41,979 nt of DNA from a virus: positions 1 through 41,979 of IMG/VR virus record IMGVR_UViG_3300032291_001355. One strand, given 5' to 3'. Positions 1-41,979 of this stretch are shown here, in pieces. The notes under the pieces are model-generated. The model did not search any database. It saw nothing but the letters and a program-made list of their open reading frames with translations, and was not told where the DNA came from. The number at the start of each line of letters is the position of its first letter. Positions within the stretch are counted from its first letter, which is position 1. The position numbers and the translations under genes are program-made.

Positions 1-4
1 TAAC

Positions 5-373
5 ATGGGTTTACAGTTATTTACATCCCCGTCATTACCGTTAGCACCAAGTTCATATGATCCTGAATACTTTAACCAAGTTATACGTGCACTTAATGTT
101 TATTTTCGCCAGCTAGACTCTACGACACCTATAGTTATTGATAGTTTAACTTTGTTAGCCCTACCTACGAGCCCATTAGGTCAAAGAGTAGGTACTGTAT
201 ATAACGATGCTGGCGTTTTAAAGATTGTTTTAGCGGGCACAGTTAACGCAGTTGCAGGCGCAGTTAACTTAGTGGGTATTGCCCCTACTATAACAAACAC
301 GACAGTAACCGTAACACCCGCAGTACGCGCAGTTAACTTAGTGGGTATAGCGCCTACAATTACAGTAGCATAA
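5..373 (+). CDS. Small virion/tail-type protein with internal repeat
   Basis: 122 residues. The N-terminal part contains YFNQVIRALNVYFRQLD, a motif I associate from memory with small structural proteins of uncultured podovirus-like phages. The C-terminal half is hydrophobic and beta-prone and contains the segment AVNLVGIAPTIT twice, 23 residues apart. It is followed by five more plus-strand virion genes, so a tail or fibre-associated role is inferred. The ATG lies at the very window edge, so the ribosome binding site cannot be judged and the gene could extend further upstream. No catalytic motif is seen. Function is uncertain. Confidence 0.75.
   Translation: MGLQLFTSPSLPLAPSSYDPEYFNQVIRALNVYFRQLDSTTPIVIDSLTLLALPTSPLGQRVGTVYNDAGVLKIVLAGTVNAVAGAVNLVGIAPTITNTTVTVTPAVRAVNLVGIAPTITVA
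258..348 (+). repeat. 22-bp direct repeat inside the first gene
   Basis: Identical 22-base units at 258-279 and 327-348, 69 bp apart, so the reading frame is kept (23 codons). They encode the duplicated AVNLVG segment. The flanks diverge, so this is probably an old in-gene duplication. Confidence 0.85.
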
Positions 374-419
374 GGCATTAAAAACATGATATTATTAGCG
401 TATATTTAAGGACTTTTTT

Positions 420-2087
420 ATGGCATATCAATCAGCTCAAGGTTTAGCATCTCTAGGTCGTAATGGCGACTCAATGCTCGTTCATATGAGCCCTACAGAA
501 GTAGCCGGACTTCAAAGTTTAGCTATGGCTCGTGGTGGGTCTTTGACTGTTAACCCTGATACAGGCATGCCAGAAGCATTTAATTTAGGTGGTGTATTTA
601 AAGCTGCTTTACCTATGATTGCAGGTGCTGCATTAGGTCCTGCTGGATTTGGTTTAACTGGATTACAAGCGGGTTTATTAGTAGGCGGTGCTACAGCTTT
701 ATTATCAGGTGACATTGGTCAAGGTATTATGGCTGGTTTTGGTGCAGGTGCTGGTTCTAGTTTGGGTCAATCTTTATCTGATTTTGCTAAACGAGGTGCT
801 GCATCTAATGTTCCTACTGGTGAATTTATGGGGAATGTTATTCAAAATCAAGTAGGCGCAACTAATGCTGCATTACCCGCGGGTACATTTGGTGCTGGAA
901 CTACTGGGTTTGGTGCTAGTACAGGAAATGTTGCTGGTGCTACAGGTGGTTTTGGCGCTCCAGTTGGTCAAGGTTCATTTTCTGGTGTTAACCTAAACCC
1001 AACATCTTCATTTATGAAACCAGTAATTAATGCTCCTGCTATGCCTACACAGTCACTTGTTCCTGAATTAACATCAGGTATTAATAAAATTAATTTAGCA
1101 AACACTTCTAATCTTATTCGTCCTGAAGTAGGTGCAGGTAGTATGTTATCAGGTGCTGGTCGTGCTTTTAAAAACCCAGGTGAATTTGTTGATTTTATGG
1201 GTGGTGGTTATGAGACAGCTAAACAAGTAGGCCTTCCAGTTGCAGGAATGATTGCAGGTGGTGTAGAAGAATCTGATTTATATCCTAAACAACAAGCTTA
1301 TGCTGAAGCACCAAGTAATGCTGTAGATCCTTTAACAGGAAGATTAAGATTAAAATATGATACAGGTTTAAGATTAAATCCTACATATGCTAAAGAAGGC
1401 GGTTATATAAATGGATATGCAACGGGTGGTTCAATTCAATCAGGTGGTATTAGAGATTTATATGGCACCCCTGATAATCAGCCTACCATATCTCCAGGGC
1501 TTTCAGGTTTTGGTTTAGGACGTCTTAATAATCTTGCAAGTGAACAAGCGATGACTCAAGCCCAGACATTAGGGTATGCTGAAGGTGGTGATATATCTAA
1601 TTATAGGCAAGATCAGGCGGCGTTAAATTTAAATCAACTTCCTTCACTTAATATAAATACTGGCGAACAAATTCCAACAATGTCTATAAATTTAGGTAAT
1701 AGTCGGTTTAATCGTAATTTTGGAATCGACGATACTATGCAATCAAGAATTTTAAATAGTTTACCGTCTAATAATATGCAGTCAAGAATTATGAATTATG
1801 GTATTAGCCCTATTCAAGCATATGAAAAAGGCGGTTATTTAGATGGTAAGGGTGATGGTATGTCTGACTCAATTCCTGCTACAATAGAAGGCAAGCAACC
1901 AGCTCGTTTAGCAGATGGTGAATTTGTAGTCCCTGCAGATGTAGTAAGTCATTTAGGTAATGGCTCATCAAAAGCTGGATCTAAAAAATTATATGCAATG
2001 ATGGATAAAGTACGACATGCTCGAACAGGTAATAAAAAACAAGGTAAACAAATTAATCCGGATAAATACTTACCAAAACTAGCATGA
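420..2087 (+). CDS. Glycine-rich virion protein with EGG/GGY-type repeats
   Basis: 555 residues. Residues about 55-110 form a hydrophobic Ala/Gly-rich stretch that could insert in or cross a membrane. The middle is very rich in Gly and Ala. From about residue 320 to 480 short motifs recur: KEGGYINGYATGGS, YAEGGD and YEKGGYLDGKGDGMSD. The tail contains LADGEFVVPADVVSHLG followed by a basic C terminus. This layout resembles internal virion or tail-associated proteins in marine and freshwater phages, judged from memory. It overlaps the next gene by four bases (GCATGA). The start is the ATG at 420, preceded by AAGGA. The exact virion role is inferred. Confidence 0.8.
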   Translation: MAYQSAQGLASLGRNGDSMLVHMSPTEVAGLQSLAMARGGSLTVNPDTGMPEAFNLGGVFKAALPMIAGAALGPAGFGLTGLQAGLLVGGATALLSGDIGQGIMAGFGAGAGSSLGQSLSDFAKRGAASNVPTGEFMGNVIQNQVGATNAALPAGTFGAGTTGFGASTGNVAGATGGFGAPVGQGSFSGVNLNPTSSFMKPVINAPAMPTQSLVPELTSGINKINLANTSNLIRPEVGAGSMLSGAGRAFKNPGEFVDFMGGGYETAKQVGLPVAGMIAGGVEESDLYPKQQAYAEAPSNAVDPLTGRLRLKYDTGLRLNPTYAKEGGYINGYATGGSIQSGGIRDLYGTPDNQPTISPGLSGFGLGRLNNLASEQAMTQAQTLGYAEGGDISNYRQDQAALNLNQLPSLNINTGEQIPTMSINLGNSRFNRNFGIDDTMQSRILNSLPSNNMQSRIMNYGISPIQAYEKGGYLDGKGDGMSDSIPATIEGKQPARLADGEFVVPADVVSHLGNGSSKAGSKKLYAMMDKVRHARTGNKKQGKQINPDKYLPKLA

Positions 2088-2497
2088 AACAAATTCAGTT
2101 AGTAGCACCAGGGCATATACATGTAGTATGGCCTGCAGTAAGAGATTTATTAAATATTGCTATTATTAATTATGATAATGCTGATTATGATGTTGAGCAT
2201 TTAAAAGTATTACTAATAAAAGAGTTTCAGTTATTATTTGTAGTTGTAGAAGATAATAAAATTATTGGTGCATATACTGTAGAAATTATTAATCATCCTA
2301 ACCATAAAGTAGCTCATACAACTTGTATGGGTGGAAAAGGGGTTTTTGATAAAGACACGGTTAGACAATACGAAGATTGGTGTAAAGGTAACGGTATTAC
2401 AAAAATTAGAGCATATGCAAAAGATGCTCAAGCAAGACTTTTTAAAATGAAATTAGGACTTAATGTGGTAACACACGTTGTGGAGAAAACTTTATGA
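2084..2497 (+). CDS. GNAT-like / T7 gp13-like protein
   Basis: 137 residues. The order LLFVVVEDNKIIGAYTVEI, then a beta strand and KGVFDKDTVRQYEDWCKGNGITKIRA, then RLFKMKLGLNVV resembles a compact GNAT acetyltransferase fold: beta4, a weak acetyl-CoA loop, and a C-terminal strand. Phage proteins of this kind next to virion genes include T7 gp13, an internal virion protein with a GNAT-like fold. The classical R/Q-x-x-G-x-G/A loop is not clear, so enzymatic activity is doubtful. It overlaps both neighbours by four bases, so translation is probably coupled within the virion operon. Confidence 0.65.
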   Translation: MKQIQLVAPGHIHVVWPAVRDLLNIAIINYDNADYDVEHLKVLLIKEFQLLFVVVEDNKIIGAYTVEIINHPNHKVAHTTCMGGKGVFDKDTVRQYEDWCKGNGITKIRAYAKDAQARLFKMKLGLNVVTHVVEKTL

Positions 2498-3609
2498 AAT
2501 TATTAAACTTGTTTAACTGGGTAGATAGCTTAGTAAGCTTCTTCACATTTAATGTAGGCGGTTCTAAAGGCGGCGGTGGTGGTGGCCCACAAACTTCTAC
2601 TTCATATTCTACTAATCTACCTGAATATGCTAAGCCATACTATGAAGAGCTTTTAAAACAAACCGGTCAACAAGTTTATAGCACAGATGCATCAGGTGTT
2701 GTTACAGGTGTTAAACCATACACTCCATATACAGGTGAACGTGTTGCACCATTTACTCCAGAACAATTAAAAGTTCAATCAGAAGTAGCTGGCATGACAA
2801 CACCAGGCGGTTTTGCTAAAGCTGGTACTGGATTAGATATTGGTCAAACTATGGCTTTTGGCACTGGACTGACAGGTATTGGTCAAGCATTAGGATATAG
2901 ACCGGGTATGGAAACAGGCGGTACATTTACTCCAGGTGCAGCAGCATACTATTCTAGCCCATATCAAACAGCAGTAACAGATGTTGCAGTTCGTGAAGCT
3001 GAAAAACAAAGAGACTTAGCTAAAACTGCAGGTATGACAGGGGCTATTGGTCGAGGTACATTCGGTGGTGCTCGTCAAGCTTTATTACAAGCTGAACAAG
3101 AAAGAGGAGCTAACCTAAATATTGGTGATATTAGAGCTAAAGGTGCTGAATCAGGTTACCTAAATGCTCAACAAATGTTCCAACAAGATCAAGCGCGTCG
3201 ATTACAAGCTGCTCAAATGAATCAACAAGCTCAGCAATATCAAGCTGGGTTAGGTAAAGATTTAGGTTTAGCTGGGCTTACTACAGGTCTTGAAGCTTCT
3301 AAAGCACAAGCTGCTACAGCTGCTACAGAACAAACTAATAACTTAGAAAGATTAAAAGCTCAAGCTGCATCTGGTGGTGAAAAACAAGCATTACAACAAG
3401 AAATTGATAACATTAAATATCAACAATTTATGGATCAGCAAAACTACCAAAAACAACAACTTGACTACCTTAGTAATATTCTTAGAGGTAATGCAGCTGC
3501 TCTTGGTTCAACTCAAGTATCTTACGCTCCAGCACCAAGTTTAGCTTCTCAATTAGGCGGACTTGGTTTAGCAGGAATTGGTTTATATGGTATGTTAAAT
3601 AAAGGATAA
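2494..3609 (+). CDS. Internal virion/tail protein with Gln-rich coiled coil
   Basis: 371 residues. An N-terminal hydrophobic segment is followed by a GGSKGGGGGGP linker and LPEYAKPYYEELLKQTGQQV, a motif I recall from uncultured phage virion proteins. Residues about 155-310 are rich in Ala, Gln, Glu and Arg and should form long helices or coiled coils. The C terminus is Gly/Leu-rich. The gene sits between the GNAT-like gene and another internal virion candidate, with overlap or a two-base gap, so it is part of the late operon. No enzymatic motif is seen. Ejection-protein function is inferred. Confidence 0.7.
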   Translation: MKLLNLFNWVDSLVSFFTFNVGGSKGGGGGGPQTSTSYSTNLPEYAKPYYEELLKQTGQQVYSTDASGVVTGVKPYTPYTGERVAPFTPEQLKVQSEVAGMTTPGGFAKAGTGLDIGQTMAFGTGLTGIGQALGYRPGMETGGTFTPGAAAYYSSPYQTAVTDVAVREAEKQRDLAKTAGMTGAIGRGTFGGARQALLQAEQERGANLNIGDIRAKGAESGYLNAQQMFQQDQARRLQAAQMNQQAQQYQAGLGKDLGLAGLTTGLEASKAQAATAATEQTNNLERLKAQAASGGEKQALQQEIDNIKYQQFMDQQNYQKQQLDYLSNILRGNAAALGSTQVSYAPAPSLASQLGGLGLAGIGLYGMLNKG

Positions 3610-3611
3610 TT

Positions 3612-5264
3612 ATGTTTACACGAGTAAAAGAAATTGAAGACCTTGCTTTAAACTACAGTAAAAATCAATTAGCTAGTTTATCTCAACAAGGATTATTACC
3701 CGCTCAAACAGCCGTATTAGCTGGCATGATGCAAGACAGAATGCAGGCGGCTTCAATCCCTGCGCCTACAGCTACAGTTGCTGAAAAAATATTAGGTGCT
3801 AGTCCTACACCTCCTCAAGGTGGTATTGCATCTGTTGCTCCTACAAACATAGCTAGTGTCGCTCCTCAAACAGGCATTAATCAACCTATGCCTTCAAATA
3901 TGCCTACACAAGAGATGGCCTATGGTGGTTTAGCTGAACTAGATACAAATGATATGTATGACGAAAATAGCTTTGCAGGTGGTGGTATTATTGCATTTGC
4001 TAAAGGGGATTTAATAGAAGATCCAAATGATCCATATAGAAAACAAAGAGGTTATGATGCTGATACTGGATTAGATGCATACGGAAGAATGATTAATAAA
4101 CAATTAAAAGAAAAAGCATCAAGAGGTAAAAAAGGTTTAGCTGGTCTTGAAATTGAAGATACTCCTGCAACTAAAGGTTTAATGCAGTCTATATTTGGTT
4201 CAGGTATGTATGGTATTGATCCAACTGGTACTCCATCAATGACACCTGCAGGTGAATTATCTGTTGAAAAAGCTAGACTAGAAGAAAAAATTAAAACTCC
4301 TAGTGCCTCTACTTATGGTGATATTGAAAGACTAAAAGAAGTAGAAGCAGGTTTATCTGGCACTAAAGGTGGTTACAGCCCTACAATAGAAGAACTAACT
4401 TATGGTGACCAAAGTGGTAAAGGTGCTGGTGCTGGTAAAGATGCTGGTAAAGGTGCTGGTGCTGGATTAGGTAGTTTTGGTATTAAACCTTATGCAGAAA
4501 AAACACAAGAGCAAGTTATGGATGAAATTAATAAGTCTAGAACATTAGCTGGTGTTGAGTCTACTGAAGATTTTAAAAAACGTAAAGAAGCCGAACTTGA
4601 CAAAGAAAAAGCAGAGGTAGGTGGACGTAGAGGTGAAGCATTTAATACATTCTTAGCGCGTAGCGGATTTGGTATGCTTGAAGCTTCTCAACCTAAACCT
4701 GGTCAAGCTGCCCCATCATTTTTTGGTGCGCTTGGTTCTGGTGCTAAAATAGGGTTTGAAGGTTATGCACAAGATATTAGAGATATTAGAGCTGAAGAAA
4801 AAGATATACGTAAACGTAATGAAGCTATTCAAGACTCTATCCGCGCAGAGAAACGTGGTGATGCTGATACTGCATTAAAGAGACGTGATGATTCTATTGC
4901 TATAAATCGTGATATTCAATATAAGAACGCAACACTTAATCTTGGTGCTAAGAAACTTGACATCATTGAAACTCAATATAAGAATGCTGATAAAGCAACT
5001 CAAGCTAAAATTATAAATGCACAAGCAATAGCTATGAAAAACTTACAAGGTGATAAAGCCTACGCAGATCAATATAAGGCTATTAAAGAAGAGTATGTTT
5101 CTAAAGGTATTCCGTTGACTGATCCTAGATTTCAACGTGATGTTACGATGCTACAAAAACAAATGCTTGGTAATTTAACGTATGATATCTTACAAAGAGA
5201 TTCAGGTACATCTGCTGGCGACGTTACTAATGCAAGATTAGCTAGAGACTTATTAGCAGACTAA
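3612..5264 (+). CDS. Virion protein with GGGIIAFAKGD motif
   Basis: 550 residues. An N-terminal Gln/Ala/Pro-rich region leads to EMAYGGLAELDTNDMYDE and SFAGGGIIAFAKGD, motifs that recur in internal virion proteins of aquatic phages (from memory). A Gly/Ala/Lys repeat (GKGAGAGKDAGKGAGAG, coded by 4417-4467) separates two highly charged helical parts. The C-terminal half is rich in Arg, Asp, Lys and Ala and should be helical. The spacing to neighbours is two bases upstream and one downstream. Likely an ejection or internal core protein; no catalytic residues recognised. Confidence 0.7.
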   Translation: MFTRVKEIEDLALNYSKNQLASLSQQGLLPAQTAVLAGMMQDRMQAASIPAPTATVAEKILGASPTPPQGGIASVAPTNIASVAPQTGINQPMPSNMPTQEMAYGGLAELDTNDMYDENSFAGGGIIAFAKGDLIEDPNDPYRKQRGYDADTGLDAYGRMINKQLKEKASRGKKGLAGLEIEDTPATKGLMQSIFGSGMYGIDPTGTPSMTPAGELSVEKARLEEKIKTPSASTYGDIERLKEVEAGLSGTKGGYSPTIEELTYGDQSGKGAGAGKDAGKGAGAGLGSFGIKPYAEKTQEQVMDEINKSRTLAGVESTEDFKKRKEAELDKEKAEVGGRRGEAFNTFLARSGFGMLEASQPKPGQAAPSFFGALGSGAKIGFEGYAQDIRDIRAEEKDIRKRNEAIQDSIRAEKRGDADTALKRRDDSIAINRDIQYKNATLNLGAKKLDIIETQYKNADKATQAKIINAQAIAMKNLQGDKAYADQYKAIKEEYVSKGIPLTDPRFQRDVTMLQKQMLGNLTYDILQRDSGTSAGDVTNARLARDLLAD

Positions 5265-5265
5265 G

Positions 5266-8200
5266 ATGATTATTAATTTACCTAAGCTAGGTGCGGTCAA
5301 ATTTGATGACGACCTATCCCGTGATGAGTTTGAATCACAATTAAAAAAATTAGCCACTAAGTATGACTTTGAACTTGCTACTCCAGACTATGGAGTACTA
5401 GGTTCATTTACTCGCGGAGTATCACGTGGTGCTAAACAATTAGGTGCTGAATTTGGTGATGTAATACCTGCTATGGTAGGTAGTGCATTAGGTGCTGACG
5501 AATATGCACAAAGACAAATGGGTGAATATGCTCAAACTCAAGAAGAAATAGAACGTCTCAATCCTGCTCAATTTCAATCCCGTAAAGATGTTAAAGGTCC
5601 ATTAAGTGGTTTAAAATATGGATTAGAAACTATTGGTGAACAAGTACCTAATATAGGATCAGCTCTTATTCCAGGCGGTGTTGGTAGAGTAATTGGTGGT
5701 GCTGCAGCTAAACGTGCTGCTTTAGCTGGTGTAGAAGAATATGCTGCTCAAGAAGCTGCTTTACTAGGTGCCGCTGAAACTATTGCTGCTAAAAAAGCAT
5801 TAGGACAAAATGTAGGTGTTTACCTAGGTTCTTATGCAATGAATGCACCTGAAATATTTGGTAACATTTATCAAGCTACAGGTCAGTTTGAACCAGGTGC
5901 TGCTCTTCTTGCAGGCTCTGTTAGCGCTGCTCTAGATTCTGTATTACCATCTGCTATATTAAGTAGACTTACTAAACCTGCAAAATTAGGTATTGTTGAA
6001 AAGATACTAGAGAAATCTGGTATGCAACCTGGTTTAATTCGTAAAGTAATAGGTGCTGTACCCGGTGCTGCTGCAACTGAAGGCCTAACAGAAAGTGCTC
6101 AAGAAGCTATTAGTATTGCTGCAGAAAAGTACATAAAAGGTAATCCACAGATATTTAACTCAGAAGACTTTGAACGTATGATTGAGTCAGGTGTACGTGG
6201 TGCTATTGCAGGCGGTGGTATTAGTGCTGTATCTGCTATACCTGAAAGACTTGGTGAGCGTGCACAAGAAAGACGTGAGCAAGACGAAAAAGATATTGCA
6301 GAACAAGAAAAAATTAGATTAGACGAAGAACGTAAAAAAGTTGTTGCTAATCAAGTACAGCAAGCTCCGATTCAAGGTCAGTTATTTCCAGAAGAACAAG
6401 GGCCTCCCGCATTTCAACCTATATTCCCAGAAGAACCCATACCTACAGAAGCTGCACCTGCTCAAGGACAATTATTTCCTGAAGAAGCTGCACCAATACC
6501 TACAGCTCAAGTTGAAACTACTGAAGCTCCAGAAGCAGAAATTAAAACAGAAGCGGCTCCAGAAGAAGTTCAAGAACCTATCAAAGCTACATATCCTACA
6601 GGTATGCTTACTAAAGATGCAGAAAACTTATTAGACTCCGTAGATGCTGGTGGAGTACCGGCTCTACGGGCTATAACAACGTATAATTTACGTAAGATTG
6701 CAAATGAAAATGATATTAAAGTATCAAGCAAATCAACACCAAATGAGATTATAGATGCATTACGGGCTAAACTAGAAGGAGTTAAAGATGAAAGACTTAA
6801 ATCCACAACAACTGGAACTAGCGATGAAGTTCTTATGGGACAAGAAGATGCAGTTACCGAAGGAGCTGGAAGAGATATCGGATCTACAGTGGATGAGTAT
6901 ACGTCTGATATGGGACCAACTGGAGCTGGAGAAAAAGGACTCGGTTTTACACTAAAAGACCAAGCTAAACCAGCTGCTAAACAATCGCCTATTGCAGGTT
7001 GGAAATGGGAAGAAAAGACTAACCCAGATGGTACTGTTACTTCAGGTTTTGAAAGAGATACAGAAGCTGAGGTTACTCCTGAGGGTCAACCTACTATTAC
7101 TCCAGAAATGGAAGCTCAAAAAACTGAAGAAGTTGAGAAAGCTAAGCAAGCTGTCTATGATGAGTCTGCCGCTGATGCGTTTGATAATATGCATTCTTTT
7201 ACTGACTATGCTTACAGTACTCTAAATCCTAAACTTCAAAAAGAAGTTAATAGATTAAAAAACCAAAACAAACTTAATGATCAAGCTGTACAAGATATTC
7301 TACGTAGTGAACGTGCTGATAGACAAAGTCAAATAGGTAAACGTTTATTTGAAGCGGGTCAAAAAGAACAAAACATTAATCTAGAACAATCAGTAAAAAA
7401 AGGTAAGGAAGCTGAAAAACGTATCTTAAAAGAAACTGTTCCGTTTAAAGCACCTGAAGAAATAGTACTATCTAACTTTCAAAGAAACTTTACTGAAGCT
7501 AAAACAGTTGGTGATGCATTAAAAATATTACTTAAAAAGAAATTAAATACTCCGCAAAAAGCTTTAATAAATGCCTTGATGCGTATACCTGGCGTTAAAG
7601 ATTTAGACTTTGCTGTACTTAAACATCCTGATGCAAGGCTAAGAAAAAGCCGTTTAACACGCTACGAACAAATTACTGGCGATATAGATGGTGAGTATGA
7701 TGAAAAAACTAAGACAGTTAAGATTTACCAAAGCGGTACAGTTAATACTTTATTACATGAAGTTGTCCATGCTGCCACAGCTAAGATTATTAATAACCAT
7801 GTATACTTTGAGACTGTAAATGGAGTTATGCGTGGTGTAGGTATAACACCACTAGGTAAAAAACTTATGCGTATGTTTGATGCAGCTAAAGTAGCTGCTG
7901 GTAAAAAGAACATGGTGTACGGTCTACAAAATGCACATGAATTTGTTGCTGAGGCATTTACTAATCCTGACTTTCAAAACTTTTTACGTAATGTAGAAAG
8001 CATTTCTAAAGGTACTGTTAAAGGTAAACTGTCTTCTTTATGGTCTGACTTTATAGATTCAATTAAAAATATGCTTGGTATACCTGATATTGCGGGTACC
8101 TTACTAGAAGATGTATTAACACTAGCACCGCAAATGTTTAAAGGTCCACTAATTGAATCGGTATCTAAAGGTGAAACTGTACCGCTCTATGCTATGACTT

Positions 8201-10929
8201 TAAATAACACGGCTAATAAGTCTGATGTTGTAGGTCTTATTAATTCTAGTGGTGTATTATATAAAGATCTTCCTAGCTTTAATGAAGGTGTGGGTGATAA
8301 GATATATAATGTAATATCTAAATTTACAGGTAGTATTAGATCTTATTTCTTAGGTTCAATGTCACTAGAAAACTTATATGAACTTTATAAAAAACAATTT
8401 CCTAACATAAAATTCTTAGATGATATAGTTAAATTAAAAAGTAATTATCATTCTATTATGAGAAAAGATATTGATAATATTGTACATAAAGGTATTGGAA
8501 TGTTACAAAAATACCCACAAAACATTCAGAATAAATTTAATAATGTAGTGCTTGAAATGTCTAGACTTAATATAAACCCTAGAAAATTTAATAAAGTTAT
8601 TGATGCAAACGGTAATATTAAACAAGTGCCTAATCCTAATTATGATAGTAATAATTCTTATGTTAGAGAATTTGAATCTTTACCAGGACCTTTACAAACC
8701 TATGCTATAGAAATGGTTGAGCAGTATGAAGCCTACAGTACTGAAATGTTAAATTCTATAACTGCTAAATTACCTAACGATAAAGCTGCTCAATTAAGAG
8801 CCACATTTGAGTCTAATAGATTACCCTTCTATTTCCCACTTGTTCGTAAAGGCAATTATTGGTTGCAATATACAGACCCTAATGGTGAGATTGTATCTAT
8901 TGCTCGTGACAATCCTAGAGAAATTCAAAAGATTAAAGACTTTATATTACAAAAAGATAAAAATTCAGATGTAAGAACTTATACTAAAATTACTGAAATT
9001 AGTCACACAAGCGCACCTCCATCAGGATTTGTTGCGGACATTATTAAAATTATGAAAGCAGCTAACACACCCGAAGAAGAAATTGATAGAGTGTATCAAA
9101 CTTATTTATCACTATTCCCTACAGAATCTATTAGACAACAGTTTAGAGAACGTCGTGGTGATCCGGGTTATATTCAAGATGTAATTCAAGGCTTTGCACA
9201 AGTAGCTCCTAGAATGGCCACACAATTAGCTAATCTTAAATATAATCCAAAGATTGGTGAAGCATACTCTGCTCTTGATGAGGACTTTAATAAATCATCT
9301 AAAGATAAAATGGCACAAGATATTATTAATGAATTAAAAAAACGTAAAGGTTTTATTGATAATCCTGTAGCTGAAAACTGGGCATACTGGTTAAGTAATG
9401 CAAACTTTGTAATGAGTATCGGCGGTAACTTATCATCTGCTCTTATTAATACAACTGTATTACCCATGGTTGTATTACCTAAATTAGCAGTAAGTTTAAG
9501 AACGGGCAAGTTTGATATAGATAGAGCCTATACAGCTATGATGGATGCTAAGACACTATTCTTTAAAGGCGGATATGATGATAGTAAACAATATTTAAGT
9601 AAAAGGCTTAAAATTAGAACCTTTGGTATGAACCCGCAAGTACAAGCTGGCGCTACTGAACAAATGCGTAATTTAAAAGACCTATATAATAGAGCATTAG
9701 CTAGTGGTGTTTTAACCTACAGTGTTGGTCGTGACTTAGATGATATATCTAAAACATCATCTGATAAATACTCTATGCTCATGAATAAAGGAAGTACTTT
9801 ATTAGGATTATGGTTTGAAGGTACAGAGCGTTTTAACAGAGAAGTTACGTTATTAGCTGCATATGATTTAGCTAGAAAAGATGGGTTTACTCATAGTGAA
9901 GCAATGGATAAAGCTATTACATTAACTTCTAGAATAAATACTGAAGCAGTGCCTGAAGCAGGTGCACGTTGGTTACAAAAGGGTATACCTAAAGTAGCAT
10001 TAACATTTAAACGATTTGTCTTAGCTCAAATTCTTAATATGGGCATGATAGCTAGAAATGCATTAGCTGGTGAAGATCCTATTACTAAAACAATAGCCAG
10101 AAAACAAGCTGCTGGCATAATTGGTATGACTTATTTATTTGCAGGAATTAAAGGTCTGCCAGGTTATGGCGCAGTCAATGTACTTGCAAACTTCCTTGCT
10201 AGTGATGATGATGAACCATTTGATTTAGATCAATGGATACAAGACTCCGTAGGTACTGTGGGATTAAATGGTATAGTTAATCAAATTACTCAATTAGATA
10301 TTGCAGCACGTACCGGTTTTGATAATTCGATATGGAGAGATGATCCTAAGAGATTATCTGAAGTTGGGTACCTAACTTATGCTTTAGAAAAATTTGCTGG
10401 ACCTACATTTAGTACGTCTCAAAACTTTATTAAAGGTGTTCAAGAATTTAATGCGGGTCAGTATGAACGTGGTTTAGAAAAGATGACTCCATCATTTGCT
10501 AGAAACTTTTTAAAAGCATTGAGATACGGTATGGAAGGCGCTAGAGATAAAAGTGGTGCTCCAGTAGTAGAAAATATAAATGCCTACAATGTATTTATGC
10601 AAATTTTTGGATTCTCACCAACTGAAGTAGCTGAAGAATATGCGCGTACAGGTGCCATGAAACAAATGGAACAATCTATTTTAAATAGAAGAGTGTCTTT
10701 ACTTGACTCTATGTATCTAGCTCGATCTAATAATGATAGTGATGCAATTGATGATACTTATAAACTTATAGATAAATTTAATGATAAATATCCTACTATT
10801 GCTATTTCAGAATCTACACTTGATAAGTCATATAACGCAAGAGAAAAAGCTATTGAACGTAGTGTGGGTGGTATGACATTTAATCCTAAATTATTACCAG
10901 AATTAGAAGATAAGTTTGGTCCTCAGTAA
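5266..10929 (+). CDS. Giant polyvalent internal virion protein with HEVVH motif
   Basis: 1887 residues, the largest gene here. Order: hydrophobic helices (about 40-340); a Pro/Glu-rich linker with two QGQLFPEE repeats (about 370-430); a SAP/LEM-like helical segment (NLRKIANENDIKVSSK, about 470-500); charged linkers; a zincin-like motif LLHEVVH at about 831-835, followed about 60 residues later by HEFVAEAFTNPDF; then a long helical C-terminal part with hydrophobic stretches near 1385-1415 and 1615-1640. This matches the 'large polyvalent protein' class that phages package and inject into cells. The HExxH could cleave cell-wall or virion proteins. It ends one base before a convergent minus-strand stop codon. 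The protease activity is inferred. Confidence 0.8.
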   Translation: MIINLPKLGAVKFDDDLSRDEFESQLKKLATKYDFELATPDYGVLGSFTRGVSRGAKQLGAEFGDVIPAMVGSALGADEYAQRQMGEYAQTQEEIERLNPAQFQSRKDVKGPLSGLKYGLETIGEQVPNIGSALIPGGVGRVIGGAAAKRAALAGVEEYAAQEAALLGAAETIAAKKALGQNVGVYLGSYAMNAPEIFGNIYQATGQFEPGAALLAGSVSAALDSVLPSAILSRLTKPAKLGIVEKILEKSGMQPGLIRKVIGAVPGAAATEGLTESAQEAISIAAEKYIKGNPQIFNSEDFERMIESGVRGAIAGGGISAVSAIPERLGERAQERREQDEKDIAEQEKIRLDEERKKVVANQVQQAPIQGQLFPEEQGPPAFQPIFPEEPIPTEAAPAQGQLFPEEAAPIPTAQVETTEAPEAEIKTEAAPEEVQEPIKATYPTGMLTKDAENLLDSVDAGGVPALRAITTYNLRKIANENDIKVSSKSTPNEIIDALRAKLEGVKDERLKSTTTGTSDEVLMGQEDAVTEGAGRDIGSTVDEYTSDMGPTGAGEKGLGFTLKDQAKPAAKQSPIAGWKWEEKTNPDGTVTSGFERDTEAEVTPEGQPTITPEMEAQKTEEVEKAKQAVYDESAADAFDNMHSFTDYAYSTLNPKLQKEVNRLKNQNKLNDQAVQDILRSERADRQSQIGKRLFEAGQKEQNINLEQSVKKGKEAEKRILKETVPFKAPEEIVLSNFQRNFTEAKTVGDALKILLKKKLNTPQKALINALMRIPGVKDLDFAVLKHPDARLRKSRLTRYEQITGDIDGEYDEKTKTVKIYQSGTVNTLLHEVVHAATAKIINNHVYFETVNGVMRGVGITPLGKKLMRMFDAAKVAAGKKNMVYGLQNAHEFVAEAFTNPDFQNFLRNVESISKGTVKGKLSSLWSDFIDSIKNMLGIPDIAGTLLEDVLTLAPQMFKGPLIESVSKGETVPLYAMTLNNTANKSDVVGLINSSGVLYKDLPSFNEGVGDKIYNVISKFTGSIRSYFLGSMSLENLYELYKKQFPNIKFLDDIVKLKSNYHSIMRKDIDNIVHKGIGMLQKYPQNIQNKFNNVVLEMSRLNINPRKFNKVIDANGNIKQVPNPNYDSNNSYVREFESLPGPLQTYAIEMVEQYEAYSTEMLNSITAKLPNDKAAQLRATFESNRLPFYFPLVRKGNYWLQYTDPNGEIVSIARDNPREIQKIKDFILQKDKNSDVRTYTKITEISHTSAPPSGFVADIIKIMKAANTPEEEIDRVYQTYLSLFPTESIRQQFRERRGDPGYIQDVIQGFAQVAPRMATQLANLKYNPKIGEAYSALDEDFNKSSKDKMAQDIINELKKRKGFIDNPVAENWAYWLSNANFVMSIGGNLSSALINTTVLPMVVLPKLAVSLRTGKFDIDRAYTAMMDAKTLFFKGGYDDSKQYLSKRLKIRTFGMNPQVQAGATEQMRNLKDLYNRALASGVLTYSVGRDLDDISKTSSDKYSMLMNKGSTLLGLWFEGTERFNREVTLLAAYDLARKDGFTHSEAMDKAITLTSRINTEAVPEAGARWLQKGIPKVALTFKRFVLAQILNMGMIARNALAGEDPITKTIARKQAAGIIGMTYLFAGIKGLPGYGAVNVLANFLASDDDEPFDLDQWIQDSVGTVGLNGIVNQITQLDIAARTGFDNSIWRDDPKRLSEVGYLTYALEKFAGPTFSTSQNFIKGVQEFNAGQYERGLEKMTPSFARNFLKALRYGMEGARDKSGAPVVENINAYNVFMQIFGFSPTEVAEEYARTGAMKQMEQSILNRRVSLLDSMYLARSNNDSDAIDDTYKLIDKFNDKYPTIAISESTLDKSYNAREKAIERSVGGMTFNPKLLPELEDKFGPQ

Positions 10930-11130
10930 CTATCTAATACGCCAAGCCCTTACCCCTAAATACCCATCTTTTGTAGTAACATAAGCCTTAACTTTAATCT
11001 CAGCTCGTTTAGCTCCACATTCAATAGCATATAATAAAGGTGAGGTTTTTAACGTAGGGATAAAGAAACTATCCCCAACGTCCATAGCGTCGAATGGAAA
11101 TAACCATTCAGGTTCTTCATGCAGTTTCAG
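10930..11130 (-). CDS. Small conserved phage protein with non-ATG start
   Basis: The minus frame is open from 11136 to a TAG at 10930-10932. It reads LKLHEEPEWLFPFDAMDVG, then DSFFIPTLK, a short helical part and GVRAWRIR at the end. The PFD-M-VGDSFF-P and RxWR signature is one I recall from small phage proteins (possibly Pfam DUF7303). There is no ATG, GTG or TTG before the conserved part. An in-frame CTG at 11130 (or 11124) follows AAAGG at a suitable distance, while the only ATG (11085) would remove EEPEWLFPFD. It overlaps the primase-helicase 3' end by 14 bases in the +1 frame. Either CTG initiation or a frameshifted C-terminal extension of the primase is possible. Confidence 0.65.
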   Translation of the reverse strand: MKLHEEPEWLFPFDAMDVGDSFFIPTLKTSPLLYAIECGAKRAEIKVKAYVTTKDGYLGVRAWRIR

Positions 11131-13972
11131 TTTGAATAACCTTTATAGTATCAGTAGAGAACTTATCACTAGGGAATACATAAGCTTCTACGTTAACTAC
11201 TGACGTTGCATCTTTCCATCCTGAACCCATTTTCTTTCTCTTCTCTGTAACTTCTATACCAGCTTGTTTCATTTGATATAAGAACTCACGAGTACTTACT
11301 TGTTTTTCAATTAAGAACTTACGGAACTCAGGTTTAGCAATAAAGATAATATTATTATCAGCCTCAGCTCTAATGACAAGTGATGTCCTAGGTTCCATAG
11401 CAATCTTGTTATCTTTAAATGCAAGAATACCTGTTTGATGATTATTAATAAATTCACCGATTAGTGACTCATAATCAATATTATTAACCTTAACAACATT
11501 ATCTCTAATATTAATCATTTCACCTGTAATGCGTTTGTAGATTCTTTCTAAATCATATTCTAGAATACCTGCATTCACTGCTATTTCACCTGCTGTCATT
11601 GTGACTGCTACTAAGTTTTCATAGAATCGATATGCAGTATCTTCTCCAAAATCATTTTTAAATTTAACAATCCAGTTATTCATCATAGCTGATATGTCAC
11701 TGTGGTGATATTCAAAGAATACTTTAATAAAGTCTGGACCAGCCCAACCATAGTTATATCTAAATACATCAAACACAGATCTTCCTAACTCAGGATTATC
11801 TATAAGCATTTTAGGTTTTCTAATAGATAACTCAATAAGTCTTGCTACTTCACCAGATGGGTCTTTCTTAATAGTAGTTAATCTATCATATAAAGAATGA
11901 TTAGAAGTAAAGATTGCAATCAAAGATGCTGACATCTCATGGTCTCGTTCCGCATTTACAGATGCTTGCATTCTAATCTTTGACTTACCTTGTGATATCT
12001 TATGGATAAGTTGTGATAGGTCTTTAGCTTGAATATTACCTACTTCATCTAATCCAAATGGAATATTATGTAGACCTAGATATCGTCCTGTCATACCGTT
12101 AGCCGTAGCTTCTAATATAGATAAGTCTTTAGGATTACCCCATACGCTTAGTGCTCCATATAGTGCCCCTGTCTTAGCCGCACCTGGTTCACCTGTTAAA
12201 GATATAGTGACACCTGATGTAGAAGATAAGTGCATAAGTGCTGAACCGAACCCGGATAATAAAGTAAATGCATGTAACTCCATACTAGGTTTATTTAAGT
12301 AGTTAGCGGCTTCCTTCCATTTATCATAACTACCTTGTGCAGTTAAGTGTTTAGCAATACCTTTACATAGTGCTGACGTGGGTGAAGATAAAATCCTACC
12401 ATCTTTAGTAATCTCTCTGTCTCCAATAACAAACGCTTCGTTATCTGGAGTCCAACCCATTTGCATTCTCATTATCTCTGCGGATTGTTTGGCGACTAAA
12501 TATTGTCCCCAGTTAATAATATAACTCATTAAATATGCTCCTTGTTTAGTATTAGGGTCTGGATAGATACCTATACTTGTTATTATTTCTTTAAATTTCT
12601 CTAACGCATACACATGCTTCATTGGCAAAATAAATTCACGGTCTGGGTCGTTTGGTAGTATTGCCTTCATAAGTAAGCATTCACCATCGACTGTACTAAA
12701 TATTCTTTTCGTAGGCCATATATCATATGGAGTTACTAGTACCGGTGGCTTGGCTGGAAGTGGTTGTCCATCATCATCAAACACTGTAGGAGGCTGGTAA
12801 TATATCCCACCATTTAAACCATACGCAAATGGACTAAGTTCTTTAGGTAATCCTGGCAGACCACGTTTTAACGACGGTAACACTGTACCACCTATTGAAA
12901 CTTCATTAGACGTGGTGTGCTCAACAGCACGAGCTATTTTAAATACTTTTCCAAGTGCAAGAGGGTTAGTAATTTTGCCACGATGAGGACAGCTCCCACA
13001 TATACCAGGATTGACACTATTAAAAGTTTCGCAAGAATGTGGTTTACCTTGTGTTGCATCTGCTTTTCTAATGGTCGCTTCTCTATCATACCCTGGATAC
13101 TCCTCTGACATTTTATGTATGGCTTCTTCTCTATCTACACAATGTTGTGCAATTGATAGACCTGAGTACCAAATAGGTTCAGGCAACGTTTTGGCATTTT
13201 CTATGATGTATCTAATTTGATTACATCCATGACCATCTAAACTCTTTAATACTAAATCTGTAAAGTTAGATTCAAAGTTATCAGTCTTATGCATAATCTT
13301 TTCTTCATCGGTTAAACCCTTAGGAACAGATTGTAAAATAGACTCTAATGACTCTTCAAATTTAACTTCGCCTAGGAACTCTTTAAACATATTGTAGTCA
13401 TATACAACTATGTCATCTATAACATTCGTAGGTGATGGAGGTTCAGTCTTAAAGTTTAATGTATCAGGACATCGTAAGACGCGGGCTAGATCAGCCGTTA
13501 CTGTAGAATCAATGTTAAGACCCTTAGCAATACATAAGTCTTTGAATTTATCTGCGTAAGCTTTCCACTCATCAGGTTTAATCTCAGTATCTAATATCCA
13601 GTATGCGTGGATACCTCGTCCAGAGTCTACTCTAACAGGTGGAGGAAGTTGTGTATCTTGTACGAACGTGGTAAGAGCTTCTATTGCTTCTTCTTTAGTA
13701 GGGTATCCTTTACCTTCACCTACATCTAAATCCACAAAGAATGATTTGGTTAGCTTAGCTTCCTTAGCTACACGTGATGCTTTATTAAAAGAACTTAAAG
13801 CTACAAAGATATGAAACTGCTCTGCCTTTTTTAATTCTTCTACCTTAGTATCTAAGTCATCAACAGATTCGACCCAGTGAGCTCTGACCTTCTTGCTATC
13901 TACCTTGTCTATAGTAAATACACAATATAGTCCAGTACTTGGAAGTACTTGTAAATAAAATTGTTTAATCAT
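11117..13972 (-). CDS. Primase-helicase fusion (AEP primase + DUF927-like ATPase)
   Basis: About 951 residues from the chosen start. The N-terminal part carries archaeo-eukaryotic primase motifs: FFVDLDVG (catalytic DxD, about 81-83), VDSGRGIHAYW (sGxH, about 117-122) and LRCPDTLNFK. A Cys cluster, HSCETF then CGSCPHRG (about 313-330), probably binds zinc. The C-terminal half has Walker A TGEPGAAKT (about 593-601), ATANGMTGRY and a Walker-B-like FGLDEVGN, matching DUF927 helicase-type ATPases. Expected role: primer synthesis and unwinding at the phage fork. An ATG at 14017 gives 15 more residues but has no Shine-Dalgarno. The ATG at 13972 has GAAAG upstream and starts with MIKQFYLQV. Confidence 0.88.
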   Translation of the reverse strand: MIKQFYLQVLPSTGLYCVFTIDKVDSKKVRAHWVESVDDLDTKVEELKKAEQFHIFVALSSFNKASRVAKEAKLTKSFFVDLDVGEGKGYPTKEEAIEALTTFVQDTQLPPPVRVDSGRGIHAYWILDTEIKPDEWKAYADKFKDLCIAKGLNIDSTVTADLARVLRCPDTLNFKTEPPSPTNVIDDIVVYDYNMFKEFLGEVKFEESLESILQSVPKGLTDEEKIMHKTDNFESNFTDLVLKSLDGHGCNQIRYIIENAKTLPEPIWYSGLSIAQHCVDREEAIHKMSEEYPGYDREATIRKADATQGKPHSCETFNSVNPGICGSCPHRGKITNPLALGKVFKIARAVEHTTSNEVSIGGTVLPSLKRGLPGLPKELSPFAYGLNGGIYYQPPTVFDDDGQPLPAKPPVLVTPYDIWPTKRIFSTVDGECLLMKAILPNDPDREFILPMKHVYALEKFKEIITSIGIYPDPNTKQGAYLMSYIINWGQYLVAKQSAEIMRMQMGWTPDNEAFVIGDREITKDGRILSSPTSALCKGIAKHLTAQGSYDKWKEAANYLNKPSMELHAFTLLSGFGSALMHLSSTSGVTISLTGEPGAAKTGALYGALSVWGNPKDLSILEATANGMTGRYLGLHNIPFGLDEVGNIQAKDLSQLIHKISQGKSKIRMQASVNAERDHEMSASLIAIFTSNHSLYDRLTTIKKDPSGEVARLIELSIRKPKMLIDNPELGRSVFDVFRYNYGWAGPDFIKVFFEYHHSDISAMMNNWIVKFKNDFGEDTAYRFYENLVAVTMTAGEIAVNAGILEYDLERIYKRITGEMINIRDNVVKVNNIDYESLIGEFINNHQTGILAFKDNKIAMEPRTSLVIRAEADNNIIFIAKPEFRKFLIEKQVSTREFLYQMKQAGIEVTEKRKKMGSGWKDATSVVNVEAYVFPSDKFSTDTIKVIQTETA

Positions 13973-14055
13973 ATGCAGTCTTTCATTTTTAAGGGCAACA
14001 GAATCCCCCCACACCATTGTGTGTTTTTTAAATTTAAATCCGAAACTAAATTATA

Positions 14056-14376
14056 CTACTTCTCTATTATCTCAGGTGTAACAATTTCTTCTAAATAATG
14101 CTTGGCTAAGATAGAAGTTATCTTTGGTAAATGACCCTCTAATAACTCTGCCTCAATCATGTTATTAAACCTTTGAATCTTAATAACATTTTCTTCTTTA
14201 ATCTCACTACCCCTAAACCAACTATGGATAGCCATGCGTGATACTTTAAATACATTAGCCACATCTTTAATAGGAAGCCTTGCTTTTACACAAAGCTTCG
14301 CCATCTTAATACCTATATGATCAGAAGTATTTTTTTGTAGATTTAGTACAAACTTTTCACTATAGGATTTAGGCAT
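14056..14376 (-). CDS. Helix-turn-helix DNA-binding protein
   Basis: 106 residues from MPKSYSEKF. KLCVKARLPIKDVANVFKVSRMAIHSWFRG is a clear helix-turn-helix of the Cro/transposase type; it is followed by a helical C terminus. The start at 14376 lies one base after the stop of the upstream gene, which argues against the longer reading from 14412 that would overlap it. Its place between a candidate ssDNA-binding protein and the primase-helicase suggests a transcriptional regulator of the replication block or an origin-binding factor; which of these cannot be told. Confidence 0.8.
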   Translation of the reverse strand: MPKSYSEKFVLNLQKNTSDHIGIKMAKLCVKARLPIKDVANVFKVSRMAIHSWFRGSEIKEENVIKIQRFNNMIEAELLEGHLPKITSILAKHYLEEIVTPEIIEK

Positions 14377-14377
14377 A

Positions 14378-15289
14378 TTATGGTTTTTTTGCCCACTTAT
14401 TAATAATATCACTTACATTAGCAGCTTTAAGTGAACTTCCTGTTTGAACTGACTCTCTTAATACAGGTTCATTGATAGCAACATCAGAAGTGGGTTGAGC
14501 TTGTACTACTGGCTCTTGTACTTGTGCTACAGGTGCTTGAGCTGGTGCAAATTCTTCTTCCCCTTCTTCACTATTACTACCTTGATATACAGTTAATTTA
14601 ACTGCTTGTTCCGCAGCCAATGATTTAGCTTGCTTTTGTAGAACTTCCATATCATTCACGTCAACCGCAGCTGATGGAGAGAATAATACTTTAGGTGATT
14701 CTGATTTAGTATCAAATTGCATTTTAGTTACTACACGACCAGCACTTACGTTATTATTTGCAAGCATTTGGATGTAAGGTCTAAAAGGCCATTTACCACT
14801 TTCTTCTTTACCAAAACATGACTTAGCTGGTAATACTAATTGCATAATATCACCTGATGGGTCATTAGGTAATACAACCGCCATTCTCCATGATAGACGA
14901 CATGCTGTGCCTGCGCCGTTATATCCAGAGTTTTTAGCACTGAATTGGCATGTTTCGCATGATGTTGATTGTGGTGTTTTTACTTCAGCGTCTGGAGTAC
15001 GAGAATCACTAGACCAACAAATAGGACTAATCTTTTCGTTTTCTTTCCAAGCTTTTGGGTATAGCATACGAGATGCATTGTGAGCCATCTTCACTATAAT
15101 AATATTCATGTGACGATCTTCAATCGCACTTACTTCTTTACCTGCTACATACTTACGGAATACCCCACCTTTAATTGATATACGTTTTGTACTATTCGTA
15201 TTACCCGCAACTGCTTTAGTATCATCGTCTAACCCAGTTTGGATAATTTGAGGACTGTTTTGTAATATACTAATTAATTCACTACTCAT
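14378..15289 (-). CDS. Candidate ssDNA-binding / Cys-rich replication protein
   Basis: 303 residues. The centre holds Cys residues: ICWSSDSRTPD, SCETCQFSAKNSG and GTACRLSWR. The first three could form a zinc site together with the last. The body is predicted beta-rich. A long acidic and Pro/Gln/Val-rich linker (SNSEEGEEEFAPAQAPVAQ and onward) precedes a short helical C terminus ending WAKKP. Size, a flexible tail, the Cys cluster and location next to the primase-helicase fit an ssDNA-binding protein, but I do not recognise a named family. The start is ATG 15289, six bases after GGAG; a GTG at 15301 overlaps that Shine-Dalgarno and is unlikely. Confidence 0.7.
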   Translation of the reverse strand: MSSELISILQNSPQIIQTGLDDDTKAVAGNTNSTKRISIKGGVFRKYVAGKEVSAIEDRHMNIIIVKMAHNASRMLYPKAWKENEKISPICWSSDSRTPDAEVKTPQSTSCETCQFSAKNSGYNGAGTACRLSWRMAVVLPNDPSGDIMQLVLPAKSCFGKEESGKWPFRPYIQMLANNNVSAGRVVTKMQFDTKSESPKVLFSPSAAVDVNDMEVLQKQAKSLAAEQAVKLTVYQGSNSEEGEEEFAPAQAPVAQVQEPVVQAQPTSDVAINEPVLRESVQTGSSLKAANVSDIINKWAKKP

Positions 15290-15314
15290 AATATTCTCCA
15301 CTAAAATTTAACTA

Positions 15315-15716
15315 TTATCTCTCTGTTGGTTTCTTAACTGTTATAACAACCTCTCTAAAGGTGTTAATGCCAGGTGGTAAACCCTCTTCTTTGCGGTTAT
15401 TAATAAACTCTTTAAAGTTTGACTGATGTAATCGTTGTGATAATAACTCTAATGCCTGGTTCTCTAAAACAAAATCTTTAAAGTTTGTCCAATCACTACA
15501 TACATAAGTTTCTTTAGTAGATTTAATGACCGTTCCGCTTCCAGTTTTAATACTTTCAGCATTTATTTCATTACATGTACTAAGCATTACTGCTTCTATT
15601 TGACTCATATCTTCTTTTAAAACAGAATCACGTGCTTCGTACTCTCTTGCTATCTTCTCACGTTCTGCTCTTATTGTCAAGTAGGTTTTTACTAGGTCTT
15701 CCAACTGTGCGTCCAT
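15315..15716 (-). CDS. Hypothetical protein with coiled-coil N terminus
   Basis: 133 residues from MDAQLEDLVKTY. Residues about 1-45 form a charged heptad-like helix, followed by a beta-rich part (TGSGTVIKSTKETYVCSDW) and a C terminus ending TVKKPTER. The start at 15716 has GAGGAG eight bases upstream; the longer frame from 15761 has no such site. It overlaps the 3' end of the upstream gene by 59 bases. I do not recognise the family with certainty. Position in the replication block suggests a helper in DNA metabolism. Confidence 0.75.
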   Translation of the reverse strand: MDAQLEDLVKTYLTIRAEREKIAREYEARDSVLKEDMSQIEAVMLSTCNEINAESIKTGSGTVIKSTKETYVCSDWTNFKDFVLENQALELLSQRLHQSNFKEFINNRKEEGLPPGINTFREVVITVKKPTER

Positions 15717-16101
15717 TTTTTGATCTCCTCTTAATTCTTCCTGATTTAGTTCTTTCAACACCTTCTATCTTTTTTCTACCTCTTGTCTTCTTAATAAGTT
15801 CGCCCCTACTAGCTTTAATGAGAGCATCAAACTTATCTTCTCCTATATGATCTATTAATAATTTTTCTAGCATATCATCATGCATATCTAAAAGCAATAG
15901 GCAAGTTTGTTTCATAGGGGAGTCTTCATAAAATAACCATTTCATTGCAGCACGTTTTGATTGCATGTCAACGCCTGGTTTAACAATATCTTGAATGGCT
16001 GAAGCCAATACATTAATCAATAGTTTACCCTCTGGTGTAGAGGCAAACTTAGACCAACATATATTAGTATTTAATACGGCCTTAGTTTTTTCTTTATTCA
16101 C
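15658..16101 (-). CDS. Hypothetical protein with basic, AT-hook-like tail
   Basis: 147 residues. The first 95 residues are helical with no known motif. The last 45 are strongly basic and contain KKTRGRKKIEG and NGRTVGRPSKN; the GRP core resembles an AT-hook. It overlaps the HNH gene upstream by four bases (ATGA) and the next gene downstream by 59 bases. Minor-groove DNA binding is plausible in this AT-rich genome but not proven. Possible roles are regulator, nucleoid-like factor or a partner of the neighbouring helicase. Confidence 0.72.
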   Translation of the reverse strand: MNKEKTKAVLNTNICWSKFASTPEGKLLINVLASAIQDIVKPGVDMQSKRAAMKWLFYEDSPMKQTCLLLLDMHDDMLEKLLIDHIGEDKFDALIKASRGELIKKTRGRKKIEGVERTKSGRIKRRSKNGRTVGRPSKNLLDNKSRT

Positions 16102-16532
16102 TTATAAGTTTCCATTACCCAAATTGCAAATTGAATGAGTTCTTCTTTTGTTGCATTATGTTTCATTGTATTAGCCTTATGACTAATAACTCTTATATTT
16201 CCCTTAACATATCCTTTTGAGTTATCTACTCTATCTAATGATGGTGAGTTAGGAGTTGGTCCATTCTTCTTTCCTTTTTTATACTCTTTGATGATTGGTA
16301 TGCCTAAAATAGGACATATGATTGGAATGTCTATATCAGATTTATCAATGTTAAATTCTGTCCCCCGTTTTTTAGCTCTACTTTTAGCTCGGCTATGCAT
16401 GTATCTTTCGGGGTTATTAAGTCTGTCTTGCCCCATATGTTCCGCATAATCTGGGTATTTATATTCGCGGTATCGTTTTACATGCTCAGCATTTTTTTCA
16501 CGCCACTCTTTATAATACTCACGTCTATCCAT
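16098..16532 (-). CDS. HNH-type endonuclease
   Basis: 144 residues from MDRREYYKEW. A basic helical N terminus leads to RAKSRAKKRGTEFNI, then CPILGIPI and SLDRVDNSKGYVKGNIRVIS followed by HKANTMK. These are hallmarks of small phage HNH/HNN nucleases with a NUMOD-like N terminus. The Asp-Arg in SLDR and the Asn residues are candidate metal or catalytic residues. The start at 16532 has GGGAGGAA directly upstream and overlaps the helicase stop by eight bases. It could be a homing-type mobile gene or a replication nuclease; no interrupted gene is seen beside it. Confidence 0.78.
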   Translation of the reverse strand: MDRREYYKEWREKNAEHVKRYREYKYPDYAEHMGQDRLNNPERYMHSRAKSRAKKRGTEFNIDKSDIDIPIICPILGIPIIKEYKKGKKNGPTPNSPSLDRVDNSKGYVKGNIRVISHKANTMKHNATKEELIQFAIWVMETYK

Positions 16533-18090
16533 CAAGTTCCTCCCTATACAAGTCAACGAGTTTAGTATGTAAATCTACCTTACCTTGTAACATCTTATAC
16601 ATGCGTTTCTCTACATCAGAACCTTGTAAGTGAACCACAGTCATTTTATTTACTTGTCCTACTCGATCCATACGAGCCACACATTGTAGGTATGTTTCAA
16701 CAGACATCACAGGAGACCAAAACACAACCGTGTTTGCTTTAGTTAGCGTCACACCGTGAGAAGCGGATTGTGGTTGAATGACTAATACTCTTGGTTCATC
16801 CATAGACTGAAACCTATTAATAATATTTGCCCGCTCCGTAGCAGTTACAGAGCCCATAATGATTTCACTAGATATACCTTGTTTAGCAAGATAGTTAGAT
16901 ACAACTTGGATAGTATGTTTATAGGGTACAAACACAATAACTTTATGTTCAGTTTCGTCAATCGCTTCAGACAATGCAGTTAAACGTGGTGATATATCAA
17001 ACTCAATAACACCTTTAGTATCGGTATAAACTGCACCGCCTGATATCTGTAATAATTTGTTTAGATTTGCCGCAGCATTAACCGCAGTAATCTGTTCGCC
17101 CGATGTCTCAATAAGCATCTGTTCTTTTAATGCCTTATAGTATTTCTCAACTTGTGGAGTAAGTGGTATCTCACGAGTCTGATACATAACTTCGGGTAGG
17201 TCTAGACATTCATCTTTAGAGAACCTAATAGCTGGTTGAAGTGCTTTAAACACATCATCTTTTGCAGTTACTTTAGGTAGCCATTTAAACCTTGATTGTT
17301 GATACATAACCTTGTCCCGCCATGCCATAGCAAACTTAGGCACTCTTTGAGGGCTAACTAATTTAGCCAATCCGTATGCGTCAACTGGAGATTGCGATGC
17401 AGGAGTTCCTGTCATCATCCATAGTCTAGTCTCTGGTCTCAATATTTTAGCTAAGGTTTTCCAACGAGCCGTTGATGGACTCTTGTAAGCATTACATTCG
17501 TCAATTACAATCAAATCAAATTTAGATTGTTCAATAGTTTCACGGATAACACCAACACCATCATAGTTAATAACAACTATTTCATATCCTTCTTGGATTA
17601 CCTTTTGACGTTTAGATGCCGTGCCATGTGCTACTCCTACGGTTCTGTGCATGCAAGTATTAAATACGTCGGCCTGCCATGCTGAATACATAATAGATAA
17701 AGGGCAAATAATAAGGACTTTTTTAATAACCCCTTGGGTCATAAGATAATCTATAGCCCAAAGGACAGAAGAAGTTTTACCTGTGCCAGCTTCGTTAAAA
17801 CAAAAAGCTCTGTGTTGTATAGACAAAAATTCTGCGGTTGTTTTTTGGTGGTCGAATGGTTTATATAAACCTGGGTATTTATAATCTCGTTCGATAGGGG
17901 AAGGTAAGTTTTTACGGAAAGCTATTAACTGATTTAGCTTTGTCATTTCTTGCACACCCCAATAGACCATTACTTCGGATAGATTGTTAGCACGAGAAAC
18001 TACCTCTGCTTTTTCTATATTGTCAGTAATATGGGGGACAATCTGGTCGGGCACTAATAACTTTAGTGCAGTATTCTGTATAATTTCCAT
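16525..18090 (-). CDS. SNF2-type DEAD/H helicase
   Basis: 521 residues, an RNA polymerase-associated/SNF2-like ATPase of phage size. Motif I is NEAGTGKTS (about 99-107), Ia IICPLSIMYSAW, II VIDECNAYKS (about 195-203), III MMTGTPASQSP (about 225-235), V VIQPQSASHGVTLTKAN and VI QCVARMDRVGQ. It would translocate on dsDNA and may act in recombination-dependent replication together with the nearby nucleases. The ATG has no Shine-Dalgarno; a TTGACA-16-TAGAAT promoter puts the likely transcript start at or within a base or two of the ATG, so it may be leaderless. Confidence 0.9.
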   Translation of the reverse strand: MEIIQNTALKLLVPDQIVPHITDNIEKAEVVSRANNLSEVMVYWGVQEMTKLNQLIAFRKNLPSPIERDYKYPGLYKPFDHQKTTAEFLSIQHRAFCFNEAGTGKTSSVLWAIDYLMTQGVIKKVLIICPLSIMYSAWQADVFNTCMHRTVGVAHGTASKRQKVIQEGYEIVVINYDGVGVIRETIEQSKFDLIVIDECNAYKSPSTARWKTLAKILRPETRLWMMTGTPASQSPVDAYGLAKLVSPQRVPKFAMAWRDKVMYQQSRFKWLPKVTAKDDVFKALQPAIRFSKDECLDLPEVMYQTREIPLTPQVEKYYKALKEQMLIETSGEQITAVNAAANLNKLLQISGGAVYTDTKGVIEFDISPRLTALSEAIDETEHKVIVFVPYKHTIQVVSNYLAKQGISSEIIMGSVTATERANIINRFQSMDEPRVLVIQPQSASHGVTLTKANTVVFWSPVMSVETYLQCVARMDRVGQVNKMTVVHLQGSDVEKRMYKMLQGKVDLHTKLVDLYREELDG

Positions 18091-18096
18091 AGGTCT

Positions 18097-18124
18097 ATTC
18101 TAGTCAGTCTAGAATATATGTCAA
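18097..18124 (-). promoter_or_regulatory. Sigma70-like promoter overlapping a 19-bp inverted repeat
   Basis: On the minus strand TTGACA (18124-18119) and TAGAAT (18102-18097) are separated by 16 bases. The inverted repeat ATTCTAG-N5-CTAGAAT (18097-18115) covers the -10 box and most of the spacer, as a repressor operator would. The predicted transcript start, about seven bases below the -10, falls on the helicase ATG (18090). The boxes are seen directly; the regulation is inferred. Confidence 0.6.
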
Positions 18125-18135
18125 GTAAAACTTAA

Positions 18136-18732
18136 CTATTGTTTTACCCCAAAATTAAAAGCAATGCTTACTCTATCTTTATTTGAATTATTTGTTTCTA
18201 CACTATGTGGCAGCCAAGGAGGAAATATTATTACTCTACCATTAATAGGTTCATATGTTACAGTATGACATGTATCTTTATTATTAGCATCTAAATATGA
18301 TTCATTAATAAATCCCATTATAGAATTATTGTGCATAATAATACTACCGCTATTTTTCGGGGCATCAGCATAATATATTCCTGATAATACACAGTTAGGA
18401 TGAATATGATAAATATTATAAGATCCTGGAAAATTTATATTTATCCAAGAGCTGTCAATTCTTAAATTAATTTCTTTTTTAATGCCATAATCTTGAAATA
18501 TATTTTTACTATACATTTCTACAGTTTTAATCAGGTTAGATATATTTGGAATTTCTGGAGTAGCATATATATCATCGCTTTGCCATCCATTTCGATTAGA
18601 TCGTGCCCGGCCTTCAGATTTATTTCTTTCTAAATAGCATTCATTTGCTACTTTATTATAATCAACTTCTTGAATAGGAATATCAAAATACCAAACAGAC
18701 GTAGCCCACCAGCTGTCTCTGAATATTTCCAT
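18136..18732 (-). CDS. 2OG-Fe(II) oxygenase-like protein (TIGR02466 type)
   Basis: 198 residues. Visible signatures are SSWININFPGSYNIYHIHPNC with HIH (109-111), then SGIYYADAP, a long loop, GRVIIFPPWLPHSVE with His176 and RVSIAFNF with Arg187. This is the pattern of the TIGR02466 'putative 2OG-Fe(II) oxygenase' family that phages carry often; the His residues would bind iron and the Arg the 2-oxoglutarate. The substrate is unknown: protein hydroxylation and modification of nucleobases or other metabolites have been proposed for relatives. The ATG overlaps the upstream stop (TAATG). Confidence 0.85.
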   Translation of the reverse strand: MEIFRDSWWATSVWYFDIPIQEVDYNKVANECYLERNKSEGRARSNRNGWQSDDIYATPEIPNISNLIKTVEMYSKNIFQDYGIKKEINLRIDSSWININFPGSYNIYHIHPNCVLSGIYYADAPKNSGSIIMHNNSIMGFINESYLDANNKDTCHTVTYEPINGRVIIFPPWLPHSVETNNSNKDRVSIAFNFGVKQ

Positions 18733-19046
18733 TACTTTTTCTTACGTTCTTTTTTACTTACTTCAGAGACTAACTTACTTTGAGAATTTCGTTTAAATGA
18801 ACGGTTTTTTGAGGGGGATTGTATACGCACACCATCTTTGTTTGAACCGCCTTTAGACAGTGCTTTAACGTGGGCTATATCTTTACCTTCTCTTACATCA
18901 GCTTCGCCGTTGTTGTTTTTATCAGTTCCCGTCTTGTCTATCTTACGACGAGCACGTTGACGCTCCATACGGAAGTCGTGTTCTCCGCGAGTTTTTTGTT
19001 GTTCATATTCCTTTTTGTAAGGACGTGGTTTATTTACATATGGCAT
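18732..19046 (-). CDS. Small HNH-like nuclease
   Basis: 104 residues, very basic. DIAHVKALSKGGSNKDGVRI followed by SPSKNRSFKRN resembles the beta-beta-alpha metal core of small phage HNH proteins: an Asp-x-x-His start, Gly-Gly-Ser-Asn in the turn, and Asn-Arg-Ser in the helix. The second canonical His is not present. The basic N terminus (EHDFRMERQRARRKID) would bind DNA. It is translationally coupled to the oxygenase by a TAATG overlap. GAGG lies twelve bases before the ATG, a weak Shine-Dalgarno. Confidence 0.65.
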   Translation of the reverse strand: MPYVNKPRPYKKEYEQQKTRGEHDFRMERQRARRKIDKTGTDKNNNGEADVREGKDIAHVKALSKGGSNKDGVRIQSPSKNRSFKRNSQSKLVSEVSKKERKKK

Positions 19047-19060
19047 AGCAGTATTTTACC

Positions 19061-19717
19061 TCAAGTCTTGTTAAAATCACAACTCTTTACTGGACAATAT
19101 TTACATAACGGAGTAGGGTTTGCCATCCATATATTACTTTCATAAGATTGGCTAAGTCTAGCTAAAGGTTGAGTAAATTTATCCCATGAATCCTCTATAC
19201 TTTTTCTTTCATATTCTTCGGCTAAGAAACTATTCTTCATCAAAAATAGTAAACCACCCTTTACTTTATTAACTTGTGGGAAATGAGCAAATGTCATGAG
19301 GGCCATAAGTCTTAATTGCTTGGGGTCTGGGTAACGATTACTTCCAGTTTTGTAGTCAATTATGTAGGCTGTGTCACCATCAATAATAAGTAAATCAACA
19401 ATCCCCCGAACCCAACGGTTATCGTTATTAAAATCACATGGGAGCTTATCTTTATCCAATGCCATTTCATGTTCACAATACTTATCACCAGGAATAGATA
19501 TAAGCTCATCCACAACTTCTTTAAAGCGTTCATAATTCTTAGCAAGTTCGACTTTATCTCTGACATAATCTTCAAGTGCTTTATGCACTTCCTTTCCATA
19601 TATAGTTTGAGGAGTATCCTGAGTAGTAAAATTCTTTAATACTCTAATCTCTTGATATTGTTTTGGACAATTTAAATATTGTTTAAGTGATGAATACGAC
19701 CAATTAAAGTTTGTCAT
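19061..19717 (-). CDS. PD-(D/E)XK nuclease, Cas4/RecB-like with Cys cluster
   Basis: 218 residues. YSSLKQYLNCPKQY at the N terminus, GKEVHKALED (His45), VRGIVDLLII (Asp108), AYIIDYKTGS (Asp121, Lys123) and Gln134 form the complete RecB-family PD-(D/E)XK active site. Cys17 and the C-terminal trio in PLCKYCPVKSC suit a 4Fe-4S cluster as in Cas4/AddB-type nucleases. Likely a 5'-3' or 3'-5' DNA exonuclease in replication or recombination. No CRISPR array is present, so a Cas4 immune role is not supported. It overlaps the upstream gene by 14 bases. Confidence 0.88.
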   Translation of the reverse strand: MTNFNWSYSSLKQYLNCPKQYQEIRVLKNFTTQDTPQTIYGKEVHKALEDYVRDKVELAKNYERFKEVVDELISIPGDKYCEHEMALDKDKLPCDFNNDNRWVRGIVDLLIIDGDTAYIIDYKTGSNRYPDPKQLRLMALMTFAHFPQVNKVKGGLLFLMKNSFLAEEYERKSIEDSWDKFTQPLARLSQSYESNIWMANPTPLCKYCPVKSCDFNKT

Positions 19718-19949
19718 TTTTTTCTGTCTCTACATAAAAATAAGAATGTGTATCTGTAACGTATATATCTTTGTGTCCTACCATTTGGTCAATATGATTT
19801 TGTAGTTCGTCTAGTGTAGGCATAGTATGCACTTCTAACGACTGATACATTCTTACCCCACTTCTATACTCTTCATACTCTTTTAAGTATCTACATATCT
19901 TATTAGCGTATGCAATAGATTCAGGTGTAGGGGTTAAACTTCTAGCCAT
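19704..19949 (-). CDS. Hypothetical small protein
   Basis: 81 residues from MARSLTPTPES. The sequence is helical (IAYANKICRYLKEYEEYRSG) with a beta-like end (KDIYVTDTHSYFYVE). No family recognised. The ATG at 19949 follows AAAGG at five bases and overlaps the upstream gene's stop by eight bases; a GTG three bases earlier would place the Shine-Dalgarno too close. It overlaps the Cas4-like nuclease by 14 bases and is probably translated together with it. Confidence 0.7.
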   Translation of the reverse strand: MARSLTPTPESIAYANKICRYLKEYEEYRSGVRMYQSLEVHTMPTLDELQNHIDQMVGHKDIYVTDTHSYFYVETEKNDKL

Positions 19950-20133
19950 CACAACCTTTCACATTACACTTACATACTTTTTGCACTTCACCTGTTGATT
20001 TATTAAGTTCATACTCAGGTAATTCTTCTTTCTTTTTCCTAAAGATAGCATCAAAGTTCTTTTCAAACATATCACTACTTGGCTTCGATTGTATCCAATC
20101 GCCTGTTACATCATTTCGTGCGGTTTTTTTCAT
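19942..20133 (-). CDS. Hypothetical small protein with C-terminal Cys motif
   Basis: 63 residues, charged and helical in the middle (MFEKNFDAIFRKKKEELPEYE), ending VCKCNVKGCDG with three closely spaced Cys that could bind a metal. The start overlaps the end of the oxygenase-like gene by 23 bases. No family is recognised; overlaps on both sides support real translation. Confidence 0.65.
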   Translation of the reverse strand: MKKTARNDVTGDWIQSKPSSDMFEKNFDAIFRKKKEELPEYELNKSTGEVQKVCKCNVKGCDG

Positions 20134-20620
20134 AGATATCCTTTATATCTTTTAGTAAGTTCTCAAAAGTTAACTCATGTTTTTCTTTAGCAAACTCAAT
20201 ACTTAATAAATATCTTGTCGTTTCAAAATTATATACCGTATGTTCTACTTGTGTGTTAAATAAATAATACGTCATAGGTTTATAAGGAAGTTCTTCTATC
20301 TTAAATACTTCTTCGTCTCTATCAGGACCAAATACACAAAAGCTTCGTGAGTGTGGAGTCAACAACATATTAATACCAACGCCACGTCTTGTGTCTTTAT
20401 GCCAATCGTAGCAAATGTATGGGTCTAGTTTAAGAATACCTGCAATAAAATCATATCGTTTAACCAACCATGTAAAAAACTCATCATTAAATAATACTTC
20501 AGGAGGCACTAACTTAGCTTTGAAATTAAAATAATCTATCCATTCAGTCGAGTTATGAGCAACATCGAGAAGGCTTTGTGTTATGGTAGATTTATTTAAC
20601 AACTCATAATATGGTTTCAC
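20111..20620 (-). CDS. Second 2OG-Fe(II) oxygenase-like protein
   Basis: 169 residues. YDWHKDTRRGVGINMLL contains an HxD pair (His74, Asp76), followed by FCVF, PMTYYLFNTQVEHTVYN with His127 and TTRYLLSIEF with Arg136. This HxD...H...R order on beta strands is the double-stranded beta-helix oxygenase signature for iron and 2-oxoglutarate, although I cannot name the family. It is unlike the TIGR02466-type protein at 18.1-18.7 kb, so it is not a simple duplicate. The start overlaps the upstream stop by one base. Substrate unknown. Confidence 0.65.
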   Translation of the reverse strand: MKPYYELLNKSTITQSLLDVAHNSTEWIDYFNFKAKLVPPEVLFNDEFFTWLVKRYDFIAGILKLDPYICYDWHKDTRRGVGINMLLTPHSRSFCVFGPDRDEEVFKIEELPYKPMTYYLFNTQVEHTVYNFETTRYLLSIEFAKEKHELTFENLLKDIKDIYEKNRTK

Positions 20621-21261
20621 TAATTTTTTTCCTTAATTTCTTCAAAGTCATAAAACCATTTGTCTTTAGCACTCCACTTAGCATGATTTTCTACACTATA
20701 AACTTCGGTAGGTATTTTAAAATCAGGTGTCTTTAGTTCTGCGGGTACAAGAGATACATCATACCATAAGCATCTGTTGTTAGGTTGACATGCAAACTGT
20801 CCGTTATCTAACTTAATAAAATTATAGGACTTATGTTCTTCAACGCCCTCACTAAAGGTTGTATCAATTACATTAGGATTAGCAGAAGCAAAGTCAATCG
20901 TAAATAAATAATTACCAAAATGAAACTGCCTATCTTTGCCATAAAATTTAACTTTTAATCCTCGCAGATTTGATTTCTCAATCACCGCCATATCATAAGA
21001 TAAACAATCCCATATTTGTAAATGGTCTAAGGGTAAAGGATCATCAACCGCTTTCCATACATAAGCGGATATAGGTAGCTTGTCGTAGAGTGCTCCGTAG
21101 TTTGTAAGCATTGATTCAATACGAAACGCTTGACCTTTAATTGCTTTAGCCGTCATCCACACACAAGGTTCTAATTCACCATGGCCTGACTCGTGATTAT
21201 ATAAAAACTCTTTGCGAACAAAGCATTTAACGGGCGGAATATTAGCTACTAAAAAAGCCAT
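20620..21261 (-). CDS. Conserved hypothetical next to DNA polymerase
   Basis: 213 residues. The sequence looks globular and beta-rich: KCFVRKEFLYNHESGHGELEPC near the N terminus, QFHFGNYLFTIDFAS in the middle, and a C terminus with CQPNNRCLWYDVSLVP. I recall similar proteins beside phage DNA polymerases but cannot assign a function. The ATG overlaps the polymerase stop codon (TAATG), so the two are translated together and this protein may work at the replication fork. Confidence 0.75.
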   Translation of the reverse strand: MAFLVANIPPVKCFVRKEFLYNHESGHGELEPCVWMTAKAIKGQAFRIESMLTNYGALYDKLPISAYVWKAVDDPLPLDHLQIWDCLSYDMAVIEKSNLRGLKVKFYGKDRQFHFGNYLFTIDFASANPNVIDTTFSEGVEEHKSYNFIKLDNGQFACQPNNRCLWYDVSLVPAELKTPDFKIPTEVYSVENHAKWSAKDKWFYDFEEIKEKN

Positions 21262-23129
21262 TAACAGTCTCCGTAGGAGTCTCCATATTTAGCTTCACAT
21301 GCGACGGGTAGCCCAGTAGCCCAACTAGGAGGCGTTGACATAATGTCTACGATGAAGTCCTTAGCTAACATGACTTCGGGTGTTGGTGCGACGCAGACTA
21401 CCGCATCGTGAACAGTCAATACAGGTTTATATTTCTCATTAATTTTAATCATCTGTTCGCCTACGATAATTCTAGCTAATGCTTGAATCACATTTTCAAC
21501 GACAGAGCCACCCCATATGCCTACATCTCCTGCTCGTGATTTGTAAACATAACGACTTCTTGTTTCTGATGTATCTAGTCGTAAGTTAGGGTAGGTGATA
21601 TATAAACCATTCGGTAGCTTGATACCCTTAGGGGTAACTAACAAGCATTTGTGATGTCCAATATAGTATGGCTCTTTATTCATAGGCCAATCAGATATAT
21701 CGGCTATGGCATTATCACATTCTCGCCATAATTCAATTACTTTATCATTTACTTCTCGGTAAACTTTTACAAGTCTTTGACATTCAGCATCGCTTAAATC
21801 AGCACCAGGCGGCGATGTCTTTAGTGTGTGTTGTAGCTTTGACCAACCTGTGCCGTAACCTAATCCAAGTGTGCAAGTCTTGCCAACAAAACGTTCTGTT
21901 GCATCGGCTTTAGTAATAGGTCTATCATATACTTTAGATGCAAACTCTGAATAAACATCTCGTCCTTCTCTATACCATTGGACTACATCTTCTTGGCCTG
22001 CAATCCATACCAATACACGAGCTTCAATTTGTGATGAGTCACAATTAATAACTTGATGTCCCACTGGAGCCATAATAGCATTCTTTAATGCTTTCTTTTT
22101 CTTATCTCTTGATGGTAGGTTTTGAAAATTAACTTTATCTAATCCTGCCCATCTACCTGTGTGTGCACCATAATATTTTAAAGGGATAGGAAGTTTGCCT
22201 GCATTACGTTTACCAATACCAAGAAAGCGTTCAATGCGAGATTCTTCCATAGTTGATTTTGTGCCTAATCTTACACGACATAACTCTTGAATAAATATAT
22301 CTTCATGCTCTGTAAGTTCTATAAACCCTACATCATTTTTGGCTAAAGCAAATGTATCCTTACCTGTTGCAGGACTTACTTTTATAGGCACAGGAATGTT
22401 TAGTTCGGTAAGAAGTTCAGCAAATTGTTTATTAGATGCTAGTATGACTCTTACTTCTTCTTCTGAATGACAATTTAATCTATTCATTAAACCTGCTAAT
22501 AGACTTTGTTTATCGTTCTTTACTATCTCTAATCTCTCTATTAATATTGCGTCATTGACTTCAAGCGTAGGCTCGGTATACATGCGAATAGTAATATCAA
22601 TAAGGTCTATTTCATTTTGTGGAAAATCTTGGGCTAATACATTAAATAACTTATAAGTTAAGTCAACGTCATTTTTACAATACCCACCATACCTATCTAA
22701 TTCAGCTAGACTAAAGTTTTCTAATCGTTTACCCTTGGCATCAAGAACCTCTGTGCCCTTCTGTCCTAGTTTATATTTCTCAACTAAAAAAGCTAATGAA
22801 CCACCAACGTTGACACCATGTATAGCACGAGCCATGCACAGAGTATCAATATAAAGTTTCGGGGATATATTAAAAATAAAACTAAGGATAGCACCGTCAA
22901 ATAACATATTGTGGCAAAGTAGAGCAGAGTCTTGAATATTATATCCATCAAGAATAGACTGTAATTCGTCTTTCGTGCCCGTATGCCATTTAGTATCTTC
23001 TTCATTTATTTTTACTCCTACTCCTATGACTTGAAATTGTGGTGACCTAATATATTCTTCTGTGGTAAGTCCAGATAGACTAAAGCCTGTGTCATAAAAT
23101 GTTTCAAAGTCTAAGGTTATTAATTGCAT
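21261..23129 (-). CDS. Family A DNA polymerase with 3'-5' exonuclease
   Basis: 622 residues, the phage replicative polymerase. Exonuclease motifs are intact: ITLDFET (Asp7, Glu9), LCHNMLFD (about 72-78) and YGGYCKNDVDLTY (about 147-159). Polymerase motifs: HTGRW (about 323-327), motif A CDSSQIEARV (about 363-372), motif B RFVGKTCTLGLGYG (about 413-426) and motif C LTVHDAVVCV (about 571-580). Motif C has Ala where the classical form is His-Asp-Glu. No 5'-3' exonuclease domain. The ATG follows GAAAG. It heads a cluster with the nuclease and oxygenase genes downstream. Confidence 0.95.
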   Translation of the reverse strand: MQLITLDFETFYDTGFSLSGLTTEEYIRSPQFQVIGVGVKINEEDTKWHTGTKDELQSILDGYNIQDSALLCHNMLFDGAILSFIFNISPKLYIDTLCMARAIHGVNVGGSLAFLVEKYKLGQKGTEVLDAKGKRLENFSLAELDRYGGYCKNDVDLTYKLFNVLAQDFPQNEIDLIDITIRMYTEPTLEVNDAILIERLEIVKNDKQSLLAGLMNRLNCHSEEEVRVILASNKQFAELLTELNIPVPIKVSPATGKDTFALAKNDVGFIELTEHEDIFIQELCRVRLGTKSTMEESRIERFLGIGKRNAGKLPIPLKYYGAHTGRWAGLDKVNFQNLPSRDKKKKALKNAIMAPVGHQVINCDSSQIEARVLVWIAGQEDVVQWYREGRDVYSEFASKVYDRPITKADATERFVGKTCTLGLGYGTGWSKLQHTLKTSPPGADLSDAECQRLVKVYREVNDKVIELWRECDNAIADISDWPMNKEPYYIGHHKCLLVTPKGIKLPNGLYITYPNLRLDTSETRSRYVYKSRAGDVGIWGGSVVENVIQALARIIVGEQMIKINEKYKPVLTVHDAVVCVAPTPEVMLAKDFIVDIMSTPPSWATGLPVACEAKYGDSYGDC

Positions 23130-23219
23130 GAATGCTTTCTAAATTGGTGGGCTACTTGCGGTTTATGTAATTGCAAAAATACCATTTTTAACATATAAAT
23201 AAAGTGCTTTCGCCCGTTG

Positions 23220-23492
23220 TTATATTACAGATAGTATTATAAGTGAGGTTGTAACTATTGCAAGTAAAATCTTTAGATTTCTGTCTTCTTTTTTAGTGAA
23301 GTCATCTTTGTGGTATGTTCCCCCCCAAGCCTCTCTTGCTGAACGTGGTGTAGGTTTATCTATTGAATCAGGTTGAAAGAACCTCCAACCTCTTTTTGCG
23401 TTTTTAACAAAAACTCTTCGTTGCCAATCTTCAAAATGTCTGATAGCTATTCTTGCACTGGGGTCAAAGTTATTTAATTTTGCGTTTTGCAC
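23220..23492 (-). CDS. Hypothetical basic protein with C-terminal membrane segment
   Basis: 90 residues from a GTG start. The body is basic (FEDWQRRVFVKNAKRGWRFF), and the end, LKILLAIVTTSLIILSVI, is a hydrophobic helix that should anchor it in a membrane with a cytoplasmic N terminus. The GTG at 23492 has GAGGAG seven bases upstream; the longer ATG form from 23552 has no Shine-Dalgarno and would overlap the zinc-finger gene. No family recognised. Holin-like or membrane-tether roles are possible but speculative. Confidence 0.65.
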   Translation of the reverse strand: MQNAKLNNFDPSARIAIRHFEDWQRRVFVKNAKRGWRFFQPDSIDKPTPRSAREAWGGTYHKDDFTKKEDRNLKILLAIVTTSLIILSVI

Positions 23493-23526
23493 AATACGTC
23501 TCCTCTTTTTTTGTTTAATATGCAAA

Positions 23527-23721
23527 TTATTTGTGGTGTTTTTGATATTCATTTCTACAATCTACCGAGCACCAACGACGGCTATCACCTATACTTTCCT
23601 CACACCATATACATTTACCCGTTGTGTTTGAGGGTGTTGTAGCTTTATTATGTGCATTAGTTAAGGCGGTATTAATCATCTGTTGTAGATAATCATTGGC
23701 TATGTCGGCTTCGTCACTCAT
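23527..23721 (-). CDS. TraR/DksA-type zinc-finger protein
   Basis: 64 residues. An N-terminal helix (MSDEADIANDYLQQMI) leads to CIWCEESIGDSRRWCSVDC, with Cys37, Cys40, Cys51 and Cys55 forming the C4 zinc finger of short TraR/DksA-like proteins. Those bind RNA polymerase through the secondary channel and alter transcription initiation, so this may modulate host transcription. GGAAG lies ten bases before the ATG; the stop of the upstream gene immediately precedes it. Confidence 0.82.
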   Translation of the reverse strand: MSDEADIANDYLQQMINTALTNAHNKATTPSNTTGKCIWCEESIGDSRRWCSVDCRNEYQKHHK

Positions 23722-23970
23722 TTAAAAAAGGCTTCCTTTGGAATCACTAAATTTACTTTGTTCTATTTTAAAATGTTTTCTCCATGCATGCCCTCTTTTT
23801 TGTGGCGCAGGTAAAGTAATTAAACCTTTACTTTCTAGCTCTCTCAATCTAGTATGATTACCAATGGTATGTTGCATAATTTGATTTCGGCTAGCGTTTG
23901 GAAATTTAGACATATAGTCTAATACATGTTTGATGATGTCATCATCTTTAATTCGTGCATATGCTCTCAT
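23722..23970 (-). CDS. Winged-helix-like small protein
   Basis: 82 residues from MRAYARIKDDD. DIIKHVLDYMSKFPNASRNQIMQHTIGNHTRLRELESKGLITL reads as a winged helix: three helices, with a recognition helix near NHTRLRELESKG, then a wing. The start at 23970 shares ATGA with the upstream stop and has AGGAG ten bases upstream. Likely DNA-binding regulator; target unknown. Confidence 0.72.
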   Translation of the reverse strand: MRAYARIKDDDIIKHVLDYMSKFPNASRNQIMQHTIGNHTRLRELESKGLITLPAPQKRGHAWRKHFKIEQSKFSDSKGSLF

Positions 23971-24155
23971 ATAAAACATTCTCCTACTAAGTTTAAACAT
24001 TCTTGAAACGGACTAATACTTGATTGCTTCTCTACTTCTAATTTAATTACATTCTTACCTTGTTCTTTATGCCACTTAGCTTCTTTGGCCGACCATCTAT
24101 ACTTACGGACAATCTCACCATCTTCATCTACAACTGCATAACTAAACGGAATCAT
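23967..24155 (-). CDS. Hypothetical small protein
   Basis: 62 residues from MIPFSYAVVDEDGEIVRKY. The start shares ATGA with the upstream stop and has AGGAAG upstream. The YAVVDEDGEIVRKYRW opening resembles a small beta-sheet protein, weakly similar in style to the protein at 24.7-24.9 kb. No family recognised. Confidence 0.65.
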   Translation of the reverse strand: MIPFSYAVVDEDGEIVRKYRWSAKEAKWHKEQGKNVIKLEVEKQSSISPFQECLNLVGECFI

Positions 24156-24301
24156 TTTACTTCCTTCCACCAGTATTTATGCCCTCTAATTTTTTTTAAA
24201 AAAACGTGCCATCTTTTATTTTTATCAGATACTCGCATCTTTATATAGCGTCTAAACCTTTTAGCAATCGGCCATGTAGCGTTGCATTTATAAACAATCA
24301 T
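24152..24301 (-). CDS. Hypothetical basic mini-protein
   Basis: 49 residues from MIVYKCNATW, rich in Lys, Arg and Trp (KRFRRYIKMRV, KKIRGHKYWWKEVK). The start at 24301 shares ATGA with the upstream stop, with TTGGAG upstream. The net charge suggests nucleic acid or membrane contact. No family recognised. Confidence 0.6.
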   Translation of the reverse strand: MIVYKCNATWPIAKRFRRYIKMRVSDKNKRWHVFLKKIRGHKYWWKEVK

Positions 24302-24507
24302 TTTAATATACTCCAACAGATTTGTAGTTTGTTCCAAAAAGATAATTTCTTTGTGTTTGCTACCATGTAATCTGATAATGCTTTTTGTATGCCCGCTTGC
24401 AATATAACTTCTCTACCTGCTTGGTTCATATCTAATGTTAATTTGCAATCACCTTGGTTTGTATCTTTAATACTTACTACTTTGATATATGGTTTTCTAG
24501 TTGCCAT
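24298..24507 (-). CDS. Hypothetical small protein
   Basis: 69 residues. A beta-like start (PYIKVVSIKDTNQGDCKLTLDM) is followed by a helix (AGREVILQAGIQKALSDYMV). AAGGAG lies upstream of the ATG, which overlaps the upstream stop codon (TAATG). No family recognised; part of the coupled small-gene chain. Confidence 0.7.
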   Translation of the reverse strand: MATRKPYIKVVSIKDTNQGDCKLTLDMNQAGREVILQAGIQKALSDYMVANTKKLSFWNKLQICWSILK

Positions 24508-24701
24508 TAAAAACTCCTTTGTTCAAAACATTGTAAGTGTGACTTAACAAACATATTAGTTTTTACTTCTTCATATAGTTCACCTTGTATGCATTTTAAA
24601 TTCACTTTGGATTTCTTTTGCATGTGAGTGTATGAACCTAATCCATATCCTGTAAATATTGCTACAACAATAATTATACCTATAATTAACTTATCCATCA
24701 T
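24507..24701 (-). CDS. Small single-pass membrane protein
   Basis: 64 residues. LIIGIIIVVAIFTGYGLGSY at residues 5-24 is a transmembrane helix, followed by a basic turn (MQKKSKVN) and a soluble tail with two Cys. The ATG shares ATGA with the stop of the upstream gene and has GGAGG just before it. It sits two genes downstream of the cell-wall hydrolase, so a spanin or holin-like lysis role is possible; sequence alone does not prove it. Confidence 0.7.
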   Translation of the reverse strand: MMDKLIIGIIIVVAIFTGYGLGSYTHMQKKSKVNLKCIQGELYEEVKTNMFVKSHLQCFEQRSF

Positions 24702-24952
24702 AACCCTCCATAAGCTTCAGTTAATTTTCTTGTTGACTCTTTATAACTTTTAACACCTGTAATCTTTTCTGTCTGCGACTCATCTTTAAATAAAGGTGTG
24801 ATTGAAATGTAATGTTTTTTAGATGGCAAATCGCGTATCCATGACAATTCGGTTGGTCTAAATTGTGTAATAGATGACCACACTAAATCACCATTGATAT
24901 TGAATTCTTCTATTGCCCATGCGTAGGGTTGTTGTTTAAGGGTTTCTTGCAT
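24698..24952 (-). CDS. Hypothetical small protein
   Basis: 84 residues. YAWAIEEFNINGDLVWSSITQF and a strand-rich middle suggest a small beta-sheet protein, with a basic C-terminal helix. It overlaps the hydrolase gene by 17 bases at its start, with a GAGAGG-type Shine-Dalgarno inside the hydrolase 3' end. No family recognised. Confidence 0.7.
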   Translation of the reverse strand: MQETLKQQPYAWAIEEFNINGDLVWSSITQFRPTELSWIRDLPSKKHYISITPLFKDESQTEKITGVKSYKESTRKLTEAYGGL

Positions 24953-25322
24953 ATTTACCCTCTCCTTGTTTATAAAATATTAGTTTCGACCATTTGACTA
25001 CTGGTTTTAGATTATACCATGATTTTGGTTTCGTGATAGTGGTATCGTGAAAATGTGTTGCACCATATGAATAGTCTACCTCTAGACGATGTAACACTTT
25101 ATAGGCTAGGTCTTTATACTCTTGTCGAATTACCTGTGGGGGTTTGACATAACCATACCAACTAAATTGTGCAGGTCGTTTCATTTCACGGCATACATTT
25201 TTGTAATCAAAGTCTGCTCGTCTAAACAATACATAACCAACGGCAATTTGACCTTGACGTGGTTCGTGTGCAGACTCCATGTAAATCGTTGTGGCTAGGC
25301 ACATCAATGCTTGGTCTAACAT
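24936..25322 (-). CDS. SleB-type cell-wall hydrolase (endolysin candidate)
   Basis: 128 residues, matching the Hydrolase_2 (SleB/CwlJ) fold: CLATTIYMESAHEPRQGQIAVGY with Glu16 as the likely catalytic acid, then FRRA, VCREMKRPAQFSWYG and YGATHFH. Relatives cleave peptidoglycan, probably as lytic transglycosylases or muramidases. No signal peptide is obvious, so release would need a holin or other export. It is the only lysis-type enzyme in the window and is embedded in the early block, not beside virion genes. AGGAGGTAG precedes the ATG. Confidence 0.88.
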   Translation of the reverse strand: MLDQALMCLATTIYMESAHEPRQGQIAVGYVLFRRADFDYKNVCREMKRPAQFSWYGYVKPPQVIRQEYKDLAYKVLHRLEVDYSYGATHFHDTTITKPKSWYNLKPVVKWSKLIFYKQGEGKYARNP

Positions 25323-25351
25323 AGCTACCTCCTTTTTATGGGAACTGGTTT

Positions 25352-25606
25352 CTATTTTTTTAGAAAGTGAGATTTAGTTTCTTCGAGTGTTTCGTGTTCG
25401 ATGAGTTTGTCTAGATACCATCGGGCTTTCTTCAAGTCCTCGGTTCCGTTTTTGAATTTGTATCTCCAAACATATTTAATTACATTTGCGACACATACTG
25501 CGGCGATACCAAACAAGCCTTTGACAGCTTCTTCAATAGCGTTAATGCACTCAATTTTTCCTTGAGTGTAATGCGATGGGTGATTTACATTATCTTTTTT
25601 ATTCAT
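25352..25606 (-). CDS. DUF3310 family protein
   Basis: 84 residues. VNHPSHYTQGKIECINAIEE at the N terminus and VIKYVWRYKFKNGTEDLKKARWYLDKLIE in the second half are the classical DUF3310 signature, common in phages near nucleotide-metabolism genes. The biochemical role is not established. A GAGGTAGT Shine-Dalgarno lies before the ATG. Confidence 0.92.
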   Translation of the reverse strand: MNKKDNVNHPSHYTQGKIECINAIEEAVKGLFGIAAVCVANVIKYVWRYKFKNGTEDLKKARWYLDKLIEHETLEETKSHFLKK

Positions 25607-25607
25607 A

Positions 25608-25889
25608 CTACCTCCTTATCAGAGTTTCTAATTCCTCTATGTTACTCTCATTTATGACTATTGCCAAGCCACCATTAGAATTTATACGGTCGATGTTGTT
25701 TTTTTGCAACGCAGTTAATACACCTTTACCTGCCTTACATTCTATGGCAATAAATTTACCTTGATGACAGATGATGATATCGGGCACTCCACTTCTGCCA
25801 TATCCTCCTGTCTGTGGGAAAAAATAATAACACCCTAACTTATCTAAAAACTTTTTTATTTTGTTTTTAACTTTTGCTTCGGGTGTCAT
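25608..25889 (-). CDS. VRR-NUC nuclease
   Basis: 93 residues, the usual size of a stand-alone VRR-NUC. Motifs: SGVPDIIICHQGKFIAIECKAGKG with Asp37, Glu50 and Lys52, and Gln62 in the following helix. Stand-alone phage enzymes of this family can cut Holliday junctions or branched DNA, which would suit clearing recombination intermediates before packaging. It overlaps the upstream gene by 23 bases, with AAGGACGAG as Shine-Dalgarno. Confidence 0.9.
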   Translation of the reverse strand: MTPEAKVKNKIKKFLDKLGCYYFFPQTGGYGRSGVPDIIICHQGKFIAIECKAGKGVLTALQKNNIDRINSNGGLAIVINESNIEELETLIRR

Positions 25890-26241
25890 CTCGTCCTTCT
25901 AGTTGATTCATTTCATCTTGGAATACTACGATTGCATACAATGACTCTGATGCACGCCAACCAACGTGGTGCATATCATCTACACGACAAGTATATACGT
26001 CAGATGTATAGATTTCGTTGTCGGGAAATATATACGTGGTTGATACTTTAGCTAGTGTCAATTTACTTTTAAGAAAGCTTGGCAAGGTGTCATCATTAAA
26101 CATTCTTACCAAGCCCTTTGATAAAAATACTTCATAGTTATTATCTTTAACTATGATGGGCACTACATAATAGGGCACCATTTTTACTTTTTCAAGTGGT
26201 CCTAAGTCTGTAACATTTTTTAACCCTGTGTGTTCTAACAT
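25867..26241 (-). CDS. Hypothetical protein
   Basis: 124 residues from MLEHTGLKN. The body is beta-rich (YYVVPIIVKDNNYEVFLSKGLVRMF). The start at 26241 has AGGAG four bases upstream and 17 bases above it lies one of the TTCGAC-W4-GTCGAA palindromes; the longer reading from 26265 would run through the palindrome. No family recognised. Confidence 0.72.
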   Translation of the reverse strand: MLEHTGLKNVTDLGPLEKVKMVPYYVVPIIVKDNNYEVFLSKGLVRMFNDDTLPSFLKSKLTLAKVSTTYIFPDNEIYTSDVYTCRVDDMHHVGWRASESLYAIVVFQDEMNQLEGRDDTRSKS

Positions 26242-26257
26242 ACTTCTCCTGTATTGT

Positions 26258-26273
26258 TTCGACAAATGTCGAA
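26258..26273. repeat. Palindrome copy 1 (TTCGACAAATGTCGAA)
   Basis: First copy of the dispersed 16-bp palindrome. It directly follows the stop codon of the 341-residue gene (minus strand) and precedes the AGGAG of the next gene. Confidence 0.9.
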
Positions 26274-27299
26274 TTAGCCTCGTATTTGTTTTATTGGGTT
26301 ACCTTGCATATCAGTAATCTCTAAACCCCACTTAGCTGATGGATAATTATTATCAAAATCCCAATATGTTTGTCTATTAAACACATCAGCATTACCTTTT
26401 AAATCTTTCCTTAGCTTTGGTAATAATTGTTTAAATATTTGCTTGGGTGGATTTATACTTGAATTATATTTTACAGCCCAATATGCATTACCAATATAGT
26501 ATCCTAACACATAAAAGTATGATGACACAACAGGGTCAACATTCCATAGTTGTCTTGCTTTCTCAATGTGATTTAAATTACTATTATTGAAATATTCGGG
26601 GTCATTTTGTTTTATAGCATCAGTCATATCTGCAATTAATGTATTTTCATCGGTTGAGTTATAAAACATTTTAATCATAGATAATTTATCTACATGTTCT
26701 TTCATAAGTTGATTAGATTTTTTCCTATCGACTACCTTTACATCTATCTTATATCTTGATGACTCATGTAATTCTCCAGTATCTATATTAAATCTCATAC
26801 CTTTAAAGGCAGGGCGTTTTAATTTTCTACGATGTTGTGCATACCTATCAGTAAATATAACCCCACCCGATGAAGCCTCTTGCATGAAGTATGCACTTAT
26901 CCCTAGTTGCTCACTAATAATCATGCGGTCACCTTGTCCCATATATTCACATATAATCTCAATAGTATTATCATCTCTTACGATACCGAAGGGAGCATGT
27001 TTAATAAGCCACTTAGACATATATGGTATACCCTCTGGACTTTCATTGTAGAAATACTTATCACGTTGACGTTTATTTAGTGAGTATGCAAATTGTTCAA
27101 ACTCTGCCATACTATACTTTTCCTCTTCACTTCCCCAACCGTAATGCACATTGAATTGAATTTTACCGTTGACTTCGACAGGTATAAAATATTTATGTCT
27201 ATGATTTCTGTATGCGTAGGGATATTCGTTTGTATTTCTATATGGTGGTGCATTTTGATACAACCAAGTTAATTGCTGATAGTTAATACTTCCTGCCAT
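26274..27299 (-). CDS. Hypothetical 341-residue protein
   Basis: 341 residues with many aromatic residues: ANxYPYAYRNHRHKYF-like start, FNVHYGWGSEEEKYSMAEF, a mixed middle, a basic helical part (KVVDRKKSNQLMKEHVDKL) and YFYVLGYYIGNAYWAVKY. No catalytic motif recognised. GAGGAG lies before the ATG. Its stop codon is fused to palindrome copy 1, and copy 2 lies just upstream of its start, so the gene is bracketed by the element. Confidence 0.78.
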   Translation of the reverse strand: MAGSINYQQLTWLYQNAPPYRNTNEYPYAYRNHRHKYFIPVEVNGKIQFNVHYGWGSEEEKYSMAEFEQFAYSLNKRQRDKYFYNESPEGIPYMSKWLIKHAPFGIVRDDNTIEIICEYMGQGDRMIISEQLGISAYFMQEASSGGVIFTDRYAQHRRKLKRPAFKGMRFNIDTGELHESSRYKIDVKVVDRKKSNQLMKEHVDKLSMIKMFYNSTDENTLIADMTDAIKQNDPEYFNNSNLNHIEKARQLWNVDPVVSSYFYVLGYYIGNAYWAVKYNSSINPPKQIFKQLLPKLRKDLKGNADVFNRQTYWDFDNNYPSAKWGLEITDMQGNPIKQIRG

Positions 27300-27318
27300 G
27301 ATACTCTCCTCTAGTTAT

Positions 27319-27334
27319 TTCGACATATGTCGAA
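27319..27334. repeat. Palindrome copy 2 (TTCGACATATGTCGAA)
   Basis: Exact 16-bp palindrome in the gap between two minus-strand genes, about 20 bases above the ATG at 27299. Confidence 0.92.
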
Positions 27335-27354
27335 TTGTTAATTATATTTATTTC

Positions 27355-27645
27355 TTACCTCTCTGCTTGTTGATATGCATACTCTATTTTTATATCAGTT
27401 AATAGTTTCTCTAGCTGTTCCTTTGATTTTTTAAATCGTCTAGCATAGTGCCAATTAATACGATGTGACTCCTTACTTTTAATATCTAATTGCCATGCTA
27501 GTTTATTTAATTGTTCCAAAATTGCACCTCGTTCCCTTGCTTCATTTAGTGTTGTTCCCACTTTAACCACCTCTCTAATATGATTATTCACCGTTCCCAT
27601 TTTGTAACCAAAGAATATCTTATCCTTAACTCTCATCTTAGGCAT
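27355..27645 (-). CDS. Hypothetical basic helical protein
   Basis: 96 residues, mostly helical and basic (HYARRFKKSKEQLEKLLTDIK). No known family. GGAG lies seven bases before the ATG; the start overlaps the end of the acidic protein upstream by eight bases. Given its charge and that of its acidic neighbour, the two could form a complex (inference). Confidence 0.7.
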   Translation of the reverse strand: MPKMRVKDKIFFGYKMGTVNNHIREVVKVGTTLNEARERGAILEQLNKLAWQLDIKSKESHRINWHYARRFKKSKEQLEKLLTDIKIEYAYQQAER

Positions 27646-27946
27646 CTGCTAACTCCATAGTAAGTTCTACTACTCTTGCATTGACTTCATCAGACGTAGC
27701 CTTATTCATATAGAAGTCTATATCCTCATGAGTTACGGTTGATTTTTGTTTTCTTAAACACCATATTCTCTTTTTCATTAACTCATCATCTATGAATTCC
27801 TCTATCATAGCCATCTCCATAAGTTGTTTAAACATAGCACTACTCGCTTGCCTAATCTTTTCTTCAATGTGTTCATGGTTGATATCATCAATATCAAAAT
27901 CTATATCTATATCTATATCATCGTCTTCATTATAAATCGTTGACAT
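27638..27946 (-). CDS. Hypothetical acidic protein
   Basis: 102 residues. An extreme acidic, alternating stretch near the N terminus (DDDIDIDIDFDIDD, residues 8-21) is coded by a GATATA hexamer repeat; a helical remainder follows. GGAG precedes the ATG. The alternating Asp/Ile pattern would make a beta strand with one acidic face, or a DNA-mimic patch. No family recognised. Confidence 0.7.
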   Translation of the reverse strand: MSTIYNEDDDIDIDIDFDIDDINHEHIEEKIRQASSAMFKQLMEMAMIEEFIDDELMKKRIWCLRKQKSTVTHEDIDFYMNKATSDEVNARVVELTMELADA

Positions 27947-28145
27947 CTAGTTCTCCTTAATTGGTGGGGTGTAGCTTAGGTTTCGATATTCAAGCTACTT
28001 TAAACTTTTACGAGTCTTTCTATTCCACTACCTTAAGTTTCCTCAAGGCTATATGTTTAGAGGCTGTTATTTAACATATCATTTAAAGCTAATTATGCAC
28101 TCACCTCAAAGGTGGCCATTAGCCGACACACAGTTCCCCATTGAC
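27947..28145 (-). other. 199-bp leader/intergenic region with possible structured RNA
   Basis: No convincing gene. On the minus strand it contains GTAGCTT-N14-AAGCTAC (27971-27998) and a small CACCT-TTG-AGGTG hairpin near 28105. An 18-codon frame (28093-28149) opens with an ATGA overlap to the previous stop but has no Shine-Dalgarno. Could be an untranslated leader of the acidic-protein gene. Confidence 0.4.
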
Positions 28146-28346
28146 TCATTTTACTGTTTTAAATACTTTTATTAATCTAAATCTTTTCAGTAAATTATTT
28201 AATTTTCTATCACTAAGTAGTTCTCTTTTTGCATAGAGTCTTGCTAACCTAGTATTTTCATAATTATTATAGTTTTCATAATCATCATAAGGTCTATACT
28301 TGTATTTAATTTCATCTATTTCTTTTAACTTTTCTTCCCTAGTCAT
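28146..28346 (-). CDS. Hypothetical small charged protein
   Basis: 66 residues, Tyr/Asn-rich in the middle (YRPYDDYENYNNYENTRLAR) and basic at the end (NNLLKRFRLIKVFKTVK). The ATG overlaps the end of the VWA gene by eight bases, with a weak AAGG Shine-Dalgarno. No family recognised; probably produced with the MoxR-VWA module. Confidence 0.68.
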   Translation of the reverse strand: MTREEKLKEIDEIKYKYRPYDDYENYNNYENTRLARLYAKRELLSDRKLNNLLKRFRLIKVFKTVK

Positions 28347-29505
28347 CTTTCTTAACTACCTTGCCACTTGGTGGTTCAAAACTTCTGTTCTGCGTGACTA
28401 ACCACAATGTTGGCGTGGTGATGTCCCACTTGATATCTGACTCGACATAGCCATCTGTAAAGACTAATACACCCTCTGCGTTAAGTTTATGTTGATTAAT
28501 ATATTCAGCGACACAGGATACATGAGTGCCACCCCCACCCTCGGGTTTAAGTAGCGATGCGATGTTAGTATAATTATCATCAAACGTTTGCATAGCATGG
28601 ACTTCGGTATCCCACCACAAAACACGCACACGTGCAGGGTTAACTGATTCACAAATCGAAGCCAGTTCTGATGCAAACTCTGTAAGTTCTGCACCACCGA
28701 TTGAACCCGATGTATCGATTGCTACTATGAGTTCGCCGACCGTTTCGTTTTCAAGGCTTGGCATGTAGATATCATTAGCCATAAGTCGTTTGTTAAACCT
28801 ACGCCATGTATATTCCTCTGAACCTCTCGATGCCGATGTTACGAAATCACGTAAGACCTCTCGCCAATTAACCTTAGGCTCAAGTAAGTCCGATATCTGA
28901 CGTGGTATCTTAGCACCCATACGACCTGCGAGTATGCCACCTTCTCGTAACGCCCTATCAATCTTGCCTGCTTGTTCAGCGACTTGTTCTGTTGTCATCT
29001 GTTTAGCATTACCAAAGTCATGTTCATCTAAAGGCTTCATAGATTCGACATTTGTCGAACTGTCCTTGTTGTTTTGTTCTTTCTTTAAATATTCATACAC
29101 CTCACGCACAGACCAATTATGAAATTGTTTATCATACAATGCACCTGTCGGTAGCTTACAAATATTTTTATCTGTAAAGTTCATAATAATATCATTCACA
29201 ACATAATCTGCTGACACGTTGGTTAGATGTGGATTATCTTTAAACTCTCTAATAAAGCGTTGCATATGTTTCAATGCTACATGTAAGTTCTCATGCATTA
29301 CAATGCCTCTGAGTTCCTCATCACTTAACTTGGATATAAACTCTCTACTATATCGTTTGTTAAAGCCATCGGTGTATGCCGTAAAGTTCTCATCATCAAC
29401 ACTACTTTTACCCATGAGTATAACCCCCGAATACAACGCAGTTTCGGGGTGTTTAAGTAGTGCGACATGAGCCTTCTTGAGTCTTGTTTCTTGACTTGTC
29501 GCCAT
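28339..29505 (-). CDS. DUF2201-like metallopeptidase + VWA protein
   Basis: 388 residues. The N-terminal domain has a zincin-like MHENLHVALKH (His71, Glu72, His75). The C-terminal domain has VGELIVAIDTSGSIGG, a complete MIDAS DxSxS (264-268), and VLWWDTEVHAM plus VLVFTDGYVES. This is the DUF2201 arrangement. VWA proteins paired with MoxR ATPases act as chaperone-like partners in metal insertion or complex remodelling. The ATPase lies directly upstream (12-base gap). Palindrome copy 3 lies within it and codes for Ser-Thr-Asn-Val-Glu at 150-154. Confidence 0.88.
   Translation of the reverse strand: MATSQETRLKKAHVALLKHPETALYSGVILMGKSSVDDENFTAYTDGFNKRYSREFISKLSDEELRGIVMHENLHVALKHMQRFIREFKDNPHLTNVSADYVVNDIIMNFTDKNICKLPTGALYDKQFHNWSVREVYEYLKKEQNNKDSSTNVESMKPLDEHDFGNAKQMTTEQVAEQAGKIDRALREGGILAGRMGAKIPRQISDLLEPKVNWREVLRDFVTSASRGSEEYTWRRFNKRLMANDIYMPSLENETVGELIVAIDTSGSIGGAELTEFASELASICESVNPARVRVLWWDTEVHAMQTFDDNYTNIASLLKPEGGGGTHVSCVAEYINQHKLNAEGVLVFTDGYVESDIKWDITTPTLWLVTQNRSFEPPSGKVVKKDD
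29044..29059. repeat. Palindrome copy 3 (TTCGACATTTGTCGAA), inside a gene
   Basis: Lies within the VWA gene and reads in frame as Ser-Thr-Asn-Val-Glu, in a charged linker between its two domains. Confidence 0.9.
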
Positions 29506-29517
29506 GTCTATCTCCTA

Positions 29518-30591
29518 TTAAAATAATTCGTGATTCTCTGTAGCCCACTTAGCAATCTCAGCGTTACTTCTTGCTAGCTTCACACCATTCTTACTACGCA
29601 CCATCATGGTAAAGAATACTGCTTGAAGTTCGCTACTCTCAATACGTTTTACAAACTGCATAAACTTACTGAGTTCGTCTTGTGTCGATAGACTATCCAC
29701 TGCTTGGAACATAAGCATGAGTTTCGCTGCCGTATCTTCGGGCATTGTTATCGTGGTTGGTTTATCTAATATCTCAATAAACTTAGGTAATGTTTTCTCT
29801 AGCCTTAGGAACGCTGACATATCAGCACTAGCACTTGCACCGATAGTCCCTGCTAATGCACACATGGTTGCATTGTCACCTAGTCTGCTTTGCATATCGA
29901 CAATGATAGATGACTTAGCAAGTGAACGTGGTGAACAGAACGATAGATTAGTTTTACTTGGTTGAAAGATATATGGGTTATCCTCTTGACCACCATCGGT
30001 ATAACTATTCAAACATCGTGGGAACATATACACCCATGCTCTGATTAAAGGATTGATTGAATTATCAGTCGCCCACTTGAGCCATGTATCGACATCGGGC
30101 TTTTGCATCTTCAATAGACATACACGATTACCTGCATGGGCTAACATACTATCACCCACACCATCGCTTGCATTGTTTGACGTTGCAAACACAATACTAC
30201 CTTTAGGCAACTCGGTATCGCCTACACTTCTCTCTAGCATGAGCCTTGTGAATATCACTTGTAATAACTTAGGCGACTTCATAAACTCATCAAGTAAGAT
30301 AACCTTAGGCTTAGGGCTATCTAGTTTAAACAAACTACCGACATATGTTTCTAACGATTTACTAGCGTGGTTAGGAATAGTCATCGCTATGTCTGACATA
30401 TCTTTGACAGGGCAATCGACATATATGTAATCATATGTATCACCTAAATCTTCCTTAATCATTTTGAGTAATGATGTCTTACCACAACCTGGTTCTGATT
30501 GAATGACAGGCGTTATTGATTGACCTATCGCAGGAATTAACTTTCTTAGTTCATCGATTGTTACACTTGCTATGTTATTAATTGTTGCCAT
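29518..30591 (-). CDS. MoxR-type AAA+ ATPase
   Basis: 357 residues. Walker A EPGCGKTS (33-40), Walker B VILLDEFMKSP (about 97-107), sensor 1 IVFATSNNASDG (about 133-144) and an arginine-finger region near RVCLLKM. It lacks a helicase C-terminal domain, which fits MoxR/RavA/CbbQ-like remodellers. With the VWA protein downstream and the 304-residue gene upstream it forms a three-gene module. The target in phage infection is unknown. GAGAGGATAG precedes the ATG, which overlaps the previous gene by 14 bases. Confidence 0.9.
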   Translation of the reverse strand: MATINNIASVTIDELRKLIPAIGQSITPVIQSEPGCGKTSLLKMIKEDLGDTYDYIYVDCPVKDMSDIAMTIPNHASKSLETYVGSLFKLDSPKPKVILLDEFMKSPKLLQVIFTRLMLERSVGDTELPKGSIVFATSNNASDGVGDSMLAHAGNRVCLLKMQKPDVDTWLKWATDNSINPLIRAWVYMFPRCLNSYTDGGQEDNPYIFQPSKTNLSFCSPRSLAKSSIIVDMQSRLGDNATMCALAGTIGASASADMSAFLRLEKTLPKFIEILDKPTTITMPEDTAAKLMLMFQAVDSLSTQDELSKFMQFVKRIESSELQAVFFTMMVRSKNGVKLARSNAEIAKWATENHELF

Positions 30592-30766
30592 GATTACTAT
30601 CCTCTCTGTTTAGTTTGTCATTAATAAATTTTGTTGCTATTGCTCTTTTTTCTGTATCTGACATTCTCTCAAATATCTTTTTCATACGTTGTTCCCACAT
30701 AAAATCTTTAGTTATCTTACATAGGTATCCACAACCAAACCATATTGCAAAAGTAATCCACTCCAT
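30578..30766 (-). CDS. Small membrane protein in the MoxR operon
   Basis: 62 residues. WITFAIWFGCGYLCKITK (about 3-20) is a short hydrophobic N-terminal segment, followed by a charged helix (MWEQRMKKIFERMSDTEKRAIATKF). AAGGAGAG lies before the ATG, and palindrome copy 4 overlaps the first part of that site. It overlaps the MoxR gene start by 14 bases, suggesting translational coupling. Could tether the module to the membrane; no family recognised. Confidence 0.72.
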   Translation of the reverse strand: MEWITFAIWFGCGYLCKITKDFMWEQRMKKIFERMSDTEKRAIATKFINDKLNREDSNHGNN

Positions 30767-30777
30767 ACTGCTCTCCT

Positions 30778-30793
30778 TTCGACATATGTCGAA
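30778..30793. repeat. Palindrome copy 4 (TTCGACATATGTCGAA)
   Basis: Follows directly on the TAA of the 304-residue gene (minus strand) and runs straight into AAGGAGAG, the next Shine-Dalgarno. Confidence 0.92.
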
Positions 30794-31708
30794 TTAAAGT
30801 TTAAATTTAGATAAGATGTCATCAACGTTGTTCTTAACCTTTTCTCTGACAGCATCACTCTCTCTGATTGTATCTATATCTACACCATTCAAGGCATACT
30901 CTAACTTGGTTACTGCGTCAGTCAAGCGATTGGTTATCTCATTGTTTACTGGTTTAAATGCTTTAAATGTTGCACATAACTCTTTAGCTTTTTCGATTGT
31001 GGTATCATATATTTTGCGTTTCTTCGTCTTAACTTCGCCTGTGTTTGCATCGGTAGTTTCCGACACTCCACAACAATGGCTGATACTTTCCATGACATCA
31101 GTAAGCCTGTCCACTTGTTCCGATACGACATGATTGATAATCTCCTCTGCTTGTTTGGTGTATTGGTCTTTTAAATCATTAGCGATGTCATTAGATATAT
31201 TACATCGCCAGTCATGACTCGGCACTTCTGCGACATACAACTTGATACCAAATTTATTTCTAACTTCCATAGCATCGGGGTAATCATCTTTGTTAAACAT
31301 ATCACCTGCTTTGAAAGCCATGTTACTTACGATAGATTGGTAATTGTTTATGAAGTCATCTAGATATTTATTAAACGTTAGTTCGTGGTCATTAAACTCA
31401 TTCTTAAACTTTTCTAGATTGATAACAGGAAGTAAGTCTTGGCTATTGTTCCAACGATACGTGGAACGTTTTAACCAGTTATATATAGTCTGTCTATAAT
31501 TACTTACACGTTTGTGAAATAAGTCATCTGCTAAAAGGTTCTTCACAAATCTGCCTGCACTTGAGTCTGCTTTTTTAGCATGAGTAACTTCGTCTGATAT
31601 AGTTCTGTCTTGCTTTGTTGCTGACCATACATTGACATCAACTGATACTAATACTGCTGACGTTGCCAATGATATGATATGGTTCGGTTGTTGCATTTGA
31701 TACTCCAT
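30794..31708 (-). CDS. DUF3150-like helical protein of the MoxR module (tentative)
   Basis: 304 residues, mostly helical. SAVLVSVDVNVWSATKQDRTISDEV near the N terminus and the long charged helices resemble DUF3150-type proteins that I recall beside phage MoxR/VWA genes; the family name is tentative. CCG at about 215 and TKKRKIYDTTIEK follow. GAGGAG precedes the ATG. It is the first gene after the promoter at 31792-31820 and its leader contains palindrome copy 5. Confidence 0.7.
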   Translation of the reverse strand: MEYQMQQPNHIISLATSAVLVSVDVNVWSATKQDRTISDEVTHAKKADSSAGRFVKNLLADDLFHKRVSNYRQTIYNWLKRSTYRWNNSQDLLPVINLEKFKNEFNDHELTFNKYLDDFINNYQSIVSNMAFKAGDMFNKDDYPDAMEVRNKFGIKLYVAEVPSHDWRCNISNDIANDLKDQYTKQAEEIINHVVSEQVDRLTDVMESISHCCGVSETTDANTGEVKTKKRKIYDTTIEKAKELCATFKAFKPVNNEITNRLTDAVTKLEYALNGVDIDTIRESDAVREKVKNNVDDILSKFKL

Positions 31709-31729
31709 GTTGCTCTCCTCTTTATTGAG

Positions 31730-31745
31730 TTCGACATATGTCGAA
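31730..31745. repeat. Palindrome copy 5 (TTCGACATATGTCGAA)
   Basis: In the leader between the promoter at 31792-31820 and the start of the 304-residue gene, about 40 bases below the predicted transcript start. ACGTGG follows immediately (31746-31751). Confidence 0.92.
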
Positions 31746-31791
31746 ACGTGGTTTTACTACTGAATAGCCCTTTCCCATTGTCTAATATACT

Positions 31792-31820
31792 ATTATACCA
31801 TACATTATAACAAAAGTCAA
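31792..31820 (-). promoter_or_regulatory. Strong sigma70 promoter, leftward
   Basis: On the minus strand TTGACT (31820-31815), a 17-base spacer and TATAAT (31797-31792) preceded by TGG, an extended -10. Fourteen bases around the -10 (TGGTATAATAGTAT) are identical to those of the promoter at 34334-34362. It would drive the MoxR module. Transcription from further upstream genes could also read through. Confidence 0.78.
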
Positions 31821-31861
31821 GCCTCGCCTATGAGTATCTTAACTGATACACCATATAAAAA

Positions 31862-32308
31862 TTAAACTTCAAACTCAATACCTCTTGCGGGATATAGCAA
31901 ACTATAGCCATCATCGCCACCATACTTTGTATCTATATCTTCTGTTTCTTCTCCGATACGCACAAAACCATAGCTTATGGATAGACCTTCTAGCTTATCA
32001 TCTTCCTGTTGAGCCGTGATATATTCCTCTGCTAGTTCTAATAACTTTTCGTGGCATTGAACGTCATCATAATCGTCATACCATTTCCAATCACTCGCAT
32101 AGAATTTTAACAGCATAGATGTTTCTTGCACTTCTAACTCATCATGTTCAAAACAAAGTTTAGTGTCCTCTCTAGACTTGGCTTCAGCTAAGAATGTATT
32201 AAACATATCCCGACCTGTGAGTAGCCTTTGGTTATCGGGAACTTCATTTCTGTATCTTAAATCTTCATTGAAGGCTATGGCATAGCCTACTTCACTTCGA
32301 TAGCCCAT
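31862..32308 (-). CDS. Conserved phage hypothetical (MGYRSEV type)
   Basis: 148 residues. MGYRSEVGYAIAFNED is an opening common to a family of phage proteins of unknown function; the rest is acidic with WKWYDDYDDVQCHEKLLEL and a beta-like C terminus. AAGGTAGG precedes the ATG. It ends at the edge of the promoter-containing gap at 31709-31861, so it closes the operon that starts at 34232. Confidence 0.8.
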   Translation of the reverse strand: MGYRSEVGYAIAFNEDLRYRNEVPDNQRLLTGRDMFNTFLAEAKSREDTKLCFEHDELEVQETSMLLKFYASDWKWYDDYDDVQCHEKLLELAEEYITAQQEDDKLEGLSISYGFVRIGEETEDIDTKYGGDDGYSLLYPARGIEFEV

Positions 32309-32620
32309 TTATAACCTACCTTTCGTGGTGAGTTTCTCGACATACGCTTGTGCATCGAGCATCGCTTGTTCTTCAAAGTATAGCTTTGGTTCGACTTTTG
32401 TCGAAACGGGATTGACGTGGTTAGATTGTGTATCACCCGTCAGACTGCGGATAAGTCTTAACGTGTCACGTGCCAATTCATAACGACCTAAAGTTATGCC
32501 ATCAATGTCGTCATGCGAGATACCAGTCACCGAGTTTACTTCTTCGGCATCATGCTTTAATTCCTTTTGTAAGAAACGCACAATGTTTTCTACGACTTCT
32601 TTATGTTTATTGGATTTCAT
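32309..32620 (-). CDS. Hypothetical helical protein containing a palindrome copy
   Basis: 103 residues, mostly helical. Palindrome copy 6 lies inside and reads as Ser-Thr-Lys-Val-Glu in the exposed linker NHVNPVSTKVEPKLYF. AAGGAAG lies before the ATG, and the start overlaps the upstream gene by 14 bases. No family recognised. Confidence 0.72.
   Translation of the reverse strand: MKSNKHKEVVENIVRFLQKELKHDAEEVNSVTGISHDDIDGITLGRYELARDTLRLIRSLTGDTQSNHVNPVSTKVEPKLYFEEQAMLDAQAYVEKLTTKGRL
32390..32405. repeat. Palindrome copy 6 (TTCGACTTTTGTCGAA), inside a gene
   Basis: Inside the 103-residue gene, in frame as Ser-Thr-Lys-Val-Glu. ACGTGG occurs ten bases away (32415-32420). Confidence 0.9.
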
Positions 32621-32816
32621 TATTTTCTTCCTTTTTTAAATAACTTTTAGCTTTGTTAATAGCGTCTATCGGGTCGGTTGCATACATGGTATGGGTTCTG
32701 TTTAACCATACATTATCTCTTAACGGACTTTCTACTTGATACCCCACTTCATGCAATACATATGGGCTATCGTTACAAGGTTCTAAACACCTTGCTGTCA
32801 AGTTCCTAGTCTTCAC
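32607..32816 (-). CDS. Hypothetical small protein with GTG start
   Basis: 69 residues. Begins VKTRNLTARCLEPCND (GTG read as Met) with two Cys in the N-terminal part, then YATDPIDAINKAKSYLKKEE. The GTG at 32816 is preceded by AGGGGG, part of a 22-base segment that is copied 197 bases upstream at the start of the next gene. No family recognised. Confidence 0.68.
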   Translation of the reverse strand: MKTRNLTARCLEPCNDSPYVLHEVGYQVESPLRDNVWLNRTHTMYATDPIDAINKAKSYLKKEENNEIQ

Positions 32817-33023
32817 AATTACCCCCTAACCTTCCATATAGTTTCAGATGTTATTCTTTCTTTAAGTGTGTGTGTAGTTTCTTTGCAATTATCGTCATGA
32901 TAGACCCAATACTTTTTCTTTAAATACTCATCACCTAATGGATAATCCTCACCCCATATTCTTTTTACTTGTAGTTCACTTAACGCTACTATCAACTCTG
33001 CCCTAGTCTTCACAATTACCCCC
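32805..33023 (-). repeat. 22-bp duplicated translation-start module
   Basis: An identical 22-base segment at 32805-32826 and 33002-33023. Each copy contains the GGGGG Shine-Dalgarno, the GTG start and the first codons (V-K-T-R) of a small gene. The spacing is 197 bp, close to one small gene's length. Confidence 0.88.
32819..33013 (-). CDS. Hypothetical small protein with GTG start
   Basis: 64 residues, VKTRAELIVALSELQVKRIWG onward, then a Lys/Tyr-rich part (DEYLKKKYWVYHDD). The GTG at 33013 is preceded by GGGGG at five bases. A TTG four codons earlier gives a longer reading but lies within the Shine-Dalgarno. Beyond the first four codons it does not resemble the next gene, so the duplicated part is only the start region. 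Confidence 0.66.
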   Translation of the reverse strand: MKTRAELIVALSELQVKRIWGEDYPLGDEYLKKKYWVYHDDNCKETTHTLKERITSETIWKVRG

Positions 33024-33290
33024 AATACAAGACTTATTTAAGATTTCGTCCTCGATGTCGGCGAGTGCATTGTTTTCCATGAAACGCAAAGATGTTTGAC
33101 ATAACTCATCAAATGCTTGGATAGGGAATACTTCTGCTTTTAACATAAGACCTTTGTCTTTTAGATTTTCTGTGAGAAGGGTAGCAAGATGTCCTTCAAC
33201 GCTAACCCAGTCGTCCCAGTTTTTAATTTCTCTTATCATGCTTTCATCAACTTTAATCTTGACTACTGCCGTATATTCTCTTGTTTGCAT
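33003..33290 (-). CDS. Hypothetical small protein
   Basis: 95 residues: a beta-like start (REYTAVVKIKVDESMIREI) followed by helices, ending NKSCIGGNCED with two Cys. AAAGGAGAAA precedes the ATG, and palindrome copy 7 lies 24 bases above it. The stop overlaps the next start module by 11 bases. No family recognised. Confidence 0.72.
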   Translation of the reverse strand: MQTREYTAVVKIKVDESMIREIKNWDDWVSVEGHLATLLTENLKDKGLMLKAEVFPIQAFDELCQTSLRFMENNALADIEDEILNKSCIGGNCED

Positions 33291-33313
33291 TTTGTTTCTC
33301 CTTTAAGTTTAAG

Positions 33314-33329
33314 TTCGACATATGTCGAA
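33314..33329. repeat. Palindrome copy 7 (TTCGACATATGTCGAA)
   Basis: Directly follows the TAA stop of the 103-residue gene at 33330-33641 on the minus strand. Confidence 0.92.
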
Positions 33330-33641
33330 TTAGGTTTGTGCTTGGTTAATACAATATCCAACGATACCATCTCTTATCATAGACTTCAACCCTTCCGTAT
33401 CCACCCATCTATGAACGTAGTGTGGTTTAGATAAAGATTGATGACGCGTGGTTGAACGTGAATACTTATCCATGTTACCTATCCATTTACATACAATATC
33501 GTCCCACAGGTAGATAGGAAAGTGTTCACCATAACTAAAAACTACATAGGTATTTCCTCGCCATTCACCATACAGATTACTCGCATGAAAAGCTTCTAGG
33601 TTACCTATATATTGTTTTGCGTTTTTGTTACTTACTTTCAT
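33330..33641 (-). CDS. Conserved phage hypothetical
   Basis: 103 residues. NTYVVFSYGEHFPIYLWDD and KYSRSTTRHQSLSKPHY recall a small phage family of unknown function. The ATG lies one base after the upstream TGA, with AGAGGACG as Shine-Dalgarno. Its stop is fused to palindrome copy 7. Confidence 0.75.
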   Translation of the reverse strand: MKVSNKNAKQYIGNLEAFHASNLYGEWRGNTYVVFSYGEHFPIYLWDDIVCKWIGNMDKYSRSTTRHQSLSKPHYVHRWVDTEGLKSMIRDGIVGYCINQAQT

Positions 33642-33642
33642 T

Positions 33643-33816
33643 TCACACGTCCTCTTCCGTTACACTAACAACTTCATAATTCTTTGTATCGTCATAAGAC
33701 AAATCTTCAAATGCTTTATCAATAGCTTCATCTTCTGTTTGTGCGACATCTTTGCTTACTTTTACATTGATATACACATTTTTTTCTAGCGTTACTACCC
33801 ATACTTTTTTACTCAT
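33643..33816 (-). CDS. 57-residue hypothetical protein
   Basis: 57 residues beginning MSKKVWVVTLEKNVYINVKV and ending YEVVSVTEEDV. It looks like a small beta-alpha-beta protein with DEAIDKAFEDL as the helix. The ATG shares ATGA with the upstream stop and has AAGGGGG nine bases before it; its TGA is one base before the next ATG. Coupling on both sides strongly supports it despite its size. Confidence 0.8.
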   Translation of the reverse strand: MSKKVWVVTLEKNVYINVKVSKDVAQTEDEAIDKAFEDLSYDDTKNYEVVSVTEEDV

Positions 33817-34022
33817 TTCACAATACCCCCTTTGTTGTTGAGTCCTTTTAAGTCATCGTGGTTAGTGATGACCATGTAATTACTCTTGTGCATGGGTGCG
33901 ATTGTATGCTTTTTACTACGTGCATCTTGTTCACCACATTTTAAACAGGTTGTGTAGCCTAAACGCCATCGACCATGTAATACGTGGTCACCACATTTAA
34001 CACATAAGTTCTTATACTCCAT
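33813..34022 (-). CDS. Zinc-ribbon-like small protein
   Basis: 69 residues. NLCVKCGDHVLHGRWRLGYTTCLKCGEQ contains two CxxC(G) pairs 19 residues apart, a classical zinc ribbon. The remainder is basic. AAGGAG lies before the ATG and palindrome copy 8 ends directly on that Shine-Dalgarno. Probably nucleic acid or protein binding. Confidence 0.78.
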   Translation of the reverse strand: MEYKNLCVKCGDHVLHGRWRLGYTTCLKCGEQDARSKKHTIAPMHKSNYMVITNHDDLKGLNNKGGIVK

Positions 34023-34033
34023 GTTTGACTCCT

Positions 34034-34049
34034 TTCGACATATGTCGAA
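34034..34049. repeat. Palindrome copy 8 (TTCGACATATGTCGAA)
   Basis: On the minus strand it is fused to the TAA of the upstream membrane-protein gene and runs into AAGGAGTC, the Shine-Dalgarno of the zinc-ribbon gene. Confidence 0.92.
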
Positions 34050-34232
34050 TTAACGAAGAACTGAAACGATTAAGATAAACGCCGCAATACCCCACGCTAT
34101 AACTTCGGTGATGATTAGACGTCTGAGTCGGGACTTGTGAATTGTTACGTGCTGACTTAACATGACTTCTCTGTTGTAATTAAAGATATAGTCTTTAAGC
34201 TTTTTATCATTACTATGATTTTGAAGTGCCAT
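34050..34232 (-). CDS. Small membrane protein
   Basis: 60 residues. A charged N-terminal half (HSNDKKLKDYIFNYNREVM) and a C-terminal hydrophobic helix, LIITEVIAWGIAAFILIVSVL, form a tail-anchored protein. AAAGGAGAAA precedes the ATG. First gene below the promoter at 34334-34362. No family recognised. Confidence 0.75.
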   Translation of the reverse strand: MALQNHSNDKKLKDYIFNYNREVMLSQHVTIHKSRLRRLIITEVIAWGIAAFILIVSVLR

Positions 34233-34267
34233 TTCTTTTCTCCTTTGTATGCCTGCTATTAGTTAAA

Positions 34268-34283
34268 TTCGACAAATGTCGAA
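34268..34283. repeat. Palindrome copy 9 (TTCGACAAATGTCGAA)
   Basis: In the leader of the promoter at 34334-34362, about 45-60 bases below the predicted transcript start, the same relative position as copy 5. Confidence 0.9.
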
Positions 34284-34333
34284 CCGAACAGGGTAATACA
34301 TAACATATAGCTAGACTGCCCCATTCAAATACT

Positions 34334-34362
34334 ATTATACCACTACTTTACAATAAAGTCAA
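34334..34362 (-). promoter_or_regulatory. Strong sigma70 promoter, leftward
   Basis: Minus-strand TTGACT (34362-34357), 17-base spacer, TATAAT (34339-34334) with TGG before it. It shares TGGTATAATAGTAT with the promoter at 31792-31820. Likely drives the small-gene operon from 34232 leftward. Confidence 0.8.
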
Positions 34363-34435
34363 TAGCCTCGTATAAAATAGTCTTACGTGATAGTCCTTGG
34401 TTCACGAAATTAGAACGTGGTTTTGGGTGACGTAA

Positions 34436-34451
34436 TTCGACTTTTGTCGAA
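34436..34451. repeat. Palindrome copy 10 (TTCGACTTTTGTCGAA)
   Basis: In the candidate origin, about 75 bases upstream of the -35 box at 34357-34362 and between ACGTGG motifs at 34415 and 34458. Confidence 0.9.
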
Positions 34452-34482
34452 GTGATAACGTGGTAAAAATGGAGTGGAACGT

Positions 34483-34529
34483 GGTTCATGGTTCAAAAAC
34501 CCTCTACTTTACATATTGAACCATGAACC
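34483..34529. repeat. Perfect 14-bp inverted repeat
   Basis: GGTTCATGGTTCAA (34483-34496) and TTGAACCATGAACC (34516-34529) with a 19-base spacer. Each arm itself carries a tandem of the GGTTCA unit. No T-run follows on the plus strand; on the minus strand AAAC follows, so a terminator is unlikely. Confidence 0.9.
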
Positions 34530-34929
34530 GAGCTTTTTGAAAAAATTAGAAAGTGCGTAAGTTATTGTATTTATTATATATTATATATTATATTATATTA
34601 TTATTATTGATTAAAAAATAGGCAAGTTCATGGTTCATGCCATTTTCGAATAGTGAGGGGGGTTTTGACTTTTGGATATTGCATAGCATGTTCTCAGTCA
34701 AACGACGTCTAAAACTTCCACCTTCGCCCCCTATGCTACGAAAGCATGAACTTATGAACCTTCCTTAATAATCAAAGACTTAGACTTTTAAAACATGAAC
34801 CGATTTATGAACCACGCAATACAAAACATGAACCTAGGCTTACGCTTAGGCTTATGAGAACTGGTATCTATAAGGAACTGGTTTCTATAACTGGTTTCAA
34901 AAAAAGTTGAAACCACGTGATGACCAGAC

Positions 34930-34962
34930 AAAAAAAAGCCACGCTAGGTTATAACGTGGCTT
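34930..34962 (-). terminator. Rho-independent terminator, leftward
   Basis: Read on the minus strand: AAGCCACG, an 11-base loop, CGTGGCTT and a run of eight or so T. It lies 22 bases below the stop of the 222-residue gene and ends its transcript before the candidate origin. Confidence 0.88.
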
Positions 34963-34984
34963 ATGAGATTAATACGTGGTGGCT

Positions 34985-35653
34985 TTATTCGGTAGCCATC
35001 TTACCATTATCACGTCTTAGGTTATACTCGGCTATTAATTTTTCAAATAGCTTAGTAAGTAAGACTGGATTTTCATTATCGATAAGTTCGGCTTTATCGA
35101 TTGCGTTTTTAGCTACTTTCGCCAAATCCAAAGTAGGTGCTTTCGGTTCGGTTTCGGGCTTAAATACAGCTAACATTCTTGAAATAGTTTTATTCACACT
35201 ATTCTTAATTAAAGCCGTTTTTACAGGTTTCATTATCGCCGTAATTTGAGCTTTTACAGGGTTCGCCTTTTCATACTTACCCAAATCATTAGCCATAAGC
35301 CAACCGATTGAAGCGTGATGCCTTTCACTCTCTTTAGCCTTTTCGAATTCGACTTTTGTCGAAATGAGCCAATTTTCGCCTTGCTTAACAAAATACTTTT
35401 CAACGTCACCTTTTTTAGCCGAATACTGAGTGACAATGCCTTCTGCTAGGGGTTGATACATAACAACTGGAAGGCTCTTAGGTGTTTTGTATTGGCTAGG
35501 CTCTACTAACATTTCACCTAGCTTTAATGCTAAACCCTTAATGGTATCAATACCTAGTATTGCATCACTAGCTTGAGTGCCTAATTGGCGAACCACGTTA
35601 GCGTCAAACTTACTTGTTAAAACATTCACTACTGATTTATGTAATGTAGTCAT
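34985..35653 (-). CDS. Hypothetical 222-residue protein beside the origin region
   Basis: 222 residues, largely helical. Opening MTTLHKSVVNVLTSKFDANVV; central YFVKQGENWLISTKVEFEKAKESERHHASIGWLM; Lys/Ala-rich C-terminal half. Palindrome copy 11 lies within it, read as Ser-Thr-Lys-Val-Glu. GGAG precedes the ATG, and a clear terminator follows. No family recognised. Position between the candidate origin and its own terminator makes it a candidate origin or palindrome-binding factor, but no DNA-binding motif is visible. Confidence 0.75.
   Translation of the reverse strand: MTTLHKSVVNVLTSKFDANVVRQLGTQASDAILGIDTIKGLALKLGEMLVEPSQYKTPKSLPVVMYQPLAEGIVTQYSAKKGDVEKYFVKQGENWLISTKVEFEKAKESERHHASIGWLMANDLGKYEKANPVKAQITAIMKPVKTALIKNSVNKTISRMLAVFKPETEPKAPTLDLAKVAKNAIDKAELIDNENPVLLTKLFEKLIAEYNLRRDNGKMATE
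35348..35363. repeat. Palindrome copy 11 (TTCGACTTTTGTCGAA), inside a gene
   Basis: Inside the 222-residue gene and read as Ser-Thr-Lys-Val-Glu, the same frame as copies 3 and 6. Confidence 0.9.
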
Positions 35654-35727
35654 TTTTAATACTCCTATAAAATACGTGGCTTAATTGCCCCGTAACCAAA
35701 TAATGACACATGGCTAGAATTTGTCAA

Positions 35728-35743
35728 TTCGGCAAATGTCGAA
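35728..35743. repeat. Palindrome copy 12 (TTCGGCAAATGTCGAA, one mismatch)
   Basis: The most diverged copy, with G in place of A at position 5. Lies in the leader region of the 222-residue gene. Confidence 0.75.
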
Positions 35744-36076
35744 CCCACCCCATAGGGCATAGCCCAACGTGGTTTTGGAGTCCCAAAAAACAAACCTACA
35801 CTAAGACCTGCACAAATAGCTGGCAAAAATTCAAAACTTTTGTATATAATAAGAGCTAACAAGGGCTTATTGGGTCTCTCCTCTCAGTAATACTTCTCTC
35901 TCGCCTGGTAAGTCCTTGTTTTCTATATAGAAACCCCCCCCCTATCAAAAATAAAAGGCTTTGCAAAAAAATTTTTATAAAAAATTCTGAAATATCAAGG
36001 AGTTAAATACAAAAAGTGCATGAAACTTTAATAAGTAAACACAAAAAAAAGACTTATTTGCACAGTTAAGTGCTTG

Positions 36077-36128
36077 ATTATAAAAAGATTTGCCTGTTTT
36101 TTACAAGATAGTAGATTTGGCAGGCAAA
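36077..36128 (-). promoter_or_regulatory. Possible leftward promoter with flanking inverted repeat
   Basis: Minus strand TTGTAA (36106-36101), 18-base spacer, TATAAT (36082-36077). The arms TTTGCCTG (36089-36096) and CAGGCAAA (36121-36128) surround the -35 box with centres 32 bases apart, about three helical turns. The -35 is only a partial match. The same arms followed by TCTTTTT could instead form a weak terminator of the SprT-like gene. Confidence 0.35.
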
Positions 36129-36172
36129 AACGTTTTCACTCAAAACCATAAAAATGCAATAATGAATGAAAA

Positions 36173-36520
36173 CTAGATTGCTTTGGGATCGAAGTTGTAT
36201 AACTCGGAGTAGACGTTTTTAATACGAAGGAATTTAGGACCGTGCTCATGGAAGTCTTCATCGCCACGAACATAGAGAGCTAAGTGTACCATTTCATGAA
36301 GAAGAGTTTGGAATATAGTAGTGAAGTGCCCACAAGCGTTAGAGCTTATTTGAATTTCCATCTCATGCTCATCAAAGCAACCATATATATTAGGGTTTTT
36401 AATTACTTTAAATCTAACTTTAGAAGACTTAGGCATGGGAAGCTTATTAAAAGGCGCCATTTGACATGCCATGTTATATAGAATCTCTAGGTTCTTCTTA
36501 GTTAGCGTCGTGTGAGTCAT
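36173..36520 (-). CDS. SprT-like zinc metalloprotein
   Basis: 115 residues. LLHEMVHLALY gives the HExxH (His75, Glu76, His79), followed by HEHGPKF whose His is the usual third ligand in SprT/Spartan-like proteins. A beta strand (MEIQISSNAC) precedes it. Relatives such as Spartan degrade DNA-protein crosslinks, and bacterial SprT is less well known; a role in clearing protein from phage DNA is an inference. It lacks a zinc-ribbon C terminus. The ATG directly follows the stop of a 20-residue gene. Confidence 0.82.
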   Translation of the reverse strand: MTHTTLTKKNLEILYNMACQMAPFNKLPMPKSSKVRFKVIKNPNIYGCFDEHEMEIQISSNACGHFTTIFQTLLHEMVHLALYVRGDEDFHEHGPKFLRIKNVYSELYNFDPKAI

Positions 36521-36583
36521 CTAAATAAATATTGCTAATAAAAAATAGATCACACCGGGGTCAGTAAAGCCAATTAATTCCAT
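36521..36583 (-). CDS. 20-residue hydrophobic mini-protein
   Basis: Frame MELIGFTDPGVIYFLLAIFI then TAG, with AAAGGAG eight bases before the ATG, one of the best Shine-Dalgarno sites in the window. The TAG is immediately followed by the ATG of the SprT-like gene. The peptide would be a short membrane-inserted helix. It may be a real mini-protein or a leader that sets SprT-like translation by coupling. Confidence 0.6.
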   Translation of the reverse strand: MELIGFTDPGVIYFLLAIFI

Positions 36584-36622
36584 ATTCTTATCTCCTTTTA
36601 TATAATTCTAACAAAATTAGTA

Positions 36623-36651
36623 TTGTCTGACCTATTAATAACGTATATATT
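36623..36651 (+). promoter_or_regulatory. Possible rightward promoter for packaging genes
   Basis: TTGTCT (36623-36628), 17-base spacer and TATATT (36646-36651), with a predicted start near 36658, about 40 bases before the ATG at 36697. The boxes are partial matches; a late promoter recognised by a modified polymerase would look different. Confidence 0.4.
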
Positions 36652-36696
36652 ACAAGAATTGCTGCAAATTTAATCAAAAGGTGTAATCAGCGACAC

Positions 36697-37320
36697 ATGA
36701 CCGTACAAAATACCCAACAAAATCAATCTGATAGTGGTTCCAACCACGTTATCATTGTTCCTCACATCGAAGAGGACATCATTTTACCTAGTTCAGCTTC
36801 AGAAGCTATGCCAAGTTTAAGTGTAGCCGAAGAAATCAACATGAGAGCCAAGACAATTAAGTTAGTATCAGACTTAAAAGGTGAGAACATAGAACCCACC
36901 GAGAAAAACGTGGCGGAAGCTAGGAAGCTAGCAAGTGAAATGATGACTAACCCTGATTTACGACCTGAGTTTGGTAACTATCCTAATGAGACCTTAGCTT
37001 TTCTTGCCGGACTCGTTGCACAGAGCAACCATATGATCGTGAAAGACCTAGCTGATTTTAAGTTATACGTGGTGAATAGCTTAGTTAAGATGGCGGAAAC
37101 TGCAAAGTCAGACAAAGATAAGATCGCAGCTTTAAAAAGTATAGGCGACATTGACGGGGTTGATGCATTTAAGAAGAAGACAGAAGTTACGCACAAATTG
37201 GAGACGATGGAGGAAGTTGAGAAAGAGCTTCTATCAATGCTTAATGAATTTAAATCTAAAGGGTTAATTAAAGAACCTCCTCAGACTATAGATGCAGAAG
37301 TGATAGATGACAATGAGTGA
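36697..37320 (+). CDS. Small terminase subunit candidate
   Basis: 207 residues directly before the large terminase and overlapping it by 14 bases. The body is helical: AEEINMRAKTIKLVSDLKGENIEPTEKN, a helical centre (FKLYVVNSLVKMAETAKSDKDKIAALKSIG) and VTHKLETMEEVEKELLSMLNEF, with an acidic C terminus. A clear helix-turn-helix is not visible; the call rests mainly on position and size. AAAGGTG precedes the ATG. Two ACGTGG motifs lie within the gene (36908, 37067) and one reversed (36744). Confidence 0.65.
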   Translation: MTVQNTQQNQSDSGSNHVIIVPHIEEDIILPSSASEAMPSLSVAEEINMRAKTIKLVSDLKGENIEPTEKNVAEARKLASEMMTNPDLRPEFGNYPNETLAFLAGLVAQSNHMIVKDLADFKLYVVNSLVKMAETAKSDKDKIAALKSIGDIDGVDAFKKKTEVTHKLETMEEVEKELLSMLNEFKSKGLIKEPPQTIDAEVIDDNE

Positions 37321-38848
37321 GGATAAAATAACCCCACAAGATATAGCACTTCTTGAACAGGCGCTTCCACATTTAAAAGATGAACAGAAAGTACGGGCAC
37401 TTCAGAAGTTACGAGTCTATAAAAAGAATTGGGTTCAAAAGCATGGTAAGGATATGTTTTTAGATTTTATACAACATGTATACCCAGGGTACATGATAGG
37501 AGCACATCATAGGAAACTTGCGAACATATTTGAGGCCATCGCCAGAGGTGAAAAGAAAAGAGTTATCGTTAATATCGCACCTCGTCACGGAAAATCAGAA
37601 CTTATATCGTACTTGGCGCCGGCATGGTTTTTGGGCAAATACCCTCACAAAAAAGTTATTATGGCTTCTCATACTGCCGATCTCGCTGTTAATTTTGGAC
37701 GTAGAGTTCGTAACTTGGTGGGTTCGGACGCGTATAAAGACATATTTCCACAAGTAGAATTACAAGCTGATAGTAAGTCAGCATCAAGATGGGGGACGAA
37801 TTTTAATGGTGAATATTTTGCAATTGGTGTGGGTGGTGCCCTCGCTGGTCGCGGGGCTGATTTGTTTATCATTGATGACCCACACTCTGAGCAGGATGCT
37901 AAGCTTGGACGAGCTGATGTATTTAAGCCTGCTTGGGAGTGGTTTCAGTCTGGCCCTCTTCAACGTCTTATGCCTGGTGGTGCGATTATCGTAGTGATGA
38001 CAAGATGGTCTAAACTTGATTTAACAGGTGAGATCATTAATCAAATGGTAAAGAATGAAGAAGTAGATGATTGGGAAGTAGTAGAGTTTCCAGCAATTAT
38101 TGAAGATAAGCAAGGTGAATTAGCATCACTATGGCCTGAGTTCTGGCCTTTAAATGAATTACTTTCTAAGAAAGCAGCGTTAGATGTTAGGTATTGGAAC
38201 TCACAATATATGCAAAACCCTGTATCAGAAGAGGGTGCGCTAATTAAAAGAGAGTGGTGGAAGATATGGGAAAAAGAAGATCCTCCAGAATGTGAATTTA
38301 CTATTATGACGTTAGACGCGGCTCAAGAAGCAAATAATAGGGCTGACTATAATGCACTATTAACTTGGGGCGTATTTTTTAATGAAGAAGTCAACAACTA
38401 TAATATAATACTATTAAATGCAGTTAAAAAACGTTTAGAGTTTCCTGAATTAAAAGAATTAGTTTTAGAAGAATATAAAGATTGGGAGCCTGATTCGTTT
38501 ATCGTAGAAAAGAAATCTAACGGTGCAGCTCTATATCAAGAGTTTAGAAGAATGGGTGTACCTGTTAGTGAATTCACGCCTGGAAAGGGTCAAGACAAGA
38601 TATCGCGCGTAAATGCAGTGTCAGACCTCTTTAGAAGTGGTATAGTATGGGCTCCAGACCGACGCTGGGCAAAAGAAGTTATAGAAGAATGTAATGACTT
38701 TCCAAGTGGTGCTAATGATGACTTAGTTGATGCAACTACTATGGCACTCATGCGCTATAGACAAGGCGGATTTGTAAGATTACCTAGTGATGAAGCTGAA
38801 GACATACCAGGATTTAAAAGTTCTCGAAACAGATTATATGCAATATAA
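37307..38848 (+). CDS. terL: Large terminase subunit (TerL)
   Basis: 513 residues. The ATPase has NIAPRHGKSEL as Walker A-like motif (92-97), LFIIDDPHSEQDA as Walker B (about 186-193) and VVMTRWSKLDLTGEI as coupling motif. The nuclease has IMTLDAAQEANNRADYNALLTWG (first Asp near 336) and GANDDLVDATTMAL near 478-489. This is the Terminase_6 pattern for headful or cos-type packaging motors. Two starts are possible, ATG 37307 and ATG 37313; both overlap the small-terminase stop, and neither is decided by the Shine-Dalgarno. Confidence 0.95.
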   Translation: MTMSEDKITPQDIALLEQALPHLKDEQKVRALQKLRVYKKNWVQKHGKDMFLDFIQHVYPGYMIGAHHRKLANIFEAIARGEKKRVIVNIAPRHGKSELISYLAPAWFLGKYPHKKVIMASHTADLAVNFGRRVRNLVGSDAYKDIFPQVELQADSKSASRWGTNFNGEYFAIGVGGALAGRGADLFIIDDPHSEQDAKLGRADVFKPAWEWFQSGPLQRLMPGGAIIVVMTRWSKLDLTGEIINQMVKNEEVDDWEVVEFPAIIEDKQGELASLWPEFWPLNELLSKKAALDVRYWNSQYMQNPVSEEGALIKREWWKIWEKEDPPECEFTIMTLDAAQEANNRADYNALLTWGVFFNEEVNNYNIILLNAVKKRLEFPELKELVLEEYKDWEPDSFIVEKKSNGAALYQEFRRMGVPVSEFTPGKGQDKISRVNAVSDLFRSGIVWAPDRRWAKEVIEECNDFPSGANDDLVDATTMALMRYRQGGFVRLPSDEAEDIPGFKSSRNRLYAI

Positions 38849-38857
38849 GGATAACAT

Positions 38858-41323
38858 ATGGCAAACAACATAGATAAAAGTTTATCACAAGCACCTAAAG
38901 GCCTAGAAGAATTAGCACAAGCCGAACCAGATTTAAGTATTGAAATTGAGAATCCAGATTCAGTTACATTAGATGATGGTAGTATGGAAATTACTATTGT
39001 GCCAGGTAAAGAAGTTGATGATGAATTCAATGCTAACTTAGCAGAAGATATGGATGAAGGTCAGTTGACCGAGTTGTCCGGTGATTTAATGGGCGAATAT
39101 GATGCCGATATTAATTCAAGAAAAGATTGGTTAACGACTTATGTAGATGGCTTAGAGTTGCTAGGCTTAAAAGTAGAAGATAGAACAGAACCGTGGCCCG
39201 GCGCATGTAATGTATATCATCCCTTAATGACAGAAGCGCTGGTTAAATTCCAAGCTGAAACTATGATGGAAACGTTTCCAGCAGCAGGTCCAGTTAAAAC
39301 TCAAATTATTGGTAAACAAACAAGAGAAAAAGAAGACGCAGCTGAACGTGTAAAAGACGATATGAACTATCAGCTCACGGACATGATGCCAGAATATCGT
39401 CCGGAACATGAACGCATGCTATGGGGCTTGGGTTTATCTGGTAACTCATTTAAAAAAGTTTATTACGATCCATCACTTGAACGTCAAGTGGCAATATATG
39501 TTCCCGCCGAAGACATTGTAGTTCCATATGGTGCATCTAATTTAGAAACAGCTGAGCGTGTTACACATGTCATGCGCAAGACAAAGAATGAATTACATAA
39601 ACTACAAGTGGCAGGGTTTTACCGTGATGTAGATTTAGGTGAACCATTCTTAGATATTGATGAAGCTGAAAAGAAAATTGCAGAGAAGTTAGGTTTCAAT
39701 CCAACAGAAGATGACAGATATAAAATTCTCGAGATGCATGTTAATCTTGATTTAGAAAATGGTGATAGTGAAGATGGCATTGCGTTACCTTATGTAATAA
39801 CAATTGAAAAAGGTACGAGCACTATATTAGCAATTCGACGTAATTGGAATCCAGATGATAAATTAAAAGCTAAGCGTCAACACTTTGTCCATTACGGATA
39901 TATTCCAGGTTTTGGTTTTTACTGTTTTGGTTTAATTCATTTAATCGGCGCATTTGCTAAATCTGGCACAATGATACTTCGTCAGTTAGTTGATGCAGGT
40001 ACACTAGCTAATTTACCAGGTGGTCTTAAATCTCGTGGTCTACGAATTAAAGGTGATGATACACCAATTGCCCCAGGTGAATTTAGAGATGTAGATGTAC
40101 CATCAGGTGCAATACGCGATAACATTTTACCATTGCCGTATAAAGAGCCTTCACAAGTTCTTAATATGTTAATGAATCAAATAATTGAGGAAGGTAGACG
40201 TTTTGCTTCAGCTGCTGATATGAAAGTATCAGATATGTCTTCTAATTCTCCAGTAGGTACAACACTAGCAATATTAGAAAGAACATTGAAAGTAATGAGT
40301 GCAGTTCAAGCTCGTATTCATTATGCAATGAAACAAGAATTTAAATTATTAGCTGGCATTATTCGTGACTACACACCCAAAGATTATTCATATGATCCTG
40401 AAGTAGGAGATAGAAAAGCTAAACAATCTGATTATGATTGTTGTCAAGTTATTCCTGTATCAGATCCAAATGCAGCGACTATGTCACAAAAAGTTGTACA
40501 GTATCAAGCTGTAATGCAAATGGCACAAGCTAATCCACAAATTTATGACCTACCAGAACTTAATCGTCAGATGTTAGAAGTATTAGGTGTTAAAAATATT
40601 GGTAAACTTATCCCAACTGCAGAAGATCAAAAACCAAAAGACCCTGTGGCTGAGAACATGGCTATTATGAATGGTAAACCTGTAAAAGCATTTATTTACC
40701 AAGACCATGAAGCTCATATTAAAGTACATATGGGTGCTATGAATGATCCTAAAATTGCACAACTTATGGGACAAAATCCGCAAGCACAATTAATTCAAGC
40801 TGCAGCAATGGCTCACATAAATGAACATATTGCGTTTGAATATAGAAAACAAATAGAAGAACAAGCTGGTGTTGATTTACCCGCACCAGATGATCAATTA
40901 CCAGAAGAGATGGAAGTTGAAATTTCTAGATTGGCTGCTAAAGCTGCGGACCAATTATTACAAAAAAATCAATCTGAAGTTGCTCAGCAACAAGCTCAAG
41001 CTCAGCAGCAAGATCCTATTGTTCAAATGCAACAACAAGAGTTACAACTTAAAGCACAAGAAGTTCAAATTAAAGCTCAAAAAACTCAAGCAGATATTCA
41101 ACTTGATCAAGCTAAACTTGAACTTGAAAAAGTTAAGATTGAATCTCAAGAAAGAATTGAAGGCGCACGTATTGGAGCTAAAACAGTTTTTGATAAAGAA
41201 AAACTACAAGCAGACCAATTAGCAGAAGGTACTCGTCTAGGTATGGAAAACATATATAAAAATAAAGATTTAGAAATTAGGAATCAACAAACTAGAAAAA
41301 ATACAGATCAACTTAAGGAGTAA
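38858..41323 (+). CDS. Portal protein, P22-like
   Basis: 821 residues, typical of P22-type podovirus portals. Visible parts: RKDWLTTYVDGLELLGLK near the N terminus, WPGACNVYHPLMTEALVKFQAE, a central GFGFYCFGLIHLIGAF stretch, MLMNQIIEEGRRFASAADMKVSD, and VIPVSDPNAATMSQKVVQYQA. The last 120 residues are Gln/Lys/Ala-rich and should be a long coiled coil, which may form the portal barrel. AAGGAT precedes the ATG. The dodecameric DNA gate role follows from the family. Confidence 0.92.
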   Translation: MANNIDKSLSQAPKGLEELAQAEPDLSIEIENPDSVTLDDGSMEITIVPGKEVDDEFNANLAEDMDEGQLTELSGDLMGEYDADINSRKDWLTTYVDGLELLGLKVEDRTEPWPGACNVYHPLMTEALVKFQAETMMETFPAAGPVKTQIIGKQTREKEDAAERVKDDMNYQLTDMMPEYRPEHERMLWGLGLSGNSFKKVYYDPSLERQVAIYVPAEDIVVPYGASNLETAERVTHVMRKTKNELHKLQVAGFYRDVDLGEPFLDIDEAEKKIAEKLGFNPTEDDRYKILEMHVNLDLENGDSEDGIALPYVITIEKGTSTILAIRRNWNPDDKLKAKRQHFVHYGYIPGFGFYCFGLIHLIGAFAKSGTMILRQLVDAGTLANLPGGLKSRGLRIKGDDTPIAPGEFRDVDVPSGAIRDNILPLPYKEPSQVLNMLMNQIIEEGRRFASAADMKVSDMSSNSPVGTTLAILERTLKVMSAVQARIHYAMKQEFKLLAGIIRDYTPKDYSYDPEVGDRKAKQSDYDCCQVIPVSDPNAATMSQKVVQYQAVMQMAQANPQIYDLPELNRQMLEVLGVKNIGKLIPTAEDQKPKDPVAENMAIMNGKPVKAFIYQDHEAHIKVHMGAMNDPKIAQLMGQNPQAQLIQAAAMAHINEHIAFEYRKQIEEQAGVDLPAPDDQLPEEMEVEISRLAAKAADQLLQKNQSEVAQQQAQAQQQDPIVQMQQQELQLKAQEVQIKAQKTQADIQLDQAKLELEKVKIESQERIEGARIGAKTVFDKEKLQADQLAEGTRLGMENIYKNKDLEIRNQQTRKNTDQLKE

Positions 41324-41327
41324 CTAA

Positions 41328-41522
41328 ATGGATCAAACGCTAGAACTATTAATGTCTCGAATAGAGGATCAGCGCAAAACAGTATTAACGAATTTAGGAG
41401 ACGGGGCAGCAAAAGATTATGCTTCGTATACTAATATGACAGGATATATACGAGGTCTATCCGTCGCAGAAAGTATTATAAAAGACCTTGCACAAAAAAT
41501 GGAGACATTTGAAGATGAGTGA
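41328..41522 (+). CDS. Hypothetical small helical protein after portal
   Basis: 64 residues, all helical: LELLMSRIEDQRKTVLTNLGDGAAKDYASYTNMTGYIRGLSVAESIIKDL. AAGGAG lies before the ATG. It ends inside the ATGAGTGA overlap with the GroES-like gene. Small helical proteins in this position are common in podovirus-like phages but their role is unknown. Confidence 0.78.
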   Translation: MDQTLELLMSRIEDQRKTVLTNLGDGAAKDYASYTNMTGYIRGLSVAESIIKDLAQKMETFEDE

Positions 41523-41958
41523 CATACTCACAATGAATAAAAACATAGTTGATGCAAGCGGTCGACCAGTTTATATTCCAAACGTAGATGAAATAAAAGT
41601 AGAAGATATACCGATTGAAGAAAGAGGTTTACAGTTACCTGAACCTAAAGGATACAAAATACTTTGTGCAATTCCTGATGCGTCAGAAACATATAAAGGT
41701 GGTATTGTAAAAGCAGATTCAACTAGAACTATAGAAGAACATTCAACTGTAGTTTTATTTGTAGTAAAAGTAGGTGATCTAGCTTATAAAGATGAAACTA
41801 GATTTCCTACAGGTCCATGGTGTAAAGAGGGTGATTTTGTTTTGACACGTGCATATGCAGGTACAAGATTTAAAATCCACGGAAGAGAATTCCGCATTAT
41901 TAACGACGATACCGTTGAGGGTGTAGTTCAAGACCCACGCGGCTATACACGCGCATAG
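41515..41958 (+). CDS. GroES-like co-chaperonin
   Basis: 147 residues from MSDILTMNK. After an extension of about 45 residues comes GYKILCAIPDASETYKGGIVKAD, in which ETYKGGIV matches the GroES mobile-loop segment, then VVLFVVKVGDLAY, EGDFVLTRAYAG and FRIINDDTVEGVV, the order of GroES strands. T4 gp31 is the precedent: it replaces GroES to fold the capsid protein. The gene's place right before the capsid genes fits that. The start shares ATGAGTGA with the upstream stop. Confidence 0.75.
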   Translation: MSDILTMNKNIVDASGRPVYIPNVDEIKVEDIPIEERGLQLPEPKGYKILCAIPDASETYKGGIVKADSTRTIEEHSTVVLFVVKVGDLAYKDETRFPTGPWCKEGDFVLTRAYAGTRFKIHGREFRIINDDTVEGVVQDPRGYTRA

Positions 41959-41967
41959 GAGAAATAT

Positions 41968-41979
41968 ATGGCTGAAGTA
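41968..41979 (+). CDS. Start of next virion gene (truncated by window)
   Basis: ATG at 41968 preceded by AGGAGAAAT, reading Met-Ala-Glu-Val before the window ends. By position it should be a scaffold, capsid or head protein; the sequence here is too short to tell. Confidence 0.6.

Follow-up and report, generated by a model that had tools for sequence, protein, structure and literature searches.

The recurrence of one short palindrome along the early genes of an aquatic phage, in places at the very junction between a stop codon and the next ribosome site, raises the question as to whether such elements act as RNA in the transcript or as DNA, and which factor is likely to read them. The window analysed here is the whole 41,979-base virus record IMGVR_UViG_3300032291_001355, which is probably incomplete given that its relatives measure ~60-66 kb and that no capsid gene was recognised among its translated ORFs. 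It contains 11 exact copies of TTCGAC-N4-GTCGAA and one copy with a single mismatch, which are confined to 26.2-35.8 kb among the early genes (Table 1) and spaced at intervals of roughly 0.2-1.7 kb along them. Allowing up to two mismatches gave 15 matches against 0.71 expected and a maximum of 4 in 100 shuffles. Eight of the 11 exact copies are intergenic compared with 16% of the sequence (P = 5e-5), and when the control-region copies are left aside the corresponding figures are 6/9 and 4.8% (P = 9e-7). Outside the palindrome little is conserved among the window copies, and no Rfam family matched above its gathering score in positions 24000-36700.

Table 1. Palindromes and neighbouring elements in the window (exact copies of TTCGAC-N4-GTCGAA unless a mismatch is stated)
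Feature	Position	Strand	Context
Palindrome	26258..26273	-	abuts TAA of gene 26274-27299; 16 nt to ATG at 26241
Palindrome	27319..27334	-	intergenic; TAA ends 3 nt before (TAACAA)
Palindrome	29044..29059	-	within VWA gene, ~codon 149; same address with other spelling in other lineages
Palindrome	30778..30793	-	from TAA of 304-aa gene to AGGAG of following gene; junction palindromic in many lineages
Palindrome	31730..31745	-	leader, centre ~+48 from P2; 21 nt 5' of ATG of 304-aa gene
Palindrome	32390..32405	-	within gene 32309-32620
Palindrome	33314..33329	-	abuts TAA of gene 33330-33641
Palindrome	34034..34049	-	from TAA of gene 34050-34232 to AGGAG of following gene
Palindrome	34268..34283	-	leader, centre ~+52 from promoter P1
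Palindrome	34436..34451	-	non-coding control region 5' of P1
Palindrome	35348..35363	-	within operon-head gene
Palindrome, one mismatch	35728..35743	-	abuts upstream side of predicted -35 of operon-head gene
Operon-head gene	34985..35653	-	222 aa, pI 9.3; matches no known family or fold
Head-gene promoter-like site	35700..35727	-	TTGACA-16-CATTAT
Intrinsic-terminator-like hairpin	34936..34962	-	directly 3' of operon-head gene; 11-pair stem, T tail
Promoter-like P1	34334..34362	-	TTGACT-17-TATAAT, TG 5' of -10
Promoter-like P2	31792..31820	-	TTGACT-17-TATAAT, TG 5' of -10

A preliminary description of this locus had proposed a compact module of stop codon, palindrome, ribosome site and ATG, and had taken a fixed phase to the stop codon as a sign of action at the RNA or translation level. 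The sequence observation is right: the copies at 26258, 30778, 33314 and 34034 start directly behind a minus-strand TAA, those at 30778 and 34034 pass straight into the ribosome site with the last base of the arm serving as the first A of AAGGAG (GTCGAA followed by AGGAG), and the module recurs in other lineages including the Planktothrix phage Pag-Yong1. The inference from the stop codon does not hold. Three copies lie in genes (29044, 32390 and 35348), two in promoter leaders (31730 and 34268) and one in the control region (34436), and a gap of 3 nt separates the copy at 27319 from its TAA. When the junctions are compared in relatives, the gap from stop to palindrome varies with the lineage, being absent in some and reaching 11 nt or more in others. 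In Pag-Yong1 a stop codon precedes several of the copies by 3 nt and an ATG follows many of them at 21-22 nt, and in the window the distance from palindrome to start codon is 11-35 nt unless the copy is in a gene. The abutment at 30778 and 34034 arises because the spacer is only 27 nt and room is needed before the start codon. Action at the RNA or translation level thus finds no support in the stop phase, the in-gene copies lying at conserved positions away from start sites, and it is also disfavoured by one copy located directly 5' of the -35 box predicted for the operon-head gene.

When the MoxR ATPase (29518-30591) was used to scan viral contigs, 80 related loci emerged, among which TTCGAC is limited to the closest relatives and many others carry a different repeated palindrome of similar build. 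Each lineage spells its palindromes uniformly and differently from other lineages, the words being TTCGAC-N4, GTCTAC-N5, AATCGGG-N4, AAGCGT-N8, GTGGGA-N2, TGTAGTGA-N2, CGTCGTGA-N2, GTATCG-N4, GTCGTA-N4, CGTGTC-N4, TTCACG-N4 and TTCCACG-N4, with up to 11 copies of the lineage word per genome compared with no more than 2-3 of any such word in shuffled genomes. The first 50 kb of the isolated phage Pag-Yong1 hold 18 copies of GGTTCA-N3-TGAACC, and the remainder holds another 3. In AT-rich relatives the sites are largely restricted to ~10 kb around the early genes, and no such repeats were found in the HTVC027P, 023Pt_psg01, DSL-LC04, CRP-7 and N4 stretches. Separately, a search with the terminase for a host or prophage returned three contigs only, of which two belong to metagenome-derived genomes and are distant relatives.

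Several addresses are conserved across these spellings. They flank the 304-aa gene, past its stop and ahead of its start, with several spellings at each, and within genes they include codon 144-150 of the VWA gene (three spellings) and codon 25-28 of a 132-aa early gene (several spellings). A word that is uniform in each genome, differs from one genome to another and stays at fixed positions implies a factor that reads it. The site is palindromic in every lineage where one was found and its half-sites are 10 bp, or one helical turn, apart in most lineages. Selection acts on the arms of the palindrome and not on its exact centre: all 11 sites of the window are kept in the near relative G001, with 0/132 changes in the arms compared with flanks that are 90% identical (P about 1e-6, the sites having been located via their arms so that arm conservation is slightly overstated), and with 7/44 changes in the centre, never to G or C.

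The alternative that survives best is that the palindrome forms an RNA hairpin in the transcript which is bound by a phage protein, either as a nut/put-like antitermination signal or as a translational operator by the ribosome site. The majority of copies are in transcribed leaders or at junctions of stop and ribosome site, a leader position of about +50 is like that of nut/put sites, and lambdoid N/boxB pairs likewise shift specificity together. The distance from palindrome to ATG is also near-constant at 21-22 nt in Pag-Yong1 and in the relative G027, a constancy that may merely reflect room for the ribosome site and could also reflect a translational role. Folding is possible, as had been proposed, but the small hairpin is of modest stability: the element on its own folds at -5.8 kcal/mol, and the junctions have z-scores of -0.3 to -2.3. 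Copies with one or two mismatches show no preference for wobble or compensatory changes that would keep base pairing. The 46 mispairs on the sense strand of single-mismatch copies comprise 19 A.C, 4 G.U and 23 others, so that 42/46 are not wobble, and two-mismatch copies are compensated in just 5/59 cases; as the copies are related these counts are not independent and constitute a moderate test of RNA pairing. The A/T-only centre, moreover, is more easily explained by DNA shape than by an RNA loop. Taken together the non-wobble mispairs, the A/T centre, the 10-bp half-sites, the copies in genes away from start sites and the copy 5' of the head-gene promoter favour, at the level of sequence, DNA binding over RNA, and we regard a role as an RNA hairpin as unlikely, if still deserving of attention. 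That the element may be bound by a protein, as the preliminary description also suggested, is consistent with the data.

Comparison of the genomes suggests that the palindrome-binding protein is most likely the product of the operon-head gene (34985-35653). A basic, syntenic protein of 190-235 aa heads the early region in nearly all relatives examined, with a pI >8 in 33/34, and is highly divergent: direct searches fail past the closest relatives and iterative profiles unite most groups in one family. Among loci with both, the word and the head-protein group match consistently, and by these sequence comparisons palindrome spelling is linked to the head protein. A scan with the head protein, independent of that for the word and in agreement with it, gave three contigs, all with the TTCGAC word, and the word-bearing contigs that cover the head region all have the protein (88-100%), the remaining ones stopping short of the region. 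In two lineages (L034 and L041) the head protein is present and a clear palindrome was not found. The most telling comparison is that of G020 with G021/G022, in which MoxR (94-96%), DNA polymerase (88-91%), terminase (94-97%) and a small HTH-like protein (99-100%) are nearly identical, whereas the head proteins share 19-25% identity in a match that is not significant, and the word differs too. Homology of the head proteins of G020 and G021/G022 to the window family is not detectable, nor is that of G020's to G021's, so position is the sole link between them.

The head protein has no convincing match in Pfam, PHROG or NCBIfam, and Foldseek against the PDB gave none below E = 1 for the models of the window protein (moderate confidence, pLDDT 71) and of its counterpart in L067 (better, pLDDT 86). 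A likeness to IscR was weak (E 1e-3), was seen in two members, and was absent in nine members checked singly. MoxR and VWA were rejected as binders, being ~90-96% identical despite differing words.

The lack of a recognised DNA-binding fold leads to a second alternative, namely that the palindromes are DNA operators read by a different factor, be it a small phage ORF or some other protein, and that the head protein merely co-travels. A few small ORFs do differ between G020 and G021/G022; however, the head gene is alone among the observed variable genes in keeping its place across lineages and in changing with every word change, and a site lies 5' of the head gene in most lineages. The small HTH-like protein (14056-14412) was also rejected as a binder, as it is 99-100% identical across genomes with different words. 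Another binder appears to us rather improbable.

We consider it on balance probable that the palindromes are DNA operators distributed across the early region, bound by a dimer of a fast-evolving basic phage protein and roadblocking RNA polymerase. The palindromes would be occupied by a dimeric basic protein of the phage, for which the 222-aa head protein is the likeliest candidate, and the sites ~50 bp past two strong sigma-70-like promoters and along the early genes would stall or slow RNA polymerase as roadblocks, with the result that the early genes would be shut off. The head gene would be autoregulated via the site 5' of its promoter, the mismatch copy at 35728..35743 being the possible site of this control, and protein and sites would shift specificity jointly, giving different words at the same addresses in related phages. 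Four lineages with different words place the palindrome mostly at +42 to +56 from the promoter; for a single copy the figure is +74. Its own promoter-like site, an upstream palindrome and a terminator-like hairpin give the head gene the picture expected of an autoregulated regulator with downstream roadblocks. We infer binding by the head protein, its binding as a dimer, repression by roadblock and any role in immunity.

It is very improbable that a phage RNA polymerase instead uses the palindromes as parts of its promoters, comparable to T7-like promoters or N4-like hairpin promoters. The palindromes do lie in gene junctions and the MoxR/VWA gene pair is common to N4-like phages, but the N4, CRP-7 and DSL-LC04 stretches are without such repeats, sigma-70-like promoters of early genes lie beside the palindromes, and the window copies share little beyond the palindrome; a single-subunit RNA polymerase (PF00940) was not found, a weak argument as the control set was equally without it. 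Least probable of all is an origin as mobile or selfish repeats that multiplied by copying and have no regulatory role, since the shared flanks of copies in G027 and G009, which suggest cassette copying, are set against unrelated words at the same addresses across lineages and conserved arms beside a drifting centre and drifting flanks.

Lambdoid N/nut systems (boxB) resemble the DNA operator array that we favour in having short inverted repeats in early leaders and lineage-specific recognition. Lambdoid nut sites are present in few copies per genome and their RNA pairing is essential, whereas pairing is not preserved in the palindromes here. The closest likeness is found in the Cluster A mycobacteriophages (L5, Bxb1, TipsytheTRex), in which one repressor binds many intergenic stoperators and halts elongation, the stoperators having a group-specific consensus and site distances that correlate with repressor distances (PMC6550527, PMC9283540). 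Both arrays consist of many short sites chiefly in short intergenic gaps (8/11 here), both have a single regulator gene, here a candidate, with an adjoining site and, provided that the head protein is the repressor, in both the word differs between lineages together with the candidate repressor. The sites here are symmetric, unlike the 13-bp asymmetric stoperators with their one orientation to transcription, and some lie in genes; the head protein has no HTH or stoperator-domain match to the L5 repressor family, and no PF00589 integrase was found in 17 records, several of them incomplete. By likeness of mechanism the array probably works as stoperators do, with a putative block to elongation, and the best reading of these comparisons is a stoperator-like operator array read by what would be a new and rapidly diversifying phage DNA-binding family.

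The SPBRE of the Bacillus prophage SPbeta is a single kind of 15-bp site, present at many intergenic locations and bound by the phage master regulator MrpR (PMC10516654), and here too one site type is repeated and there is one candidate phage regulator. MrpR, however, is tyrosine-recombinase-like and its sites are in promoter regions, whereas the head protein has no such structural match. In Cluster K mycobacteriophages the 13-bp SAS is asymmetric and usually lies 3-7 bp from the start codon, and the ESAS has inverted repeats (PMC3203893); these repeats share with the palindromes a position just 5' of the start codons of a subset of genes, but the palindromes are 11-35 nt from the start codon or in genes. 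An earlier description of these palindromes was not found among the open-licence papers searched.

The main finding is a lineage-specific operator-like array that, in the sequences compared, tracks a fast-evolving protein without known family. We tentatively suggest, as a possibility short of a probable one, that aquatic phages of one large group, apparently non-integrating, encode a hitherto undescribed DNA-binding family of new fold whose word is rewritten at all sites as lineages diverge, so that repressor and operators form an immunity-like system of self/non-self recognition. Confirmation of the protein would add a new DNA-binding family and suggest immunity-like repression in phages without a detected integrase. 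The loci provide many natural pairs of candidate regulator and DNA word in close relatives, some with genomes nearly identical elsewhere, which allow one to ask how a DNA-binding protein and all of its sites change specificity together. Pag-Yong1, with 21 copies of its own word, is an isolate in which this is directly testable.

The isolated Planktothrix cyanophage Pag-Yong1 (L154 and L163) carries 21 copies of its own word, GGTTCA-N3-TGAACC, several of which lie 3 nt past a stop codon and many 21-22 nt ahead of an ATG. All three of the palindromes located within genes of the window are read in one common frame as S-T-x-V-E, which is perhaps the least disruptive peptide.

In several lineages with the TTCCAC word (the related loci L062, L067, L076 and L084) the head protein gene is present as two adjacent copies, with the neighbouring products sharing ~32-36% identity. 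Among the early genes, the MoxR ATPase and VWA pair is likewise present in N4-like phages, and two others encoding products of 132 aa and 341 aa diverge among relatives much faster than their neighbours.

The stretch at 34233-34984 contains recurring GGTTCATG / TGAACC iterons accompanied by an AT-rich block, a sequence arrangement that makes it a possible replication origin. Also found were three near-tandem copies of AACTGGTTTCTAT.

Coordinates of features in the window
Feature	Position
Fast-diverging early genes	25867-27299
MoxR ATPase and VWA genes	28339-30591
In-gene palindromes	29044, 32390, 35348
Iteron-containing stretch	34233-34984
AT-rich block	near 34560-34610
AACTGGTTTCTAT copies	34859-34901
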